A DNA stretch of 64,000 bases from a virus. Shown piece by piece: positions 1 through 64,000 of the stretch. Position numbers and translations under genes: made by a program. The number at the start of each line of letters is the position of its first letter. Positions within the stretch are counted from its first letter, which is position 1. A model generated the notes under the pieces. It worked only from the letters and a program-made list of their open reading frames with translations, was not told the DNA's origin and searched no databases. The DNA lies in IMG/VR virus record IMGVR_UViG_3300050821_008578, positions 1-64,000 of that record. The stretch is one strand, 5' to 3'.

Positions 1-75
1 AATCATCAAATTAAAAATATTAATAATAGATTGAAACAATTATCATCAAATAAAAAATTTAAATGTCTGACTTAA
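1..75 (+). CDS. C-terminal end of a late structural gene (partial)
   Basis: Frame 1 is open from the window edge to TAA at 73-75 and encodes 24 polar, lysine/asparagine-rich residues; the other two forward frames are closed by stops. The gene lies just upstream of the prohead protease, where T4-like phages often have portal or small head genes, but nothing in this tail identifies it. Only the 3' end is visible. Confidence 0.5.
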   Translation, partial: NHQIKNINNRLKQLSSNKKFKCLT

Positions 76-83
76 ATTTTAGG

Positions 84-110
84 TCGTTTTCCAAAGTGCT
101 AATGGAGTAA
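84..110 (+). promoter_or_regulatory. Leader motif upstream of the protease gene
   Basis: The string TCGTTTTCCAAA followed by GT and then TGGAGTAA occurs here and again at 20527-20551 before another late gene. In both places the GGAG lies 13-16 bases before the ATG, too far for an ordinary ribosome site. The CCA...TGG parts can pair into a small hairpin. A late-gene leader or translation-control element is an inference; the repetition is seen directly. Confidence 0.35.
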
Positions 111-122
111 CTTACTAATTTT

Positions 123-1511
123 ATGAAATCTTTTAAAAAAGATATTTTTGAACCTAAACTGAGATTTGTTATAGAAGAAGCAACTGGTGAAGTTGATGGC
201 AAACATATTCTTGGTAAAGTAAAAGGTGAATTCTTTGTTCCAAATGGAATTTCCCGTAATAATCGTTTTTATTCTAAGGGTTTATGGGAAAAGGTTTGTT
301 CTAATCCAAATATAGTTAAAAAAATGTCTGATAGAAGAATGTTTGGAACTATTGGACATGAACAAAAATTAAATGATACTGCTTTACTTGAAGGTAAAGT
401 AAGTCATATAGTTACAAATTTATCCGTTGCTGGAGAAGAAGGTCTTGGAGAAGCACTTATTCTCGACACTCCTGCTGGTAGAGTCTTAAACACTATTTTA
501 AGAGCAGGTTCAAAGTTATTTGTTTCCTCCAGAGCAGATGGTTCTTTTAATGGAGAACATAATGGTATCCCTAGTGTTGATGAAGCAACATATCAATTGG
601 AAACATTTGATTTTGTTGTTGACCCAGGGTTTTTGGAAGCAAATCCTAGTTTAGTAGAACAACTTGAAAAAATTGATAATATTAATAAATCTAAAGGAGT
701 TAAAATGGATGTCAATGAAAGTTCTTTGATGGATCGTCTAGCTAAAGAAAATGGTACACTTCGTAATGATCTTGAGCGTGCCACATCAGAATTAAATGAT
801 GTTAAAAATAAACACACAGTTATTGTTTCTGAAAACAATAATTTTAAATCTAAAATTGATAAACAACAATTTGCTGAAAAGCAATTGACTAAATATCGTT
901 CTTTGGGTACTCCTGAAGAAATTGAAAAAGTTCTTGATATGTCAGAAGGTAAACTTAATAATTATAGAGAATTGGGTTCAGTAAAAGAACTTAATATGGC
1001 TCTTGATAAAGCCAATACTCTTATTGAGCAATATAAATCTATTGGAACACCTAAAGAAATTAATGAAGCATTAGATAAATCCATTGCTGTTGTATCTTCT
1101 TATAGGGAACTTGGTTCACCTGCTGAATTGAAAGAAGCAATGGATAAATTTGAAGAAAAGGTTAATAAAATTCGTGCAGCTGATTCAGCAGTTAAAATTG
1201 CTGAACTAGCAAAAGAACTTAAAGTTTCTGTTGATCATATTAAAACTGTTTATGGTAAAATTTCCGAAGCTGAAATTCGTAAATTGTTTTCTACATCTAC
1301 AACACCTTCAATTACCAGAAATAATCCTGCTCGTACTTATGCACGTAGTTCAAATTCTACACCTAATACTAAAAAAGTAGAAAATACATCTACAAATAGT
1401 TTAGGTAAAATGTTTAATAAACCACTTGGTAATCGTTTGATGGAAACTTTTGCTTCTCTTGCACCAGATGCAGGTGAAGTAAAACCAAATCCAATGAATC
1501 AAAAGCGTTAA
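123..1511 (+). CDS. Prohead core protease fused to scaffold (T4 gp21-like)
   Basis: Residues about 1-185 look like a gp21-type prohead serine protease: a conserved GTIGHE segment with candidate catalytic His79 and FVSSRADG with candidate Ser135/136. The enzyme would cleave scaffold and capsid proteins inside the prohead before packaging. Residues 195-350 are a helical, charged scaffold-like region with four 23-residue repeats starting at Tyr258, 281, 304 and 327. The C-terminus is low complexity (Ser/Thr/Asn). The major capsid gene follows, as expected. The fused layout resembles the lambda C/Nu3 arrangement, with a nested start at 705. Fold assignment is by motif and position, not by search. 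Confidence 0.75.
   Translation: MKSFKKDIFEPKLRFVIEEATGEVDGKHILGKVKGEFFVPNGISRNNRFYSKGLWEKVCSNPNIVKKMSDRRMFGTIGHEQKLNDTALLEGKVSHIVTNLSVAGEEGLGEALILDTPAGRVLNTILRAGSKLFVSSRADGSFNGEHNGIPSVDEATYQLETFDFVVDPGFLEANPSLVEQLEKIDNINKSKGVKMDVNESSLMDRLAKENGTLRNDLERATSELNDVKNKHTVIVSENNNFKSKIDKQQFAEKQLTKYRSLGTPEEIEKVLDMSEGKLNNYRELGSVKELNMALDKANTLIEQYKSIGTPKEINEALDKSIAVVSSYRELGSPAELKEAMDKFEEKVNKIRAADSAVKIAELAKELKVSVDHIKTVYGKISEAEIRKLFSTSTTPSITRNNPARTYARSSNSTPNTKKVENTSTNSLGKMFNKPLGNRLMETFASLAPDAGEVKPNPMNQKR
705..1511 (+). CDS. Nested scaffold protein, internal start within protease gene
   Basis: An in-frame ATG at 705 (Met195 of the protease fusion) is preceded by AAAGGAG at 693-699 with a 5-base spacer, a better ribosome site than the one before 123. 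It would give a 268-residue scaffold without the protease domain: coiled-coil-like, with the four 23-residue YRELGS/YKSIGT-type repeats and a low-complexity tail. Lambda makes scaffold Nu3 from inside protease gene C in this way. The site is seen; its use is inferred. Confidence 0.6.
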   Translation: MDVNESSLMDRLAKENGTLRNDLERATSELNDVKNKHTVIVSENNNFKSKIDKQQFAEKQLTKYRSLGTPEEIEKVLDMSEGKLNNYRELGSVKELNMALDKANTLIEQYKSIGTPKEINEALDKSIAVVSSYRELGSPAELKEAMDKFEEKVNKIRAADSAVKIAELAKELKVSVDHIKTVYGKISEAEIRKLFSTSTTPSITRNNPARTYARSSNSTPNTKKVENTSTNSLGKMFNKPLGNRLMETFASLAPDAGEVKPNPMNQKR

Positions 1512-1529
1512 TATAATCTTATTAGGTTA

Positions 1530-1550
1530 GTTATCTACACTATAGATAAC
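1530..1550 (+). terminator. Hairpin between scaffold and capsid genes
   Basis: A perfect 8-bp inverted repeat, GTTATCTA and TAGATAAC around a CACTA loop, sits 19 bases after the protease stop. A second weak A/T stem (GATTT/AAATC) follows at about 1555-1567. There is no long U tract directly after the first stem, so a transcript-processing or partial-termination role before the abundantly expressed capsid gene is as likely as full termination. Confidence 0.4.
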
Positions 1551-1623
1551 ATTCGATTTTAAAAATCTGAAATAGGCAGAACACTTCTTCTACTATTCTA
1601 AAATTAAATTTATGGAGAATAAA

Positions 1624-3099
1624 ATGTCAAAACGTGTAGTGTCTATGGAAGAAAGACAGCAGACTACAATGAACAAAATGCAAAAGTCTGCTGAATTATA
1701 TTATGATAAATATCGAGATCAAATGGATCTCCTTGAGCATTCTATTTTAGCTCAAGTAAAAAAGAATAAAGGTGGAATTCAAGCATATGATATTTATGCT
1801 CTTGGAAAACAACTAGAGCAATTTGAAGATCATATGGCTTTTAATGAAGAGCAAGGTAACGTTAACTTATTGGGTCAAATTCCTAATATCGCATTTGATG
1901 TTATTACTGCTGTTTTTGGTGCTTCTATTATACCTGTTGTTGCTTCAGTTCAACCTATTGATGAAGAACGTGGTACTGTTTATTTCAAGACTGTTCGTGA
2001 TGCTACTACTAAAGGATCACAAACTGCTGGTGAAGTAACTGTTGACCCACGACAAAATGTAGTAACTCCAATTGGTTATTCTAATAACTCATTCCAGAAC
2101 GTAGCTCAAGCTGGTACTACTTCAGGTACTACTACTTATACGTTTACTCTTGCTGGTTTTCCTATTAAGAGTGAAACATTTTCAGTAAGTTTGGCTTCAG
2201 CTCCTGCAGTTCAAGGTAAGGATATTGGTGCATACTCTAACTATCCATCAAATACAGATATTGGTAATATTTGGGGTGCCGGTGTTTCTGGTACTATTAA
2301 TTATCTTACTGGATCTGTAACTTTGAATTTTACTGCTGATCCAGGTACTCATGCTTCTAATATCATAGTTAGTTATCAACAAAACTACGAATTAAGTACT
2401 GATCTTCCTCAGATCGATTCTTACTTTGCATCTACTGGTATCTTTGCCAATGTATATGCATTGAAAGGAACTGTTGGTTTGCTCCAATCATACGGTATGA
2501 GTAAACGATTTGGTCTTGTGGCTGAAGATGAAGTTGCCAAAGATCTAGTTCAGGAAATCAATCGTGAGATTGGTGGAGATCTAATTCGTACTCTATCAGC
2601 TATTGCTCAAGGTACTACTACTTATAATGATACACCACCTACTGGTGTATCTCTGTTTGAACATCGTCAAACTTATAAGTATTCTCTTGCTGCTGCTGAA
2701 GGACAATTAGTTGCTAATGCTGGTCGTGGTACAATCAGTCTTCTGATTGTTGGTCTTACACATGCATCTCTTATCCAAACTTTACCAGGTTGGGTAAAAT
2801 TGTATGATGGTAATGGACTTGGTTCACATGTTTATGGAACTCTTGATGGCATTACTGTTATCCGCGTTATGGAATCAAATATCTTGGCTTCCTCTAATGG
2901 TTTAGCTGTTTGGAAAGGTCTTTCACCATTTGAAGCTGCAGTAGTTTATGCTCCATATATGCCTTTAACAGTTACTGCTGTTCTTCCACAAGCACCAAAT
3001 CCATTGCAGTCAATGCGTGCTGCTGCAGTTTGGGCTGGTGTAGAAGGTGTTGTTCCAAATTACGTTACTAATTTTAACGTAACTAACGTTCCGCTCTAA
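1624..3099 (+). CDS. Major capsid protein (T4 gp23-like)
   Basis: This 491-residue protein forms the capsid shell. It directly follows the prohead protease/scaffold, has the usual length for gp23-like proteins, and shows the typical charged helical N-terminus followed by a long beta-rich body and a conserved alanine/proline-rich end. I start it at 1624 rather than the in-frame ATG at 1612, because GGAG at 1614-1617 then becomes the ribosome site with a 6-base spacer. The helical N-terminus may be removed by the upstream protease. A strong terminator follows, consistent with high expression of its own transcript. Confidence 0.8.
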   Translation: MSKRVVSMEERQQTTMNKMQKSAELYYDKYRDQMDLLEHSILAQVKKNKGGIQAYDIYALGKQLEQFEDHMAFNEEQGNVNLLGQIPNIAFDVITAVFGASIIPVVASVQPIDEERGTVYFKTVRDATTKGSQTAGEVTVDPRQNVVTPIGYSNNSFQNVAQAGTTSGTTTYTFTLAGFPIKSETFSVSLASAPAVQGKDIGAYSNYPSNTDIGNIWGAGVSGTINYLTGSVTLNFTADPGTHASNIIVSYQQNYELSTDLPQIDSYFASTGIFANVYALKGTVGLLQSYGMSKRFGLVAEDEVAKDLVQEINREIGGDLIRTLSAIAQGTTTYNDTPPTGVSLFEHRQTYKYSLAAAEGQLVANAGRGTISLLIVGLTHASLIQTLPGWVKLYDGNGLGSHVYGTLDGITVIRVMESNILASSNGLAVWKGLSPFEAAVVYAPYMPLTVTAVLPQAPNPLQSMRAAAVWAGVEGVVPNYVTNFNVTNVPL

Positions 3100-3110
3100 A
3101 TTTCCCCTCC

Positions 3111-3164
3111 GCAAGAGATGAATATATCTTACCCCCCCAAATATATTCATCTCTTGCTTCTTTT
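3111..3164 (+). terminator. Strong intrinsic terminator after the capsid gene
   Basis: A perfect 17-bp inverted repeat (arms 3111-3127 and 3141-3157, beginning GCAAGAGATG) surrounds a 13-base C-rich loop and is followed by TTCTTTT. This is the clearest Rho-independent terminator in the window and separates the capsid gene from the head-completion genes. Confidence 0.85.
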
Positions 3165-3178
3165 ATTAAGGATTATAA

Positions 3179-3535
3179 ATGAATATCGTAGTTAAATGTT
3201 TGGTGAATGAATTTGTCCAATTAGTTGGACAATTAAATTATTCACGTGGTAAACAAGTTTCTGTAGAACCAATTGTATTTAATAAAATTGGTCAACAACA
3301 TTTATTTAAAAATATTGATGAATTTGCACCTTATAAAGTTGGTGCAGAAGGTGTTGCTAGATTTGGTAAGATTTCAATTGAATTTCTTAAACCAGATAAT
3401 AATAAGAAAATCGAAACTAAAGAACTAGATACTAAAAAAATTGAAATTAAAACAGTTGAATTATCTGTAAAAAAAGAACGTAAATCAAAAAAATCAACTA
3501 CTGAGGCTAAATCAGAAGATTCAAAAACAATATAA
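3179..3535 (+). CDS. Small head-region protein, unknown function
   Basis: A 118-residue protein with a compact N-terminal half (about residues 1-80) and a lysine/glutamate-rich, probably disordered C-terminal tail. It has an AAGGAT ribosome site and is the first gene after the capsid terminator. Position suggests a head decoration or completion factor, but no motif supports a specific role. Confidence 0.6.
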   Translation: MNIVVKCLVNEFVQLVGQLNYSRGKQVSVEPIVFNKIGQQHLFKNIDEFAPYKVGAEGVARFGKISIEFLKPDNNKKIETKELDTKKIEIKTVELSVKKERKSKKSTTEAKSEDSKTI

Positions 3536-3544
3536 AGAAATAAT

Positions 3545-4210
3545 ATGACCCTACAAGAGATATTTGATACAGTAATGATTAGATCGGGTCAATTCTTAAT
3601 ATCTCAAGATGAGATAGAAATGGATACTCGTAAATTCAAGAGATTGGTTGAACATTCTCTTGCCTTCTATTCCAGATATGTACCAATTGTTGAATATTTA
3701 TTAGTTGATATTGAAAATTCTGAATCTCGTCAATTTACATTTACTGATAGTATGTATCGATATGGGATACCTGATTATATTTCTGATTTAATACCTATTC
3801 GTATTAGTGGTGTAGTTCCATATTATCTAAGAGAATATGATAGACCTAAATCTAATTTAGATATTAAAGTTGAGTTTCCTTGGGTGTATAGAAAACCTAC
3901 ATTAACTGTACCTACTAATGCACAATTTGATATTAAAGCTGTTTATAAACATAAAGTAAAAAATTGTGGTAATGATCAAAATCCTTTATGGGAAGTTCAA
4001 ACAATAACAGATAATGATCAAGAATTTATTGATTTAATTACTGGTAGATTTCTTATTGGAATTGGTAGAAGTAGAAGAGCATTCACTATTAATGATCTGC
4101 CAATACAAGCAGATGCTTCTGAATTAGTTAGTGAAGGTAAAGAAATGGAAACTACTGCTAAAAAAGAAATTCAAGAAAATAAAATGTCTTTCTATTTGGC
4201 TTGGGGTTAA
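3545..4210 (+). CDS. Putative head-completion/neck protein
   Basis: A 221-residue protein of mixed alpha/beta character without recognisable catalytic motifs. It sits between the capsid and sheath genes, where contractile-tailed phages encode neck and tail-completion proteins. It begins with an amphipathic helix and ends with a charged helix before a short hydrophobic tail. The neck role rests on gene order only; T4 gp13, gp14 or gp15 equivalents are all possible. Confidence 0.5.
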   Translation: MTLQEIFDTVMIRSGQFLISQDEIEMDTRKFKRLVEHSLAFYSRYVPIVEYLLVDIENSESRQFTFTDSMYRYGIPDYISDLIPIRISGVVPYYLREYDRPKSNLDIKVEFPWVYRKPTLTVPTNAQFDIKAVYKHKVKNCGNDQNPLWEVQTITDNDQEFIDLITGRFLIGIGRSRRAFTINDLPIQADASELVSEGKEMETTAKKEIQENKMSFYLAWG

Positions 4211-4216
4211 AATATC

Positions 4217-4714
4217 GTGTCATTAAAAATTCCTGAAATTAGAGATGAATTAAAGAAGTTTGGTAGAGATCCAAATAAATATGCAAAACTTCCTATTAAA
4301 AGTCTTGATTCAGTTGTTTCTCCAGGATTAAGTTCTTTAATGTTTAAGACCGTTGTAGTAAGTGAATCTAAAAAAGATAGTTATACTGCTTATATGCAAT
4401 TCTTTGGTATTAAATTTAGTGAAGTTAAAAATGTAAATTCTATAGTTCCTGCTTTAATTAATGATAGTTTAGTTTATCATAGTAAACCTAGTATTAGCAA
4501 TAGTCCTGTTCAATTATATTGTGGTTGCCAAGATTTTAGATTTCGTTTTAGTAAACAACTTTATGACAATAAAAGTTTAATTGGTAATTGGCAAAGATAT
4601 GATAGGGTTACTAATGATAGACCTGAAGTAAATCCTCATAATTTAGTAGGTTATTGTAAACATATTGAATCATTTTTAATAGCTTTAAAAGATAGTGGAC
4701 AAATCACAGAATAA
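4217..4714 (+). CDS. SWIM-like zinc-motif protein in the head cluster
   Basis: A 165-residue protein with Cys102-Gly-Cys104 and Cys147-Lys-His149, matching the C-x-C...C-x-H pattern of SWIM zinc fingers, which bind DNA or protein. It starts at GTG. It lies in the head-to-neck gene group and its 3' end is followed 22 bases later by the next gene. A role in DNA packaging, head completion or the connector is possible but not shown by sequence. Confidence 0.55.
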   Translation: MSLKIPEIRDELKKFGRDPNKYAKLPIKSLDSVVSPGLSSLMFKTVVVSESKKDSYTAYMQFFGIKFSEVKNVNSIVPALINDSLVYHSKPSISNSPVQLYCGCQDFRFRFSKQLYDNKSLIGNWQRYDRVTNDRPEVNPHNLVGYCKHIESFLIALKDSGQITE

Positions 4715-4736
4715 CTTTAATAAAAGGAGACATAGT

Positions 4737-5129
4737 ATGTCAATGAAATCTCGTGCAAGAAGGATGATGGAAGGTCTGTTGAAAGAAGATGCACCTACAA
4801 CTAGTGGTGATCTACAAGCTAATCCACAAGGTACCCAAGGTCCTGGTGGAACACCTTTTGCTGGTGCAGCTGGTGGTGGAAATGAACCACAACCTACTGA
4901 TAACAATACTGGGTCTCCAGAATTGAAACAGTTGGTAACTGATTTTGCTAGTCAACCAGATCATATGGCAGATATGATGGATCAACAATGTGCAATGCAT
5001 GAGCGTTATATGGATGAAGGAGATACTGATGTTTATACTCCACAGTCCCCTGAAGATAAAGAAGCAGTAATGGAATCAATGGAACATATGAAAAATGCTG
5101 CTCTTGCAATGCGTAAAATTTATACATAA
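4737..5129 (+). CDS. Small Gly/Pro-rich virion-region protein
   Basis: Start ATG 4737 is chosen over upstream in-frame codons because AAAAGGAGA at 4722-4730 gives a strong ribosome site. The 130-residue product has a basic N-terminus, a glycine/proline/glutamine-rich linker at about residues 22-62, and an acidic methionine-rich helical C-terminus. No family is recognised. The composition suits a flexible virion or assembly-adaptor protein. Confidence 0.6.
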   Translation: MSMKSRARRMMEGLLKEDAPTTSGDLQANPQGTQGPGGTPFAGAAGGGNEPQPTDNNTGSPELKQLVTDFASQPDHMADMMDQQCAMHERYMDEGDTDVYTPQSPEDKEAVMESMEHMKNAALAMRKIYT

Positions 5130-5140
5130 TATGGTGAATA

Positions 5141-5545
5141 GTGAACTCTTCAACAGTTGAAAAGATATTAACTAAATTACACAATACTTGGCTTTCAATA
5201 ATGGAAAGACAAGGATATGAAAGAGTTAAGTTAATAGTTTATTCTTCTGTCAAGGATGTTCATTCTAAAGTATATGGAGTAGATGCTGGAGAAGAATCAA
5301 TTGTACCTGCTGGTGTAATAGATGCTCTAGTATCAGGAAATGTATTTGCTCCATCTGATAATTATCAAGCTAGTACTTTAGAAGAAGGTTGGTTATTTAG
5401 CACTAGTCAATTAATTTTACCAGGTGTTTTAGTAGAAATTGAAAGAGAAGATTTTAGAAATAGGAAGTATAAGGTAGTTAGTTTAGAGAGAATTGGTAAT
5501 ACCTTATCTGTATTCAAAAAATTTAAATTAAGCAGCACAAGCTAA
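5141..5545 (+). CDS. Putative head-tail connector component
   Basis: A 134-residue protein starting at GTG, 11 bases after the preceding stop and ending against the start of the next gene (tAATG-type junction). It has an amphipathic N-terminal helix then a beta-rich body. The arrangement just before the sheath gene suggests a connector or neck component. No diagnostic motif is visible. Confidence 0.5.
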   Translation: MNSSTVEKILTKLHNTWLSIMERQGYERVKLIVYSSVKDVHSKVYGVDAGEESIVPAGVIDALVSGNVFAPSDNYQASTLEEGWLFSTSQLILPGVLVEIEREDFRNRKYKVVSLERIGNTLSVFKKFKLSSTS

Positions 5546-6234
5546 TGGTAACTGATACAGGTATTCCACCTAATAGGAATATAACTACTCTTTCTGTTTT
5601 AGTTATTGAAAAATTATTAGGCATGATTTTAAGTGAATTTTCAAATATAAAAGTAGTTTATGATGAAAATCTTAGTTATGAATCTGCAGTTAGTAAATTA
5701 AGAGCAGATAATTTGCAAAATGGAACTAATTTTATAGTTGACCAATTTCCTGTATTTGCTTTTAATAGATCAGTGATGAGATATAGTACTGAAGGTGTTG
5801 GTAGAAGATCTGTAGTTGCTACTACTTTTAGAAGATTAAATACTATTAATCAACCCAATACAGCTCAGACATATCATTGCCCTCATTTAGAGTTTGATTT
5901 AAATTTTTTATATTTTACTAAATCAACTCAAAAGATAGAAGAATTTGAGATACTATATTTATCGGAAGATGGAATATCTCAAAATAAAATAATAACATTG
6001 GACTTAACTCCTGATCTTGGTGGTTCAATGCAATACTTTATTGATTATAAAGGAAAATTAGATAGTAAAGTGCTACAATTAGAAAAAAATTATTGGAAAC
6101 AAGTAAATGGTTCTATTGTTGTTAGAGGCTATTTTCCAGTGATTCAAGGTCAAAGTGCTATTATTACTGAAATTCAGAAACAAATATATAATTATCAACG
6201 TACTGTTTTATGGGAACATGAGATAGTAACTTAA
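5545..6234 (+). CDS. Putative neck/tail-terminator protein
   Basis: A 229-residue protein overlapping the previous stop by one base, so translation is probably coupled. It has an N-terminal hydrophobic helix and a long beta-rich middle. In this lineage the tail terminator and tail completion proteins lie directly before the sheath gene, so a gp15- or gp3-like role is plausible by position only. Confidence 0.45.
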   Translation: MVTDTGIPPNRNITTLSVLVIEKLLGMILSEFSNIKVVYDENLSYESAVSKLRADNLQNGTNFIVDQFPVFAFNRSVMRYSTEGVGRRSVVATTFRRLNTINQPNTAQTYHCPHLEFDLNFLYFTKSTQKIEEFEILYLSEDGISQNKIITLDLTPDLGGSMQYFIDYKGKLDSKVLQLEKNYWKQVNGSIVVRGYFPVIQGQSAIITEIQKQIYNYQRTVLWEHEIVT

Positions 6235-6245
6235 TTGGAGATAAA

Positions 6246-6578
6246 ATGGCTAAAGGTGCTAAACCTGAATCGATTAAGAAAGTAGAAATCGGTGTCTTAA
6301 ATAAGGCTACTGGTCAAGTTGATTCAACTAAAGAAATTCGATGGCGTGAAACTGGTAAGAGTATGAAATATTTTGTAGGTAATAGCCAACCTACAAAAAA
6401 AGTTGAAATGACTAATCCTGCTAAAGTGATTAGTCGTTTAAATCATCAAGTTATTTTATGTTATGATGGTGAAGGTATGGTTCTTCCTCCAAATGGTCGT
6501 AAAATAGTTCCTGATTTTAATAAATTAGGTGTTTTGCCTCGTGGTGTAACCGTAATTCCAATGACTACTAAGAAATAA
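6246..6578 (+). CDS. Small basic structural-region protein
   Basis: A 110-residue lysine-rich protein with a TGGAG ribosome site, immediately before the tail sheath gene. It carries no recognisable motif; a short beta-rich core is likely. Position suggests a head-tail joining or sheath-related accessory, without further support. Confidence 0.5.
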   Translation: MAKGAKPESIKKVEIGVLNKATGQVDSTKEIRWRETGKSMKYFVGNSQPTKKVEMTNPAKVISRLNHQVILCYDGEGMVLPPNGRKIVPDFNKLGVLPRGVTVIPMTTKK

Positions 6579-6589
6579 GGAGTTATTAC

Positions 6590-8587
6590 ATGCAACTTCC
6601 TGCCGGTGATCCAGGTGTAAATATTCAGGAAATAAATCTAAGCACATTTGTACCAGCATTTCCTGGTGTTTATGGTGGTATAGTTATTCAGGCCAGAACT
6701 GGTCCTGTAAATCAACCTCAATTAATTACTAATCAAACTCAATTACTTAATGTATTTACCCCATTGGATACAATTAGTGTAGTTGATGATATTGCATTCT
6801 TTTCTGCATTAGCTTTTCTCCAAAAATCAAGTACTATTTGGGTTGTTCGTGCAGCTAATAGTTCTCTTTATGGTGGATTGTCAGTAAGAACTTCTTCTTC
6901 ATCTTATTCAGCTAATCCTCTTGCTGAAGGATTTGCAGATCCTGATGATTATGTATTTGATTCTAATCCGGATGTTCCTGCTGTAGCTCAAAAATTAAAT
7001 ATAGTATTTTCTCAAGTTGGAACATTTTATGATGTAGTTGGTGCTGCTAAAGCAATTCAACTTTATGATTCTCCAGCTGTAGGACATTATTTCTGGTTCT
7101 TCGTAGAAGGTGGAACTAATGTTCAAACTGATCCAATGTTAAATGGAACAGGACATGAAGTAGTTATTAGTCAAGGTGATTCAGCTACAGCAGCTCAAAT
7201 TGCTGTTGAGTTCTATAATGAAATTAGTACAGTTTCTTCTGATTTTATTGCCACCAATACAATTGCTTCTCAAGTTGTTGTTACTAACGTAGTTCCTGGT
7301 GCTTGTACTGCTGCTTCAGTTACTGGTTCTGCTGCAACAATTACTGTAGTTACTCCTGGTGCTGATGCAATTAATGCAGATGATGAATTATTTTTAGTGT
7401 ATGGAACAAATCAAGGTGCTTGGGATGATTTAATTGCTATTACTATTATTAATTATGCTGACAATAAAGTTTTAGTACCAGATCCAAATACATTTGTTAT
7501 TCAAGTTTATTATAATGGTGCAACTAATCCTGTTGAGACTTGGACATGTTCTAGAACTCCTGGTTATAAAGATGGATTTGGTAATAATACTTATATTCAA
7601 AACGTACTTCAAGGATCAGCTTATATTTTAGCTCTTGATAATACAGCTTTTGAACCAACAGTACTTCCAAAAAGTCAATTGACTCCTGTTAATCTTGGTG
7701 GTGGTGATGATGGTGTTGCTGTAACTGATTCTCAAATGGTTACTGCTCTTCAAACATTATCTAATCCAGATCAAAATCTTTTGACAGTTATGATGGATGG
7801 TGCTCATGCTACAGTTACTTATCAACAAGCAATAGATGCTATGGTAAGTACTCGCCAAGATTCAGTTGGATTATTTACTACTCCATTTTCTGCTGAATCA
7901 GCTTCTAGCTATATCACAGAAATTTTGGCATATCGTAATACTACATTGAATTTGAATTCTAGTTATTCTGCTCTCTATACTCCAGCTCCTTTGATTTTTG
8001 ATCAATATAATGATCGTCAAATCTATGTTGGTCCAGATGGTTATGCTGGTGCTGCTATTAGTTTCTCCGCAGCTAATTATGAAATCTGGTTTCCACCTGC
8101 TGGTTTCCGACGTGGACTTTTAAGTCAAGTTCTTGGTCTTCGTCGTCAGTATACTGCAGGAGAAATGGCTACATTATATAATAATGGTATTAATCCAATT
8201 AGATTTGCTGCAGGTACTGGTATTGCTATTTGGGGCCAGAAAACATTATCTTCTATTCCTTCTGCTCTTAATAGATTGAATGTTAGATTACTTTTGATTA
8301 CAATTGAACCAGCAATTGCTGAAGCATTACAAAACTTTGTATTTGAAATTAATGATACTGAGACTCAAAATTCAGTAACTTCATTAATTAATAGTTATTT
8401 ACGTCAAGTGGTTGCAAATCAAGGTCTATATGCATTCACTGTTGTATGTAATGCCACAAATAACCCACCTGAAGTAGTTGATCAAAATCAAATGATTGTT
8501 GCTGTTTATGTTCAACCAACAAAATCTGCTGAATTTATTACTCTTCAAGTTATTATTACTGCAACTGGTGTTACTGTAGCTGCTTAA
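6590..8587 (+). CDS. Contractile tail sheath protein (T4 gp18-like)
   Basis: A 665-residue protein with the typical sheath N-terminus (PGV-x-I-x-E, then FVPAFPGVYGG) and a C-terminal part with the AGxyA/WFxPAG, RGxL and LNVRxxLxTIE-type segments of phage sheath proteins. It forms the contractile tube around the inner tail and drives DNA injection. AAGGAG at 6577-6582 is its ribosome site. The middle carries an inserted variable domain (about residues 100-330), typical of larger sheath proteins. The tail tube gene follows directly. Confidence 0.9.
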   Translation: MQLPAGDPGVNIQEINLSTFVPAFPGVYGGIVIQARTGPVNQPQLITNQTQLLNVFTPLDTISVVDDIAFFSALAFLQKSSTIWVVRAANSSLYGGLSVRTSSSSYSANPLAEGFADPDDYVFDSNPDVPAVAQKLNIVFSQVGTFYDVVGAAKAIQLYDSPAVGHYFWFFVEGGTNVQTDPMLNGTGHEVVISQGDSATAAQIAVEFYNEISTVSSDFIATNTIASQVVVTNVVPGACTAASVTGSAATITVVTPGADAINADDELFLVYGTNQGAWDDLIAITIINYADNKVLVPDPNTFVIQVYYNGATNPVETWTCSRTPGYKDGFGNNTYIQNVLQGSAYILALDNTAFEPTVLPKSQLTPVNLGGGDDGVAVTDSQMVTALQTLSNPDQNLLTVMMDGAHATVTYQQAIDAMVSTRQDSVGLFTTPFSAESASSYITEILAYRNTTLNLNSSYSALYTPAPLIFDQYNDRQIYVGPDGYAGAAISFSAANYEIWFPPAGFRRGLLSQVLGLRRQYTAGEMATLYNNGINPIRFAAGTGIAIWGQKTLSSIPSALNRLNVRLLLITIEPAIAEALQNFVFEINDTETQNSVTSLINSYLRQVVANQGLYAFTVVCNATNNPPEVVDQNQMIVAVYVQPTKSAEFITLQVIITATGVTVAA

Positions 8588-8613
8588 ATTTTTAAAGAAT
8601 AAAGAGGTATAAA

Positions 8614-9144
8614 ATGCCACGTCCAACAATGGATCAAATACGAGGAATTGGTGATTTTCAAACTAATTTCAGATGGAATTTAGTATTTTCATCCTTTCCT
8701 AATGCTGTGGCTTCACCACCAACTACAGATGCATTAAATTTCAGATGTTTAACTTCTGATATCCCAAAAGCAAATATCCAAATGATGGATATTACTATTC
8801 GTGGTCAAAAAGTTAAACAAAATGGTATTATGGAATATGCAGGAACATTGGCTCTTACATTCCAAGAAACAGTAGATGTAACAATGCGTACATTTATTAA
8901 AAATTGGAGAGAAGCAATTTGGGCAACTAATACTGGTGTTTCTGCTCTTAAATCAGATCTACAATGTACTGTTAATCTATATCAATTAGATAACTTGGAT
9001 AATCAAGTATGGCAATATCAATTAGTTGGTGCTATTTTATCTGATTATGATCTTGGTAATCTTGATGGTGCAGGTAATGATACCCAAAAACCTAGTATAA
9101 CTTTGAGTTATGATAGATTCATAGACGGTGCTCCGGGATTTTGA
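8614..9144 (+). CDS. Tail tube protein (T4 gp19-like)
   Basis: A 176-residue protein whose length, order after the sheath, and beta-rich pattern (F-x-W-x-L-x-F near the N-terminus, LTFQETVDVTMRTFIKNWREAIW in the centre, and a final strand ending in YDRFIDG) match gp19-family tube proteins. It forms the hexameric rings of the inner tail through which DNA passes. Ribosome site AAAGAGG precedes the ATG. Confidence 0.85.
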   Translation: MPRPTMDQIRGIGDFQTNFRWNLVFSSFPNAVASPPTTDALNFRCLTSDIPKANIQMMDITIRGQKVKQNGIMEYAGTLALTFQETVDVTMRTFIKNWREAIWATNTGVSALKSDLQCTVNLYQLDNLDNQVWQYQLVGAILSDYDLGNLDGAGNDTQKPSITLSYDRFIDGAPGF

Positions 9145-9153
9145 TAATTCTTT

Positions 9154-9236
9154 CGGTTTAGTCCTAAACCGCTCTAATACAGCGCTATTAGGCCTACAGC
9201 AGTAATTAAATACTATACCCCAACACTTGTTGGGGT
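9154..9236 (+). other. Three consecutive hairpins between the tube genes
   Basis: The 121-base gap after the tube gene holds three perfect short inverted repeats: CGGTTTA/TAAACCG (9154-9171), CTAATA/TATTAG (9174-9191) and ACCCCAAC/GTTGGGGT (9217-9236). None has a proper U tract. They may form an mRNA-stabilising or processing structure that lets the tube gene be expressed more than its neighbours; termination is less likely. Confidence 0.45.
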
Positions 9237-9265
9237 TAGTTAAAACTGATTGTAAAGGCTTTTAA

Positions 9266-9748
9266 ATGGCGTTTTTAAACTCACAAGATAATATTCGTTC
9301 TGTTGAATGGGGTAGATCCTATTTATGGGACATACAATTTACCGATCCTAGTTTACCAATTCCTTTTAATTCCTGGTTCCCAGCTAAAGATATTGAAGAA
9401 GATTATGCACATATAGATTCTCATACATGGGATGCCGGTATTAATTCATATAAAATACCACAGAAATCTCAACCATTAAATGTAAGAATAACATTTTACG
9501 ATAATTCTAATAATGATTTACTTAATTGGTTACAAGATTGGATGAATGCATTAATTCTTAATGAATATGCATATGTTGCTACTATTTCTACAGCAGCTAA
9601 ATTTCTTCAAATTCTTAAATTAACACCAGATAGACAAACATTAAGCACCAATAGTTATTGGGTCTACCCTGAAGGTACATTAACTTATATGGGTAATAGT
9701 GAATCTAATGCAATATCATATTCTCAAAACTTTGTAATAGTGGGGTAA
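9266..9748 (+). CDS. Tail-tube-like baseplate junction protein
   Basis: A 160-residue protein whose pattern (W-x-I-x-F near the start, a central LLNWLQDWMNAL helix and a final beta strand) resembles the tube fold, suggesting a diverged tube paralogue. Such proteins often cap the baseplate hub or start tube polymerisation (gp48/gp54-like). It is placed between the tube gene and the hub-assembly gene. The fold is inferred from pattern and position. Confidence 0.5.
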   Translation: MAFLNSQDNIRSVEWGRSYLWDIQFTDPSLPIPFNSWFPAKDIEEDYAHIDSHTWDAGINSYKIPQKSQPLNVRITFYDNSNNDLLNWLQDWMNALILNEYAYVATISTAAKFLQILKLTPDRQTLSTNSYWVYPEGTLTYMGNSESNAISYSQNFVIVG

Positions 9749-9755
9749 TAAAGTA

Positions 9756-10604
9756 ATGAAAGTAGAACATAAAAATTCTGAATTTCAATCAGTAAACAAA
9801 TCATCTTCAAAAGAATTTCTACCTGAAGTTAAAATGAAGGTTAATGGGTTACCTTCACGTGGTATTCCTTATCCTAATGGTGCATCAATTAAACATAGAC
9901 CATTTACTTTTGGTGAAATTAAAAAGATTAGTCAATCTAAATTAGATACTAAAGAAAAATTTGAATTTATTCTATCTGGGATAGATTGTTCATTTGATAA
10001 GCTTGATCTCACTCTACCAGATTTTATGTATATTGGATTACTTCGTAAGATTTCTACTTTAGGTACAACTGAAGGTATTTTGGTAGTTAAATGCCCTAAA
10101 TGTAATAAAGAACATAATGAAAGATTAGAAATAGGTTCTGCCAAAAGTAAAATAGACTTTCATGATATGAAAGCACCAGCACTACCAATTATTATTGAAA
10201 TGAGTGATAAAAAAGAATATCATTTTAATCCTATTACTATCAGAACATTATTTAAACTTATTGATGAAAATAGTAATGTTAATGATCCTATTACTTTAAT
10301 GGCAGCACAATGTTCTAAAATTAAAGAAGGTAAAACAGAAAGAATTCCTACTATTGAAGAAATGTATAAAAGAATTGAAGAAGTAATGCCAGATGATGGA
10401 TTATTATTAGCTGAAGTGGATGAATATTTAGCTCATAGTATTAAACCATTAGAAATAATTTGTAAAAATCAATTAAATGAAATTATTTGTGGTCAACGAA
10501 TGTTAGTTGAATTAGATGGAGGTGATGCTCTTTTGCTACCCTTTCGTGGAGATCAAGAGTCTCTTAAACGTAGAATTCGGTTTGGCACTCAAAAACATAA
10601 TTAA
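9756..10604 (+). CDS. Baseplate hub assembly protein (T4 gp26/T4_baseplate-like)
   Basis: A 282-residue cytoplasmic-type protein with a basic N-terminus, a KVNGLPSRGIPYPNG segment, and a CPKC motif at about residue 113 that resembles the zinc-binding pair in gp26-like baseplate assembly proteins. Further cysteines (IICKN, IICG) lie near the C-terminus. It precedes the tape measure gene, the usual place for hub assembly or tail assembly chaperones. A +1-frame open continuation lies across its stop (see 10624-10692). Confidence 0.5.
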   Translation: MKVEHKNSEFQSVNKSSSKEFLPEVKMKVNGLPSRGIPYPNGASIKHRPFTFGEIKKISQSKLDTKEKFEFILSGIDCSFDKLDLTLPDFMYIGLLRKISTLGTTEGILVVKCPKCNKEHNERLEIGSAKSKIDFHDMKAPALPIIIEMSDKKEYHFNPITIRTLFKLIDENSNVNDPITLMAAQCSKIKEGKTERIPTIEEMYKRIEEVMPDDGLLLAEVDEYLAHSIKPLEIICKNQLNEIICGQRMLVELDGGDALLLPFRGDQESLKRRIRFGTQKHN

Positions 10605-10623
10605 TTGTTATGATATTAATTTT

Positions 10624-10692
10624 ATGGATTTTGGTGAAGTAAAATTTTTAAATGAAAGATTAATGAAACACTTACAAGGACATTTGGAATAA
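10624..10692 (+). CDS. 22-residue ORF or +1-frame tail of the hub assembly gene
   Basis: The frame +1 to the preceding gene is open across that gene's stop and down to TAA at 10690-10692, directly abutting the tape measure ATG. From ATG 10624 it encodes a 22-residue charged helix; no ribosome site precedes that ATG. A shift near 10580-10600 would instead add about 34 residues to the hub assembly protein. Either translational coupling or programmed frameshifting could explain it. Confidence 0.4.
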   Translation: MDFGEVKFLNERLMKHLQGHLE

Positions 10693-12654
10693 ATGGAAGA
10701 TGATTCTAATCTACCTAGTAGATTAACTCCTAATCAGCTTAAAGCATTAGCTTTTGAAAAAGCTCAAGGAGGAACATCATTTAAAGATGTAAAAAGTAGA
10801 AAAGATCAAGGTAAAATTGAAACTTTATCTCGTAAATTAAAAGCTGATGATAAGAAAATAAATGATATAGATACTGATGTAAAAGAATTTACTAATAAAC
10901 CAATCAAACAAAATAAACAAGCTGGTACTGTTTTAACTATTCCTCCTAGTGAATATAAACCAGGACAATATAAACAAAAACCTATTTTAAATTATATAAA
11001 TAAATTGAGAGAAAAAATATTTGGATCTAAAAGAGGAACTCAAGAAGAAAATGAACTAAGAAAAGATCTAATTAAGGTTGGTACCCAAACTGTTATTGTT
11101 AATAAATTATTAGAAACAAATACAGAAACACTTCATGAAGTAGCTAAAAAAGATATTGAATTAGCTAAATTATTAAAAAGACTAGGTGATTCTCGTAATG
11201 CAGAATTGTCTAAAAAGGTTGAATCAGGACAAGAAATCTTTCCAGAAGAGGCTGGAGAAATAGTTGGTCATTTAGAAGATGTGGCTTATGGATTAGATAA
11301 TGTAGGAGTAGCATTAAAATTAGAAATTCCAGATGTTATTCAAACAGTTCAAGATTTATTAAATAATAATAAATTGGATATAGATACAAGAAGACAGTAT
11401 TTTGCTGATCTAGCTAAAGTATTATCTTCGGAAGATGTTAATATTGATCCTAAATTACTTGAAGATATTAAAAATATTAATATTAAAGCTACTAATTTTA
11501 CTGAAAAAGAATTAGAATCATTAAATTCTATTTTAGATACTTTGAAAGCAACTTCTACTGGCGAAAAGATTTATGGTTCTATTAAAGATTTGAAAAAACA
11601 ATTAGGTACAATTATATTAAATCAAGAAGAACTACATGAATTTCAAGAACAAGAAGGAGCTAAAAAATTAACATCTAAAGGTCTTGGGGCTATACCTGAA
11701 CAAGTTAAAAGTGGGTTACTTAATTCATTATTTGCCTCTTTAGGTCTTCCAGGATTAGGATCTTTATTAGGTGCTTTAGGTGTTGATGCTGTGGGATTAG
11801 CCACTAAAGGAATTGGTGCTATTTCTAGTTTACCAAAATTTTTAAAAGGTGTTGTGGGTAGTGGTGAATCTACTAGTTTGGGTGGGGGATTTTTATCAGG
11901 AGCTATTGAAAGTATACAAGGTATTTTAACTAAAGTTGCTCAAACATTTACTGAAGTAATCGCTCCAGTAGTTGTATTTGCAAGTGCTATTTCTGGTGCT
12001 GTTACAGGTATAATGGAAACAATGGATGAATGGAAAAACTTTTTTTCTGGATTATGGGATTTAGGTAAATCATTCGTTGGTTTAATAAGCAGATTAGTTG
12101 GTAATTTAGAAGATGCAGTACCAATATTAAAACCAATTATTGAAGGATTAAAAGATTTTGCTAGTTTTATATTTAAATTACCTGTTACTTTAGTTAAAAT
12201 GATATTTGAAGGATTTAAAAATATTTTTGGTTGGTTAGGAATAGGTGCTGGTGGTTTAGGTGATTTATTTAAATCTGGTGCTAAATTTTTAGATACTATA
12301 GGTGTAAGTGGTAATACTGATATTACTAATACAGGTGATACAATAGGTATGAATATGGCTATTCCTACATCAAATGCTGCTGTATCACCATTAGCATATA
12401 ATATGCCTGTTCAAACTATGGGTGCTGTGAATCCTTCTATTCCATCAATGGATACTTCTGCTTCAGCAACTGTTAGTAAATTAGATAATATGTCTATGGT
12501 AAATCAAGCTAAAATTGCAGATAATTCAGGAAAACAAATCACAGTACCAGTAATAATTCCACAAGATAAGAAAACCAATCAGCCAGCAAATCGTCAACAT
12601 GGGGTTGATGATCTTTCTACTGCTATGATGAATAATGGATTGATAAATCAATAA
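10693..12654 (+). CDS. Tape measure protein
   Basis: A 653-residue protein with a long charged, coiled-coil-like N-terminal half (about 1-330), a hydrophobic glycine-rich stretch (about 335-530) with several membrane-like helices, and an Asn/Thr-rich C-terminus. This layout, and its place between the hub assembly gene and the baseplate genes, fit a tape measure, which sets tail length and enters the host envelope on injection. At about 1.5 angstrom per residue it would specify a tail near 100 nm. Confidence 0.7.
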   Translation: MEDDSNLPSRLTPNQLKALAFEKAQGGTSFKDVKSRKDQGKIETLSRKLKADDKKINDIDTDVKEFTNKPIKQNKQAGTVLTIPPSEYKPGQYKQKPILNYINKLREKIFGSKRGTQEENELRKDLIKVGTQTVIVNKLLETNTETLHEVAKKDIELAKLLKRLGDSRNAELSKKVESGQEIFPEEAGEIVGHLEDVAYGLDNVGVALKLEIPDVIQTVQDLLNNNKLDIDTRRQYFADLAKVLSSEDVNIDPKLLEDIKNINIKATNFTEKELESLNSILDTLKATSTGEKIYGSIKDLKKQLGTIILNQEELHEFQEQEGAKKLTSKGLGAIPEQVKSGLLNSLFASLGLPGLGSLLGALGVDAVGLATKGIGAISSLPKFLKGVVGSGESTSLGGGFLSGAIESIQGILTKVAQTFTEVIAPVVVFASAISGAVTGIMETMDEWKNFFSGLWDLGKSFVGLISRLVGNLEDAVPILKPIIEGLKDFASFIFKLPVTLVKMIFEGFKNIFGWLGIGAGGLGDLFKSGAKFLDTIGVSGNTDITNTGDTIGMNMAIPTSNAAVSPLAYNMPVQTMGAVNPSIPSMDTSASATVSKLDNMSMVNQAKIADNSGKQITVPVIIPQDKKTNQPANRQHGVDDLSTAMMNNGLINQ

Positions 12655-12655
12655 T

Positions 12656-13444
12656 ATGGCAACACCACATATAAACTATAATGATCTCTTTGGTCCAGAT
12701 GCTATAAATTCTAGAATTACTATTCTAGGATTATCTGGTGGTCCAGTTGTTGGTATTATAAGTCAAGATTTTACATTTTCTGCTAGCAATTCATTTGGAA
12801 CTCCATTAGATAATTCAGCTCAAAATGCTCTTAGTGATACTTTAATGGGTGCACAAGCATTATCAGGTAATGTGGCTGCAAGAGCAGGATATAAAGGTGG
12901 TTCTTTAACAAAACCATTTACATTAAGAACTATTGAACAATCTATTAAAACTTGGACAGGTTCAGATACACCTGTATTTAATATATTATTAAGAATAAAT
13001 GCAATTAATGAAGATGATGATGTTAGAGAAGATGTAGCTTCATTACTATCTGCAGTAGCACCAGGTTCTCTTAATGCCCAAGGTGTATCTAGAAATCTAA
13101 ATCAAATTGCAGCTAATTCTAATAGTGGTATAACTCAAGCAGTTACTAGTACTGCAGCTAGTGCTATTGGTCAAGTTCCTTCATCACAATTTTTAACTCC
13201 ACCATTAAATTATTTACCATTAGGATTAGCATCTCAAGGCACATTAACTATTAGTATTGGTAGATGGTTTAAAGCTCATGGACAAGTCATGATGTCTGTT
13301 ACTCCCACCTTTTCTAGAGAAACTATTCAAAGTGGTGCACCATTATTTTGTGATGTATCAATATCATTTACCCCTTATAGAATAATAACTGCTAGTGAAT
13401 TAATGGCTTATATCAGTACACCTTTAGCTCCGGTGGTAGGATGA
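12656..13444 (+). CDS. Baseplate protein at the tube junction (gp48/gp54-like position)
   Basis: A 262-residue protein, alanine/serine/threonine rich in the middle and beta-rich at both ends. It follows the tape measure by one base, as gp48 follows gp29 in T4, and overlaps the next gene by four bases (ATGA). That order and a tube-like beta pattern suggest the protein that joins the tail tube to the baseplate. No specific motif confirms it. Confidence 0.45.
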   Translation: MATPHINYNDLFGPDAINSRITILGLSGGPVVGIISQDFTFSASNSFGTPLDNSAQNALSDTLMGAQALSGNVAARAGYKGGSLTKPFTLRTIEQSIKTWTGSDTPVFNILLRINAINEDDDVREDVASLLSAVAPGSLNAQGVSRNLNQIAANSNSGITQAVTSTAASAIGQVPSSQFLTPPLNYLPLGLASQGTLTISIGRWFKAHGQVMMSVTPTFSRETIQSGAPLFCDVSISFTPYRIITASELMAYISTPLAPVVG

Positions 13445-13800
13445 GTTATTTTTTTATAAATTTAAATTATGTTCCAATTTCTGAGAGATTTGATCTTGCT
13501 AGATTTATGAATTATACTGATAATTTTGATCCTTTGACTCCAGCTTTCTTTCCACAGTTATCTTCATTAACAGTTCAAGGTACTTATATAGTTCAATTTG
13601 AAGTTAGTAGGCCTGATCTTCTTAGTTATACTATTTATCAAGATACACAGTATTGGTGGATAATAATGTTATTCAATGGTTTAACAGATGCTGATGAAGT
13701 AGTAGAAGGATTATCTATTTCTTTTCCTGGTGTAGATCAAATTGAAGATTTATTATTTTCATTACAGGCTCAACAAATAGCAAATGGATCAGGATCATAA
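13441..13800 (+). CDS. Baseplate wedge protein (T4 gp53/LysM-like)
   Basis: A 119-residue protein with a R-x-DLLSYTIY-x-D-x-QYWWIIMLFNG segment at about residues 57-80, the LysM-like signature seen in gp53-type wedge proteins. It helps tie wedge subunits together in the baseplate. It overlaps the upstream gene by ATGA and abuts the hub gene, consistent with a compact baseplate operon. Confidence 0.65.
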   Translation: MSYFFINLNYVPISERFDLARFMNYTDNFDPLTPAFFPQLSSLTVQGTYIVQFEVSRPDLLSYTIYQDTQYWWIIMLFNGLTDADEVVEGLSISFPGVDQIEDLLFSLQAQQIANGSGS

Positions 13801-14934
13801 ATGTCTATAGGAGTTGTTGGGGCTTATTTATTTAAATTTTCATTAAATAATAATAATGACTTCATTGATGAACCTGATTTAATAAGTTTCAGTATTCATG
13901 AACAAGCAGGTAATTTATTACCTACATTTGAATTAAATTTTTTAACTGATGATGAAACAATATTTCCATTATTAAATGAGGGAAATGATTTACAAGTTTC
14001 ATTTGGTAGTGGTTATAATGATTTAGTTACAATACCTTTAGCAACTAGTAAAGTACAATCAGTTCCATCGGGTTCAGCTAAAAGACAAATAACGGTAATG
14101 GGGTTATATTCAGCTATTCCATATATAACTAATCCTAATATGCAAATAACAAATGTTCAATCAGGCATATCTACTATAATTCAAATTGCAGGAAAAAGTT
14201 TTAATGTTCAATCAAATATTCAATCTTCTACAGATAGTCAATCATGGATTCAACATACACAATCTGATAAATCTTTTATTGATGATATATGGTTACATTG
14301 TAATTTACCTAATTCTTTTCCAGCACTTGGTATAAGTTCTCAAGGTAATTTTATTTTAAAAGATATTAAAACAGATTTGAAAAATCCATATAGATATAGA
14401 TTTACTCAAATAGTTAAAAATTCTAATGATATTTATTTTGATGGTGATCCTGTTTTAACTTCAAATACAGGATTTATAAATAGTTGGGTTGGGTATGGAA
14501 GAGAAAAAATAATTCAGAATGTAGATAAGGGTACTGATTCCACTGAACAAGTTATTCCAAAACCAGTTATGGCACTTACTTCTCAATTAGCTAAAGCTGC
14601 AGGAATTAATTCGGTATTTGATGGAATTGGTATTCAAAATAGTAATATAGATACAAATTATTGGAATTCTTATTTAAATAATTTAACATACTTAGGTATG
14701 TTTGGTGCATTAGATGTTACAGTTAGTTTTCAAAATAAATTTATACCAATTCAAATATTAGATCAAATTAATTTTAAAGATCAAAAAATAGATCAACAAT
14801 ATCCAACAACAAGTGATTATAACACCGGAATTTATTACGTTTCTAAAATAAGTAGAAATGTTGGTAATAAAGCATTTAATACTGTAGTTAGTTTTTCAAG
14901 AGAATCTTTTAATGGAATACAAGTTGGTTTATAA
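13801..14934 (+). CDS. Baseplate hub protein (gp27/gpD-like)
   Basis: A 377-residue protein with the beta-barrel layout of phage late control gpD/gp27 hubs: an N-terminal strand-rich domain (IHEQAGNLLPTFELNF), an ITVMGLYSAIPY segment and a FIDDIW helix. The hub trimer joins the tail tube to the central spike encoded by the next gene. It starts right after the previous stop and overlaps the spike gene by one base. Confidence 0.7.
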   Translation: MSIGVVGAYLFKFSLNNNNDFIDEPDLISFSIHEQAGNLLPTFELNFLTDDETIFPLLNEGNDLQVSFGSGYNDLVTIPLATSKVQSVPSGSAKRQITVMGLYSAIPYITNPNMQITNVQSGISTIIQIAGKSFNVQSNIQSSTDSQSWIQHTQSDKSFIDDIWLHCNLPNSFPALGISSQGNFILKDIKTDLKNPYRYRFTQIVKNSNDIYFDGDPVLTSNTGFINSWVGYGREKIIQNVDKGTDSTEQVIPKPVMALTSQLAKAAGINSVFDGIGIQNSNIDTNYWNSYLNNLTYLGMFGALDVTVSFQNKFIPIQILDQINFKDQKIDQQYPTTSDYNTGIYYVSKISRNVGNKAFNTVVSFSRESFNGIQVGL

Positions 14935-16169
14935 TGTTAATTAATTTTTCAAATTATTTGAAAAAAACAAATGCATTACAACGTGACTATAGAGGTATAG
15001 TAGTTAATAATATTGATCCATTAAAAATTGGTAGAATTCAAGTTAATTTACCTAATTTTATAGAAGGAACTCAATCTGCTAATGGGTCATGGAATTTACC
15101 TTGGGTGTATCAAAAATCACCTTCTATGTTAGGTGGTTCAGGTAATTCATCTTCTTTTGCTGTACCTGAAATTGGTAATGAAGTATTTGTTGAATTTAAG
15201 GGTGATGTTTATGCCATGTTTTATTCTTATTATTGGCAATCTAGTACAACACATCAAGCTGACTTTGATGAAGACTATCCAGCTAGTTATGGATTTAGAG
15301 ATGTAACTGGTAATTTATTTAAAATAAATAAAGCCAAACAATTTATGCAATTTATTCATTCTAGTGGATTGCAATGGTTAGTTGATTCATTATCTAATGG
15401 TACTTTAACTTCTAATAATACATTAAATTTTTTAGCTCAAGATGGTAAAACCCAATTCACTATGGATATGGTGAATGGTAATATAACTTTAAATGCTAGA
15501 AATTCAATTACACTTAATGCACCCACTTTAAATCAAAATATTAGTACAGTTACTGGTAATCAAGGTAATCATAATGATACAGTTGGTGGGTATAGAAATA
15601 GCCAAATATATGGGTCTTATATACGATCTATTGGTGGTGATGATGGAGAATCTATTCTTGGAAATAGATCATCTACAGTAGTTTTAGATGATACTGAATT
15701 AATTGGTGGTAATAGTGATTCTACTTATGGTACTGGTAGAAGTGAGACAGTAGTTGAAGGAAATTATAATACTAGTTTGGAAGCTGGTAATAGAGATGTA
15801 ACAATATTGTTAGGTAATTATAAAGTTAGTTTAACATCTGGTTCTATCACAATTGAAAATGCTATATCTACTCTTAGTATGGATATTACTGGTGATATTG
15901 AATTAAGTAATGCTACTTCAGAATTATCTATTAGTAGTGTTGGAGATGTTAAATTAGAGAATGAAACTTCTTCCTTGGAGTTATCTGTATCAGGTGATAT
16001 TAAATTAAAAAATGCAGTTGGTGATATTGATATTTCTCCAGCTGGTATTATTACATTAAATTCAAGTACTTTTTCTCCTGGTAATGTTTTAACTACCACT
16101 TCTGATCCAGTAGTGGATCTTATAACAGGTGTGCCTACAGTAGGTGTACCTGGAGTATTTGCACAATAA
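14934..16169 (+). CDS. Central tail spike (gp5/VgrG-like) without lysozyme domain
   Basis: A 411-residue spike. Residues about 15-130 resemble the OB-fold of gp5/VgrG (YRGIVVNNIDPLKIGRIQVNLP; GNEVFVEFKGD), and residues about 160-385 are repetitive short strands (GDIELSN, GDVKLEN, GDIKLKN) typical of an intertwined triple beta-helix. There is no muramidase domain such as T4 gp5 has, so cell-wall cutting must be supplied elsewhere. It forms the membrane-piercing needle below the hub. Confidence 0.75.
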   Translation: MLINFSNYLKKTNALQRDYRGIVVNNIDPLKIGRIQVNLPNFIEGTQSANGSWNLPWVYQKSPSMLGGSGNSSSFAVPEIGNEVFVEFKGDVYAMFYSYYWQSSTTHQADFDEDYPASYGFRDVTGNLFKINKAKQFMQFIHSSGLQWLVDSLSNGTLTSNNTLNFLAQDGKTQFTMDMVNGNITLNARNSITLNAPTLNQNISTVTGNQGNHNDTVGGYRNSQIYGSYIRSIGGDDGESILGNRSSTVVLDDTELIGGNSDSTYGTGRSETVVEGNYNTSLEAGNRDVTILLGNYKVSLTSGSITIENAISTLSMDITGDIELSNATSELSISSVGDVKLENETSSLELSVSGDIKLKNAVGDIDISPAGIITLNSSTFSPGNVLTTTSDPVVDLITGVPTVGVPGVFAQ

Positions 16170-16179
16170 GGATAATTAT

Positions 16180-16533
16180 ATGCCTGTTTTTTGGAAATGT
16201 TCTGGGTGTTCTAGTCATGGTCATGTTAGTCCTACTACTAAACAGGTATTTGAGGATAAACAAGTTATTACTGGTAAAGATGAAAAGGGTGATCCAATAA
16301 TTGAAACTCGTAAAATGCCAAAATTAACAACACGTAAAAGACAGAATCCTAATGGTACTGTTTCTGATGTTAATATTCAAGAAGTAGAAGATGTTGAACC
16401 AAGAATATTTATAGTTAGATTAGCAATTGGTGAAGAAATAATTCAACGTGATCTTTGTAAAACTTGTTTTGATGAATTGAAACCTAAATTACAAAAAATG
16501 TGGAAACAATTAGAAAGTATTAAAAATGCTTAG
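16180..16533 (+). CDS. Zinc-ribbon-like small baseplate-region protein
   Basis: ATG 16180 is chosen because AAGGA at 16168-16172 lies 7 bases upstream; an in-frame ATG at 16144 inside the spike gene has no such site. The 117-residue product has CSGC near the start and CKTC near the end, so a zinc ribbon spanning the protein is likely. Function is unknown; genes at this position often encode baseplate or spike accessory proteins. Confidence 0.55.
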   Translation: MPVFWKCSGCSSHGHVSPTTKQVFEDKQVITGKDEKGDPIIETRKMPKLTTRKRQNPNGTVSDVNIQEVEDVEPRIFIVRLAIGEEIIQRDLCKTCFDELKPKLQKMWKQLESIKNA

Positions 16534-17122
16534 TGGTCCTAGATTTTCTAATACATTATTTGGTATAATGACATCAATGGGGTTTATTGGTACTAAATTG
16601 ATGGAATTTACTAATGCAGTTGGTATTGGATCTGATAGTCATGTTTCTGGTAAATCATTTGTAACAATAGATACAGGATCAGTTCCTGGTAATGGAGTTG
16701 GTGTAGGAACAGGATTAACTGGTATTATTTCAACTACAACTGCTACTGATATATTTGCATTAGCTTCTAGTTTTGGATTTATTGGAACTAAATTATTTGA
16801 TACTTGCACAGCTATGGGTGAAGCAATAGTTACTGAAATGGGAAATGCATCTTTAAATTCTATCGATACTCCAGTATTTGTTGGTATAGGAATTATTACA
16901 CCTGGCTCTTTTACTGTTGATCCTACTTCATGGAGTTCTAGTGTTCAAAGTGAAGGAAGTAGTGAAGGTTTTATAGGTAGTAAATGGCCTGAATTTGCTA
17001 CAGCAATTGGTACAGGGTATTATCAAGGATTTCAAACAGCTACTGGTGAACTAACTATAACAGGATCACCTACAGGTATTCCTGCTCCTGGAACTGGTGC
17101 TGGTGTAGGAATAATAACTTAA
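16526..17122 (+). CDS. Triplicated GFIGTK-repeat baseplate-region protein
   Basis: A 198-residue glycine-rich protein built of three units of about 65 residues. Each begins with a GFIGTKL/GFIGSKW segment (residues 19-25, 84-90, 148-154) followed by a small helix and ends in a glycine-valine stretch (VGVGTG, VGIGII, GAGVGII). It overlaps its upstream and downstream neighbours. I do not recognise a named family; a structural role in baseplate or spike is inferred from location. Confidence 0.5.
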   Translation: MLSGPRFSNTLFGIMTSMGFIGTKLMEFTNAVGIGSDSHVSGKSFVTIDTGSVPGNGVGVGTGLTGIISTTTATDIFALASSFGFIGTKLFDTCTAMGEAIVTEMGNASLNSIDTPVFVGIGIITPGSFTVDPTSWSSSVQSEGSSEGFIGSKWPEFATAIGTGYYQGFQTATGELTITGSPTGIPAPGTGAGVGIIT

Positions 17123-17298
17123 TGGCAAAAGAAAATTGGATAATTCCTGAATTTAAACAATTAAAAGATATTACAGAAAATATTAATAAAAGTATTAAAG
17201 AACTTAGTGAAAAACAAAATCAAGAGTCAATAAAAAGTCTTGAAAAACTTAAAAAAGTAGCTGATAAAGCTAGAGAAATAAAGAATAGAAAGTTATAG
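17122..17298 (+). CDS. 58-residue coiled-coil protein
   Basis: ATG 17122 overlaps the preceding TAA (TAATG), so translation is coupled. The 58-residue product is almost entirely charged helix with heptad-like leucine/isoleucine spacing from about residue 14 to the end. It fills what would otherwise be a 180-base gap between baseplate genes. Function unknown; a short linker or assembly helper is possible. Confidence 0.55.
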   Translation: MAKENWIIPEFKQLKDITENINKSIKELSEKQNQESIKSLEKLKKVADKAREIKNRKL

Positions 17299-17303
17299 AT
17301 CTT

Positions 17304-18242
17304 ATGTGGATACGTCGAGATATTGCTGCACCCATACCTGCTGGAATAGGGAGTTTAGCTAGTGAAGTAGGATCAGTACTTAGTACTGTTAATCCATTAC
17401 TTACAGCTGCAACTGCTGCTGTTAATGCTGCATCATTATTTTTTAATCCTACTACTAATCCATATTCTGCATTAGCTACAGGGTTATTAACTGAAGCACA
17501 AGTATTAAATAATGATATATTTTCAACTGGTATTTATGAATTATTTGTATCAGGTGATAATGTATCAGGAATTACTGCTCATGATCAATTTGGTATACCT
17601 CTATTAACACCCAGACAAGCTATTAATGCTGCTATTGGCTCTTTTAATGACTTAGGTGATGCAAATAGACCACAATTTAGTATTAATGCTGAAGTATGTG
17701 CATTAGGATTACTTGCTACTGCTCCTAGTTCAGCTCAATTTCTTACATTAGTTAATGGATTATTAAATATTTTTAATATACCTGATTTATCTAATTTTGC
17801 TGTTACTATTAAAAGAAGATCAACTCCTGCAGTACTTCAAGCAGTTCCACCACTTTGGAAGAATTTTAATTTAGCTTCAATTGGTAATTTAAATACAGCT
17901 CAATCAGCAGTAAATAGTGCTATTACAACTGCTCTTGGATATTCATTAGATGCAAGTGCTGCTATTCAAAATTTAAAAAATGTTATTAGTGGTAAACAAG
18001 CACAATTAACTACATTGGAAACCAATTTAAATAATTTAGCCACTAATCTTCAATCTTTTACTGGATTATATACATTGAATGTCCCTCCAGCAGTAGGTGG
18101 TAATGCATTAATTCAGGCTGCGTTACTTGATTGTCCTTTAGAATTATCTACTAATCAATATACAATAATAGTTCTTTTTGTTGGTGGTAGTGTAGGTGGC
18201 ACATTAGAAACAGTTAATGCTTTTAGACAAATGGTACTTTAG
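17304..18242 (+). CDS. Alanine-rich baseplate-region protein, unknown
   Basis: A 312-residue protein rich in Ala, Asn, Thr and Leu, with helical stretches at about 15-65 and 190-245 and a final beta-rich segment. It has no strong ribosome site and begins 5 bases after the coiled-coil gene, suggesting coupled translation. It precedes gp25 in the baseplate operon, so a baseplate structural role is likely by position only. Confidence 0.5.
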   Translation: MWIRRDIAAPIPAGIGSLASEVGSVLSTVNPLLTAATAAVNAASLFFNPTTNPYSALATGLLTEAQVLNNDIFSTGIYELFVSGDNVSGITAHDQFGIPLLTPRQAINAAIGSFNDLGDANRPQFSINAEVCALGLLATAPSSAQFLTLVNGLLNIFNIPDLSNFAVTIKRRSTPAVLQAVPPLWKNFNLASIGNLNTAQSAVNSAITTALGYSLDASAAIQNLKNVISGKQAQLTTLETNLNNLATNLQSFTGLYTLNVPPAVGGNALIQAALLDCPLELSTNQYTIIVLFVGGSVGGTLETVNAFRQMVL

Positions 18243-18259
18243 AAAGGTAGGATAAGAAA

Positions 18260-18631
18260 ATTTCAATTTATTCGGATCTTAACCTATTAAATCCACAAAA
18301 TAGTGCATTAGTATTAGATATAGCAGATATATATCAAAGTCTATATGTTTTATTTAGCACTGGTCCTAATCAACGTCTTTTTCTACCTCAATATAGTTTA
18401 AATATTGAGGAAAATGTTTTTGATTTAATTAATGATATTACTGCATTAGATATTGAAAAGAATATAATTGATGCCATTACTAGATGGGAAGCAAGAGTTA
18501 TTTTAGATTCTAGTAGAACATCTGTTACTCCAGATTATGATAATAATGCTTATAATGTAGTTATTGCATTTGCTATTCAAGGTGTTAATTCTAATAGTCA
18601 ATTTACTTATCAAATGTCCTTTACTCAATAA
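18260..18631 (+). CDS. Baseplate wedge gp25-like protein with AUU start
   Basis: The 124-codon frame matches gp25-like wedge proteins: SIYSDLN at the start, a DIYQSLYVLFSTGPNQRLFLPQYS-like region as in GxRxFxPxxG, and AITRWEARV near residue 80 as in the family's EPRV segment. The frame opens after TAG 18248-18250 and has no ATG, GTG or TTG before codon 118. ATT at 18260 lies 7 bases after AGGA (18249-18252) and yields MSIYSDLN. gp25 is essential in contractile tails, so a pseudogene is unlikely. A sequencing error is the main alternative. Confidence 0.8.
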   Translation: MSIYSDLNLLNPQNSALVLDIADIYQSLYVLFSTGPNQRLFLPQYSLNIEENVFDLINDITALDIEKNIIDAITRWEARVILDSSRTSVTPDYDNNAYNVVIAFAIQGVNSNSQFTYQMSFTQ

Positions 18632-18648
18632 AAGTTAAGGGGTTTTAA

Positions 18649-20508
18649 ATGTCTAGTACCAATGGGATTGGGTTTATTATAAATCCTCAATCTCTTTCAC
18701 AATCAGCTATTACCAATGACTTACAAACATGGGTACAAAGTCTCCCAGACTACCAATCATGGCAATCTTTTTTTGCTTCAAGTGCTGGTACAATAGTACT
18801 TCAATTAATTGGTGGTATGGGTGCATACATAGCTAATGCTATTATTGTTGGTCGTAGAGAAAATTATTTAGCATATACTCAAAATATGAGTTCTGCTATT
18901 GCTATTGCAGAAACACTAGGATATTCAGTTGATAGAGGTAGAAATCCAGTAGTTAGTTTTACTGTTACTCCTAATGTTACAGGATTATTTAATGCATTTA
19001 CTTCAGTAGGAACTATTTTAAATAGAGATATAATTTTATTAGAAGATACAGTATTTAATAATGGTATTGAAACTACTTTTCAAGCAGTAATTGGACAATT
19101 AGTTCAAGAACAACAAACTATTGCAAATTCAAGTCCTCAATTATTTAGATTTCAAACTGGTCCTGTTTCAGATGATTATCAATTATTATTAAATAGTAAT
19201 GTAGTTCTAACTTCTAATAGATTGATTGATTTAATAAATCAATATTTCGCAGTAATTTCAAATGTATTAGGATCAGTTGATGTAAGTTATTTAAATTTAT
19301 CTTCTTATTCAGTAATTTATGGTACTGGTGATATTTTAACATTAAATTATATATTACTTCAAGACACACAATTTTCTCTAGGTGATATAAATTTTGATTA
19401 TGGTACATTAAATACTTACAGCATAGTATCACTTTACCAAGCACCTGAAACTCTACAAGAGATTCAAGTAAATGCACCATTATTTAGTGAAACTCAATTT
19501 GTTATTCGTGGTCGTGATGATTATATGAAAATCTTCAAACTATTGAATAATACAATAAATAGTACTAGTTATATTGATGTTTCTCCTGCAGTAGTTCAAT
19601 TAACTTATGCTACTAACAACTTTTGTTTATTTACCGATGATGAATTAGCTGAATTTATAACTCAATTATCATCTTACAGAGGAATGGGTATTGAACCACC
19701 ATTGATTAGTCAACCAAGTATAAATTTCTTTAATATGAATATTACTGTAGCATTATCTGGTAGTGGAAATATTACTACTGATGTTGGTAATATATTGGAT
19801 GATTATGAACAAGTATTAGGTACTTCTGGAGCAATAGGAACAATACCCTTTTATATAGATTTTGCAGCTATTGAAAATCAAATTGATGCATTAGATTATG
19901 TTCAAATTAGCAGACCAACTTATAATCCTACTACTTGGATAGCTAATACTATTTATTATTTAGGAAATCATGTCAATGCTTCTCCAGCTAATAATGGGAT
20001 AATTTATCAAGTAGTTGGATTTATTTATGCAACTGGTTCAATTGAACCTAGTTTTGTATTAGGTAATGCCACTTATATTGATGGTCGTATTTTATGGACT
20101 AAAATTGCACCACCAGTACCTACTCCACCAATTCTTACATGGTCTTCTAGTACTGTATTTCCACCGGGATCAGTTATTTTAGCTAGCGGTTTTTACTTTC
20201 AATCTAGTAATTACACACCTTCTGCTTCAGCTATTCCTGCAGTTCCTGCTCAAGGTACTTATGAAGGAGTTACTTATACAGCTAATAATGCTGGAGCTAC
20301 AGGAAATATAATTACTCTTGATTTTGATGGTACTTCTACTAATGCTGTAATATTAAATAATTGGAATGCTGTAAATCCATCTAATCCTGCCTCTATTACT
20401 ACAGGTAGTCCAACAGGAGTTTCAACTGCTGGTACTCTGACTTTATCAGGTGGAGAAGATGAAATAACAAATGAACCAGTTTGGGGTAATTTTCCGCCGG
20501 CATGCTGA
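18649..20508 (+). CDS. Baseplate wedge gp6/J-like with C-terminal add-on domains
   Basis: Residues about 1-430 have the layout of gp6/baseplate-J proteins: early helices followed by beta-rich domains, with a strong AAGGGG ribosome site. They join gp25 and gp53 in the wedge and trigger sheath contraction. Residues about 435-480 form a W-x-x-x-T-x-Y-x-x-G-type module also present in the next gene. Residues about 530-605 form a module repeated in the 21539 tail fibre. The add-ons suggest domain shuffling with receptor-facing proteins. Confidence 0.7.
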   Translation: MSSTNGIGFIINPQSLSQSAITNDLQTWVQSLPDYQSWQSFFASSAGTIVLQLIGGMGAYIANAIIVGRRENYLAYTQNMSSAIAIAETLGYSVDRGRNPVVSFTVTPNVTGLFNAFTSVGTILNRDIILLEDTVFNNGIETTFQAVIGQLVQEQQTIANSSPQLFRFQTGPVSDDYQLLLNSNVVLTSNRLIDLINQYFAVISNVLGSVDVSYLNLSSYSVIYGTGDILTLNYILLQDTQFSLGDINFDYGTLNTYSIVSLYQAPETLQEIQVNAPLFSETQFVIRGRDDYMKIFKLLNNTINSTSYIDVSPAVVQLTYATNNFCLFTDDELAEFITQLSSYRGMGIEPPLISQPSINFFNMNITVALSGSGNITTDVGNILDDYEQVLGTSGAIGTIPFYIDFAAIENQIDALDYVQISRPTYNPTTWIANTIYYLGNHVNASPANNGIIYQVVGFIYATGSIEPSFVLGNATYIDGRILWTKIAPPVPTPPILTWSSSTVFPPGSVILASGFYFQSSNYTPSASAIPAVPAQGTYEGVTYTANNAGATGNIITLDFDGTSTNAVILNNWNAVNPSNPASITTGSPTGVSTAGTLTLSGGEDEITNEPVWGNFPPAC

Positions 20509-20526
20509 TTTGATTCAGCTTATAAT

Positions 20527-20551
20527 TCGTTTTCCAAAAGTATTGGAGTAA
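20527..20551 (+). promoter_or_regulatory. Second copy of the late leader motif
   Basis: TCGTTTTCCAAAA-GT-A-TTGGAGTAA repeats the motif at 84-110. Here CCAA and TTGG pair perfectly around AAGTA. It lies in a 52-base gap between the gp6-like gene and the small module gene. Confidence 0.35.
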
Positions 20552-20560
20552 ATTTAATTT

Positions 20561-20920
20561 ATGATTACAATACCTAACTTTACGATAGATAGTGATCTTG
20601 TATGGTTGGCTCGTACATTATTTGGTTCTCCTACTACTTGGGCACCAGGTACTAATTATCAATTAGGTGATACTGTAATTCCAACACCTACATTTTATAC
20701 TAATAATCCTTCATTTCCAACAAATTTAATGTTTCAACTTGTGGCATTTGTTGGAAAATCTAGTGGGTTACAACCATCTTTTCCATTGACAGTTGGTAAT
20801 ACAGTTAATGATAATCAAATACAGTGGTTAGCAATTAATTCAAATGCAAATCCACCTGCACTACCATTTGATCAATATTATGTTATTTCTCCTACTATTA
20901 CGATAGAATCAGCTCAATAA
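20561..20920 (+). CDS. Small protein with a fibre-type W/Y/G module
   Basis: A 119-residue protein whose centre (TNYQLGDTVIP..., MFQLVAFVGKSSGLQPSFP, NQIQWLAI) repeats the module at the C-terminus of the gp6-like protein. Such small beta modules are common in tail fibre and carbohydrate-binding regions of phage proteins. It may decorate the baseplate or connect the fibre. It shares its frame with the following gene, with only a TAA between them. Confidence 0.5.
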   Translation: MITIPNFTIDSDLVWLARTLFGSPTTWAPGTNYQLGDTVIPTPTFYTNNPSFPTNLMFQLVAFVGKSSGLQPSFPLTVGNTVNDNQIQWLAINSNANPPALPFDQYYVISPTITIESAQ

Positions 20921-20935
20921 TCAAATAGGTGTTTT

Positions 20936-21538
20936 ATCGGATTATCATTCAATTCAAATTTTACTAGTATTTTAGCAATTCCACCAAATTTGCAAGATAC
21001 ACCATTGGTGTCTAAAGTAACATCAATGATTGATTATATTGTTACTACTTATGCAACTCAATTTGAAGATATTACATATAAATATTCTAATCCTAATGGT
21101 GCTAGTCCAGATGTAATTATTAATGTAATTAATGAATTTGGATTTGAGTATATTACTAGTGTTATGAGCACAATAACTAATTTTGAATTTAATCAATTAT
21201 TAAGTTTTTTAAGTTTGATTAATTTACTTAAAGGATCTAGACAAGGTTTAGAATTAGTAATGATTCTTCTTGGATTTGATTCTGTTATTACTGAGTGGTG
21301 GCAGGCTACACCTCAAGGCACACCATTCACTTATACATTATTAGTTATTATGAATAATTCAATTGTTGCTAATCCAACATTAACATTAAATAAATTATTA
21401 ATATTTGCTAGAGCATATGTTTATCCTACAATTAGTAATTATACATATCAATTTGATTTCCAATTTGTACAAGCTGCAACTGCATTTGCAGGATTTGGTG
21501 ATCAGACTTATGACTACTCAATAAGTACAAGGATTTAA
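20936..21538 (+). CDS. Baseplate protein gpI-like, possible AUC start
   Basis: A 182-201 residue protein with features of P2 gpI-type tail proteins: an early PPN/TPL segment, a conserved central helix pair (LLSFLSLINLLKGSRQGLELVMILLGFD) and EWW. The first conventional codon is TTG 20990, which has no ribosome site. The open frame continues back to 20921. ATC at 20936 has AGGTG (20927-20931) at suitable spacing and restores an IPPNLQDTPL N-terminus, so I place the start there tentatively. It links wedge and fibres and sits directly before the fibre gene. Confidence 0.6.
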   Translation: MGLSFNSNFTSILAIPPNLQDTPLVSKVTSMIDYIVTTYATQFEDITYKYSNPNGASPDVIINVINEFGFEYITSVMSTITNFEFNQLLSFLSLINLLKGSRQGLELVMILLGFDSVITEWWQATPQGTPFTYTLLVIMNNSIVANPTLTLNKLLIFARAYVYPTISNYTYQFDFQFVQAATAFAGFGDQTYDYSISTRI

Positions 21539-24500
21539 ATGGCATTTTCTGGAATTTTGACAAACGGTGGTTTATCAGCAGCTCAACAAGCTGCAATGAA
21601 CAACGGTTTTTATATTTCGCCGACTAAATTTGGTGTTAGTAACTTAGCAGGTACTCTAGATCCTACTCGTACAATGGCCAATTCAGGCCTTTGGTTTACT
21701 GGTCTTATTTCTAGTCGCGTAGTAATAGATCAAAATACTATTGAATTTATTTGTACTATTCCACCAGGTTCAATACCACCTAATACAACTCAGACAATTC
21801 AAGAAGTATATATCTATATACAAAACCCTCTAGGACCATCTCATCCTGATATATTATTTGCTATTGGTGAAACTAGTGCATCTTCTATTATTGTTTATAA
21901 TCCAACTGGTTCAGTAACACTTGATTTACAAATAGCAATTTTAAATACTAATTTAGTATCTGAAATAGTATTTAAATATACTGAAGCAACTGAGATAGCA
22001 GCTCATAATACAGACCCCAATGCACACCCAGATTATTTAAATGCTTTACATATAGCAGCTATTTTTCCAATAGCTGGTTCTGTTCCATTTATTTATGATG
22101 GTCAATCTTATGATCAATTTCCTCAATTTGATGGAACTCCTGCTACATTAATTTATAATGGAATAACTTTTACTGCTCAGTATAATGGGCCAAATGGTGA
22201 TTCAATTACTCTAATTTTTGATGGAGTAATGACAGTTGATCAAGTATGTTCTGCTTGGAATACTTCTAATCCTACAAATCCAGTACTAAATAATAGTATG
22301 ACAGGTACAGAAGTATTACCTGCAAATACTGAAACATTAAGTGGTGGTACTTTAAATGTAGATCAACATGATGCTGTATATTGTGATACAGATGGTATAT
22401 ATAAACAAGCACTTGCTAATGGAACTATTCAAGCTCAAGTTATTGGTATTGCAGATTTTACTTATAATAAAGTAATATCCCAAGGCTTTATAGCTATGAC
22501 AACTGGTATAGCTGCTGGTACTAATCTATACTTATCAGCGACTAATCCTGGTAAAATAACTTCAGAACCTACTGGTGTGTTTCTTGGGTTGCAAGTTTAT
22601 TCAACCCCAGATACTATATTATTAATTAAATCTGGTGGGTCATCTGGTGGTACTAATAGCCAATTTGATGCTGTAGTTACTAATGCACCGGGTACAACAA
22701 ATTATACTACTACCCAATTAGCTATTAATGCTGTTGGTAGTGGTGCTAATATTCTAATTGATAAATTAGATGTATTAGGATCATTATTAACTACTAGTGG
22801 TAAACAAATAAATTTTGTATTTAATGGTGAATCTACTGGTTGGCAAAGATCAGTTGGTTTAGTTGAAATTCAATTAATTACATTTGGTTCTACCCCAGCA
22901 TCAGGAACTTGGAGATTAGAATTTGGTGGTTCAGCAACTACTGATATGGCTTATAATCTTAATGCAGCTGGAGTTCAAGCTGCATTAAATGCTATTCCTG
23001 CTATTTCTTCTGCTGGTGGATTAACTGTTACAGGAAATTATAGTAGTGGTTTTACTGTTACTTGGAATAATCCTGGACCAGAAGCATTATTTACTCAACT
23101 TAATACTGGTACTAATGAAATACAAAATGTTAATTTTAGTTCTGTACCAACTACTGGTGCATTTAGATTACAATTTTTTGATAGTCCTACTTATGAAACA
23201 GATTATCAGAATTATTTAGATAATACTGCACATTTACAAAGTCTTTGTGATGCTGTTCTTGGTGCTGGTAATAGTCTAATTGGTGGAAGTTTTGGTGCTG
23301 GTTATTATCAAATACAATATATTGGTACTAATGCTAAACAACCAATTGTTTTAGTAACAGTTCAAGAAAATACACTTTATAATGGTGCAACACCAGTAAA
23401 TACTACTGTATCAGAAGTTCAAGCAGGTGTCAGACCTGCTAATGATTTATATAATGGTTCAGATGATTTAGTTTCTATTTCTATTACAGAAGTACAACAT
23501 GGTGCTGTTGTAGGTTCATCAACAGCAATACAATTGAGTGCTAATTATTGTACATTTAATGGTTTAGGATATATAACAGGATTTACTACAGGAATTGATT
23601 TTAATGGTACTATAGGTCATCAGATTGCAGTTGCATTTGATCCAACTACAACTTATCCAATAAATCCACGAGGAGCTCTTCCTGATATAGATTATAGTAC
23701 TGATGGTTCAGTTGGTTTTGCTAATTTTGATAACCCAGAATTTAGAGTAACTCCTCATCCAACTAATCCAAATAGAGTTATTGTTAATGGTGCTACAGTT
23801 TCCAATATTGATGGAACAGTATTTTCTCAATTATTAAATAATCAGTTATTAGAATTCCCAACTTATCAAATTGATTTTGTTGCTGGTAATATTTATGCAT
23901 CAGATGGTGTTACAGTAATAAGTAGTTTTACTCCATTTGGATTAACTAATAATACTTATACTTATTGTGGTATTATTATTGAATCTGGTACTATAAATGC
24001 TGATAATACAGTTGTTGGTAATTTAACATTAATAAATGGTGGTAGTGCTATATCTCCTAGTGCTGCTAGTAAACCAACTCTTTCTCCTGGTTATCCAATT
24101 GGGTATGTATTATTAAATGGTACTGGTGGTGGAGTTTCACCATTAGTGCAAACTGATATAACATTATTTAATCCAGGTTCTAATAGTACAACTACTGATA
24201 ATTCTACTGTTTATCCTATATTAGTTCAAGAAACACCTACTGGTATAATCAATGGTACTAATACTAATTTTACTTTAAGTCAAACACCTAAAACTATTAA
24301 TTCAGTATTAGTTTTTGTTGATAATGTTCTTTTATCAAATTCACAATGGTTTTTAACTGGAACTAATCTTGATTTAAACACAGCCCCAGCTACAGGTCAA
24401 AATGTATATGTATATTATATATCTTCAAATATATATTCTAATGTAACAGCATATCAAGAACAACCAGCTACTACTTCTACTCCAGGATTATATACTCTAA

Positions 24501-25204
24501 CTCAAAATCCTATAACTCAAGCTAGTACTTTAGTTTTTGTTGATTATTTACCTGTTCCCTCTACTGATTGGAATTTAATACAATCTAGTGGTAGTTCTAG
24601 TATCCAATTTACACCAGGTAATATACCAGCTACAGGTCAAAATGTATATGTATGGTATTTATTAGATATTGGTGCTAGTACTGCTTTAGGTGGTGGTGTA
24701 TTTAATCTTAAAAATGAAGGATCAGGAGTTCCAATATTTGATAAGCTACAATTTGGGGTAGCTTATATAAGATCTTTGGTTCAAGGTAGTGGGATAGAAA
24801 TAAGTGCTGATTTATCTGGTAATATAACAATTACAGCTACAGGTGGTGGTGGGGGTAGTGGTCCTGTATCAAATGGATCATTTGCTTCTCCTATTGCTAT
24901 TGATGCTTCAACTGGTATTGTTTTAAGTTCTACTGCTTTAGACCAAGTTTGGTGGGTTACTTCTGATGGTGGTTCTCCGGGAGCAGTGCAAGTTACTGCT
25001 AATCCACAAATATCTTCAACTGCTGGTTTATCTATTGGACAAAGATTAACTCTTTTTGGTGTTACTAATGGTTCTGGTGCATATATAAAATTATCTAATG
25101 GAAATGGTATATTATCAAATGGAGATTTCACATTACCAACTATGCAATGTCTTGTATATATTTGGGATGGAACACAATTTAGTTTACAAAGTAATGAAAT
25201 TTAA
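21539..25204 (+). CDS. Long tail fibre protein
   Basis: A 1221-residue beta-rich fibre. The N-terminus resembles phage tail-collar/gpH-type attachment domains. A DFDG/FDG module at about residues 200-275 is related to the C-terminus of the gp6-like protein. Two copies of a module of about 75-85 residues (about 895-980 and 980-1045) share an identical stretch beginning CCAGCTACAGGTC in DNA. The C-terminus is a compact beta domain after a Gly-rich hinge. It probably recognises the host surface. Confidence 0.75.
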   Translation: MAFSGILTNGGLSAAQQAAMNNGFYISPTKFGVSNLAGTLDPTRTMANSGLWFTGLISSRVVIDQNTIEFICTIPPGSIPPNTTQTIQEVYIYIQNPLGPSHPDILFAIGETSASSIIVYNPTGSVTLDLQIAILNTNLVSEIVFKYTEATEIAAHNTDPNAHPDYLNALHIAAIFPIAGSVPFIYDGQSYDQFPQFDGTPATLIYNGITFTAQYNGPNGDSITLIFDGVMTVDQVCSAWNTSNPTNPVLNNSMTGTEVLPANTETLSGGTLNVDQHDAVYCDTDGIYKQALANGTIQAQVIGIADFTYNKVISQGFIAMTTGIAAGTNLYLSATNPGKITSEPTGVFLGLQVYSTPDTILLIKSGGSSGGTNSQFDAVVTNAPGTTNYTTTQLAINAVGSGANILIDKLDVLGSLLTTSGKQINFVFNGESTGWQRSVGLVEIQLITFGSTPASGTWRLEFGGSATTDMAYNLNAAGVQAALNAIPAISSAGGLTVTGNYSSGFTVTWNNPGPEALFTQLNTGTNEIQNVNFSSVPTTGAFRLQFFDSPTYETDYQNYLDNTAHLQSLCDAVLGAGNSLIGGSFGAGYYQIQYIGTNAKQPIVLVTVQENTLYNGATPVNTTVSEVQAGVRPANDLYNGSDDLVSISITEVQHGAVVGSSTAIQLSANYCTFNGLGYITGFTTGIDFNGTIGHQIAVAFDPTTTYPINPRGALPDIDYSTDGSVGFANFDNPEFRVTPHPTNPNRVIVNGATVSNIDGTVFSQLLNNQLLEFPTYQIDFVAGNIYASDGVTVISSFTPFGLTNNTYTYCGIIIESGTINADNTVVGNLTLINGGSAISPSAASKPTLSPGYPIGYVLLNGTGGGVSPLVQTDITLFNPGSNSTTTDNSTVYPILVQETPTGIINGTNTNFTLSQTPKTINSVLVFVDNVLLSNSQWFLTGTNLDLNTAPATGQNVYVYYISSNIYSNVTAYQEQPATTSTPGLYTLTQNPITQASTLVFVDYLPVPSTDWNLIQSSGSSSIQFTPGNIPATGQNVYVWYLLDIGASTALGGGVFNLKNEGSGVPIFDKLQFGVAYIRSLVQGSGIEISADLSGNITITATGGGGGSGPVSNGSFASPIAIDASTGIVLSSTALDQVWWVTSDGGSPGAVQVTANPQISSTAGLSIGQRLTLFGVTNGSGAYIKLSNGNGILSNGDFTLPTMQCLVYIWDGTQFSLQSNEI

Positions 25205-25249
25205 AAATATTTAAACAATTATATTTAGATATAACAAAATGGAGAAAAA

Positions 25250-26398
25250 ATGAAAAATAAACTATTAATTCTGAGTATGTTATTACTTTCAGTAATAACA
25301 TTTGCTGCTACCCCTACAGATAAACAAATTGATACTATTCAAAATTCCACTGGTGGTTCAATATTATCAGTACCAGGTACTGGTACAACATTAGTTACTG
25401 ATACTAATTCAGTAACTCTTACTAATAAAACTATTAGTGGGTCTGCAAATACTCTTAGTAATATTTCTACATCATCTTTAGCATCTGGATTTACTTTGAG
25501 TGTTGGACAAGGTGGTACAGGGGGTATTACTTTAACTCAAAATGGTGTGTTATTCGGTAATGGTACTTCTGCTGTTGGAATCACTGCTGCAGGGTCACAA
25601 TATCAGGTATTTCAAGCTGGTGCATCTGGCACACCAACAATTGGTGCTTTACAATTGAATCAATCTGCTGCTGTAAGTGGGTCACTTGCTGTTGCTAATG
25701 GTGGTACTGGAACAACTACTTTAACAGCAAATAATGTAATATTAGGTAGTGGTTCTTCAGCAGTAACATTTGCAGCACCAACTCAATATTATTCATTGAT
25801 CGGTAATGCTTCTGGAAATCCAAGTTTTCAACAAGTTTCTTTAACTCAAGGCGTTGTAAATACTCTTCCAGTAAGTAATGGTGGTTTGGGTGCAGCTACT
25901 GAAACTCAATATGGATTGCTAATGGGTAATGGTACTAGTGCAATTACTACTGTTGGACCAAATTCTAACAGTGGGTATGTATTAACTTCTACTGGTGCAA
26001 CTTCAGCCCCTACTTTTCAAGCATTACCTTCTTCTTCTCCTTCTGTTAATAATAGTGCTGCTTCACCACAAAGTGTTACTGCTGCAGGTGGTATTACTTT
26101 AAGTACACCTACTTATCTTAATTTAGTATTTATTAAAGGTAGTGCTTCAGGAAATCAAATGGTAACTGCTACTCCTTCTATTACAGCTTGTACTCTTGCA
26201 GGTCAAACATTAACTATTATTTCTGAAGATGCTACACATACTATTACTCTTCAAAATAACGCTGACCTACCTGGTTCTCAATTATTGCTTAATGGTCCTT
26301 GGACTTCAGGAGAAAACAATTCTTCTCCTAACGTTATTAATTTGATATGTGATGGAGCAGCTACACCTGAATGGGTTGAATACTCCAGAAATAATTGA
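25250..26398 (+). CDS. Secreted fibre-like repeat protein with signal peptide
   Basis: A 382-residue protein with a Sec signal peptide (residues 1-19, Lys-rich start, hydrophobic core, cleavage probably after SVITFA). The mature part has fibre repeats of the GGTG-T-LT-NGVLFGNGTSAV kind (three to four copies) and a compact C-terminal beta domain. Its N-terminal region (TGGSILSVPGTGT...LTNKTISGS) is shared with the next gene. Signal peptides are unusual on tail fibres, so export to the periplasm or envelope during infection should be considered. Confidence 0.6.
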   Translation: MKNKLLILSMLLLSVITFAATPTDKQIDTIQNSTGGSILSVPGTGTTLVTDTNSVTLTNKTISGSANTLSNISTSSLASGFTLSVGQGGTGGITLTQNGVLFGNGTSAVGITAAGSQYQVFQAGASGTPTIGALQLNQSAAVSGSLAVANGGTGTTTLTANNVILGSGSSAVTFAAPTQYYSLIGNASGNPSFQQVSLTQGVVNTLPVSNGGLGAATETQYGLLMGNGTSAITTVGPNSNSGYVLTSTGATSAPTFQALPSSSPSVNNSAASPQSVTAAGGITLSTPTYLNLVFIKGSASGNQMVTATPSITACTLAGQTLTIISEDATHTITLQNNADLPGSQLLLNGPWTSGENNSSPNVINLICDGAATPEWVEYSRNN

Positions 26399-26449
26399 TA
26401 TTATATCTAATTACCTTATCACTTCATAAGATAATTTAAGGAAAAATTA

Positions 26450-26881
26450 ATGAAATTATTTCTATTAATTATATTTTGGTCAGCATTAGCTTACTCTACT
26501 ACCCCTGTATCAAAAACAATTGATAATCTTAAAACTACAGGTGGTAGTACCCTAGCTTTACCATCTACAGGTACTAATTTAGCCACTGATACTAATACTC
26601 TTACTTTTACGGGTAAGACTATCAGTGGTTCTAATAATACATTAAGTCAATTACCTGTTGAATCTCAAATGCAACAGGATATATTTTATGGTAATAGTAC
26701 AACAACTTCATTTACATTATCGTTTTCCCAAGTATCAGTATCTGGGTTATTATGTTATTTAGATGGTATGGCTTTAGTTCAAGGATCAAGTAATGATTAT
26801 ACTGCATCTGGTACAACATTATCACTAAATGTAGCCCCAGCTACAGGTCAACGTATTTTATGTATTTATTCAAAATATTAA
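26450..26881 (+). CDS. Secreted small fibre-like protein, paralogue of the preceding gene
   Basis: A 143-residue protein with a signal peptide (residues 1-15, ending SALAYS), a TGGS-x-LALPSTGTNLATDTN-type segment paralogous to the preceding gene, and a C-terminal module also found twice in the 1221-residue fibre (ending APATGQRILCIYSKY). It looks like a short fusion of those two parts. AAGGAAA precedes the ATG. Confidence 0.55.
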   Translation: MKLFLLIIFWSALAYSTTPVSKTIDNLKTTGGSTLALPSTGTNLATDTNTLTFTGKTISGSNNTLSQLPVESQMQQDIFYGNSTTTSFTLSFSQVSVSGLLCYLDGMALVQGSSNDYTASGTTLSLNVAPATGQRILCIYSKY

Positions 26882-26900
26882 GGAGTTAGTTATAATTAGT

Positions 26901-27635
26901 ATGAGTAAAAATAAACATACTTGTCTAATATGTAAACAAGTAATAAATAATAGTTGGTTAATAAGACATGTAAAGAAATATCATAATATTTCTGAACAAA
27001 AATATTATGATTTAGTATTTCCTAATGAAATAAACAAAAATTGTAAATTTTGTAATAAAAAATCTAATTTATTTATTAGTTATAAACTTGGGTATAAATC
27101 ATTTTGTAATACAATTTGTTTAGGTAAAAATTTTAATAAAAGAACCCATGAATTATATCCTGATCTTATGATAAAAATTGGTAAAAAATTAGGTTATGGT
27201 TTAGGAAATGATCCTAAAAGAATAAAAATGTTACATGATAGAAATTTAGAATTACATCCTAATCATCTTAGTGATATGGGCAAAATTGGTATATTAAAAA
27301 GTTGGAATAATCCTAATTTTGGTTATACTAAAAATAAATCCTGTTATTATAAAGAAATAAGAATGAGATCATCATGGGAAAAGAAATTTGCAGAATTATG
27401 TGACGAAAATAATATCAAATTTGAATACGAACCGAAATGGTTCAAATTGTGGACTGGTAGAAGATATTTACCTGATTTCTATTTACCAGAAAAAGATTTA
27501 TGGATTGAAATAAGACCTAAATGCTATCAAAATCAAGAACTACACATGCGTGGAGTAGAACTTGGTATTAATTTTAAAGTATTAGATAAAAAACAGTTTG
27601 GTGACTTTTTCAAAGAAAAAGAAGGTGTGAAATGA
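26901..27635 (+). CDS. Homing-type endonuclease (PD-(D/E)XK, zinc fingers)
   Basis: A 244-residue DNase. The N-terminus has a C2H2-like finger (CLIC...H...H) and a second CKFC...C...C cluster. The C-terminal core WEKKF...LPDFYLPEKDLWIEIRPK has the E...PDF...E-x-K pattern of PD-(D/E)XK/Vsr-like nucleases. It is inserted between two fibre-like genes, runs directly into the next gene by ATGA overlap, and has a lysine/asparagine-rich composition unlike them. It is most likely a free-standing homing endonuclease. Confidence 0.7.
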   Translation: MSKNKHTCLICKQVINNSWLIRHVKKYHNISEQKYYDLVFPNEINKNCKFCNKKSNLFISYKLGYKSFCNTICLGKNFNKRTHELYPDLMIKIGKKLGYGLGNDPKRIKMLHDRNLELHPNHLSDMGKIGILKSWNNPNFGYTKNKSCYYKEIRMRSSWEKKFAELCDENNIKFEYEPKWFKLWTGRRYLPDFYLPEKDLWIEIRPKCYQNQELHMRGVELGINFKVLDKKQFGDFFKEKEGVK

Positions 27636-28936
27636 ATAAGTTATTAACATTAATATTAATTCCATTATTTTTTACTAATAATGCATTTTCAAAAATTCAG
27701 AACGAGGATGTGAAATCTATTTCTGATATAGAATCTTCAGTACTTAGTACTACAGGTAATGTATCTAGTTCTTCAACTCCTACTTGTATTACTTCTCTTA
27801 GTTCTACTGCAAATGTAGCTGCAGGCCAATTTGTGTATGACACTACACATTCTTATATACCAGCTAGTACTACAGTTTTAGGTATTGGGACTGGGCCTTG
27901 TAGTGCTGGTCAAGTTCAGATGAGTGCTAGTTCTACTGGAACTGCCACTGGTGATACAATTACTTTTGGTGGACAACAATCACAATCAATTAATACATCA
28001 AAAATATATGATGTTACTTATACAGGTCAATTATCTACATTAATTTCAAATTCTGGTCTTGGTGCATTAGCAACAGCTGCTAGTGGTTCAGCAATGACTT
28101 CTAATGGATCTGGTACAGCAACATGGCAACCAGTTTTATCAAATCCTATGACTGCTGGTGGTCAAATGATTGGTGGGGGGACATCAGGGGTTGCAACAAC
28201 AATTGCTGCTGGTACTAGTGGTCAAGTAATAATGAGTAATGGATCATCAGTATCTTCTTTTAATACAGTACCTGGTAATTCAACTATTTTAAAATTTCCA
28301 GCAATCACTACTTATATTACTAGTGGAGGAGCATCAGGTACATATACTGTACCAACTAGCCCCAGCCCACTTTATATTATTGTTGAAATGGTTGGTCCTG
28401 GTTCTGGTGGGTCGGGGAGTGGTGCATCAGGGACAGCAAGTCAAGCAGGTAATCAATCAACTATTTTTGGAATAAATCATAGTAATTTACTTGTAGCTAC
28501 TAGTGGTGCAGCTACAGCAAATGAATTTAATTCAGGTGCTGGTGGTACTACAACTGTAAATTCTCCAGCTGTTCAAATATCAGTTTCTGTTGGAGGACAA
28601 GGATCAGCAGGAACAGATTCTTCTGGAACACCACAAACTCTTGGTGGTGCTGGTGGAGCAACACCATTTGGTGCTGGTGGGGGTGGTGGTACAGGGTTAA
28701 CTGGGGCTTTAACAGGTGTGGCTAATTCAGGTGCTGGTGGAGGTGGAGCCGGTGCTGCTGGGCCATCTGGTGCTGGTGGTTCAGGTGGAGGGTATTTAAA
28801 AGCTATGATTACTCAAACAAATTTACAAACAACATATACATGGCAATTAGGAAGTGGTGGGGCAGGTGGTACAGGTACACTAACTGGTGGTAGTGGATCT
28901 GATGGTAAAATTATTATAACTGCTTATTATCAATAA
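27632..28936 (+). CDS. Secreted glycine-rich fibre-tip-like protein
   Basis: A 434-residue protein with a signal peptide (residues 1-20, ending NNAFSK). Residues about 255-430 are very rich in glycine with repeated GAGG/GGGG patterns, as in the Gly-rich tips of some tail fibre adhesins. The middle has the T-x-GQM-x-GGGTSG-type fibre repeats. Like its upstream neighbours it combines fibre sequence with an export signal. Host binding or envelope display is a possible role. Confidence 0.55.
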   Translation: MNKLLTLILIPLFFTNNAFSKIQNEDVKSISDIESSVLSTTGNVSSSSTPTCITSLSSTANVAAGQFVYDTTHSYIPASTTVLGIGTGPCSAGQVQMSASSTGTATGDTITFGGQQSQSINTSKIYDVTYTGQLSTLISNSGLGALATAASGSAMTSNGSGTATWQPVLSNPMTAGGQMIGGGTSGVATTIAAGTSGQVIMSNGSSVSSFNTVPGNSTILKFPAITTYITSGGASGTYTVPTSPSPLYIIVEMVGPGSGGSGSGASGTASQAGNQSTIFGINHSNLLVATSGAATANEFNSGAGGTTTVNSPAVQISVSVGGQGSAGTDSSGTPQTLGGAGGATPFGAGGGGGTGLTGALTGVANSGAGGGGAGAAGPSGAGGSGGGYLKAMITQTNLQTTYTWQLGSGGAGGTGTLTGGSGSDGKIIITAYYQ

Positions 28937-28966
28937 ATAATAATTAAAAATATCCTAGGAGGGTAT

Positions 28967-29527
28967 ATGAAAAAGTTAGTTAATTTTATGATTGCATCAA
29001 TGATTTTATTTAGTCCTATTTTACTACTTGCACAAACACCTGCACCCACAGTTCCACCTGTAGTAAATCAAGTTCAAACTACAGTAGGTGGTGCAACTGT
29101 CACTGCTGATGCATTTTTTGCTAATATTGCTGCTGCTATGCCTGGATTTTCTGCATTAAATACTTGGTTTAAAATTGCTCTAGTTCTACTTCTTTTAGAT
29201 TGTTCATTAAAAGTATCTTTTTTAACTCCATTATGGAATAAACTTGGTACTAAATTTGATAGCTTGGCTCCAGTAGTATTTTCACTGTTGGCAGGTTTAT
29301 GTCTGATGGCAGGAACAAATGGTCTTTCATTGAAAGGCGTTCTATCATATCTTTCAGTAGGTGTTGGTGCATCAGGTTTAGCAGCAATTATAACTGATTT
29401 AAGTGGTTCTATTAAAAATCCAACTGTTTTATCATTTTTAAATTTCCTTAAAGGAATTCTTGGTGGTAATACACCTACCCCACCTGTACCTCCAACTCCT
29501 CCTACTACACCACCTGCAGCTAGCTAA
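28967..29527 (+). CDS. Membrane protein with proline-rich tail (holin candidate)
   Basis: A 186-residue protein with a signal-like N-terminus (MKKLVNFMIASMILFSPILLLAQ), then about three hydrophobic segments (65-85, 95-115, 120-140), and a Pro/Thr-rich C-terminus from residue 166. TAGGAGG precedes the ATG. Its position at the end of the late region, with membrane proteins and a lipoprotein following, would suit a holin, but no endolysin is seen in the window and other envelope roles are possible. Confidence 0.5.
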   Translation: MKKLVNFMIASMILFSPILLLAQTPAPTVPPVVNQVQTTVGGATVTADAFFANIAAAMPGFSALNTWFKIALVLLLLDCSLKVSFLTPLWNKLGTKFDSLAPVVFSLLAGLCLMAGTNGLSLKGVLSYLSVGVGASGLAAIITDLSGSIKNPTVLSFLNFLKGILGGNTPTPPVPPTPPTTPPAAS

Positions 29528-29970
29528 TGTTCATAATAGCTATTGCTACTAAATCAAGCATTAAATTAAGGAGTTCATCAGATCCTGGTGTAACCCCAAT
29601 TCCAATTATTGATCCTACTACTAATGTAATTAATAATATAATTCAAAAATCCATATTTAATGTTGCAATTAATGCTATTTATACTAGTATGTGTATTGCA
29701 TCTCCATGGTTAAAATATCCAATTATCAATTCTATATTTAAATATATATTAGGTTATTTTGGAAATTATCTATATATATTTTTAGCTCAAGATGCTGTAA
29801 TAACTACTATTAATGTTCAAACAGAACAACAACTAGCTGCATATAGTGCAGCTTCATCTGAATTAGCTGTAGCAATTCAAAGTGGTGGTGATACTACTAT
29901 TGCTCAGACTAAATTTCAACAAGCTCTTACTGGAATAGTACAATTTGATGGAATTACCAATATAAAATAG
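29527..29970 (+). CDS. Hydrophobic small membrane-associated protein
   Basis: A 147-residue protein overlapping the previous gene by one base. It has one or two hydrophobic stretches at about residues 45-95 and a helical Ala/Gln-rich C-terminus. It is probably membrane-associated and belongs to the same late envelope/lysis cluster. No family is recognised. Confidence 0.45.
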   Translation: MFIIAIATKSSIKLRSSSDPGVTPIPIIDPTTNVINNIIQKSIFNVAINAIYTSMCIASPWLKYPIINSIFKYILGYFGNYLYIFLAQDAVITTINVQTEQQLAAYSAASSELAVAIQSGGDTTIAQTKFQQALTGIVQFDGITNIK

Positions 29971-29982
29971 TTTAGGATAAAA

Positions 29983-30324
29983 ATGAAATTAATGTTATTA
30001 ACTTCTATTCTATTTTTAAGTGGTTGTAATACTATTCAGTATCGTGATTCTGTATGGTGTTCTTCTCCAGACCTTTCTAAAGGTGGAATTTGTGTCCATT
30101 TTCTCACTACAGCAACTGAGAATATGGATTCTAATCAATATATTACATGGTTAGTTGGTTCAGGAGATAAAGAAGGACCAAAGATTTGTACTACTGCATC
30201 TACTTTGGCTGATTGGAAGGGTAATTTAGAAAAAGAATGTTCTGAACATTCTAATTGTAATTTTAATTCTAAAATAATTGATGCTATTGATTCAACATTG
30301 ACATTAACTAATCAAAGTAAATAA
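29983..30324 (+). CDS. Outer-membrane lipoprotein (possible o-spanin)
   Basis: A 113-residue protein with a lipoprotein signal: MKLMLLTSILFLSGCN, lipobox LSGC with the lipidated Cys at residue 15. The mature part has six further cysteines, unusual for a spanin lipoprotein, so disulphide-stabilised periplasmic folding is likely. The next gene encodes a membrane-anchored coiled coil, so an i-spanin/o-spanin pair is possible. Superinfection exclusion or an unknown envelope role is the alternative. Confidence 0.5.
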   Translation: MKLMLLTSILFLSGCNTIQYRDSVWCSSPDLSKGGICVHFLTTATENMDSNQYITWLVGSGDKEGPKICTTASTLADWKGNLEKECSEHSNCNFNSKIIDAIDSTLTLTNQSK

Positions 30325-30335
30325 AGGTGTTTCTT

Positions 30336-30605
30336 ATGCCAGAAATAGTAACTGAATTACCCGGAGAGGCTATGATAATTGGGATTGCTATTGTAATTAT
30401 ATTGATGTTACTTGCAATGAATATCTTTTTTATTCGAAGATTGGTAACAAAATTAGAAGATGTCCCATTACTATCTCAAAGAGTAGGAGCTATGGAAACT
30501 ACTATTAGGAATTTAACTAATGATTTAAAAGATATAGGTGATTTAAGAGAAAAAGTAGCAGTTTTGAATTATGCTTTAGAAGAACTTAAAAAGAAGAAAG
30601 ATTAA
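30336..30605 (+). CDS. Membrane-anchored coiled-coil protein (possible i-spanin)
   Basis: I start at ATG 30336 (AAAGG at 30323-30327), not at the GTG nine bases upstream. The 89-residue product has one transmembrane helix (about residues 12-35) followed by a 50-residue charged coiled coil ending KKKKD. This resembles inner-membrane spanins, and it follows a lipoprotein gene. Its stop overlaps the stop of the convergent - strand gene. Confidence 0.5.
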   Translation: MPEIVTELPGEAMIIGIAIVIILMLLAMNIFFIRRLVTKLEDVPLLSQRVGAMETTIRNLTNDLKDIGDLREKVAVLNYALEELKKKKD

Positions 30606-30898
30606 CTCTTTTTCTTTCTTGCTTCATGCCACTGTTCCCATTCAGAAATATTTTTACCATTAATTCTTAAATTATCCTTATATTTTAAGAATGTCTGTTC
30701 TGCTTCTTCAGGTGAAGAGAATCTAAAATTTGATTTTTGATAGAATTCATTAGATCTAGAACTAGACATTGATTCATATTCCCATATTCCATCTTTGGAA
30801 AGATTCATAGAATTATATTTTACCACCCAGCTATTTTCTGCTCTATATTCTACAAAAATACCAAATTTTTCAATTAATTCATATTTAATAATTTTCAT
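30602..30898 (-). CDS. Small protein, unknown, last gene of the - strand region
   Basis: A 98-residue protein, beta-rich in the first half and helical with a basic tail in the second. It overlaps the convergent late gene end by four bases and its upstream neighbour by ATGA. The short A/T hairpin AAAGA/TCTTT at this junction may help end transcripts from both sides. Function unknown. Confidence 0.55.
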   Translation of the reverse strand: MKIIKYELIEKFGIFVEYRAENSWVVKYNSMNLSKDGIWEYESMSSSRSNEFYQKSNFRFSSPEEAEQTFLKYKDNLRINGKNISEWEQWHEARKKKS

Positions 30899-31104
30899 AT
30901 AATTTCCTTATATGGTCTTATCTTATTACACTTAGTACACATTTCATCTATTTGATTTAAACCAATATATTTTACCCAATTATGATTACATAATGTATCT
31001 TCACTAAGAATAATTTCATTACAAATATTGTAAGATTTTATTTTTATTTTATTAATTTTAATTGATTCTTCATAAATTCTTTCTTTTAATTCATTATTTG
31101 TCAT
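30895..31104 (-). CDS. Small zinc-knuckle protein, unknown
   Basis: A 69-residue protein: a basic helix (about 5-25) then C...C-x-H...C-x-x-C (CNHNW...MCTKC), which could bind one zinc ion. It overlaps both neighbours by ATGA and so is translated with them. Function unknown; accessory early genes of this size often bind host proteins. Confidence 0.55.
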   Translation of the reverse strand: MTNNELKERIYEESIKINKIKIKSYNICNEIILSEDTLCNHNWVKYIGLNQIDEMCTKCNKIRPYKEII

Positions 31105-31367
31105 ATATTATCCTTTTGTGGTAAATATCTTTTTATTTGTGAATACCATATATTTAATGAATTTGGCATTGGTCTATCATTATTAATTTTTTCAATAGTA
31201 TCATTAATAAAAGTATTCATAATATATATTTCTTCATTAGAAATTTTAATTATCAAATCTGGTGGTTCACAAGCATGATTAAAACTATTTATGATACCTT
31301 CTGTACCAATATTATGGTTACCATAAGATTTCTTTAATTTTACTTTATCACCTATTTTAAAATCCAC
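31101..31367 (-). CDS. Small SH3-like/KOW-like barrel protein
   Basis: An 88-residue protein starting IGDKVKLKKSYGNHNIGTEGII, the pattern of small KOW/SH3-like beta barrels, with a helical second half. It has a ribosome site (TGGAGAAATAAG) before the ATG and follows a 226-base non-coding structured region. Function unknown. Confidence 0.5.
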   Translation of the reverse strand: MDFKIGDKVKLKKSYGNHNIGTEGIINSFNHACEPPDLIIKISNEEIYIMNTFINDTIEKINNDRPMPNSLNIWYSQIKRYLPQKDNI

Positions 31368-31380
31368 TTATTTCTCCATT

Positions 31381-31593
31381 ATAAAAAATGTCGTCCACAA
31401 AAGTTATTGCTTTTAAACGACTCTAGCAGATATCTCCACTAGCCTATCCGACTTTAGTATAATCCCCTGTGGCCAACTGTCGGGTAGCTCTCCACAGTTC
31501 GAGTTAATGAAGTTGCAACTTCATTAACTAATCTTTTCACAACTAAAACATCCATGTCTTAGGATTTGATCTCAGTCGTCAGACATCGATCTA
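31381..31593 (-). ncRNA. Structured non-coding region, candidate RNA
   Basis: The 226-base gap between two - strand genes is richer in G+C than its surroundings, closed in long frames, and packed with inverted repeats: GTCGT/ACGAC with AAAAG/CTTTT inside (31390-31421), CTGTGG/CCACAG (31467-31497) and a perfect 28-bp palindrome (31502-31529). No tRNA, group I intron or known ribozyme core is convincing. A structured phage RNA, a leader of the downstream genes, or a replication site are all possible; strand is taken from neighbouring transcription. Confidence 0.4.
31502..31529. repeat. Perfect 28-bp palindrome
   Basis: AGTTAATGAAGTTG is followed immediately by its exact reverse complement, with no spacer. 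As DNA it could be a dimeric protein-binding site or a cruciform; as RNA it would make a 12-bp stem with a tight loop. It lies in the structured non-coding region. Confidence 0.85.
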
Positions 31594-31851
31594 TTAAGAT
31601 ACTTTAGTGGTAAAATCAATACATTGTTGATCAATATTAAGAATACAATACCCAAAAACATCAAGAAGTGAATATATTTTAAGAGCTGAAAAATTAAGAT
31701 TAAAGCCTAATACTTTATCTAGATAATAATCTAGAGAATCTAGATTAAGAATATCTAATTTATTATCAACAGTTTCAACAATATAATAAAATCCTTTATC
31801 AGAATTTTTATTTGGAATTGCTTTGATCAAAATTTTACCCTCTTTAACCAT
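31594..31851 (-). CDS. Small protein, unknown
   Basis: An 85-residue protein with a strong AGGAGG ribosome site, the first gene after promoter-like element 1. It is moderately acidic, beta-rich at the N-terminus with leucine-rich segments after. No motif is recognised. Confidence 0.55.
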   Translation of the reverse strand: MVKEGKILIKAIPNKNSDKGFYYIVETVDNKLDILNLDSLDYYLDKVLGFNLNFSALKIYSLLDVFGYCILNIDQQCIDFTTKVS

Positions 31852-31897
31852 ATGTCCTCCTTAGTTTTAAAATAAAAGCCAATCAGCTTACATTTAA

Positions 31898-31947
31898 CTT
31901 ATCGGAACATTTTTCTAAAACAAAAGGGTTTTATGAAAAATAAATTT
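31898..31947 (-). promoter_or_regulatory. Promoter-like repeat element, copy 1
   Basis: First of five copies. The 36-bp core (31898-31933) is identical in copies 1-4. On the - strand it reads AAAACCC...TTGTTTTA, 12 bases, then GATAAG, resembling an activator box plus a -10 region. The core and flank make an A/T hairpin (TTTTTC/TAAAAC arms). Downstream on the transcript, AAGC...GCTTTTATTTT looks like a small attenuator before the ribosome site of the 85-residue gene. Confidence 0.6.
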
Positions 31948-31964
31948 CTTTTTTGAAAAATAGT

Positions 31965-33665
31965 TTAAGATTCACATGAAGTACAATCATCAGCACTATT
32001 AAATCGACTACTACTATCACCTTTCAATACACTAGATGTTCTACAATAGTAAAGACTCTTCACCCCAGTTTTCCAAGCTTCCATGTGCACCTTATGAAAA
32101 TAAGTGGGGTCAACATTAGCTGGAAAGAATAAATTAAGACTTTGAGATTGATCAATCCATTTTTGTCTTTGAGCTGCTTGTCTAACTAGTGCAAATTGAT
32201 TTATTTCAATAGCAGTAAGAAATACTTTTTTCTGGTGTTCATTTAGAAAATCTAATTGTTGAACACTACCTTCATTATTTACAATATCTTTCCATACTTC
32301 ACTATTATCTTTACCTAATTTAATAAGAAGTTTTTTCAATGTTGGATTATAAATAATAAATGTACCTTTAGCTGTTTTCATAGCAAATGCATTTGCAGGA
32401 TTAGGCTCTATTCCTGGACTAACATTTCCTGAAATAACAGAATTAGTTGCTGTAGGAGCAACTGCATTAAGATGAGAATTCCTTCTACCTGAACTCTTAC
32501 ACCATTCTGGTTCACCATATTCTTTAGCTAAATCTTCAGAACTTCTAATTGATTCTTTTTGAATATAAGAAAAAATATCTCTATTTAACATCATTCCTTC
32601 AAATGAATCAAATGGTATATTTAATTCTTGAAGAAGAGTATGCCAACCTAATACACCTAATCCTAATGCCCTACTTTTTTCAGCAAAAGAAACTGCTCTC
32701 TCAAAACCAGCAATATTCTTAGCTTTTTCAATAAATTCACTCATTACTGCATCAAGAAACATAATTGCATAATAAACACAATCTGTGTTTTTCCATTCTT
32801 CCCATCTAACTAAATTAAGACTAGATAGACAACAAACAAAAGTATTATAAATATCTGTATGTAAAACAATTTCACTACAAATATTTGATGTTTTCACAGA
32901 TAAATTATTTTTAATATAACATTCTGGATTTGTTCTATTGACTGTATCAATAAATAATAGATATGGTTCCCCAGTTTCTAATCTAGTTCTACAGATTTCT
33001 GTCCATATTTTTCTACTATATTCATCACCATTTTCTACATCTTGCATAAATTTATCATCAACACAAACACCTTGATGAATATTTAAACATTGCCTATTAA
33101 TATCACCATGAGCTCTTCTAATTGGTAGATATTCTTCTATATCACCATGTCTGACTGGTAACCACAATGCACTAGCACCACGACGAGTTGATCCTTGAGA
33201 TACTGATAATGTAGCAGTATCATAATTCTTAGCCCAAGGAATTATACCTTCACTTTTACCATTTCCTCTAATACCGGTACCTCTACTACGAACATCACCT
33301 AAATAAACTCCTACACCACCACCATTTTTAGACAACATTGCTAATTCATGAACACCTTTAAATATACCATCAACTGAATCTTCAATATGTTCTGAAAAAC
33401 ATGAAATTGGTAATGCTCTATCAGTACCTAAATTAGATGCAACTGGAGTTGCTAAACATAACCAGTTATTCCATATTAAACTAAAAAATTTATCTTCTAA
33501 TTGTGGTTTACGAAGATTTTTTGCGGCTGCCTGAGAAACCCTTTTATACATTCCTTTAGGAGTCTCATTAGGAAGTAGGTAACCTTCTAATAAGGTAGAA
33601 AGGCCTTGCTCCGTTAACCATTCTGGTGCTTCTCCAGACAGTTTTAGCTCTTCTAATTTGCTCAT
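31965..33665 (-). CDS. nrdA: Ribonucleotide reductase large subunit, class I
   Basis: A 566-residue alpha subunit that reduces ribonucleotides for DNA synthesis. Visible motifs: LPISCF and VCCLSS for the redox cysteine pair, NICSEI with the thiyl-radical Cys and Glu, YY in SLYYCRT for radical transfer, and the C-terminal C-x-x-C (CTSC). It lacks the N-terminal ATP-cone and is shorter than E. coli NrdA, so overall activity control by ATP/dATP is probably lost. It overlaps nrdB by ATGA; both are expressed together. Confidence 0.93.
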   Translation of the reverse strand: MSKLEELKLSGEAPEWLTEQGLSTLLEGYLLPNETPKGMYKRVSQAAAKNLRKPQLEDKFFSLIWNNWLCLATPVASNLGTDRALPISCFSEHIEDSVDGIFKGVHELAMLSKNGGGVGVYLGDVRSRGTGIRGNGKSEGIIPWAKNYDTATLSVSQGSTRRGASALWLPVRHGDIEEYLPIRRAHGDINRQCLNIHQGVCVDDKFMQDVENGDEYSRKIWTEICRTRLETGEPYLLFIDTVNRTNPECYIKNNLSVKTSNICSEIVLHTDIYNTFVCCLSSLNLVRWEEWKNTDCVYYAIMFLDAVMSEFIEKAKNIAGFERAVSFAEKSRALGLGVLGWHTLLQELNIPFDSFEGMMLNRDIFSYIQKESIRSSEDLAKEYGEPEWCKSSGRRNSHLNAVAPTATNSVISGNVSPGIEPNPANAFAMKTAKGTFIIYNPTLKKLLIKLGKDNSEVWKDIVNNEGSVQQLDFLNEHQKKVFLTAIEINQFALVRQAAQRQKWIDQSQSLNLFFPANVDPTYFHKVHMEAWKTGVKSLYYCRTSSVLKGDSSSRFNSADDCTSCES

Positions 33666-34636
33666 TTTTTATCCTCATTATACATTGATGACCAATCAAT
33701 ATGTCCTTTAGAATAACCAGTAACTCTCTGAGCAAAAAAGTCCTGATGTTCAACCCCACCTGTTAATACATCAAACCAACTAGTAATTCTTTCTACTGCT
33801 TCTTTATCTAATTTTCTCCAATTAGATGGTAATCCTAAATCACCTAATTTAGTATTAGCTCTATGTCTAATAAATTTTTTCAAATCATTTGCTGATAATC
33901 CATCAATTTCTCCATGTTGAAAACACATATCAATAAAATTATCTTCCAAATCAATAGTATCTCTAGCAGCTTGAATAATTTCTTCTCTTAATTCTTCTGT
34001 ATTAATTTCTGGGTATTCTGAAAGAAATGTACGATATATATAACACCCTGCTTCAGAATGCATTGATTCATCTCTGACTGAAAAAGCGATAATTTGCCCA
34101 ACACCTTTTAGTAAATTTCTTCTACTAAATGACATTAATACAGCAAAACTACTAAAAAGGTTAACACCTTCATTAAATGCTGAAAATATAGCTAAAGACT
34201 TAGCTATATCCATTTTTGATTTACCTTTAATATTTATTAATCTATCTATTTTAGCTTTTGCTTCTGGCTGCTGCAGAAATGCAGCAAAATCATCAAGACC
34301 TAATGATTCATTAAGATATGCATAAGATTTAGCATGAATTGATTCAAATGCTGCAAATGTATGAGCCATCATTTGAATCTCAGGTTTCTTAAACCAGCGA
34401 GAAACTTTTACTGACCAATAATCTTCAATAAATAATTCTGTTTGAGTAAAACTCTTCAATACTCCAGCTACTACTGATTTTTCAGTTTCTGTAAGTTTAC
34501 TTTTCCAATCATTTATATCTGAAGATAATGCAATCTCAGTATGCAACCAATGAGCTTGGTGTTGTTTAAGCCAATATTCGTATGCCTTAGGATATTCAAA
34601 GGGAGAATAAATCTCCCTTTTGTCTAAAAGACCCAA
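33662..34636 (-). CDS. nrdB: Ribonucleotide reductase small subunit, class I
   Basis: A 324-residue beta subunit that holds the di-iron centre and tyrosyl radical. ESIHAKSY contains the Glu-x-x-His ligands and the radical Tyr seven residues after the Glu; RDESMHSE supplies the second Glu/His ligand pair, and IEDYW lies earlier as in NrdB proteins. Its start is close to the stop of a small unknown gene (14 bases) and it overlaps nrdA. Confidence 0.93.
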   Translation of the reverse strand: MGLLDKREIYSPFEYPKAYEYWLKQHQAHWLHTEIALSSDINDWKSKLTETEKSVVAGVLKSFTQTELFIEDYWSVKVSRWFKKPEIQMMAHTFAAFESIHAKSYAYLNESLGLDDFAAFLQQPEAKAKIDRLINIKGKSKMDIAKSLAIFSAFNEGVNLFSSFAVLMSFSRRNLLKGVGQIIAFSVRDESMHSEAGCYIYRTFLSEYPEINTEELREEIIQAARDTIDLEDNFIDMCFQHGEIDGLSANDLKKFIRHRANTKLGDLGLPSNWRKLDKEAVERITSWFDVLTGGVEHQDFFAQRVTGYSKGHIDWSSMYNEDKK

Positions 34637-34650
34637 TTTTGTACCTCAAA

Positions 34651-34947
34651 TCAATTTAGAATCGAATTAATTTCTGGACAATTTGTATGATCACATACAA
34701 AAACTGATGAATTAAATCCTGGAAGATCTAAAGCAATTAGAAGTTGTAGTTTAGGAAATTTTGTAGTAAAATGACCATATAATTGAGGATCTAAAAATAC
34801 TATATTATTTTTATTATAATAAACTGGTGAAGTAAAATTAAGTAGATCAGAAACATTTTTTAATTGTTCTTGCATATCTCCTTGTACTTCTTCTAATTCA
34901 CGAGTTTCAATATCTAATAATGATTTTGCATTTTCTACTGTATCCAT
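34651..34947 (-). CDS. Small protein between nucleotide genes, unknown
   Basis: A 98-residue protein with an acidic helical N-terminus (about 1-40) and a beta-rich second half with two nearby cysteines (VCDHTNC). It overlaps the preceding thyA-like gene by one base and precedes nrdB. Context suggests a nucleotide-metabolism accessory, but there is no recognisable domain. Confidence 0.5.
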   Translation of the reverse strand: MDTVENAKSLLDIETRELEEVQGDMQEQLKNVSDLLNFTSPVYYNKNNIVFLDPQLYGHFTTKFPKLQLLIALDLPGFNSSVFVCDHTNCPEINSILN

Positions 34948-36044
34948 TATTTCTCCTTATTCATAACCCAACTTGGTGGGGTAAATTTATTACAAATTAC
35001 AGCACTTGCTAGATCACCACTTAAATGTGGCAATGGTCTATGACTAACTTCTTCTAGTTTTTCATCTATATAACATTGCAATAAATATGCATAATCATAT
35101 AATTGATTATTTTGAGTTGGTACACCATATTGTTTAAAAATTGAATTTACTGTATAATTTAAATTACCATTAATTTGTTCACATAAATGATAATATAATT
35201 CATGAAAAAAGTTTTGCATTTCTACTTGATTATTAATATGACCTAAAGTAATAGGTAATACTTCATTATTAACTGATCTTTGTTTATTCATTTCTTTATT
35301 TTTAACTATTTCTTTACCTTGTTTAGAAGTTTCCTCATATAAATGCAAAGAAATAATATTATTAGAAAAATAACCTAGTGTTAAATTTTTAAATACATCT
35401 GAATCTTGGTTTTTCAATAATGAAAGCACACATTCTTGTAGAAATGTCCACTCAGGAATATTAATTCCTGACATACCAAATAAACAATCATTACTACGAA
35501 CAGTAACCTTCATATTTAATTTGTTATCTCTCACCCAAAAATAAATAAAATTATTGCATGGAATATCTTTACTTTGATCAAGACCATATTTATCTTTAAG
35601 TGCAGTATGTGTATCTTGTTCTGCACTCCAAATATTCATAACTGCTCTACGGGTATTTGGACCATCCTGTTTAAAAATATCTAAAACATTTTGAATTTGA
35701 TTATAGAAATATAATCTGGGGCCATAGGCACCACGCCATGTTTTTCCGTCATCACTATAATTCTTGGCTCTAGGAAGAAGAAAATTCATCAATGGTTCTA
35801 ATTTATTCTCTCCAGCCATAATCCAAAATATTTCACCAATAGTTGCATAAATATTATTAGTTCTTCCTTCTAAATATAAATGCCTGGCTTTAGGATTAGT
35901 AAGAACTACTTCTTGATCGCACAATTCAAAAGTTTCTCCATTTCTTGAATCAACCTTATTACCTTTAGTTAATAATGTTTCACACACATCAAAAGTTAAT
36001 TCATTCAATGAATTACCAGAAATAATATCTTTTTTTAAAATCAT
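34947..36044 (-). CDS. Thymidylate-synthase-fold enzyme, probable dUMP hydroxymethylase
   Basis: A 365-residue member of the thymidylate synthase/dNMP hydroxymethylase fold. The nucleophile is Cys163 in IPCNN, followed by the phosphate-binding R183-S-N-D. Asn195 (GINI) is kept, which in this family favours a uracil substrate over cytosine. The TS QWR region is replaced by GAYGPR (105-110) and the usual His after the Cys is Asn, as expected for a diverged enzyme. With the hmU kinase and pyrophosphorylase-like genes nearby, 5-hydroxymethyl-dUMP synthesis is the likeliest role; ordinary thymidylate synthase is the alternative. Confidence 0.7.
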   Translation of the reverse strand: MILKKDIISGNSLNELTFDVCETLLTKGNKVDSRNGETFELCDQEVVLTNPKARHLYLEGRTNNIYATIGEIFWIMAGENKLEPLMNFLLPRAKNYSDDGKTWRGAYGPRLYFYNQIQNVLDIFKQDGPNTRRAVMNIWSAEQDTHTALKDKYGLDQSKDIPCNNFIYFWVRDNKLNMKVTVRSNDCLFGMSGINIPEWTFLQECVLSLLKNQDSDVFKNLTLGYFSNNIISLHLYEETSKQGKEIVKNKEMNKQRSVNNEVLPITLGHINNQVEMQNFFHELYYHLCEQINGNLNYTVNSIFKQYGVPTQNNQLYDYAYLLQCYIDEKLEEVSHRPLPHLSGDLASAVICNKFTPPSWVMNKEK

Positions 36045-36658
36045 TAAACACCTTTTTCTATTAGTTCAAGAATAGCTTTAGTAATTACTTCTTTTGATTG
36101 ATCTCCAACTGGAAGATAATAAATACTCTCTTCTGGAGTAAATACAAAATCATTACCAGTTGATAAATAATCAAAAAATGAAAAATAGTGAGCCTTCAAT
36201 TCTTTCCATTTAAATGTTTTTTCAAATTCATCTGTTGGGTCATTAATATATTTAATATCTTTATCTAAGAAAATAATAATAATATCAAAATTATCTTTAA
36301 TAACTTTTGAATAAGTTTCTTTATGAATTTTAAATAGTAAATTATTTTGATCATCTGTTAATGATGATGTTTTACCATAAACATAAGTAGAAATATGACA
36401 CCTATCCATAACAATATCTCTATCAGAATCAAATTCAGTAAATATATCTACAATATGAGATACAGTATGTAATAATTGTCTAGAAAATGGGTCATATGAT
36501 GGATTATTTTTAACTTCATCTCTCAAAAACCCAACTGAATTAGTAGGACTGGGTTGAATGATTAATTTAGCATTAAAATGATTGGCTAGAATTTTTGTTT
36601 GTACAGATTTTCCTACACTATCCGGTCCTTCTAGAACAATTAATTTACGTTTTGCCAT
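36044..36658 (-). CDS. Deoxynucleoside monophosphate kinase
   Basis: A 204-residue thymidylate-kinase-type P-loop enzyme: GPDSVGKS near the N-terminus, DRCHIST as the DR-x-x-x-S substrate motif at about residue 83, and a LID-like charged region. It overlaps the thyA-like gene by one base, so the two are coupled. It probably phosphorylates the product of that enzyme (dTMP or hydroxymethyl-dUMP) toward the triphosphate used by the polymerase. Confidence 0.75.
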   Translation of the reverse strand: MAKRKLIVLEGPDSVGKSVQTKILANHFNAKLIIQPSPTNSVGFLRDEVKNNPSYDPFSRQLLHTVSHIVDIFTEFDSDRDIVMDRCHISTYVYGKTSSLTDDQNNLLFKIHKETYSKVIKDNFDIIIIFLDKDIKYINDPTDEFEKTFKWKELKAHYFSFFDYLSTGNDFVFTPEESIYYLPVGDQSKEVITKAILELIEKGV

Positions 36659-36696
36659 TTATTCTCTCTAATTATTTTATTAATAATATTGGTGGT

Positions 36697-36717
36697 GTTA
36701 TTTTTATTTAAAATAAC
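36697..36717 (-). terminator. A/T-rich hairpin between two - strand genes
   Basis: GTTATTTT and AAAATAAC form a perfect 8-bp stem around TATTT in an 82-base gap. It lies upstream of the kinase gene in transcription terms. It has no GC clamp, so full termination is doubtful; it may be a weak processing or stabilising structure. Confidence 0.25.
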
Positions 36718-36740
36718 GTTAATTATATAATTTAGATATC

Positions 36741-37070
36741 TTATTTTGGAAGGATAAGTCCTGATGGTGCTTTAATAATTCCACTTTTTACAGCTTTATA
36801 ATCTTGAACCATATCTTTATAACCATTAGCTAACATTGGTGTTATTTGTAATTCACAAAGAATAGCATTTCTATTTATATCAATAAAATTTTGTTGTTGT
36901 GATAATATATTAAATGGTATAAAAGTTAATGTTGGCCTTCCACCAGGATGTGTTGGTGGTTGTACTTGAGGTATCATTGGCACAATCCAAGCAATTTTAT
37001 CATCTTGTACCATTTCTTCAGTAATTATATCAATTCCAGACACTAATTTATAATGTTTTATATTATCCAT
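36741..37070 (-). CDS. Small beta-barrel protein (Sm/SH3-like), unknown
   Basis: ATG 37070 is chosen because the product then begins MDNIKHYKLVSGIDIITE, typical of a small Sm/SH3-like phage family; a GTG at 37127 would overlap the previous gene heavily. GGAAAG lies upstream but with a long spacer. The 109-residue product is beta-rich with a proline-rich loop (QVQPPTHPGGRP) and ends in a basic proline-rich tail. Function unknown. Confidence 0.55.
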   Translation of the reverse strand: MDNIKHYKLVSGIDIITEEMVQDDKIAWIVPMIPQVQPPTHPGGRPTLTFIPFNILSQQQNFIDINRNAILCELQITPMLANGYKDMVQDYKAVKSGIIKAPSGLILPK

Positions 37071-37962
37071 AAAAATACCGGTTCTTTCCTTTTCCATTTG
37101 ATAAGTTATAATGTTTTCGAAATTCACACAAACATGACTGAATATCCATAAATGATAGATAATCAGAATTAAAATAAGAATTTTTATAATTTATTTCCAA
37201 CCAATTTTTGTTTTCTTGTTCTTCTAAATGTTCAAATATTTCTGATTGAATAGAAGCTAAATATTTAATTAAATCTTCTGCATTATTTTTATTAACAATA
37301 TCTTTAAAAATAATCTCTAAACCAGCATAAGCACCTGGTCCGCAAGTAACCCAATCATTATTTCCAAATTTAGAAATTTTAGCATATCCTAAATCTAACA
37401 TTATTTGCCCAGCAATAAATGGACCAACTAATGGAATTTCTCTAAGTTTTAATATTTGTTCTTCTGGTGTTTGTTTTGATTTAAAATCTTCTAAAAATAG
37501 ATGGACTCTTTCAGCCAACCAATCCAACATATATAGAACTTGAACATGTTTTCTATTACTTAGTTCTTTATTCCATATTGCTGGAAGAATAAGATATGCA
37601 TCATTCCAGATAGATGGTTTTACTTTAGATTTTTCGTCTAATTCTTTAACTAAAGATTCAACATTAAAATTATGCGGTATTAGTATATAATTAAATACTC
37701 TTCCATCAAATGTTTGATCTAAATTAAAGAATCTATAAGCCACTATATTAAGAAATTTGATAGTATCATTAAGATCAGTATTAATTATTTTTTTAATTAT
37801 ATATTTTGAACCTCTATCTAATTCTCTATATACATTACAAGATTTAAATTTTTGAAATATAGGATCAGTGGTCCAAGGTTTTGGTTCTTTAAGAACTTCT
37901 TTTTTATGATAAATCAAATGTCTATCATAGATAAATTCAAAAAAAGATAATTTATCAATCAT
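37063..37962 (-). CDS. Alpha-glutamyl/putrescinyl thymine pyrophosphorylase-like (amino acid:DNA transferase)
   Basis: A 299-residue helical protein with the family's hallmark KPWTTDPIFQKFK...NVYRELDRGSKYI near residues 28-55 and FLNIVAYRFFN. The second half has a helix-hairpin-helix region (REIPLVGPFIAGQIMLDLGY) and GNNDWVTCGPGAYAGL, related to HhH-GPD DNA glycosylases. In the known pathway these proteins displace pyrophosphate from phosphorylated 5-hydroxymethyl-dU in DNA with an amine such as putrescine or an amino acid. Its neighbours are DNA ligase and the small barrel gene. Confidence 0.75.
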   Translation of the reverse strand: MIDKLSFFEFIYDRHLIYHKKEVLKEPKPWTTDPIFQKFKSCNVYRELDRGSKYIIKKIINTDLNDTIKFLNIVAYRFFNLDQTFDGRVFNYILIPHNFNVESLVKELDEKSKVKPSIWNDAYLILPAIWNKELSNRKHVQVLYMLDWLAERVHLFLEDFKSKQTPEEQILKLREIPLVGPFIAGQIMLDLGYAKISKFGNNDWVTCGPGAYAGLEIIFKDIVNKNNAEDLIKYLASIQSEIFEHLEEQENKNWLEINYKNSYFNSDYLSFMDIQSCLCEFRKHYNLSNGKGKNRYFYG

Positions 37963-39806
37963 TGTATATTTTTATTATTTAAAATATCATTAAATTCTTG
38001 TTCATTTACTACTTTAATACCCAACTTTTCTGCAGCTTTGGATTTAGATGACTTTTTATCAGAATTACAAACTAGATATTTAACATCTTTAGATATTGCA
38101 CTTACCACTAAAATCCTTTTTGATATCATAGTTTTAACCCAATCATCCCTCTTTACTGATAAACTACCTGTAACAACCACTTTGAATTTATAAGTAGATT
38201 CTTCTACTATGGTAGGAATAAGTTTAAACATTTTAGATATACGCATCCAATGATTCTGATTTAATGCCAAAGAATCAACAACATTCTTACTCACTTTACT
38301 TTCTTCAATTTGAAGCATTGAAATAGTAGTTGGGTTATATTTACCCAATTTATTAGCATTGGCTTCACTAAGACCTGGGATATTAATCATAAACCAAAAC
38401 TCCTTGTAAAATAGACCATTTTCTAATTTAATTTCAATATTTTTCTCAACTTGATGAAGTAATTTACCTCTGTGATCACCAAACTTATTTATTAAAACAT
38501 TTAATCTACCTGAATTTGATTTAGGCCCAGATTGTTTAAATAATGGAATAAAATTATCTATGTCTTGAATATCAGAAAAATCTTCATTAACTGGAAATTG
38601 GTCAAGCCAATCATTTAATATAGAACTAGCAACCCCATCAGGTTGTCCTGCAAAATACACTAAATTAAAAATAGGTGTTCTTGATTTAGCATTACATTGA
38701 ATATTTGGACAATTAAGATAAGAACCTTTCCATTCAGTTGGTGTTTGACAACTAGGACATTTATCAGGCACTTCTCCTGATACTCCTTTAATAACTGATT
38801 TAATATAAGGAATTACTTCTCCTGAACGAGTAATTTCAACAATAGCACCTTTACCAATATTATTTTTTACTACATAATCACCATTATGTGCAGTAGCAGC
38901 AGAAAGCATAGCTCCTGATAATTCAACTGGATCATAAACAATCAAAGGGGTTATATGGCCTTTAATTCCTGTATTCCATTCAACATCTTTAACTACCACC
39001 TGTTTAGTTTCAGATTCAAATTTATACGCAACAGAAATTTCTTTATTATCAATAATTTTATTTTCTGTAATTACTATACCATCAGTTAAATATTCAGAAT
39101 TTAATCTCCATTTATTTAAATCAGCCTCTGTAACATTATTTAAATTAATAAATACATCTGCCGTTTCTAAATTTTGACTTTTAATAAATTCTAATACTTG
39201 AATTTTGGAATCAATACGACAAAATCCACCCAATACTGAATAAAAAACAGCACTAAAATCCTTTACTATTTCAGTATCTTCTAGTGAATTTAATACACCT
39301 GATACCATATTTCTAGAATTTGAATATTCTTTAGAATATTTTTCTTCAAATGTTTTAGTTTTTATTAAAGCTTCACATCTAAAACAAACTTGACCAGTCC
39401 ATGGAATATTAGTGGGAACAAATTTAGATACGTGTTGTGAAACATCTATTCCTACTTTACCATTTCCTCTAGTCAATGCTCTTTTAAAAGAACCATTTAT
39501 ATATTCAACAGTAATTGATGAACCATCATATTTTTTAGTTATTACTGGATTTTCAATATCACCGACTGAATCAACTTTTTCTAATGAACCAACTAATCCA
39601 AATTTATGAGGGTATTTTCTACCTTCAATTTTCCAGTCTTCAAATGCACCAAATCCAGGTTGAGAAAGAATAGGGTTACTTGGATCTAAAGATTTTAATT
39701 CTTTAATCCAATAGTCAAATTGATCATCAGTAGTTACTGAGTTACCTTGATAATAAGATTTTGATAAATCTTTAATAATGTTAACTAATTCTTCTACTTT
39801 ATTCAT
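37959..39806 (-). CDS. ligA: NAD-dependent DNA ligase
   Basis: A 615-residue ligase joining nicks with NAD. The adenylated lysine is Lys92 in the KYDG motif (K92-Y-D-G). A four-cysteine zinc finger (CPSC...CPNIQC) lies at about residues 335-360, followed by the HhH region and a C-terminal BRCT domain (about 530-610, VVVTGSL...). It is slightly shorter than bacterial LigA, which is about 670 residues, with a reduced N-terminal Ia domain. ATGA overlap couples it to the pyrophosphorylase-like gene. Confidence 0.92.
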   Translation of the reverse strand: MNKVEELVNIIKDLSKSYYQGNSVTTDDQFDYWIKELKSLDPSNPILSQPGFGAFEDWKIEGRKYPHKFGLVGSLEKVDSVGDIENPVITKKYDGSSITVEYINGSFKRALTRGNGKVGIDVSQHVSKFVPTNIPWTGQVCFRCEALIKTKTFEEKYSKEYSNSRNMVSGVLNSLEDTEIVKDFSAVFYSVLGGFCRIDSKIQVLEFIKSQNLETADVFINLNNVTEADLNKWRLNSEYLTDGIVITENKIIDNKEISVAYKFESETKQVVVKDVEWNTGIKGHITPLIVYDPVELSGAMLSAATAHNGDYVVKNNIGKGAIVEITRSGEVIPYIKSVIKGVSGEVPDKCPSCQTPTEWKGSYLNCPNIQCNAKSRTPIFNLVYFAGQPDGVASSILNDWLDQFPVNEDFSDIQDIDNFIPLFKQSGPKSNSGRLNVLINKFGDHRGKLLHQVEKNIEIKLENGLFYKEFWFMINIPGLSEANANKLGKYNPTTISMLQIEESKVSKNVVDSLALNQNHWMRISKMFKLIPTIVEESTYKFKVVVTGSLSVKRDDWVKTMISKRILVVSAISKDVKYLVCNSDKKSSKSKAAEKLGIKVVNEQEFNDILNNKNIQ

Positions 39807-39809
39807 TAA

Positions 39810-39911
39810 TTAAATTTCTTTCATTATAAATTCAATATTATAGCCTCTATTAGTATACCATAATATTACTTCATTACTTTCTTCTAAACTTAAATATATT
39901 ATATTATTCAT
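39810..39911 (-). CDS. 33-residue small ORF before the ligase gene
   Basis: ATG 39911 directly abuts the stop of the upstream gene (TAAATG), and TAA 39810-39812 lies three bases before the ligase ATG. The 33-residue product is a short amphipathic peptide (starts MNNIIYLSLEES). The tight junctions on both sides suggest it is translated; function unknown. Confidence 0.4.
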   Translation of the reverse strand: MNNIIYLSLEESNEVILWYTNRGYNIEFIMKEI

Positions 39912-40244
39912 TTAATTTAATCCATCCCAAAAAGTATGGAAAACCTCCAAATTAGTTTTTCCTGATAACTTATCATGTTCTTTATCAAAGAATTCTTTCA
40001 CTACTTTAGCTAATTCACCTTTTAAATAATCACCTTTTTTATAAGGATACTTCTTTGATGATTTAATTATTTCTAAAACTTTAAAATCTTTTATTTGAAC
40101 AGCCAAATTTAATTCATCACCAATATTTAAATGAAAAGATGGATTTTTAAGAGGTTCATGGTAGACATGAAAAGAAACACCTTTATATCTACCAAGTGTA
40201 GCCATTTCATTTAATTTTTTTAATAAATTTTTGGCTCTATTCAT
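39912..40244 (-). CDS. Small protein, unknown
   Basis: A 110-residue basic protein with an N-terminal helix (NRAKNLLKKLNEMATLG) that looks like the start of several small phage proteins, a beta-rich centre, and a helical lysine-rich C-terminus. It overlaps its upstream neighbour by one base. No function can be assigned. Confidence 0.55.
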   Translation of the reverse strand: MNRAKNLLKKLNEMATLGRYKGVSFHVYHEPLKNPSFHLNIGDELNLAVQIKDFKVLEIIKSSKKYPYKKGDYLKGELAKVVKEFFDKEHDKLSGKTNLEVFHTFWDGLN

Positions 40245-40477
40245 TAATCACCTTTTAGATTTGTAATTTTATCTTTCATAACTACTTCAAATGAACCTTC
40301 TGGTTGAATATTTTCAAGAGAAAATTCATATGCCATTTCATTTAATTCTGATTCTGTCATATCTTTATGCAATTCAACTTCTTCTTCTGAATCACAACCA
40401 GAATAATTACATGTTGAATACAACACTACTGTTGTTCCTTTGGGATATACTTTTTCTTTTCTTTCTACTTTATTCAT
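40244..40477 (-). CDS. Small acidic protein, unknown
   Basis: ATG 40477 is chosen because GGAGG overlaps the apparent upstream TTG codon and gives a proper ribosome site. The 77-residue product is acidic, with a CNYSGC pair and a predicted beta-alpha layout. It is the first gene after promoter-like element 2. Confidence 0.55.
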   Translation of the reverse strand: MNKVERKEKVYPKGTTVVLYSTCNYSGCDSEEEVELHKDMTESELNEMAYEFSLENIQPEGSFEVVMKDKITNLKGD

Positions 40478-40478
40478 C

Positions 40479-40529
40479 TCTACCTCCAACTATCTTATCG
40501 GAACATTTTTCTAAAACAAAAGGGTTTTA
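40479..40529 (-). promoter_or_regulatory. Promoter-like repeat element, copy 2
   Basis: The 36-bp core (40494-40529) is identical to copies 1, 3 and 4; copies 2 and 4 stay identical for 51 bp, including the AGTTGGAGGTAGA ribosome site. The core ends about 13 bases before GGAGG, so the transcript would have a very short leader. It separates the kinase gene (ends 40542) from the small acidic gene. Confidence 0.65.
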
Positions 40530-40541
40530 GGAAAAATAGAT

Positions 40542-41354
40542 TTATTTAATACTTTCATAAAATTGCTCACAAGCTTCATTATTAAAAGGAATAAATTTAC
40601 TCATTTCTAGATTATTATTTATAATTCCTTCTACCAAAGATAGATCTTGAGTTTGACCATTTATTCTCAAATTAGAATTATTATTACAATAACTTACAAA
40701 TTTATCTGCTAGTTCACCCAATCCTAAAAATTTGAGATAATTATATCCAAATACATATACTGGGTCATCGAATTTCTGAGTATGTACTTCACATTTATTT
40801 AAAGTTGGTGATTTTAACTCTTTAGATAAATTTTTATTATATTGATAGTTATTCTTAGTTGCTGTTTCTGTACCCCAGCATGTACCTTTAATTATCTTAC
40901 CACCATTACGATTAAAGCATCTATCAATCATTGATTCTCTTTTATCATAAAAGAAATATTGATAGAAAACATTATTATACCCAAATTTATTATGTATTGA
41001 ATCTAGATTATATACTGGGCTAAGAGTTAATGGGTATCCTTCACAAATAAAATTCTTATTACTAAATTTTTTAATTAACCAATAAACAAACCAAGCACCA
41101 AATCCTGTATTTAAATAATCTAGACCTGTCCAACTATGTAATTTACTTGCTCTACCCAATGCATATTTACCAGTTATAAATATATTTAGATCTGGAAATT
41201 CAATAGCAATGGGACATTTCTTATTTTTAAATTCAGTATGATAAATTTGATAATTATAATTTTTACTTAATAAGAATCTTAATAGCTGTTCAACTCTAGT
41301 ACCTTTACCTGAACCTGAAATACCTTTAAGTTGTGCATATGAAGAAGTAATCAT
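40542..41354 (-). CDS. 5-hydroxymethyl-dU DNA kinase, P-loop subunit
   Basis: A 270-residue P-loop kinase with GISGSGKGTR at residues 11-20, a CEGYPLTLSP motif and a DRCFNRNGGK segment. This N-terminus is characteristic of HMUDK enzymes, which phosphorylate 5-hydroxymethyl-dU in DNA to a pyrophosphate that is then replaced by an amine. It is three bases from the helical gene, which in other phages I recall as fused to it. A free nucleotide kinase is less likely because no such kinase family shares this motif pattern. Confidence 0.65.
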   Translation of the reverse strand: MITSSYAQLKGISGSGKGTRVEQLLRFLLSKNYNYQIYHTEFKNKKCPIAIEFPDLNIFITGKYALGRASKLHSWTGLDYLNTGFGAWFVYWLIKKFSNKNFICEGYPLTLSPVYNLDSIHNKFGYNNVFYQYFFYDKRESMIDRCFNRNGGKIIKGTCWGTETATKNNYQYNKNLSKELKSPTLNKCEVHTQKFDDPVYVFGYNYLKFLGLGELADKFVSYCNNNSNLRINGQTQDLSLVEGIINNNLEMSKFIPFNNEACEQFYESIK

Positions 41355-41356
41355 TT

Positions 41357-42379
41357 TTATATTTCCAAATCTTTATATTGATTAAGTTCAGGTAATGTTC
41401 CTGTATCCAAAAATATATTCATTCTTGATTTATCTATTTTCTCGTTTACTATAGTATTACCATTAGGAACACATTCTTTCATCCAGTCATAAATAATATT
41501 AAAATCTACCCCATAAAAATATGTTTTAGATTTATCAATATCCTCTAACAGTCTTGCCAAATAATAACCAAGATAACGTCCATCTTTACGTCTAAATAAT
41601 TTTTTAAATGAACATAAAGCAGTTTCAACATAGAAATAATCTACTTTAACATCTGGAAATCTTAGTTTAATCTCATTTATAATAGAATCAGTTTCATAAT
41701 CAAACCATTTTATCATAGCTGAAGTATATTTAACTGATTGTTTTACTTTTTTAGTTCCATTATCTATATAAATTCTAGATGCTAATTCTGGTTTATCAAG
41801 AATATAACATAATCCATCAGTAGGACTTTGAGTATTCATGCCAAATTGTATTGAAGTTGGTTCAATATTTAACCCACAACAGTATTTAAGATGTTGCATA
41901 TAAAAGAATAAAACATATCTACCAAAATATCTAATATTACTTAATTCAGATTTAAGTTTATTATAATTTACTTTAGGATCATCACTATTACAAATATCTT
42001 TGAAATATTGTTCTTGTGTTCTACCAGCTAATAGATCTTTATAACTAGAAATAATTAAATCTAATTTACCACGATTCCATTTTACATCCGATTGATGATG
42101 AATCTGTTTGTAATTGTTTCTATTCCAAACTTTAATATCTTCTAAATCAATATTTTCAAGATCTGGAATATAATTGAATATAGCATAAGCTGAAGCGGCA
42201 TCATAAGTAATACCATAAAGAAGACAGAAATAATATCGCTGTTCTAAATTATATTCTTGTCTTTCAAATAAATAATTAGTAACAGGAATAGCAGTATCTA
42301 TATCATTATTCCTATACTGCCATACATAATATTTTATAAATGCTTCTCTACGATTCTCAGGTAGGCGAAAATCCATCAT
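41357..42379 (-). CDS. HMUDK-type helical domain protein
   Basis: A 340-residue helical protein beginning FRLPENRREAFIKYYVWQYR..., with EQRYYFCLLYGITYDAASAYAIF at about residues 46-68. This resembles the helical domain I recall as attached to 5-hydroxymethyl-dU DNA kinases. Here it is a separate gene directly before the P-loop subunit, so the two probably act as one enzyme. It overlaps the SET gene by ATGA. The alternative is another pyrophosphorylase-like protein of the same pathway. Confidence 0.55.
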   Translation of the reverse strand: MMDFRLPENRREAFIKYYVWQYRNNDIDTAIPVTNYLFERQEYNLEQRYYFCLLYGITYDAASAYAIFNYIPDLENIDLEDIKVWNRNNYKQIHHQSDVKWNRGKLDLIISSYKDLLAGRTQEQYFKDICNSDDPKVNYNKLKSELSNIRYFGRYVLFFYMQHLKYCCGLNIEPTSIQFGMNTQSPTDGLCYILDKPELASRIYIDNGTKKVKQSVKYTSAMIKWFDYETDSIINEIKLRFPDVKVDYFYVETALCSFKKLFRRKDGRYLGYYLARLLEDIDKSKTYFYGVDFNIIYDWMKECVPNGNTIVNEKIDKSRMNIFLDTGTLPELNQYKDLEI

Positions 42380-42762
42380 TTATCCAGATATGAGCGTTTA
42401 CTTCCAGGACTATCAATAATAACTACACAATTATCTGAACCACATTTACATTGAAATGATGTAGATAATTTACTTTCATTATCTAAATAATTAAAAGTTA
42501 TTTCTTCTCCAATGCTAATATATTTTTTAGCCCTCATAACTCTATTAGTTTTATCTACATAACAATTTGGTGAACAACTATGATTTGTATAAGCACCCCA
42601 TGGATTTACAACATGTAAATTGGGTGATAGTTCAATTGAACGTAAACTAGAATTTTGAGAAAATTCACCCATATCTAAATTAAATACTTCTGCATCTGGT
42701 AAGAATAGATTATTAGCAACTAATGATACTTGCCCAAATTTATTTTTCTTGAATGTTAACAT
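42376..42762 (-). CDS. SET-domain protein
   Basis: A 128-residue minimal SET domain: NHSCSPNC near residue 60, then GEEITFNY about 25 residues later, and a post-SET-like zinc cluster CKCGSDNC at about 103-110. SET proteins use S-adenosylmethionine to methylate lysines. It begins inside the end of the GNAT gene and ends inside the start of the helical kinase gene, so it belongs to the modification cluster. Its substrate is unknown; phage or host proteins, or a step in base decoration, are possible. Confidence 0.75.
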   Translation of the reverse strand: MLTFKKNKFGQVSLVANNLFLPDAEVFNLDMGEFSQNSSLRSIELSPNLHVVNPWGAYTNHSCSPNCYVDKTNRVMRAKKYISIGEEITFNYLDNESKLSTSFQCKCGSDNCVVIIDSPGSKRSYLDK

Positions 42763-43387
42763 CAGTATCTCCTAATTGGGATTTAACTAAATCATACATA
42801 TATCTATTAGAATATTTATTATTCAATAATTCTTTTTCTGAATTAGTTTTATCTGTTCTTCTAATAATTAGATTCCAAACTGATTGATTATTAATACCAA
42901 ATTCTTCATATTTCATATTCTCATATTTCTTAAAATCTTCAATATCATTACTTAATAATGGTAAATTTACATAATATGAATTTTCTTTAGTTTTACTCCA
43001 ATATACTAATCCGAGTTTATTATAAAATCTCATTGTATGAGTTAAATCATCACAATTCATACGGATTCTTGTCTTCCCAGAATCATAAGCTAATTTTACT
43101 GCTTCTCTAATTAATCTTTTAGCATATCCTTTTTGACGATATTTAACTGGAGTAACAATATTAAGAATGGTAATATATTTTTGTTTAGTTATATTATAAA
43201 ATAATACAGAAGTTATTTCACCATTATCTTCAATTGCCATAACAGGTTTTTCTTCATATTTATAAAAACTAGCATAAAAAGCCATAGAACCACTAGAAAA
43301 ATTTAGTGTTTCCTTATCATTAATATCTATTTTATTATGAAATTTATTAGCATATTCTTCTTTTGAATGAAAGAATACAATATTCAT
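42740..43387 (-). CDS. GNAT-family N-acetyltransferase
   Basis: A 215-residue protein with a GNAT core: VTPVKYRQKGYAKRLIREAVKLA carries the acetyl-CoA loop (R-Q-K-G-Y-A) at about residues 78-95, followed by FYNKLGLVYW. The last 60 residues are an added helical tail. It overlaps SET and amidoligase genes by a few bases. Some thymine-hypermodifying phages carry acetyltransferases that finish the decoration, so it may acetylate the modified base; peptide acetylation is an alternative. Confidence 0.7.
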   Translation of the reverse strand: MNIVFFHSKEEYANKFHNKIDINDKETLNFSSGSMAFYASFYKYEEKPVMAIEDNGEITSVLFYNITKQKYITILNIVTPVKYRQKGYAKRLIREAVKLAYDSGKTRIRMNCDDLTHTMRFYNKLGLVYWSKTKENSYYVNLPLLSNDIEDFKKYENMKYEEFGINNQSVWNLIIRRTDKTNSEKELLNNKYSNRYMYDLVKSQLGDTDVNIQEK

Positions 43388-44211
43388 AATTCACCTTTTA
43401 AAATAAGTTCTCTATTTTTCAATACTGTTTCCATATCATTAAATTTAGTATTAGTTAATAGCCATTTCTTTTCTAATTCATGATCATATGGATATTCCTT
43501 TGGTAGATTAAAATTATTAGCCCAATCTTTAACTGGTTTTCTATCACTTAATGCTTGATCTAAATATTCCATATCAAATAGAAACATTTCCTGAAGATCA
43601 TTAATATTAATTGATGGATGGTGCCACCGAAATTCAATCGATCCTGATGTCCATAATGAATACAAATTAACTGAAAATCTTTTTGTTGTTTGCCATAGAA
43701 TTCTACCATCAGATACTACTGCATGACCTTCTTTAAATTCTTTAATAGTTTTAGCATTCATACAGTGATTATAACGCAATTCATTCATAATCTTACGATC
43801 AAATGATCTAAATGATTTTGTATTTCTACCCATTTCAGGAAGAATAGTAAAATACCATTTATTGTCTATAAACCATTGTCCATTCTCATTAGTATAACTA
43901 AGTATTTTCTTAAGACTATCTAGATCCTCTTTAGCACCTTCCCATGACAAATGAATATGTGTTACTGATTTATGATTCACTCTAGCCTCAGGAAATCTTT
44001 TAAATAATTCTTTAATTTTATTCATCATTTCATCTAATGAATAAGATGGTGTTGAATTGAATTCAATTCCTAATGGATAATCTAAAGCTGCAGCAATACC
44101 ATTGTGATTCATAATATCTGGATCGAAGGAAGTAGTCCAACCTTCAGGCAATGGTCTATCTTTTGGCACATCACATAATTCTAATTCAATACCTAGAGAA
44201 TATTTTTTCAT
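43384..44211 (-). CDS. Amidoligase (COOH-NH2 ligase), paralogue A
   Basis: A 275-residue glutamine-synthetase-fold amidoligase: GIELEL at residues 7-12, THIHLSW with His85 and His87, and TKRFSVNL...GSIEFRWHH with Glu193 and Arg195. These are the metal/ATP-binding elements of the family, which joins carboxyl and amino groups with ATP. A second copy lies two genes upstream. Overlaps by ATGA place it in one operon with GNAT, a MazG-like protein and a glutamine amidotransferase. Its substrate is unknown. Confidence 0.7.
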   Translation of the reverse strand: MKKYSLGIELELCDVPKDRPLPEGWTTSFDPDIMNHNGIAAALDYPLGIEFNSTPSYSLDEMMNKIKELFKRFPEARVNHKSVTHIHLSWEGAKEDLDSLKKILSYTNENGQWFIDNKWYFTILPEMGRNTKSFRSFDRKIMNELRYNHCMNAKTIKEFKEGHAVVSDGRILWQTTKRFSVNLYSLWTSGSIEFRWHHPSININDLQEMFLFDMEYLDQALSDRKPVKDWANNFNLPKEYPYDHELEKKWLLTNTKFNDMETVLKNRELILKGEL

Positions 44212-44510
44212 TTTGTACTTTGTACCATACCAAGTTGTTGGGAATATTTATAATATTTATTCACTTTTTCAGTTCTTTTTTTAATTTCACTTTCAAATGT
44301 TTGATCGCATTGAAATATATTCTCTCCAGTCATTATTCCTAAAATAACATGTAAATCAATAAGTTCATCTTGAAGCCGTTCAGCATTATTTTTACTTTGA
44401 CCTGGTTGAATTTCATTAAATCCAAATTGTTGAGTTTTCAATGCTCTTTGTGCAACTTCTGTACATTCTTCTGCCAATTTGGTAAGAAGAAATTGAGATC
44501 TTGTCATCAT
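44208..44510 (-). CDS. MazG-like nucleotide pyrophosphohydrolase
   Basis: A 100-residue protein with the MazG pattern: KLAEECTEVAQRA (E-E-x-x-E) and ERLQDELIDLHVIL (E-x-x-D) about 35 residues later. These residues bind magnesium in (d)NTP pyrophosphatases. Between the two amidoligases and overlapping paralogue A by ATGA, it may remove unwanted dNTPs or a by-product such as a nucleoside triphosphate. Cellular MazG also lowers stress signalling. Confidence 0.7.
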   Translation of the reverse strand: MMTRSQFLLTKLAEECTEVAQRALKTQQFGFNEIQPGQSKNNAERLQDELIDLHVILGIMTGENIFQCDQTFESEIKKRTEKVNKYYKYSQQLGMVQSTK

Positions 44511-44515
44511 TTATT

Positions 44516-45298
44516 TTAGCCTTTACTTTTAGTCTGTTGGTATTTATTATGTCGTTCTAAATTAAATTCAATCTCAGTAGGGAATTTATATCCATTCCAT
44601 CTAAGTGATTCTATTGGTTTATCATTTAATGCTGCTTCCATAAAATCTCTGCAATATTCAAAAGTGCTTTCTACTACTTCAGGATCCAAAGTGGCATAGA
44701 AATGACGAAATTCAATAGTACCATGTTTTTTAGCTGAACTCAAGTTAACACTATACCGCCTACCAGTTTGGGGTAATACTCTACCGTCTTTTACTTTATA
44801 AAATGAATTAAAAAAGTCTTCTAATGTTTCAGCATTCATACAAAATTTGTATTTCCAATCTGGTAATGACTGTCTATCAACTTTTGCATAACCCCATGCT
44901 GCTGCATCCATAAGTGGGTGTTTAGTGGGGTTGAATGTTCTTGATAAAATATATTCAGCATTAATTTGAAAATAAGATAAAATTTTCTTTAATGCACTTA
45001 AATCTTCATTCAATCCTGGATAAGAAACATGGAAATGCGTGTGACTACGATGGGTTACAGTTACACCTGGTAGTAATTTAACAGCTAATTCAAATAATTC
45101 TTTTTGTTCTTTGATAGTATTAGTTGGTTTAGTATTCACTTCACCACCAATATCATGTAACTTACCTGATGGATCAATTGCTATGCCATCTGAATTTACA
45201 ATATCTTTTTCATTTGAATTCCAAGATAATCCATCAGGTAATACAATAGATCTAGATACATCTGAAAATTCATATTCGGCGCCAAAAGTAAAATTCAT
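44516..45298 (-). CDS. Amidoligase (COOH-NH2 ligase), paralogue B
   Basis: ATG 45298 is chosen because it overlaps the amidotransferase stop as ATGA; a TTG nine bases upstream is less likely. The 260-residue product shares with paralogue A the GAEYEF start, SHTHFHVSY with His86/88/90, and GRRYSVNL...GTIEFRHF. The two proteins are clearly related over their whole length but not close, so they may act in succession or as a complex on different ends of a substrate. Confidence 0.7.
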   Translation of the reverse strand: MNFTFGAEYEFSDVSRSIVLPDGLSWNSNEKDIVNSDGIAIDPSGKLHDIGGEVNTKPTNTIKEQKELFELAVKLLPGVTVTHRSHTHFHVSYPGLNEDLSALKKILSYFQINAEYILSRTFNPTKHPLMDAAAWGYAKVDRQSLPDWKYKFCMNAETLEDFFNSFYKVKDGRVLPQTGRRYSVNLSSAKKHGTIEFRHFYATLDPEVVESTFEYCRDFMEAALNDKPIESLRWNGYKFPTEIEFNLERHNKYQQTKSKG

Positions 45299-46038
45299 AA
45301 CTGCCAATCCTGAAGATTAATTCCTTCAATTTTATCTAATATAACAACCTTATTAGCTTGTAATCCATAAACCGTTCCCGGTTCTGTTTTGGTTATATTT
45401 AACAGCTTAGTAGAGTCTTCAAAACCTACTAAAGACCTTTTAATAATCTCTTTGGTTGAAGCTACAATAGTAAATTTTGAATATCCTTCTAGTTCAGCAT
45501 AATATAATGGACGTCTACCATTACGATAGAATTGAATATTACCATCAACCCATAATTGACATATAGCCATAGAAAAATGTATATCATCCTGATTTTTGCT
45601 TAAAGTGAGAGGGTTAACACCATTTGACATTTTAATATGGGCAATTTCAGTATCATTAGTAGTTTTGCATTCTACATTAAATAACGTTTTCCACTGATTT
45701 AGGTTAGCTTGAGTTATTACCCCATTCATAGAAATAGATAATTCACCATCAGCAATAGGTTGTGCATTTTTAATATCTGGATCACCCGAGGTACTATATC
45801 TTGTATGTGCTATAAGATTAATAGATCCATATTTTTGGATCTCTTCTTCAATATGAAACCAGTACTTGTCTGTAAATTCTCTTGATGGAATTTTATCTTT
45901 AAGTGTTGTAAGTCCATATTTAGAGATATAAGAAACACCAGTACTATGTTTACCTCTAATTTGACTTTCTTCCAATAATTTACGAACTATTGGTAAATCT
46001 CTAACATCATTTGATCTAATACCTATTACACTACACAT
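45295..46038 (-). CDS. Class II glutamine amidotransferase
   Basis: I start at ATG 46038 so that Cys2 (MCSVIG) becomes the N-terminal nucleophile required by Ntn amidotransferases; the longer frame would hide it. RGKHSTG (28-34), LIAHTRYSTSG, SMNGVI and TNDTEI match the glutaminase motifs of PurF/GlmS/asparagine synthetase-type domains. There is no fused synthetase domain in its 247 residues. It releases ammonia from glutamine, and next to two amidoligases it probably feeds them. Confidence 0.8.
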   Translation of the reverse strand: MCSVIGIRSNDVRDLPIVRKLLEESQIRGKHSTGVSYISKYGLTTLKDKIPSREFTDKYWFHIEEEIQKYGSINLIAHTRYSTSGDPDIKNAQPIADGELSISMNGVITQANLNQWKTLFNVECKTTNDTEIAHIKMSNGVNPLTLSKNQDDIHFSMAICQLWVDGNIQFYRNGRRPLYYAELEGYSKFTIVASTKEIIKRSLVGFEDSTKLLNITKTEPGTVYGLQANKVVILDKIEGINLQDWQL

Positions 46039-46039
46039 A

Positions 46040-46264
46040 TTATTTATTATTTTCTTTAAAAAATTGAATTGCTTCAGCACAATTAGTTACCCATAAACAA
46101 TTAGGGACTTTTACACATAAGACTAAATCAGGTCCTATTAATGGAGAAAATGCATATAATGCTTGTGCTTCATTAAAAACAACTACTCTATTAATTAAAG
46201 TAACTGGGTTATTAGTACTATAATGACTATCAATAATTAATTCTTCTAGATTCATTGAGTTCAT
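46040..46264 (-). CDS. Small protein in the modification cluster, unknown
   Basis: A 74-residue acidic protein with GGAGTAATAA before its ATG. It overlaps the epimerase by ATGA and ends one base before the amidotransferase start. It has a mixed alpha/beta layout and two cysteines, no recognised motif. The tight packing suggests it is part of the modification pathway or complex. Confidence 0.5.
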   Translation of the reverse strand: MNSMNLEELIIDSHYSTNNPVTLINRVVVFNEAQALYAFSPLIGPDLVLCVKVPNCLWVTNCAEAIQFFKENNK

Positions 46265-47001
46265 TTATTACTCCTATACCAATCAATAGTTTTAGTTAAA
46301 CCATCAATCAATTCAGTTCTTTTTATATTAAATTTAAAATTATCTAATTTACTAGTACTACCAATTATTACTGGATTATTTTTACTAGATTGTTTTTCAA
46401 ATCTAATATCACATTGTTTATCATTAATTAATTTATTAATAATAATTGCTAGTTGTAATTCTGAATTACCCACCCCAGTACAGATATCTACTTTATCACA
46501 AAAGTATGTTTCATTTTTATTTAAAAATTCCATCATTGAATATAAATAATTTACTACATCCTTTACATAAATAAAATCTCTAATTTGACTACCACTGCCA
46601 TAAATAACTGATGGTTTATTATTTAGTGATTGATTTATTAACTTTGAAATAATTCCTGAATTAATATCTTGTCTTTCACCATAAACATTAAATAAATTAC
46701 ATTCAATAAATTTATTATAATATTTTTCATTAATTTTAGAAAAACTTCGTAAATAAATTGTATTATTAATGGATAAATCAAATACACCATCTGTTAGATA
46801 AATAACACTATCATGAACTAATTCTTTGGATAAGTCTAAATTAATAAACTGAAATTTAGTAGAATCAAGATGTGATAGATTTTTTCTATCATTTTCTTTA
46901 GAATTATCAATAATTATTGGATAATCACCATTTTCAATTATTTTCTCAACTAAATGAGAACCAATAAATCCAGCCCCACATGTAACTATATATCTTTTCA
47001 T
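46261..47001 (-). CDS. Short NAD-dependent sugar epimerase/dehydratase
   Basis: A 246-residue extended SDR protein: GAGFIGSH binds NAD, FNVYGERQ and GSGSQIRDFIYVKDVV match the C-terminal sugar-nucleotide-binding part of UDP-glucose epimerase-type enzymes. Family members are usually about 310 residues. About 60 are missing from the centre and no clear Y-x-x-x-K catalytic pair is left, so it may have lost redox activity, or the deletion may have changed its specificity. A nucleotide-sugar role in the cluster is possible. Confidence 0.65.
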   Translation of the reverse strand: MKRYIVTCGAGFIGSHLVEKIIENGDYPIIIDNSKENDRKNLSHLDSTKFQFINLDLSKELVHDSVIYLTDGVFDLSINNTIYLRSFSKINEKYYNKFIECNLFNVYGERQDINSGIISKLINQSLNNKPSVIYGSGSQIRDFIYVKDVVNYLYSMMEFLNKNETYFCDKVDICTGVGNSELQLAIIINKLINDKQCDIRFEKQSSKNNPVIIGSTSKLDNFKFNIKRTELIDGLTKTIDWYRSNK

Positions 47002-47222
47002 TTTTGTTCTTTAATATTATTAAAGTCTATTTTATTTAATTGAGACACCACATCAAATATTTCTATTTTTGTTTTATCCCAATCTTCAAAATTAGATTTA
47101 TATACCAATTGTGTGAGTCTATTCAATCTTTCTTTTAAATTATGTACTACTTCAAAACCTTCTTGTTTGGCTTTTAATAGTTCTAATTGATATAAATCAT
47201 AATCAATTATAATAGTTTTCAT
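46998..47222 (-). CDS. Small helical protein, unknown
   Basis: A 74-residue charged, helical protein (coiled-coil-like from about 10-60) that overlaps the epimerase by ATGA. It looks like the small accessory genes common in this region. No function can be assigned. Confidence 0.5.
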   Translation of the reverse strand: MKTIIIDYDLYQLELLKAKQEGFEVVHNLKERLNRLTQLVYKSNFEDWDKTKIEIFDVVSQLNKIDFNNIKEQK

Positions 47223-47235
47223 TTTATTCTCTTAT

Positions 47236-47421
47236 TTATTTAGATTTTGGTTCTACTACTGGATCAGTTTCTAGTCTTAATTGTGTACGTTGAATTTCCA
47301 AATTAAGATAATCTCTATATTGTTTATCTGTTACCCATTGTTTGGGTGTTTCTTTAGATTTCATCCTATTAGTCAACTCTTCCAGATATCTTTTTAGATT
47401 TGCATTTTTAGTTGATGTCAT
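47236..47421 (-). CDS. Small basic helical protein, unknown
   Basis: A 61-residue basic, helical protein with an AGGAGA ribosome site. Its composition (Lys/Arg-rich with Gln/Glu) would suit a nucleic-acid-bound or protein-bound accessory factor. No motif is recognised. Confidence 0.5.
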   Translation of the reverse strand: MTSTKNANLKRYLEELTNRMKSKETPKQWVTDKQYRDYLNLEIQRTQLRLETDPVVEPKSK

Positions 47422-47430
47422 TTAATCTCC

Positions 47431-47682
47431 TTAGTTATGATATTCATTACCATTTATATCATGAAAAACATTTCTTTCACCATAATTATCAGTAAAATCA
47501 CCTAAAGTAATCACATAATAATAAAAATTATCTACTGAATCAGGTGCTACTTCTTCAAACTTTTGAAGTCTTACTTCTTCTACTGGTAATTCTTGAAGAA
47601 GAAGACGATTTTTAAGTTTCTCCGGAAAGATACCACCAGAAAAGAATTTTGAATTATCAGTTAATAGGCGATAATATTTCAT
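47431..47682 (-). CDS. Small protein, unknown
   Basis: An 83-residue protein ending in an aromatic, acidic beta-rich stretch (YYYVITLGDFTDNYG). No ribosome site stands out except weak GAAAG. It precedes a small basic gene and follows a 57-residue one. Function unknown. Confidence 0.5.
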   Translation of the reverse strand: MKYYRLLTDNSKFFSGGIFPEKLKNRLLLQELPVEEVRLQKFEEVAPDSVDNFYYYVITLGDFTDNYGERNVFHDINGNEYHN

Positions 47683-47683
47683 A

Positions 47684-47857
47684 TTATTCTTTCATTTCTT
47701 TAACTTCAATAATTTCAAATTCTTGATCAATATATCTAGTATTTTTCATTTTATAATCTTTAGCTAATTCAATAGCTTCCTCTTCACTATTAGCTTCAAC
47801 TTCTTCATCAACCATATAATGTACTACATGTATCATGGTAACATGATATTTTTTCAT
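47684..47857 (-). CDS. 57-residue small protein, unknown
   Basis: ATG 47857 overlaps the TGA of the upstream gene (ATGA) and its TAA ends one base before the next gene. The product is an alpha/beta peptide with an acidic helix (VDEEVEANSEEEAIELAKDY), much like small phage accessory proteins. It is below common length limits but the coupling supports it. Confidence 0.5.
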   Translation of the reverse strand: MKKYHVTMIHVVHYMVDEEVEANSEEEAIELAKDYKMKNTRYIDQEFEIIEVKEMKE

Positions 47858-48057
47858 GATTTTACTCCCATAGTAAAAGAAATTAATTTTGATCTTATAT
47901 TCATAAGACGAATTTTTTCTGGACCATTACAATAGGGAATAGATTGACTTAAAGCTAATCTAATTCCACTTCTTGTTTTTTGTTTCATTTTAAGATATTC
48001 TTCTCTAGTTAAATTTTCTAACATTTCTATTTCAAAATAACTATTTGTATAAAACAT
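47854..48057 (-). CDS. Small protein, unknown (first gene after element 3)
   Basis: ATG 48057 is chosen because GGAGG lies 6 bases upstream; an earlier in-frame ATG at 48114 runs into the tRNA-like region. The 67-residue product is helical with a KMKQKTRSGIRLALSQ basic helix. No function recognised. Confidence 0.55.
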   Translation of the reverse strand: MFYTNSYFEIEMLENLTREEYLKMKQKTRSGIRLALSQSIPYCNGPEKIRLMNIRSKLISFTMGVKS

Positions 48058-48088
48058 AACTAACCTCCAATAAATTAAATAAAAAGCC

Positions 48089-48172
48089 AGTTTGGCTGAG
48101 AAATCGAACCTCACTAGTTACCCAGAACCAAGATTGGGATCGAACCAATCATTTCGCACCCAAGCACCAAAC
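48089..48172 (-). ncRNA. tRNA-like or terminator-like RNA structure
   Basis: On the - strand, GTTTGGT (48172-48166) and GCCAAAC (48096-48090) make a 7-bp acceptor-like stem, extended by AAGC/GCTT. TGAGG-TTCGATT-TCTCA (48113-48097) is a perfect T-arm. A second perfect T-arm-like unit, GATTGG-TTCGATC-CCAATC (48150-48132), lies where D and anticodon arms should be, and no proper anticodon loop is found. It is followed by GGCTTTTTATTT. A tRNA relic, tRNA mimic or elaborate attenuator after promoter element 3 are all possible. Confidence 0.45.
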
Positions 48173-48186
48173 CAGCTTACATTTAA

Positions 48187-48222
48187 CTTATCGGAACATT
48201 TTTCTAAAACAAAAGGGTTTTA
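48187..48222 (-). promoter_or_regulatory. Promoter-like repeat element, copy 3
   Basis: The 36-bp core matches copies 1, 2 and 4 exactly, and copies 1 and 3 share 14 more bases downstream on the transcript (through CAGCTTACATTTAA on the + strand). Here the tRNA-like structure is inserted between this element and the ribosome site, at the position where copy 1 carries only a short AAGC...GCTT hairpin. Confidence 0.65.
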
Positions 48223-48239
48223 TGAAAAATAAATTTTAA

Positions 48240-48488
48240 TCATCCCAAATCAGCTGCTGATTTCCATCTAAGTACCATATTATCATATACCCAAATATAT
48301 GCAGCTGAATTCTTTTCATCTAATAGATAAAGTTTATTACCTTCTACTCTACCTACAATCTTTGGATTACCTGCTAATAGCCATGCTAATCTATAAAGAT
48401 CAGTAATACCAGCTGCTAGTAATTTAGATTCAGTAGTATTAACTAATACTTTATCACCTCTAAAATATGGTTTATTTATCTTACTCAT
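48240..48488 (-). CDS. Small protein, unknown
   Basis: An 82-residue protein with a FRGDKVLVNTTESKLLAAGITDLY start and a beta-rich core (PKIVGRVEGNKLYLLD), suggesting a small barrel. It overlaps its upstream gene by ATGA and ends just before promoter-like element 3. No function recognised. Confidence 0.55.
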   Translation of the reverse strand: MSKINKPYFRGDKVLVNTTESKLLAAGITDLYRLAWLLAGNPKIVGRVEGNKLYLLDEKNSAAYIWVYDNMVLRWKSAADLG

Positions 48489-48682
48489 TTTTCATATCCT
48501 AATACTTTTAATGCAGTTTTCTTTGAAAATGTTAATTTTAACGGGCTATTTAATATTTGAATGGTATAAAATATATGTTTTTTATTAAACATTTTTATTG
48601 ATTTAATATCTAAAATAGTAGCATATGAATCTACTCTATATTCAACAATATCACCAACTTTAAAAACTTTAATTTTATTCAT
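48485..48682 (-). CDS. Small KOW/SH3-like basic protein
   Basis: ATG 48682 is chosen because AGGTG lies 8 bases upstream; a GTG four codons earlier lacks that spacing. The 65-residue basic protein has a KVGDIVEYRVDSYATILDI pattern typical of small barrels that bind nucleic acid or protein. It overlaps both neighbours. Function unknown. Confidence 0.5.
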   Translation of the reverse strand: MNKIKVFKVGDIVEYRVDSYATILDIKSIKMFNKKHIFYTIQILNSPLKLTFSKKTALKVLGYEK

Positions 48683-48986
48683 TATTTTTTTCACCTAAAA
48701 TCATTTCTTCAATTTTTTCTAATTTATCTTCTCCAATTACATTCTTAATATCATTTCTAGTAAATACTTTTTTTCTAATTTTAATACTTATTTTTTTATT
48801 CTCATAATCAGTTTCACTATAAATCTCATATTTCTTCCAGAAATTTTCAACACATAAATTATATGTAATTTTTTCTTCTTCTGGAGAAGAATGAAAAATA
48901 GATTTAACTTGTTCCCATATTAGTTTATCTATATTTTGATAAACTGAATTAAGTGCTTCTTTAACTTTTTCATCTTCTTTATTCAT
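48675..48986 (-). CDS. Small charged protein, unknown
   Basis: A 103-residue, highly charged, helical protein overlapping its neighbours by ATGA-type junctions. It contains an aromatic segment VENFWKKYEIYSETDYENKK in the centre. No motif is recognised. Confidence 0.5.
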   Translation of the reverse strand: MNKEDEKVKEALNSVYQNIDKLIWEQVKSIFHSSPEEEKITYNLCVENFWKKYEIYSETDYENKKISIKIRKKVFTRNDIKNVIGEDKLEKIEEMILGEKNNE

Positions 48987-49435
48987 ACAATTTCCGTTTT
49001 AATTTTTTTGAGTTCCAATTTTGCTTTGTCAGTTAGATAAAATATACCAAGACCTTCTCCAACAAAACCAATGTCGAATGGTCCAATCATAAATCCTTTT
49101 TCAATAAGTATTTTAACATCAACTGAATTTAGAAGGTAACAATAATGATTTCTAAATCCCGGATTTCTTGTATTAAAACCATAGGCATGTTTAATTATAT
49201 TTATCTGTCTTTCAGACAATTCATCTAAAATCATTTTTTCTTCACAGGATTGTTTATCCTGTTTCATTTCATTTTTCCAATAATTATCCCAATGGTCATT
49301 CATGTCTTTGTGCAACCCTTTTTCAAAGCAGTCTTCACATAATTTATCAAATTCCAAATAATGAAAGAACTTCCCGCAATCTTGGCAGGATTTAAGACAT
49401 GATTTTTCACCTATCTTTTCATCTTCTTTAGTCAA
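48983..49435 (-). CDS. Zinc-ribbon-containing protein, unknown
   Basis: A 150-residue protein with CQDCGKFF...CEDC near residues 16-40, a likely zinc ribbon, followed by a helical charged linker and a compact C-terminal region (HYCYLLNSVDVKILIEKGFMIGPFD). It may bind nucleic acid. No family is recognised. Confidence 0.55.
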   Translation of the reverse strand: MTKEDEKIGEKSCLKSCQDCGKFFHYLEFDKLCEDCFEKGLHKDMNDHWDNYWKNEMKQDKQSCEEKMILDELSERQINIIKHAYGFNTRNPGFRNHYCYLLNSVDVKILIEKGFMIGPFDIGFVGEGLGIFYLTDKAKLELKKIKTEIV

Positions 49436-49438
49436 TTA

Positions 49439-49858
49439 TCACTCCTTTATCAAATCAACATCTAAAACTCTATATGTTGCTCTATGAATACATGGTCTGT
49501 ATTCTTCTTTCCATTCTTTAATCTTCTTAATAGTTTCAGGAGAATATGGTTTCCCAACTTCTTTTACTTCAGGTACTTCTTCATATTCTGTACATAATAG
49601 ATGTTGACCATTCACAAAGAAAACAAGTTCTGAATCATTTGGTGTAGTTACAAAAACATCATGAATTGCATTATCATAATCCCAACTTTTCCATGTCTTT
49701 TTATTGTAGCTAGTTTCAATTGGATTATGTGCTGATATCATAAATCCAAAAGCCTTTTTAAAGTCAGGGTGACTAAGAATTAATTCCTTCATCTTTTCTA
49801 TTGATGAATAATAAGCAGTAAATCCACATTTAAAAGTATCAATATAAACTTCAATCAT
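49439..49858 (-). CDS. Protein of unknown function
   Basis: A 139-residue alpha/beta protein whose ATG overlaps the stop of a 39-residue upstream ORF. It has two tryptophans in a WKSWDYDNAIHD segment and ends with RATYRVLDVDLIKE. No recognised motif. Confidence 0.55.
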   Translation of the reverse strand: MIEVYIDTFKCGFTAYYSSIEKMKELILSHPDFKKAFGFMISAHNPIETSYNKKTWKSWDYDNAIHDVFVTTPNDSELVFFVNGQHLLCTEYEEVPEVKEVGKPYSPETIKKIKEWKEEYRPCIHRATYRVLDVDLIKE

Positions 49859-49974
49859 ATTTCCTCTAATATATTAAAAGCTATACTACCTATTACCCTA
49901 TTCCTGTAAAGTTTAGGTTGCCCACCGTTGATCAAGCAATGCTTCAGAGCGGGTAGTACAGCAAAATTATTCAT
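49855..49974 (-). CDS. 39-residue small ORF coupled at both ends
   Basis: ATG 49974 overlaps the sigma-like gene's TGA, and its own TGA overlaps the next gene's ATG, both as four-base ATGA junctions. The peptide (starts MNNFAVLPALKHC) is 39 residues, with a mostly hydrophobic/basic helix and a GSIAFNILEE end. It accounts for the whole 112-base gap, so it is very likely translated; function unknown. Confidence 0.5.
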   Translation of the reverse strand: MNNFAVLPALKHCLINGGQPKLYRNRVIGSIAFNILEEI

Positions 49975-50639
49975 ATTTTAAATCCATTTAAAGTAAGAAA
50001 TTCAGTTAATTCACCTAATATCTTCCATAGTTTCTTACGACTAATACCAAGCAATTGAGCCCTATTATGTGGTGGGATATAAATCTGATGTGGTGTTTTC
50101 TTATAATCCTTAATTGATTCTTCATATTTATCTAGAATATCATTTGAAGGATTAATACTTTCAATTATAAATTTCTTAGTTACTTCATCTTGTCCTTCAA
50201 GCCACTTAAATATCAATTTCTTCAATTGATTATACAATGTAATATCAATAGGAGATTCAATCTTTGTTAGTAACTCACCTGCCAATAAACTAATATTACT
50301 ATTTACTTGATTAGTATAAGATTTATTATGATAATGATAATTATCTATATCATCTTCTAATTCATTCCAACTTAATGCATTTTTACTATGATGTTCCCTA
50401 GCATAATAATGTCTTTTAATACTAACAATTTCATTTTTCAGCATCACTTTAGTATATGAAAAACAATCTTCTCTATTATCACTACATTCTTTTATTTTAG
50501 GAAATTTTTTTATAATCTTTTCAGCAAGATGTTGTTCAATATCCTCTCTAGTAAGATATAGTTGTAAATATTCATCATTAGAAAATGATTTAATTAAATA
50601 TTCAAAATCTTCAATTTTGAGTTCTTCAGGATTAAACAT
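49971..50639 (-). CDS. Sigma-factor-like protein (late transcription candidate)
   Basis: A 222-residue protein with sigma-like layout: an N-terminal helical region 2-like part (DEYLQLYLTREDIEQHLAEKIIKKF...CFSYTKVMLKNEIVSIKRHYYAREH) and a C-terminal helix-turn-helix (RAQLLGISRKKLWKILGELTEF) as in region 4. T4-type phages use a small sigma (gp55) to read late promoters. The match is by pattern only; another DNA-binding regulator is possible. It overlaps the following gene by ATGA. Confidence 0.45.
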   Translation of the reverse strand: MFNPEELKIEDFEYLIKSFSNDEYLQLYLTREDIEQHLAEKIIKKFPKIKECSDNREDCFSYTKVMLKNEIVSIKRHYYAREHHSKNALSWNELEDDIDNYHYHNKSYTNQVNSNISLLAGELLTKIESPIDITLYNQLKKLIFKWLEGQDEVTKKFIIESINPSNDILDKYEESIKDYKKTPHQIYIPPHNRAQLLGISRKKLWKILGELTEFLTLNGFKI

Positions 50640-50841
50640 TAGATTTTTCTTTTATATGTTTAAGTTTAAATTCATTAACAAGTTTATTACGTTCTTTTTT
50701 AGTTTTACATGATCTAACTTGTTCTAATTCTTCTTCTGTGAATTCTGGTTTTTCATTTTTCCAATAACTAAAATTAGTAGAAAATCTAGGTTGATTACGA
50801 ATTGCTGCTAAAGCAGCTGCTACTGCCAACTTATTATTCAT
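50632..50841 (-). CDS. Small basic protein, unknown
   Basis: A 69-residue protein: an Ala-rich N-terminal helix (NNKLAVAAALAAIRNQPRF) and a charged helical C-terminus (KKERNKLVNEFKLKHIKEKS). It overlaps both the sigma-like gene and the polymerase gene by a few bases. Function unknown. Confidence 0.5.
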   Translation of the reverse strand: MNNKLAVAAALAAIRNQPRFSTNFSYWKNEKPEFTEEELEQVRSCKTKKERNKLVNEFKLKHIKEKSNV

Positions 50842-53800
50842 TTTACCTCCATTTTAATTTCACATGTCCATTTTTCATGATCTCTATATACTTGATCAAT
50901 AGGAAAAGATTTTACTTCTTTTTTATCTAAAATATTCATTTCAAATTTATATGCTTTAGATGCTACATTTTGAAAAGTTAGAAAATCTTTTCTTAATGCT
51001 TCACCCTCTAAAATAGCATGATTGTCACCAATTCCTTTTACTTTAAATTCAATAGCTGAACCCCAAGAACTACCAATAGAAAAATCCATCTTTAAAGGAC
51101 AAATAATCCATGGATATAGTTCTGCCATTTTCACTTCATATAAGTATTGTAATCTTTTTATAATTTGAAATAACTCTCCAGGATAAGTGTCATATTCCAA
51201 AGAGTCATGAACACTAGCCACAAATAATGATTTGTATCCATCTTGTCTCAAACCATAAATTAGATGATTATTAGTAATTTCAATAATATCTGATGCGCTA
51301 CTTTGAACTGGATAGTTTACTGCACAGTTCCTAGCATGTGCAAGTAATCCCTTATCCTGAGAGAAGGCTTCGGGGACGGGGATGATTCTACCCATTGGAG
51401 TAAGAGCATAACCATCTTTAAGAACCTGTTTATGCTGGCTTGCAATCCACGCTTTTAATGCTGGTCTCCCATCAAAGAAATATCCTAAAATAGATTCTGC
51501 TTCTTCAGATGATACACCTAATTCAGGTGCCATAGAATATGCTGTTTTACCAAAAGCAATACCGAAATTAATTGTTTTACCATGACCACGTTGTTCTTTT
51601 GTTATTTCATCTACTGAAACTTTTCTTCCTAACTTATAAGAATAAATTAATGCTGCTGTATCTACATGTAGATCAATATCTTTAGAATATGCATCAACCA
51701 TTGATTGTTCTTTAGCAATACTAGCTATAATTCTTAATTCCAACTGAGAAGCATCAGGTGCTACAAATAACCCACCTTCACTCTTCCATCTACTGGTGAA
51801 TATTCGTTTAAAATCGCTTTTACTCGGAATGGAATGAAAACCAGATGAAAGACGCCCAGTTACTGTGCCTGGGATATAAAAATCAGGTTTATATGATGTA
51901 CCAATCATATCTTTAGGAATACCATTTAATCTACTATTCAATACTGCAATTTCATTACTTTTTGACAATGAAGTTAAAAATTTATTTTGTTCAGATCCTT
52001 CTTCACACTTTGTTTTTAATAAAAATTCAATTGCATCAGCATTGGCCTGTGGCTTTTTATTACCTGATTTACCACCATCAGTCATGAATTGTTTCATAGC
52101 TGGGAATGCAAAATATTTATCTCCATAGATAATATCTCTAATTTGATCCCTAGATGTAGCAGAAAAAGCCTGTTCTTCCATTTCAGCATCAGTCATTTTC
52201 TTTCGTTTAGTTTTATTTAATTCAATCAATCCTTGTTTCTTATCATGAATAAATTTCTTTACTACAGAAGTAGATCTCATTTCTTGTTTGAACTCTGTTA
52301 AGGCATTATCGAATTTATCTTTGATAAATCCATACATCTCCATATCAATTTCAATTCCTTTTGTTTCTGCTTCAGCAAATGGAATACTAGCTCTAATAAT
52401 TTCTTCAAGAATATGTTCAGTACCTGGTACCATTCTTTCTTCATCACTTTGATGAACTTTCATATTCCAATAAGCATCTAGAGCTGAATATTCACACAGA
52501 ATACCAGTAGGTATATTTCCAAAATGTCTATCTTTAATAGCAGTAAATTTACTTAGATATCCTTCACCCATCTTCTCCCAGTCATCAGTAACATTGAATT
52601 GTCTTCGAGCACGATCCTTTAATTTAAGACTTGATCTACCACCATCAAGTTGGTGTCCACTAATTAATGTATCATTTTTAATTTTTATTTTATATAAATT
52701 AATACCTAATTCAATTGATTCAAATCCTAAATCAAACTTAAGATTTTGACCAACAAGAGGTACTGTTTCTACAATTTCTTTAACTAAAGATTGAATTTTA
52801 ATTACTTGTGATGGTGATACTGAAAAAGGAATAGTATATTTATCTTTGATAAATTGAAATTGTTCTTCAAAGTAATTTTCAATAGAATTATCTAAAAAAT
52901 CTAATTCACATTTAGATTCTTCAATATCAGCGCTATCATTTCCACGTGAATCAATCCAAGTATAAATTTCTTCTCTACGTTTAGCCAAATCTTGTGGTGC
53001 ATGAATATTCATTGCTTCTAAAGCATTAGCTTTATGATAAGTATTATTTATCTCTAATGGGATTGAGACACCAATAGGATTATCTTCATGACAAAATGAA
53101 TACATAATAGACTTACCTCTATATGGAGAAAGAGCCCCTTCGGGATTCTCCTCACCATCTTTAGGTCTAGTTTCAATATCAAATACTGTATAATCTATTT
53201 TCCCAGATTTATATTTAGATAATAGATTTTGAAGATATTCAATTGCTTCATCAGGATTTAATGTTTTAACCCTTTTTGAAATATCAATATCATTTTCTTT
53301 AAAATTAAGTGCTTTAACAAAAGTTTGTTTAAATCTGGAAAGAAGATTAGGGTTTTTAATAACAGCTAATGGACTATAATTAGGAATAACATTAAAAGTC
53401 TTATTAAACACTTTTAATTTTTTACCAATTCCTAATTCACTAGTTATACCCTTAGTATTTTCAATCAATGATTCTAATACTGTATTTCCTAATGTAACAA
53501 TAGGAATAGATTCATCAAACCCCATCAACTCTTTAAATAGAATTGTTTTACAATTATCAATTTCTTCTTTATTTGGTAGACGATAGCCACCATTTTTAGT
53601 TATAGGGTCAGCATGAGTATAACATTTTAGAAGAGTAGTATAATAATATATTGTATCAAAATTATTAGGTATATCTAATGCTAATTCAATTAGTTTTTCA
53701 CTATCTTTAGTAAAAAGATTTCCTCGGTCATCTCCAGGAATATCACCTATAATTATTACTGTTGGATTTGTAAATCCTGTTTTATTTTTGATAAATGGGT

Positions 53801-53873
53801 TATCACATGATTTATGTAAACCACATTTATTACAAATTGGGAACATTTCAACCTTTTTTCTTAGCTTGTTCAT
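50838..53873 (-). CDS. DNA polymerase I-type with N-terminal UDG-like domain
   Basis: A 1011-residue replicative enzyme. Residues about 1-190 form a family-4 uracil-DNA-glycosylase-like domain: Cys14, Cys17, Cys84 and Cys108 match the iron-sulphur ligands, but the catalytic GE is GD (43-44) and the active-site His-Pro-Ser is replaced by NYSPL, so it may not cut. Residues about 225-470 are a 3'-5' exonuclease (FDIETRP, NLKFDLG, YSALDA). The polymerase part has DASQLELRI, RGHGKTINFGIAFGKTAY and VHDSLEYD (HDS instead of HDE). SPO1, an hmU phage, also has a UDG-polymerase fusion. Confidence 0.88.
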   Translation of the reverse strand: MNKLRKKVEMFPICNKCGLHKSCDNPFIKNKTGFTNPTVIIIGDIPGDDRGNLFTKDSEKLIELALDIPNNFDTIYYYTTLLKCYTHADPITKNGGYRLPNKEEIDNCKTILFKELMGFDESIPIVTLGNTVLESLIENTKGITSELGIGKKLKVFNKTFNVIPNYSPLAVIKNPNLLSRFKQTFVKALNFKENDIDISKRVKTLNPDEAIEYLQNLLSKYKSGKIDYTVFDIETRPKDGEENPEGALSPYRGKSIMYSFCHEDNPIGVSIPLEINNTYHKANALEAMNIHAPQDLAKRREEIYTWIDSRGNDSADIEESKCELDFLDNSIENYFEEQFQFIKDKYTIPFSVSPSQVIKIQSLVKEIVETVPLVGQNLKFDLGFESIELGINLYKIKIKNDTLISGHQLDGGRSSLKLKDRARRQFNVTDDWEKMGEGYLSKFTAIKDRHFGNIPTGILCEYSALDAYWNMKVHQSDEERMVPGTEHILEEIIRASIPFAEAETKGIEIDMEMYGFIKDKFDNALTEFKQEMRSTSVVKKFIHDKKQGLIELNKTKRKKMTDAEMEEQAFSATSRDQIRDIIYGDKYFAFPAMKQFMTDGGKSGNKKPQANADAIEFLLKTKCEEGSEQNKFLTSLSKSNEIAVLNSRLNGIPKDMIGTSYKPDFYIPGTVTGRLSSGFHSIPSKSDFKRIFTSRWKSEGGLFVAPDASQLELRIIASIAKEQSMVDAYSKDIDLHVDTAALIYSYKLGRKVSVDEITKEQRGHGKTINFGIAFGKTAYSMAPELGVSSEEAESILGYFFDGRPALKAWIASQHKQVLKDGYALTPMGRIIPVPEAFSQDKGLLAHARNCAVNYPVQSSASDIIEITNNHLIYGLRQDGYKSLFVASVHDSLEYDTYPGELFQIIKRLQYLYEVKMAELYPWIICPLKMDFSIGSSWGSAIEFKVKGIGDNHAILEGEALRKDFLTFQNVASKAYKFEMNILDKKEVKSFPIDQVYRDHEKWTCEIKMEVK

Positions 53874-54090
53874 GATGCCAATTTGCAGCCATCATGTAAG
53901 TAATACCAAGTTGAACTCCCAATCCATCATCATTATCCATTCCTTCACTTTTAAGCTCAAATCCTTTATCATAAAGAAGTTTTGCTGCTTCTTCATGTTC
54001 TTGTTTAGTAAAATCTCTATGATCAGGATGAAATGTTCTTAGATAATATTTCTTTCCATTCGATAAAGTTCCAATAGGTTGATCTCTCAT
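53848..54090 (-). CDS. Small protein, unknown (first gene after element 4)
   Basis: An 80-residue protein with a GGAGG ribosome site directly behind element 4. It has a SNGKKYYLRTFHPDHRD start, an acidic centre and a HHEQAKKKG end, mostly helical. Its end overlaps the polymerase start. Function unknown; perhaps polymerase-associated. Confidence 0.5.
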   Translation of the reverse strand: MRDQPIGTLSNGKKYYLRTFHPDHRDFTKQEHEEAAKLLYDKGFELKSEGMDNDDGLGVQLGITYMMAANWHHEQAKKKG

Positions 54091-54092
54091 TT

Positions 54093-54143
54093 TCTACCTC
54101 CAACTATCTTATCGGAACATTTTTCTAAAACAAAAGGGTTTTA
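54093..54143 (-). promoter_or_regulatory. Promoter-like repeat element, copy 4
   Basis: Identical over 51 bp to copy 2, including the ribosome site, with the 36-bp core at 54108-54143. It lies between the helicase gene end (54161) and the 80-residue gene, so it would drive the UDG-polymerase and downstream genes. Confidence 0.65.
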
Positions 54144-54160
54144 CAAAAAATAAATTTTAA

Positions 54161-55474
54161 TTATTCACTTTTTTCTTTAAACATTGCCTTAGCTAAATCT
54201 CTAGTTATTGGTATCTTCACATGACTATCACCACGTCTATTATCACTAATATATAAAATACCATCAGGTTTATCATCTGCAAAATTAATAGAAGACAGAG
54301 ACCATGCTCTATGAGCCTTACGAGCTGAATGAGCTAAATGTTCTTTTCTAATTAATTCACCCTTATTAGGAATTGCCCAACCTTCTCTATTTGGTTGGGC
54401 AAAACTTATAATAGGTACTTTAAAATAATCAGCTAATTGTATTAGATCTTTATATATTTCCCCAGCATCATTATACATATCATCTGTGTTACCACGAATA
54501 GGACAAAGACAATCATCATAGTCAACAATTATAAGATCTGGTTTAACACCCATCTTACTCTTAACTCTAGATATCCATGATCTAATATGTAAAGTATTAG
54601 CAGTTCCTTCTGGCCAATATTTAATAAATAGATTTGGTTTATATTTTAAAAATCTTTCAATCTTTGATTTATATTCTGGGGTATGAATATTATTAAATTC
54701 ACTATAAGTCAAACCAGTCAATCTACATGCATATTTAGTAGCTACTGCAATCTCACTAATCTCTAAAGAGATATGAAATACATTTTTTCCTGTAGCAATA
54801 TTATATGTACCTATATTACAACCCATAGTCGATTTTCCACATTTTGGTGGAGCCTGAATTATATGCAATTCTCCTGGTGCTAATCCACCACCAAATGCTC
54901 TATCAAATTTATGCATTCCTGTTTTAATTAATTTATCTTCAGAATATACTTTATCTGAAACTTCTTTTAGATTAATAATACTATCAAAATTTAATCCTTC
55001 ATCTACCCCACATCCTACTGATACTGCTTCATCAATTAATTTTAATCCTTTTTCATAACTGCCATCAGGATCTTTTTCAAGTATATTAACACATTCTAGA
55101 ATAGCATTTTTAAATTCTTGTCTACGAGCAAATTTAACAAATGAATCTATTATTGATTGCTCAGATTTAATATGTAATTTATATATTTCTTTTACTTCTT
55201 CAAATAAAAGTTGGGCAATTTCAGAACCATATCCATGAGAAGTAATATATTCTTCAATTTTAACAAATAATTGATCTCTGTCAACTTCAGCTTCATAAGT
55301 TAGAATATATTTATATATGATTTCATATAAAATCTTAAGAGATTTTGTTTCTAAATATTCTGCTTTAATTAATGAACCATATTCAGTTGCAAATTTGAGA
55401 TTATTACATAATAATTTCAATATTGTTCTTTGAAACTCAATTGAATATAGATATTCTGATTTATTTTCTGACAT
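54161..55474 (-). CDS. Replicative DNA helicase (DnaB-like)
   Basis: A 437-residue RecA-fold helicase: APPKCGKST Walker A at about residue 210, LIIVDYDD Walker B at about 315, and a SFAQPNREG segment where DnaB has the arginine-finger/loop region. The N-terminal 170 residues are helical, as in DnaB. It unwinds the fork for the polymerase. It overlaps the exonuclease gene. Confidence 0.85.
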   Translation of the reverse strand: MSENKSEYLYSIEFQRTILKLLCNNLKFATEYGSLIKAEYLETKSLKILYEIIYKYILTYEAEVDRDQLFVKIEEYITSHGYGSEIAQLLFEEVKEIYKLHIKSEQSIIDSFVKFARRQEFKNAILECVNILEKDPDGSYEKGLKLIDEAVSVGCGVDEGLNFDSIINLKEVSDKVYSEDKLIKTGMHKFDRAFGGGLAPGELHIIQAPPKCGKSTMGCNIGTYNIATGKNVFHISLEISEIAVATKYACRLTGLTYSEFNNIHTPEYKSKIERFLKYKPNLFIKYWPEGTANTLHIRSWISRVKSKMGVKPDLIIVDYDDCLCPIRGNTDDMYNDAGEIYKDLIQLADYFKVPIISFAQPNREGWAIPNKGELIRKEHLAHSARKAHRAWSLSSINFADDKPDGILYISDNRRGDSHVKIPITRDLAKAMFKEKSE

Positions 55475-56381
55475 TATTTAATTTCTCTGATACAAAGATG
55501 AACCATAAACTAATTGTTCTAAATTCTAATTGTTTGAATTTATTAACTACAAAATCAAAATCTGGTTTGGATTGTAATTGAGATTCAATATAAGCTGTTT
55601 GTACTTCTGTATTGGATATTTTACATCTACTTAGATCCATCAATTCAAGATTTCTTTTAAAGATATTAAAATTTTCTTTTAATTTAATTAAATTTTTATC
55701 TTCTAATTTATCTTTATTTATTAATCCTACAATATCAAAAAATGATGTTTGTTTATCTGGTAATTGTTTAATAATTTTAGTCGCTGCTACAGGACCAATC
55801 CCCTTAATTCCAGAAATATTATCAGAATCATCCCCCATCAAACATTTCCAGAAAATAAACTGATTAGGACTTACTTCTTTATAATTAGAAAAATTATTAA
55901 GAGTATAATACTCATCTTTCATAGCTCTAAATACTTCCATACCATGACTAACCATTTGAAGATAATCTTCATCATCTGAAATGACTGTAACTTTATTTCC
56001 ATTATTAAATATATTTTGACCTAACCTAAAAATAACATCATCTGCTTCTTGTCCTGCCATTTTAATAGTAGGAATTCCCATTTTAGGTAGTAGTTCTTCT
56101 AGAATCTGAAATGCACAATCAAAATATTTACTTGTGTCTTCTTCACCTTCTACTTTTGGTGATTTAATTCTCTTTTTATACTCAGGATATAACTCTTCTC
56201 TCCATTTTGCCCTACCCCCATCAAATACCACAATAGGTTCTCCAAATTCTAAATATTTATGTAAAGATTTTAGAAAACCGAATGTGGGTCCAGTAGAAAA
56301 TCCATCACTATTAGTAAGATGTTTGAGTTTATGTACATTTCTCCATAATAAATAATTACCATCTACTATAAAATATTTCAT
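55461..56381 (-). CDS. 5'-3' exonuclease (RNase H/FEN-like)
   Basis: A 306-residue nuclease: IVDGNYLLWR at the N-terminus, GQEADDVIFRLGQ, TVISDDEDYLQMV and DDSDNISGIKGIGPVAATKII (helix-three-turn-helix) supply the metal and DNA-binding residues of T4 RNase H/T5 exonuclease-type enzymes. It removes RNA primers and flaps during lagging-strand synthesis. It overlaps the helicase start and the upstream nuclease gene by ATGA. Confidence 0.85.
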   Translation of the reverse strand: MKYFIVDGNYLLWRNVHKLKHLTNSDGFSTGPTFGFLKSLHKYLEFGEPIVVFDGGRAKWREELYPEYKKRIKSPKVEGEEDTSKYFDCAFQILEELLPKMGIPTIKMAGQEADDVIFRLGQNIFNNGNKVTVISDDEDYLQMVSHGMEVFRAMKDEYYTLNNFSNYKEVSPNQFIFWKCLMGDDSDNISGIKGIGPVAATKIIKQLPDKQTSFFDIVGLINKDKLEDKNLIKLKENFNIFKRNLELMDLSRCKISNTEVQTAYIESQLQSKPDFDFVVNKFKQLEFRTISLWFIFVSEKLNNVRK

Positions 56382-56938
56382 ATTAAATCCTTAATTTTAT
56401 TAATTACCTCTTCTATATTATCTTCAACTTCTTTATTAGTAAATCTTACTATTTTCCATCCTTGGGAATTCAGAAACTTATCTCTAATTTGATCTTTTTC
56501 CTTATCATGCCAATCTGGATGATCAAGTTCAATATTTATATTTGCATCAGGAATAGTAAAATCCATTTGATATGGCCAAAATCTTAAATCATTTATAATT
56601 AATAAACCACAATTATATAATAATTGATTTGCTTTATGAGTAAAAAATTTCCATTCTATAGGGCTAAGATTATAATGTTCTTTTTTGAATTTATTTAATC
56701 TTTTTAATGAAAATGTTGCTGCTTTAGATTGGTGGTTTGGGTGATTATTAATATAATCACTTAGAACTTTACCACAAATTTCTTTAGACATATTAGGATT
56801 ATCTATACGAAGTTTCGCTAATTGATTTCTAGCACTATTTCTTCCAGTATTAGTTTTAGCCCAATGCCCTTTTATATAAATAGTATCTTTATATATAGAA
56901 GTAATTTCTAACCCACATCCACATGTACACAATTTCAT
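56378..56938 (-). CDS. DUF559/Vsr-like nuclease, probable mobile endonuclease
   Basis: A 186-residue protein with a cysteine-rich start (CTCGCGLEITSIYKDTIYIKGH) and a C-terminal restriction-endonuclease fold (YQMDFTIPDANINIELDHPDWHDKEKDQIRDKFLNSQGWKIVRFT), matching Vsr/DUF559 nucleases with D...E-x-D at the core. Between replication genes, it is probably a homing-type endonuclease; a repair nuclease is the alternative. Confidence 0.65.
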   Translation of the reverse strand: MKLCTCGCGLEITSIYKDTIYIKGHWAKTNTGRNSARNQLAKLRIDNPNMSKEICGKVLSDYINNHPNHQSKAATFSLKRLNKFKKEHYNLSPIEWKFFTHKANQLLYNCGLLIINDLRFWPYQMDFTIPDANINIELDHPDWHDKEKDQIRDKFLNSQGWKIVRFTNKEVEDNIEEVINKIKDLI

Positions 56939-57186
56939 TCAATTTGTCCTAGTTCTTTAAGTAACTTTTTATGAGATTGATATATTTGGACTTCTGATTC
57001 ATCGCAATCACCACAAGATTCATAATAATTCATAGTCTTTTTTAATTCTATAACTATTTTATCAAAAGCTGATTTTTCTATAACATTAAGATAATTAATA
57101 GATAAAGAATTTTTACATGGTTGATCTGGTAATTTGGAAGCATAAGAAGTATGTGTCATATCCAGATAAAACTCTTTTGGTTTCAT
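56935..57186 (-). CDS. MKPKEW/MKPREW-family small protein, paralogue 1
   Basis: ATG 57186 is chosen for its GAGGAAA ribosome site and its TAATG junction with the upstream gene. The 83-residue product shares the MKPKEFYL start and NVIEKSAFDKIVIELKK region with the next gene (MKPREWKL, VVEKSAYNKAIDALKE). It belongs to a local family of three copies. It overlaps the nuclease gene by ATGA. Function unknown. Confidence 0.55.
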   Translation of the reverse strand: MKPKEFYLDMTHTSYASKLPDQPCKNSLSINYLNVIEKSAFDKIVIELKKTMNYYESCGDCDESEVQIYQSHKKLLKELGQIE

Positions 57187-57446
57187 TATTTTTCCTCTAA
57201 TTCTTTTAATACTTTTAATGCTAAATTTCTTTGCCAAGTAGTGCTGTCACCATATATTCCCACTGGTTTTGATAATTCTTTTAATGCATCTATTGCCTTA
57301 TTATAAGCAGATTTCTCTACTACAATAAGACCATTTTCTTTACCAACAACCCACTCACCATCAGCAATTTGATGACTCTCAAAATGTAAACCATCATCAC
57401 CAACTTCAATACGTTCCTTTTTTAATTTCCATTCTCTTGGCTTCAT
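57186..57446 (-). CDS. MKPREW-family small protein, paralogue 2
   Basis: An 86-residue member of the local family: MKPREWKLKKERIEV start, GEWVVGKENGLIVVEKSAYNKAIDALKEL, and LALKVLKELEEK end. It overlaps the broken third copy upstream by ATGA and the next copy by TAATG. Function unknown. Confidence 0.6.
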   Translation of the reverse strand: MKPREWKLKKERIEVGDDGLHFESHQIADGEWVVGKENGLIVVEKSAYNKAIDALKELSKPVGIYGDSTTWQRNLALKVLKELEEK

Positions 57447-57577
57447 TTATTTTGATCCTCTTCAAGTTCTTGTAAAACATTTCTAGCTAAAGTTCCAACT
57501 GGAATAAATTCACCACAAACTTCACCTTCTATCATTCCAGGAACATCATTAGTAATTAATCATTCTCTTGGTTTCAT
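57443..57577 (-). pseudogene. Third MKPREW-family copy, broken by TGA at codon 6
   Basis: ATG 57577 overlaps the upstream TGA as ATGA, and the reading frame ends in a TGA that overlaps the next ATG, just as for intact genes here. Codons 1-5 are MKPRE, like the two intact copies; codon 6, Trp in paralogue 2, is TGA. The rest (44 codons in all) ends VLQELEE like paralogue 2. The frame is otherwise clean, so the break is recent, or the stop is read through, or the 3' part restarts at an internal ATG. Confidence 0.6.
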
Positions 57578-57771
57578 TTTGATGATTCCAATACATCAAA
57601 ATGTTCAGGTTTGAGCCAAATTGTGTGATTATGATCTTCTCCTGCTTTTACCATAATTCTAAATTGACCTTTAGCAGTATCATCTTCACTGATAATAACA
57701 CCTTTACATTTTTCATAAAAACTATTTTCTTCAGTCACTATTACTTCTTGTCCATATCTATATTTTTTCAT
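57574..57771 (-). CDS. Small barrel-like protein, unknown
   Basis: A 65-residue protein beginning MKKYRYGQEVIVTEENSFYEKCKGVIIS, the pattern of a small KOW/SH3-like barrel, and ending WLKPEHFDVLESSK. GGAGGAAA precedes its ATG. Function unknown. Confidence 0.55.
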   Translation of the reverse strand: MKKYRYGQEVIVTEENSFYEKCKGVIISEDDTAKGQFRIMVKAGEDHNHTIWLKPEHFDVLESSK

Positions 57772-57781
57772 TTTTCCTCCA

Positions 57782-58741
57782 TTACATTATAATAGAATTA
57801 GTAGACATATTTAAAGAAGTCCTGGAAATTGATTCAGATTCGGAAAAGAATTTTTGATATCCATCTTTATAATCAGCAGGATCTTTTAATTTACCATTAT
57901 CTGTTTGAGTTAATGGTATTTTAATTAAATTAACTTTTATATCAGCTTTCAATAATTTTATAATTACCTTATTTTGTTCTTCAGCTGTAGTATCCGCATC
58001 TAATGATAAATATACTTCATTTGTCTTATTCTTTAATAAATTAACTTGATAATCAGTGATTGTTTTACCTAATAGTGCAACTGCTGATACACCAGTAGCT
58101 TTGTTAGCAAATATACTACTTACAATACCTTCACAGATAATAACTTTACCATTAACATTATTTATGTTATATAGTATAGCTGATTTACTACCTTCAGTAT
58201 TAATATACCTTGGTTCTTTTCCATTATAGGATCTACCTACTACATAAGTACATTCATTTGAAATATTAAAGAATGGAAATAATATTCTACCAACCCATTT
58301 TCTTACTTCCCTATCTTTAGATTCATCAAAGAAAGGCATACCTACTCTAATATTATATTTTTCAATATCTTGATCAGTAAATCCACGAAGAAGTAAATAT
58401 TTATAAGCAAATGGTGTTTCAGATTTAGTAATAGGACAACTAATTTCATCCAAATTAACCAAATTAACTCTTTTACGAAGAAATATTTTATTTATTTTAT
58501 TTTTAAGATCATTAAAAGTTGTAGCTGTATTTCCAGATAATAAACTTAATTCTTTTAAATCTGATAATCTGCCTCTAGATTGACATCTAAGACAGTTATA
58601 TACCTTTTTCAGAATATTAAAACCTAGATGAAATTTATCATCTACTTTACCTAATTTCTGATAACAGAAAGGGCAATTTGTGAAGAATTCTCCTTCACGG
58701 TGACCTTTAATAATATTATCTGGAATAATATTAAGATCCAT
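57782..58741 (-). CDS. DNA primase (DnaG-like, CHC2 zinc finger and Toprim)
   Basis: A 319-residue primase. A zinc finger near residues 23-60 (CPFC...CLRC) binds template DNA, and the Toprim core has KVIICEG (Glu) and LSLDADTTAE (Asp-x-Asp) at about residues 205 and 245. It is shorter than bacterial DnaG and lacks a recognisable C-terminal helicase-binding domain. It makes RNA primers for the fork, and its ATG is one base from the upstream gene's stop. Confidence 0.85.
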   Translation of the reverse strand: MDLNIIPDNIIKGHREGEFFTNCPFCYQKLGKVDDKFHLGFNILKKVYNCLRCQSRGRLSDLKELSLLSGNTATTFNDLKNKINKIFLRKRVNLVNLDEISCPITKSETPFAYKYLLLRGFTDQDIEKYNIRVGMPFFDESKDREVRKWVGRILFPFFNISNECTYVVGRSYNGKEPRYINTEGSKSAILYNINNVNGKVIICEGIVSSIFANKATGVSAVALLGKTITDYQVNLLKNKTNEVYLSLDADTTAEEQNKVIIKLLKADIKVNLIKIPLTQTDNGKLKDPADYKDGYQKFFSESESISRTSLNMSTNSIIM

Positions 58742-59100
58742 TATTTAGTTCTCAAATGATTAATAGAATATAATGCTCTTTGTGCATATTTCATATATTC
58801 ATCAACACTTATACGTTCATCAAAATTAGTATTATTATCATAAAAATTAGCAGTAGCTAATTGTTTAAGTACTTTTTCTAATTCTGTATTAATACTTTTT
58901 TCAATAAGAAGTTCTTCTCTTAGATTTCTTATTTTTTCTGCACTAACTATATGAGTTGTCACTACTGTACTTTCAGCAACACATTCAGTTAATCTATCTA
59001 CTTCTTCTAAAAGGAATTTAATATCATTGGAACTAAATCCACTTCTTAAATTTGACCATAATCTTCTACGAAGATCATTTAATTTTTCTTCATTTGTCAT
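58741..59100 (-). CDS. Small helical protein before primase, unknown
   Basis: A 119-residue charged helical protein with an NLREELLIEKSINTELEKVLKQ coiled-coil-like segment, following element 5. Context suggests a primase-associated protein; no recognised domain. Confidence 0.5.
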   Translation of the reverse strand: MTNEEKLNDLRRRLWSNLRSGFSSNDIKFLLEEVDRLTECVAESTVVTTHIVSAEKIRNLREELLIEKSINTELEKVLKQLATANFYDNNTNFDERISVDEYMKYAQRALYSINHLRTK

Positions 59101-59119
59101 TAAATTTTCCCCCTAATTA

Positions 59120-59156
59120 CTTATCGGAATAAAGTTCTAAAAACAAAAGGGTTTTA
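59120..59156 (-). promoter_or_regulatory. Promoter-like repeat element, diverged copy 5
   Basis: Keeps the CTTATCGGAA and CAAAAGGGTTTTA ends of the common core but differs in the middle (AATAAAG replaces ACATTTTT and one A is added). It lies between the SF2 helicase gene end (59163) and the 119-residue gene, where the other copies lie relative to their genes. The conserved halves suggest it keeps function. Confidence 0.55.
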
Positions 59157-59162
59157 CAAAAT

Positions 59163-60665
59163 TTATTTTTCATTTTTTAATTTTTGTAATTCCAAGGAAT
59201 GTGCAATTACAATTTTCCAAAATTCAGTTTCATTTTCTGGTACAACTGGTGAAATCTCAGTAAATAATTGAATTCGTTTTTTAGAATGGGAGGCTAAAAA
59301 AATATGAGATTTATCATAGAAATCAATGATATATACATCATTTCTCCCTAGTTTCTTTTTTCTTAATGATCTACCTATTTTTTGGAGATTACTGATACGT
59401 GATTTTCCTCCACCAGCTTGAATAAGACATTCAACACTAGGTAAATCAAATCCTTCGTTCATTACTTGAGACCCAATTACTATTTCCCAAGCATCATTCT
59501 CAAATGCAGTTCTAAAATAACTATAATCAATAGGTACTTCTTCAATCACACCAAATTCATCAAATTGTAAACTAGTCTGACCACCAAATATACATACTAC
59601 TTTACGATGTTTTAAAGACATCATAATTTCTTTGGCATGATCTAATCTTTGCACCAAAATTAATACCTTGAATTTTAAATTAGCAAATTTATTAGCATAT
59701 TGTGTAATATGGTTGTTTCTTATTTTATGTTTTACAATAAAATTATTATATACCACCATCCAATTTTGTGGGTATTTTAACATCCTACCTGGAATAGTCT
59801 TGAAAAATACTACTGGGCGTGAGTTCCTACCAATAGTAACTAAATAAGAAGATGGTAATTCAAAGCAAATACGTCCTGCTAATCCATATAATAAACAATC
59901 TCCTGAATCTTCCCAGATAGTGGTCTCTTTAAAGGCTGATCCAGTATATAATAAGAAATATTTAGGGTTGGTACTAAGAGCTATATTCATCCATGAAACA
60001 GATCTAGAATGATGAGCTTCATCTTCCATTAATAAATCACAGTTAATAATAAAATCATGTAAATAATGATCAGTATTTTTAATTACATTAGATATGCTAT
60101 TTACCACACCAATAATTATTGATTCAGTACCTTTTGGTTTACTATTACCATGCAATACTGCTATTTTATCTTTAGAAAATTGTCTATCTAATGCTCTATT
60201 ATAGAATTGATCTGCTAATGCTACATTTGGTACTAATACTACACCTTTAGTAATCTTATTAGATTCTAGTAAATATTTTATTATTACTAACATTATCTCT
60301 GTTTTACCACCACCAGTACCTATTATATTAATTCCACGTTTCCAACTAATAGCTTTTCTAGCAGCTGCAATTTGGTGTGGTTCTAATTCAATACCAGGTA
60401 AATAATCAACTGGAATATCAACTATATCATGTTCAACTATAGTTGGGTTTTCAATTGTAATTTGAAATGGAGAAACTAATTGTAATGGTTCAACTAACCC
60501 ATAAAATATATGTGGTTTAGTTCTAAATTCTTGATTTTCATAAAATAAAAGGGAAGTAGAATTTCCATTCTTATCCTCCCATAATAATCTCTTTTCAATG
60601 AATTTAATCTCATCAGAAGTATATTCAGTTAAATAGGCAAATTTTCCTTCTAATCGACATTTCAT
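59163..60665 (-). CDS. Superfamily 2 DNA helicase (UvsW-like)
   Basis: A 500-residue helicase: Q-motif-like LEPHQIAAARKA, Walker A GTGGGKTE, DEAHH in MEDEAHHSRS, and QKIGRSLRKK (motif VI). This layout matches phage UvsW/RecQ-related SF2 helicases used for recombination and to remodel stalled forks. It overlaps the recA gene by one base and acts with it. Confidence 0.8.
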   Translation of the reverse strand: MKCRLEGKFAYLTEYTSDEIKFIEKRLLWEDKNGNSTSLLFYENQEFRTKPHIFYGLVEPLQLVSPFQITIENPTIVEHDIVDIPVDYLPGIELEPHQIAAARKAISWKRGINIIGTGGGKTEIMLVIIKYLLESNKITKGVVLVPNVALADQFYNRALDRQFSKDKIAVLHGNSKPKGTESIIIGVVNSISNVIKNTDHYLHDFIINCDLLMEDEAHHSRSVSWMNIALSTNPKYFLLYTGSAFKETTIWEDSGDCLLYGLAGRICFELPSSYLVTIGRNSRPVVFFKTIPGRMLKYPQNWMVVYNNFIVKHKIRNNHITQYANKFANLKFKVLILVQRLDHAKEIMMSLKHRKVVCIFGGQTSLQFDEFGVIEEVPIDYSYFRTAFENDAWEIVIGSQVMNEGFDLPSVECLIQAGGGKSRISNLQKIGRSLRKKKLGRNDVYIIDFYDKSHIFLASHSKKRIQLFTEISPVVPENETEFWKIVIAHSLELQKLKNEK

Positions 60666-62881
60666 TATTTTTCATCGCTAGTTATTTTATGTAGTATAGC
60701 TGCTGATGCACGTTCCTTATCTGTTAATTCAGTAACCTTTTTACCATAAAATTGTTCTTCATATTTCCATGCTTTATCAATAATTTTAACTTTCATTAAA
60801 GGAGAAAGACTACATGCATATTTATAGCATAGATAATCTAGCCAATCTTTAATTTGTGGGTGTTTAAATTCAATCATTTCTCTCAATTGATCAAGCGATT
60901 GAAAGCTAGCTTTTTCAAAATCAGGTGGAACATAAAGAGGATTACCTTTTTCATCTTTTTTCTCTTTATCAATATACCCAACTGTTACTGGGAATTCAAT
61001 ATTTTTCCAGCTTCCAGACATTGTAATTGATTTTGCATTAACTAAATAATTATAAGTAGTTTCAAATTTATCAATACCAGTTTCACCTTTTATAGTAATC
61101 TCAACAGTTTGATTTGGCAATGTCAATTTATTTTTAACTGAAGTTAGACGTGTAGTAATACCAACAGTTTTTTCCTGACCATTAGGCAATACTACTTTAT
61201 TGAAAGCTGATCTTTGAACTCTAATTCTAGCTGAAGAATAGAATTTAATTCCACCCCCACCTGGTGATTCAGGTGCTTCATATTGACCACCACCATAAAC
61301 TTGATTTACAAGAATTAATGTACAATTAGATTTAGCTAGTTTAGGTGTTAAATCTCTCAACATGGCCCAAATAACCCGCGGTTTTTCCATCATGCCACCT
61401 GATTGATGTACAAATATACATGAACCATTTAATTCTAAAGCAAAGTTATGCAATCCAGGTACTGTAATATCATATACATCTTCAAATCCAGCATCTTCAA
61501 TTTTAATTATTTTATGATTAAAATATTTAGCTTGTTCGTAAAGATTTTCAAAATTATCAAAATAATTAATAACTGATTGTTTAGTATAATTTCTAATTCT
61601 TTTAATTTTTGAAAAATAAGATTCTGGTGTTAATGGCAACCCCTCATCAATTACTTGCTTAGCTCTTTTTAATATTTTTATTTTAGTTACATTATCATTT
61701 TGATTTTGATAATCAAATTTTCCATTTTTATGTGAATTTTTAGTCCATTCAGAAACTCTATTTTTTCTTTCTTTTGTCCAAGTTTTATCAAGTAATTTAA
61801 TAAATTCAGGATCAGAATTTCTAAGTGTAGTAGCTAATTTAGTTGATTCTCTTTCATTGTATTCAATTAAATGAAGTCTACCATGTTCACTTTTTGTTAA
61901 AATCATTAAATTAGATGGGTTATTATTTAATGGATTCATATCAATATGATGTCTATGATTACCAAAAGGTATATCTCTAATAACCATTTTATGTGTTGGT
62001 ATAAATTCAGGTGAAGTAATTATTTCATAATCACCATTTTTATCTAAATTACCTGAATTATTACCCATTTCATAATATAATGGCATCAAACTATCTTCTG
62101 ATGTTAAATCTTTAGCCTCTTTATATGTTCCATCTCTTAACATAAACTTATGATCTGGGGTACACTTAATAGTTTCATTATTATCAAGTGTTATTTTAAT
62201 CACTTTAGTAGATCTACATGTTTGTCCAGACCACTTCACTTTTCCAGGAGAAACTCTATTTAATTCTTTATCCCATGAATAAACCCAAATATCTTCATTA
62301 TTTTCATATGCTTCTTTCATTTCAAGCATAGTTCTAACTTTACCATCCAGACATTTTACTTTAGTATCTTTGGTAAAACAAAATGCATTAACTTCTCCAC
62401 CTTTTTTTGGTTTAGGGTGGGCTTCATTTTCTGTTTGTAATGCAGCAATAGTATCACAAACAATAATAAGTGGCATCTTATTTTTAATAGATTTATCTAA
62501 AGTTGCTTCCACATTAGCTTTGAATGATTCAAGAGTATCTGCTTCACAAATAAGAAATTTATCAACTGGGCACCCCATATAAAGAGCACGGGTTTTATCT
62601 AAAGCTGATTCAGCCTCTTCCCATAAGACTCCATATTTATCTACTGCTTTCTCTTTCCAATAAGCAGCAAAAGCTTTAGTTACTTCTAAAGCTAAAGTAG
62701 ATTTACCATGGGAATTTTCTCCATAGAATTCATATATCTTTCCAGAATATATTCCCCCACCAAATAAAATATCCATAGGAACACAATCAAAAGAATAAAT
62801 AAAATTAGCATCTGAAGCTAAATTATCAGTAAATAATTTAATCTTATCTGTTCCATCTGAATATTCCTTTAATTCACTCAT
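60665..62881 (-). CDS. recA: RecA/UvsX recombinase interrupted by an intein
   Basis: ATG 62881 is chosen over GTG 62890 because GGGTGAG lies just upstream of it. The full product is 738 residues; removal of the 326-residue intein leaves about 412, near RecA/UvsX size. Extein motifs: GENSHGKST Walker A, LIIVCDTIAAL Walker B, and a VNQVYGGG loop. The intein splits the sequence between NAF and SGGMMEKPR, close to the DNA-binding loop region. RecA joins homologous DNA and supports replication and repair. Confidence 0.85.
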   Translation of the reverse strand: MSELKEYSDGTDKIKLFTDNLASDANFIYSFDCVPMDILFGGGIYSGKIYEFYGENSHGKSTLALEVTKAFAAYWKEKAVDKYGVLWEEAESALDKTRALYMGCPVDKFLICEADTLESFKANVEATLDKSIKNKMPLIIVCDTIAALQTENEAHPKPKKGGEVNAFCFTKDTKVKCLDGKVRTMLEMKEAYENNEDIWVYSWDKELNRVSPGKVKWSGQTCRSTKVIKITLDNNETIKCTPDHKFMLRDGTYKEAKDLTSEDSLMPLYYEMGNNSGNLDKNGDYEIITSPEFIPTHKMVIRDIPFGNHRHHIDMNPLNNNPSNLMILTKSEHGRLHLIEYNERESTKLATTLRNSDPEFIKLLDKTWTKERKNRVSEWTKNSHKNGKFDYQNQNDNVTKIKILKRAKQVIDEGLPLTPESYFSKIKRIRNYTKQSVINYFDNFENLYEQAKYFNHKIIKIEDAGFEDVYDITVPGLHNFALELNGSCIFVHQSGGMMEKPRVIWAMLRDLTPKLAKSNCTLILVNQVYGGGQYEAPESPGGGGIKFYSSARIRVQRSAFNKVVLPNGQEKTVGITTRLTSVKNKLTLPNQTVEITIKGETGIDKFETTYNYLVNAKSITMSGSWKNIEFPVTVGYIDKEKKDEKGNPLYVPPDFEKASFQSLDQLREMIEFKHPQIKDWLDYLCYKYACSLSPLMKVKIIDKAWKYEEQFYGKKVTELTDKERASAAILHKITSDEK
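61403..62380 (-). mobile_element. Intein in the RecA gene with HNH endonuclease
   Basis: The 326-residue intein (residues 168-493 of the product) begins with Cys168 (CFTKDTKVK), has TPDHKFML as block B, an HNH nuclease region (GNHRHHIDMNPLNNNPSNL...EHGRLH), and ends GSCIFVHQ followed by Ser494. The penultimate His is kept but the last residue is Gln instead of the usual Asn. The nuclease domain makes it a homing intein; splicing probably restores an active recombinase. Confidence 0.85.
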
Positions 62882-63068
62882 AAGTCTCACCCTTAGCTAG
62901 AATATATTCAACAGTTACTTTCATAGTACCAGTAAATTCACCAGGTATTTTCTTAATATTATTATTAATATAATTACCATATTCCCAAGCATTCATAATA
63001 TCTTCACCTACTTCAATAAAGGATTCAAAAGTATATGCTCTTTCCATTACTAAAATATTTTTATTCAT
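62874..63068 (-). CDS. Small protein before recA, unknown
   Basis: A 64-residue protein that overlaps the RecA start by a few bases. It is acidic-to-neutral, with an amphipathic helix in the centre and a beta strand near the C-terminus (FTGTMKVTVEYIL). No function recognised. Confidence 0.5.
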   Translation of the reverse strand: MNKNILVMERAYTFESFIEVGEDIMNAWEYGNYINNNIKKIPGEFTGTMKVTVEYILAKGETYE

Positions 63069-63481
63069 TTAGTTTCCTTATTTACATCCCAGTCTTTACG
63101 TTCAAAATTTTGTTTATTTTTTTCTACATATCGGGTAAATACTTCATCAGCATTCATACCTGATGCAAGAGCCATTGACATAAGAAAATGAAAACAATCA
63201 ATAATTTCTTCTTTTAGACCATCCATATCTTTGGTTTTATCCTTCCACCATTTTACATTTTGGGTAGCTGCTTCACGTGTTTCACATACTTCAGCTTGAA
63301 GTGCTGAAGCAAGTCTATCAACCCAATTTCTTCTATTTAATTCCTCAGTAAGAGTTGCACTATAACCACTTTTATAATGAACATTCATACTATCAGGATT
63401 ATAGTGTTGCATTTGTTTCTTTTCAATAACATTAGTATTAAGTTTCTCTTGCATTTCCATCATTTTAGTAAGCATATCCAT
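63065..63481 (-). CDS. Dimeric dUTPase/MazG-like pyrophosphatase
   Basis: ATG 63481 is chosen because GGTGG lies before it and it just follows the upstream stop; an ORF start at 63562 overlaps the previous gene. The 138-residue product has LQAEVCETREA...KWWKDK...EEIIDCFHFL, the metal-binding E-x-x-E...E-x-x-D pattern and W-W-K of dimeric dUTPases. Removing dUTP would matter for a phage that builds 5-hydroxymethyl-dU. General MazG-type activity is the alternative. Confidence 0.6.
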   Translation of the reverse strand: MDMLTKMMEMQEKLNTNVIEKKQMQHYNPDSMNVHYKSGYSATLTEELNRRNWVDRLASALQAEVCETREAATQNVKWWKDKTKDMDGLKEEIIDCFHFLMSMALASGMNADEVFTRYVEKNKQNFERKDWDVNKETK

Positions 63482-63482
63482 A

Positions 63483-63998
63483 TTAACCACCAATTGCTTC
63501 TTTACATTGATACTCATGTGCACAAAGTACACATTTGTTATTATAATAATCTTTATCCTCAAATTTCTCTTTCATTGAAAAACAGTCTGGTGCTCCTGCT
63601 GGCTTTTTACTAGTATTAGATTGTGTATTAAGTACAGTAGCTGCATTAGAACTATTTGTAGGTGCTGATTTAACTGTTTCTTTACTTGTTTTAGCAGTAG
63701 TTTGATTACTTTTTGAAGTTTCATCTTTTGGTTCTTCAACTGTTTCAGTACTAAGAGTTAGAATCTTATTCTCCAAAACATCACGAGTATAGGCTACTGC
63801 ATCTTTCATTTTAGCATGATAAGTGTCATCTGGGTTTTTCCAGATCTTAGCCATATCATACATACCTTCTAACATTGTCTTCATCTCTTCTGTATTAGTA
63901 CTAACTGGAGATGAGCCACGAGAAACAGTACGTTTAAATTTACCTTTCTTTTTTTCACGTTCAAAAGTAACATTAGAACCATTAAGTGGGTCTGTTAC
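63483..63998 (-). CDS. Single-stranded DNA-binding-like protein, C-terminal part (partial)
   Basis: The frame is open to the window edge (at 63998), so the N-terminus is missing. The visible 171 residues begin TDPLNGSNVTFEREKKKGKF, resembling the OB-fold strand region of phage SSB (gp32-like) proteins, then a helix, a Thr/Ser/Lys-rich linker and a C-terminal CFSMKEKF...KCVLCAHEYQC zinc-type cluster. Gene order beside recombination genes agrees. The SSB call is tentative. Confidence 0.4.
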   Translation of the reverse strand, partial: VTDPLNGSNVTFEREKKKGKFKRTVSRGSSPVSTNTEEMKTMLEGMYDMAKIWKNPDDTYHAKMKDAVAYTRDVLENKILTLSTETVEEPKDETSKSNQTTAKTSKETVKSAPTNSSNAATVLNTQSNTSKKPAGAPDCFSMKEKFEDKDYYNNKCVLCAHEYQCKEAIGG

Positions 63999-64000
63999 AT

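Follow-up and report, generated by a model that had tools for sequence, protein, structure and literature searches.

This phage fragment very probably carries a gene set that rebuilds many thymines into amine-bearing bases, and the linkage of a glutamine amidotransferase (GATase) to the base-attaching enzyme points to an apparently undescribed route to modified DNA. The record is a 78-kb fragment of metagenomic origin, of which a stretch of 64,000 nt (hereafter the window) was analyzed; a Megablast search of the region against phages gave no match. In every gene of the predicted modification operon the reading frame is intact and the motifs are conserved. They are listed here with two further genes of the window.

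34947-42379, minus strand: predicted thymine hypermodification core (TS-fold enzyme, P-loop protein, HMUDK_hel, HMUD2 kinase and ADDT)
34947-36044, minus strand: predicted TS-fold deoxyuridylate hydroxymethylase (dUMP to 5-hydroxymethyl-dUMP); Pfam Thymidylat_synt 1.4e-12, phrog_3676 5.8e-84
36044-36658, minus strand: dTMP-kinase-like P-loop protein, proposed 5-hmdUMP kinase; Pfam Thymidylate_kin 1.3e-6
37063-37962, minus strand: HMUDK_hel / aGPT-Pplase1 family protein; Pfam HMUDK_hel 8.6e-53
40542-41354, minus strand: 5-hmdU DNA kinase of the HMUD2 type (5-phosphomethyl-dU in DNA, predicted); Pfam HMUD2 2.3e-28
41357-42379, minus strand: ADDT (amino acid:DNA transferase), amine-to-DNA transferase; Pfam ADDT 2.4e-19
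42376-46038, minus strand: rest of the operon (SET, GNAT, two amidoligases and class II GATase)
42376-42762, minus strand: small SET-domain protein; Pfam SET 6.6e-10
42740-43387, minus strand: GNAT acyltransferase; Pfam Acetyltransf_1 1.4e-8
43384-44211, minus strand: amidoligase 1 (COOH-NH2 ligase family); 33% identity to amidoligase 2
44208-44510, minus strand: small helical protein, possibly MazG-like; 4-nt overlap with amidoligase 1
44516-45298, minus strand: amidoligase 2 (COOH-NH2 ligase family); Pfam Amidoligase_2 1.7e-4, at the cut-off
45295-46038, minus strand: stand-alone class II GATase with N-terminal Met-Cys; Pfam GATase_6 6.9e-9
50838-53873, minus strand: family A DNA polymerase with N-terminal UDG-superfamily domain, replication context; DNA_pol_A 2.5e-51
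63065-63562, minus strand: dUTPase_2, accessory, dUMP supply; Pfam dUTPase_2 1.1e-15

A preliminary description of this DNA had proposed that 5-hydroxymethyl-dU is made by a TS-fold dUMP hydroxymethylase and is then phosphorylated and aminated on DNA. The families, the residues and the occurrence of the same genes in phages whose hypermodified thymine has been measured strongly support this pathway, and all four of its proteins lie on the minus strand where they had been placed, with matches to curated families far beyond chance, namely HMUD2, ADDT, HMUDK_hel and Thymidylat_synt. The transferase, however, had been misassigned: according to the family matches, two labels were interchanged, ADDT being the protein at 41357-42379 and the HMUDK-helical (aGPT-Pplase1) protein that at 37063-37962. 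The range then given, 34947-42379, contains the pathway proteins, but the dTMP-kinase-like protein within it went unmentioned and the SET, GNAT, amidoligase and GATase genes were omitted. The missed GATase, amidoligase and GNAT part likely changes the chemistry of the amine step.

The same core families are present in ViI, A8-29, Vibrio D506, M6 and PaMx11, and HMUDK_hel also occurs in phiW-14, whereas SPO1, whose DNA carries plain 5hmdU, lacks this core. Thymine hypermodification is thus very likely, given the family matches, the hydroxymethylase residues, the presence of the core in ViI and its absence from SPO1. For hydroxymethylation and base phosphorylation in DNA together with some amine transfer, we have little doubt.

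TS-fold enzyme and nucleotide supply

The TS-fold enzyme is predicted from its sequence to be a dUMP hydroxymethylase and not a ThyA. Cys163 and the uracil-type Asn195, to which attention had already been drawn, are both invariant in the family alignment. The solved structure nearest to the family profile is the CMP 5-hydroxymethylase MilA (2e-38), and true TS matched at 1e-22 or weaker. In E. coli TS numbering, Cys146 and Asn177 are retained, and Trp80, Leu143 and His147 are replaced, as in the SPO1 dUMP hydroxymethylase and MilA. The window enzyme has Asp160 at the position of TS Leu143 and no Trp80; among 51 linked TS-like proteins, 50 have Asp at this position and none has Trp80. These residues are of the hydroxymethylase type and do not fit a plain ThyA, the assignment that the preliminary description had named as contrary to its pathway.

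The dTMP-kinase-like gene overlaps the TS gene by 1 nt and also adjoins TS in another viral contig, L039 (185 bits); we infer that its product acts as a 5-hmdUMP kinase. The UDG match of the family A DNA polymerase (8.8e-9) lies within the first 230 residues.

The window cluster is repeated in L039 as a complete orthologous cluster, to which a PLP decarboxylase is added. That the TS and kinases only feed nucleotides, with the other genes decayed or repurposed, is hardly credible: the record is metagenomic and known from sequence alone, which leaves room for such a reading, but the intact frames and conserved motifs in all genes, the hydroxymethylase-type TS residues and the cluster kept in L039 speak against it.

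Kinase, helical protein and ADDT

The P-loop kinase with LKGISGSGKGTR is, as had been noticed, of the HMUDK type, namely 5-hmdU DNA kinase 2 (HMUD2) with an intact Walker A motif. An HMUD1-type kinase was not found across the 78-kb record, itself a fragment, so that HMUD2 is the only HMUDK found. The neighbor of the kinase had been taken for an HMUDK-type helical protein, but it matches ADDT instead. The ADDT profile matches the solved PaMx11 glycinyltransferase 8z2m at 2e-37, and the AF2 model of ADDT (pLDDT 94.4) gave 8z2n and 8z2m as the only credible folds. The titles of the solved structures describe PaMx11 ADDT as a glycinyltransferase using 5-phosphomethyl-dU.

The protein with WTTDPI...NVYRELDR had been called pyrophosphorylase-like; the motif is there, and the term is one published name for this protein, because relatives are labeled aGPT-Pplase1 in some records. 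Its family is HMUDK_hel. No solved structure matched the HMUDK_hel (HEL) profile, and profile comparison did not establish homology of HEL and ADDT (11.6% probability).

SET, GNAT, amidoligases and GATase of the window

The SET gene overlaps ADDT by 4 nt, and a SET homologue immediately follows ADDT in L039; the protein is tentatively proposed to be a tailoring methyltransferase. Homologues of the GNAT, which is proposed to N-acylate the DNA amine, adjoin ADDT in contig L052 and in marine loci. The small helical protein had no Pfam match.

Both amidoligases belong to the COOH-NH2 ligase superfamily by fold and metal-site residues. Amidoligase 2 matches Pfam Amidoligase_2 exactly at the cut-off, and amidoligase 1 is unmatched. 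The two share the ExE, GxE, HxH and ExR columns, and amidoligase 1 has an orthologue in L039 (239 bits). The AF2 model of amidoligase 2 (pLDDT 93.5) has YbdK carboxylate-amine ligase, glutamine synthetase and gamma-glutamylcysteine synthetase as its best folds, and the residues G54, E56, H91, H93, R184, N188, E199 and R201 are invariant.

The GATase starts with ATG-TGT at 46038, giving an N-terminal Cys nucleophile; in the alignment of its family, the columns for the Cys and for the glutamine-site Arg, Asn-Gly and Asp do not vary. We propose that it is the ammonia source for ADDT. In the window, however, it lies 2.9 kb from ADDT and adjoins an amidoligase, so that here it could serve the latter instead.

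Linkage of GATase and ADDT in other viral contigs

When viral contigs were scanned with single ADDT, HMUD2 and HEL sequences, no relatives came up, but profile scans did find them; at least 486 related stretches in IMG/VR were confirmed by the ADDT scan and at least 400 by the GATase scan. Of the 93 ADDT loci that include 3 kb of upstream sequence, 60 have GATase next to ADDT; conversely, all 34 GATase loci that include 4 kb of downstream sequence contain ADDT. Both frequencies are biased upward, since GATase-linked members supplied the profiles for the ADDT scan and ADDT-linked members those for the GATase scan. Among 32 non-redundant ADDT representatives from uncultured phage contigs, GATase is adjacent in 20, fused in 3 and missing in 7, and 2 were not assessable. 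HEL loci lacking ADDT have no GATase (0 of 72). The three GATase::ADDT fusions (L048, L200 and L201) are 49-51% identical, and each matches both Pfam families; one contig, L146, has an ADDT::GNAT fusion. In a midpoint-rooted tree with some weak nodes, from which the too divergent phiW-14 ADDT was left out, the window ADDT clusters with that of L039 (support 0.887) among the GATase-linked ADDTs; the Ackermannviridae ADDTs are nested inside this GATase clade yet have no GATase.

A Tet/JBP oxygenase directly precedes GATase in 40 of 54 marine loci. Marine loci also gave HMUD1-like matches of 20-40 bits, which we do not accept as HMUD1, because Pfam assigns the one tested to Ploopntkinase3. The flavin-enzyme profile matched only in L011, L081 and L042, in the last of which the enzyme adjoins an amidoligase; the L201 locus, with its fusion and a PaMx11-type acetyltransferase (236 bits), had no flavin-enzyme match.

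These loci bear on two other roles for the added genes. ADDT might install glycine or serine as in ViI or M6, with GATase and amidoligases amidating the carboxylate or ligating a residue and GNAT acylating the amine. The nearest characterized ADDT is indeed a glycinyltransferase, the amidoligases are COOH-NH2 ligases by fold and directly follow GATase in the window, and L039 adds a PLP decarboxylase; but many loci have GATase and ADDT without amidoligase in the available stretch, the three GATase fusions join ADDT and not an amidoligase, and, as far as this fragment extends, neither a PLP decarboxylase nor a radical SAM enzyme was matched in the record. We consider this arrangement doubtful. 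Quite improbable is a LUZ24-type peptide or cell-wall module of GATase, amidoligases and GNAT lying merely beside DNA-modification genes. In LUZ24 and SU10, modules of GATase and amidoligase do occur together with genes for ATP-grasp and gamma-glutamyl cyclotransferase proteins, and such a module has been termed putative peptidoglycan modification (PMC11945000); against this, the LUZ24 and SU10 records are without ADDT, the ORFs flanking the cluster in the window showed no ATP-grasp or cyclotransferase, GATase and GNAT are each fused to ADDT elsewhere, and there are translational overlaps with ADDT.

Proposed pathway

In the pathway that we propose, the TS-fold enzyme would make 5-hydroxymethyl-dUMP, which the neighboring P-loop protein would phosphorylate towards the triphosphate for incorporation into DNA by polymerase. 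The HMUD2 kinase would then phosphorylate the base in DNA to 5-phosphomethyl-dU, from which an amine would displace the phosphate via ADDT. Class II GATase would free ammonia from glutamine and hand it to ADDT, giving 5-aminomethyl-dU directly, and GNAT, amidoligases or both would acylate its amine. The proposal is based on families, residues, the conserved operon and gene fusions, from which we infer all of the chemistry, especially the ammonia nucleophile and the acyl group. We regard the whole pathway, including ammonia, as fairly probable, and we lean slightly towards its extension to a large clade of uncultured phages to which this one belongs. In that clade, ADDT would act as the synthase part of a glutamine amidotransferase, placing ammonia from a paired or fused class II GATase directly on 5-phosphomethyl-dU in DNA to form 5-aminomethyl-dU, from which GNATs or amidoligases would make amides. 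A full-text literature search, whose scope excludes Lee 2018, Lee 2022, Iyer 2013, Wen 2024 and Hutinet 2021, found no description of a link between amidotransferases or amidoligases and thymidine hypermodification.

If true, the ammonia route would equip phage DNA with a bare amine in few steps, would take the place of the glycine-plus-flavin route and would work on 5-hydroxymethyl bases from TS-fold or Tet/JBP enzymes. To our knowledge, the thymine hypermodifications described so far draw on free amino acids or polyamines, and this would be the first case of a glutamine-dependent amidotransferase acting at this stage on a base in DNA. From the interchangeable acylating enzymes next to the route, one would expect uncultured phages to contain a family of DNA bases bearing amides. 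Such bases are expected to influence restriction and CRISPR targeting of these phages as well as their sequencing, and the enzymes might find use in coupling groups to DNA.

Comparison with known systems

The hypermodified thymidine of Salmonella phage ViI (Ackermannviridae) is 5-NeOmdU, and that of Pseudomonas phage M6 is 5-NedU. ViI shares with the window a dUMP hydroxymethylase homologue, HMUD2 kinase, ADDT and HMUDK_hel, but it carries an HMUD1 kinase in addition, and its ADDT locus is without GATase. In the window, GATase is accompanied by two amidoligases, GNAT and SET, and ADDT belongs to the GATase clade. A direct ViI-type assignment was rejected because HMUD1 was not found in the 78-kb fragment and ADDT is in another clade. 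M6 likewise has a dUMP hydroxymethylase, ADDT (gp51) and HMUDK_hel (gp55), but its kinase is HMUD1 (gp54) and it has no GATase; for the radical SAM and PLP enzymes of the M6 type, the searches of the window record, a fragment, covered the families PF04055 and PF00282 and gave no match.

Pseudomonas phage PaMx11, whose pathway comprises the glycinyltransferase gp46, a flavin enzyme and an acetyltransferase, resembles the window in ADDT, HMUDK_hel, dUMP hydroxymethylase and acetyltransferase. Its genes are ordered ADDT, flavin enzyme and acetyltransferase, with an HMUD1 kinase; the window has GATase instead of a flavin-enzyme match, HMUD2 and a GNAT of another subfamily. Vibrio phage D506 and its relatives have HMUD2, ADDT, HMUDK_hel and TS in the same order as the window, and HMUD1 was not found in them; unlike in the window, the region upstream of their ADDT lacks GATase, amidoligase and GNAT genes. 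The LUZ24/SU10 module shares with the window a class II GATase adjoining an amidoligase and differs in its additional genes and the lack of ADDT. Likened to the window by description only, the CmoA/CmoX/CmoY system of Synechococcus phage S-B43 acts on carboxymethylcytosine, where an asparagine synthetase-related amide-forming ligase tailors a DNA base (PMC12783734).

Genes of the predicted modification operon

The four proteins that the preliminary description assigned to a thymine hypermodification pathway were all found on the minus strand of the window, which makes up the first 64 kb of a linear record of 78,261 bases. Two of its labels needed revision: by Pfam, the supposed HMUDK-type helical protein (41357-42379) is an amino acid:DNA transferase (ADDT), and the supposed pyrophosphorylase-like protein (37063-37962) is HMUDK_hel (HEL). 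Relatives of the latter are named aGPT-Pplase1 in some records, and the pathway of SN1, an M6-like phage, includes both aGPT-Pplase1 and aGPT-Pplase2 (PMC9476957).

Genes of the operon in the window
34947-36044, minus strand: thymidylate synthase (TS) family (Pfam)
36044-36658, minus strand: thymidylate kinase family (Pfam)
37063-37962, minus strand: HEL (Pfam, 8.6e-53)
40542-41354, minus strand: HMUD2, a type of 5-hmdU DNA kinase (Pfam, 2.3e-28)
41357-42379, minus strand: ADDT (Pfam, 2.4e-19)
Upstream of ADDT:
42376-42762, minus strand: SET
42740-43387, minus strand: GNAT
43384-44211, minus strand: amidoligase 1
44208-44510, minus strand: small ORF
44516-45298, minus strand: amidoligase 2
45295-46038, minus strand: class II glutamine amidotransferase (GATase), with a Met-Cys N-terminus and the class II residues kept

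The genes from SET to GATase lie on one strand, with overlaps of 4 to 23 bases between most neighbours. The model of amidoligase 2 (pLDDT 93.5) gave YbdK, glutamine synthetase, and gamma-glutamylcysteine synthetase as its best folds. An NAD-dependent DNA ligase (37959-39806, minus strand) is located within the operon and overlaps HEL by 4 bases.

The major capsid protein (1612-3099) has its nearest counterparts (44.6%) in the RHph_Y65 group of Rhizobium phages, whose genomes are 207 kb, and across the Rhizobium phages with the closest capsid proteins genome size is 150-207 kb; RHph_Y65 lacks ADDT. The record is a genome fragment, and genes missing from it therefore cannot count as absent. Elsewhere in the window, an intein bearing an HNH endonuclease (Pfam Intein_splicing 3.4e-19, HNH_3 2.1e-6) splits a RecA-family protein (60665-62890, minus strand), and a family A DNA polymerase (50838-53873, minus strand) carries an N-terminal UDG-superfamily domain (8.8e-9), which could be connected to DNA containing non-standard thymine or uracil.

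Core genes shared with phages of modified thymine

HEL and ADDT are both present in ViI, M6, PaMx11, phiW-14, phiA8-29, and Vibrio D506 but were not found in SPO1, whose DNA contains plain 5hmdU. HMUD2 is shared by ViI, phiA8-29, D506, and the window. HMUD1, the other kinase type, is present in ViI, M6, phiA8-29, and weakly in PaMx11; it was not found in D506 or in the window record, a fragment in which a missing gene need not be absent from the genome. The gene order in phiA8-29 and D506, kinase-ADDT-(HEL)-TS, is that of the window. ViI DNA bears 5-NeOmdU (PMC11721090; PMC6449724). Given these common core genes, thymine hypermodification is predicted for the window phage and is very likely.

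The TS-fold enzyme

A profile of the TS-fold enzymes of the window, phiA8-29, D506, ViI, M6, PaMx11, and SPO1 was nearest, among solved structures, to CMP 5-hydroxymethylase (2e-38), and true TS structures matched at 1e-22 or weaker. To 51 linked phage proteins we aligned two TS of solved structure and the CMP 5-hydroxymethylase MilA. Trp at position 80 (E. coli TS numbering) occurred in none of the 51, and position 143 was Asp in 50, as in MilA and the SPO1 dUMP hydroxymethylase gp29, whereas Cys146, Asp169, and Asn177 were retained in all. Trp80 and Leu143 of TS screen the intermediate from solvent, so that their loss fits a hydroxymethylase; the retained Asn177 is consistent with dUMP as the substrate. 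The profile match and the alignment together are strong but indirect evidence for a hydroxymethylase rather than a TS.

Linkage of GATase to ADDT

A viral contig (L039) has almost the same cluster in the order amidoligase-amidoligase-GATase-ADDT-SET-opine dehydrogenase-amidoligase-PLP decarboxylase-HMUD2-HEL-small ORF-dTMP-kinase-like-TS, with additional tailoring genes. In the cluster at 5647-9136 of L039, the opine dehydrogenase (PF02317), third amidoligase, and group II PLP decarboxylase (PF00282) suggest that the added group is tailored further.

In an ADDT profile scan, GATase and GNAT or amidoligase adjoined ADDT in nearly all of at least 80 loci, flanks permitting. Because the ADDT and GATase scans were both seeded with linked members, the proportions are upper estimates: GATase lay within 4.5 kb of ADDT in 60 of the 93 ADDT loci whose upstream sequence spanned 3 kb or more, and ADDT was present in all 34 GATase loci having 4 kb downstream. 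As a control, GATase of the ADDT-linked type was found in none of 72 HEL loci without ADDT. Of the 93 ADDT loci, those without a separate GATase were the Ackermannviridae/Vibrio group, M6, PaMx11, and their kin, and a contig with a fused gene (L048). In a set of 32 ADDTs sharing no more than 75% identity, GATase was adjacent in 20, fused in three, and missing in seven; two could not be assessed. Within the GATase clade of their tree, the ADDTs of the window and L039 are sisters; the Ackermannviridae/Vibrio group is nested in this clade, yet without GATase. GATase also overlaps ADDT in a contig of 237 kb (L203) that was assigned to a Prevotella MAG and probably belongs to a phage.

The L048 fusion is a single protein of 662 residues in which GATase precedes ADDT; the genes for HMUD1, HEL, and TS follow immediately. 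Two further contigs, L200 (143.6 kb) and L201 (105.4 kb), encode the same fusion (51 and 49% identity), and all three proteins scored above the cut-off for both Pfam families. In another contig (L146), which encodes HMUD2, GATase, ADDT, HEL, and TS, the ADDT carries a GNAT domain at its C-terminus. No phage in the GenBank collection had both halves together (no record covered 80% of the fusion), which may be why the link is unreported.

Proposed chemistry of the amine step

The solved structure closest to ADDT is PaMx11 gp46 (8z2m/8z2n), titled 5-phosphomethyl-2'-deoxyuridine glycinyltransferase, which was also the sole fold matched by the window ADDT model (pLDDT 94.4). PaMx11 and contig L081 encode ADDT, a flavin enzyme, an acetyltransferase, HMUD1, HEL, and TS. 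L201 has the fusion, HMUD1, a PaMx11-type acetyltransferase (236 bits), HEL, and TS, and no flavin-enzyme match was found in the stretch examined; L042 has a flavin enzyme, an amidoligase, two HMUD1, HEL, and TS. In the simplest reading, the flavin enzyme and GATase, the latter with ammonia as the proposed nucleophile, would be alternative routes to a bare 5-aminomethyl group, which acetyltransferase, GNAT, or amidoligase would interchangeably acylate. That GATase instead amidates an amino acid already attached to the base would accord with the amidoligase adjoining it in the window, but we consider this less likely.

In marine loci, a Tet/JBP-type oxygenase gene (Pfam Tet_JBP 1.4e-23 in L187) directly precedes GATase in 40 of 54; the GATase module therefore seems to take 5-hydroxymethyl bases from either TS-fold or Tet/JBP enzymes. 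L187, L159, L149, and most of L119-L198 carry an operon of Tet/JBP oxygenase, GATase, GNAT or amidoligase, ADDT, and P-loop kinase, on contigs that include some of 160-170 kb. In L002, a weak TauD match points to a possible 2OG-Fe(II) oxygenase (7394-8729) close to the record's right end, with a P-loop protein as its neighbour.

Comparison with known systems

The amidoligase-GATase module of LUZ24/SU10, unlike that of the window, is without ADDT and comes with ATP-grasp and cyclotransferase genes, none of which was seen at the window cluster. An earlier mention is possible, but as far as the searched literature goes, the coupling of GATase to ADDT, together with the amide-forming tailoring enzymes, is new; the window core itself is a further example of the known thymine hypermodification gene set.
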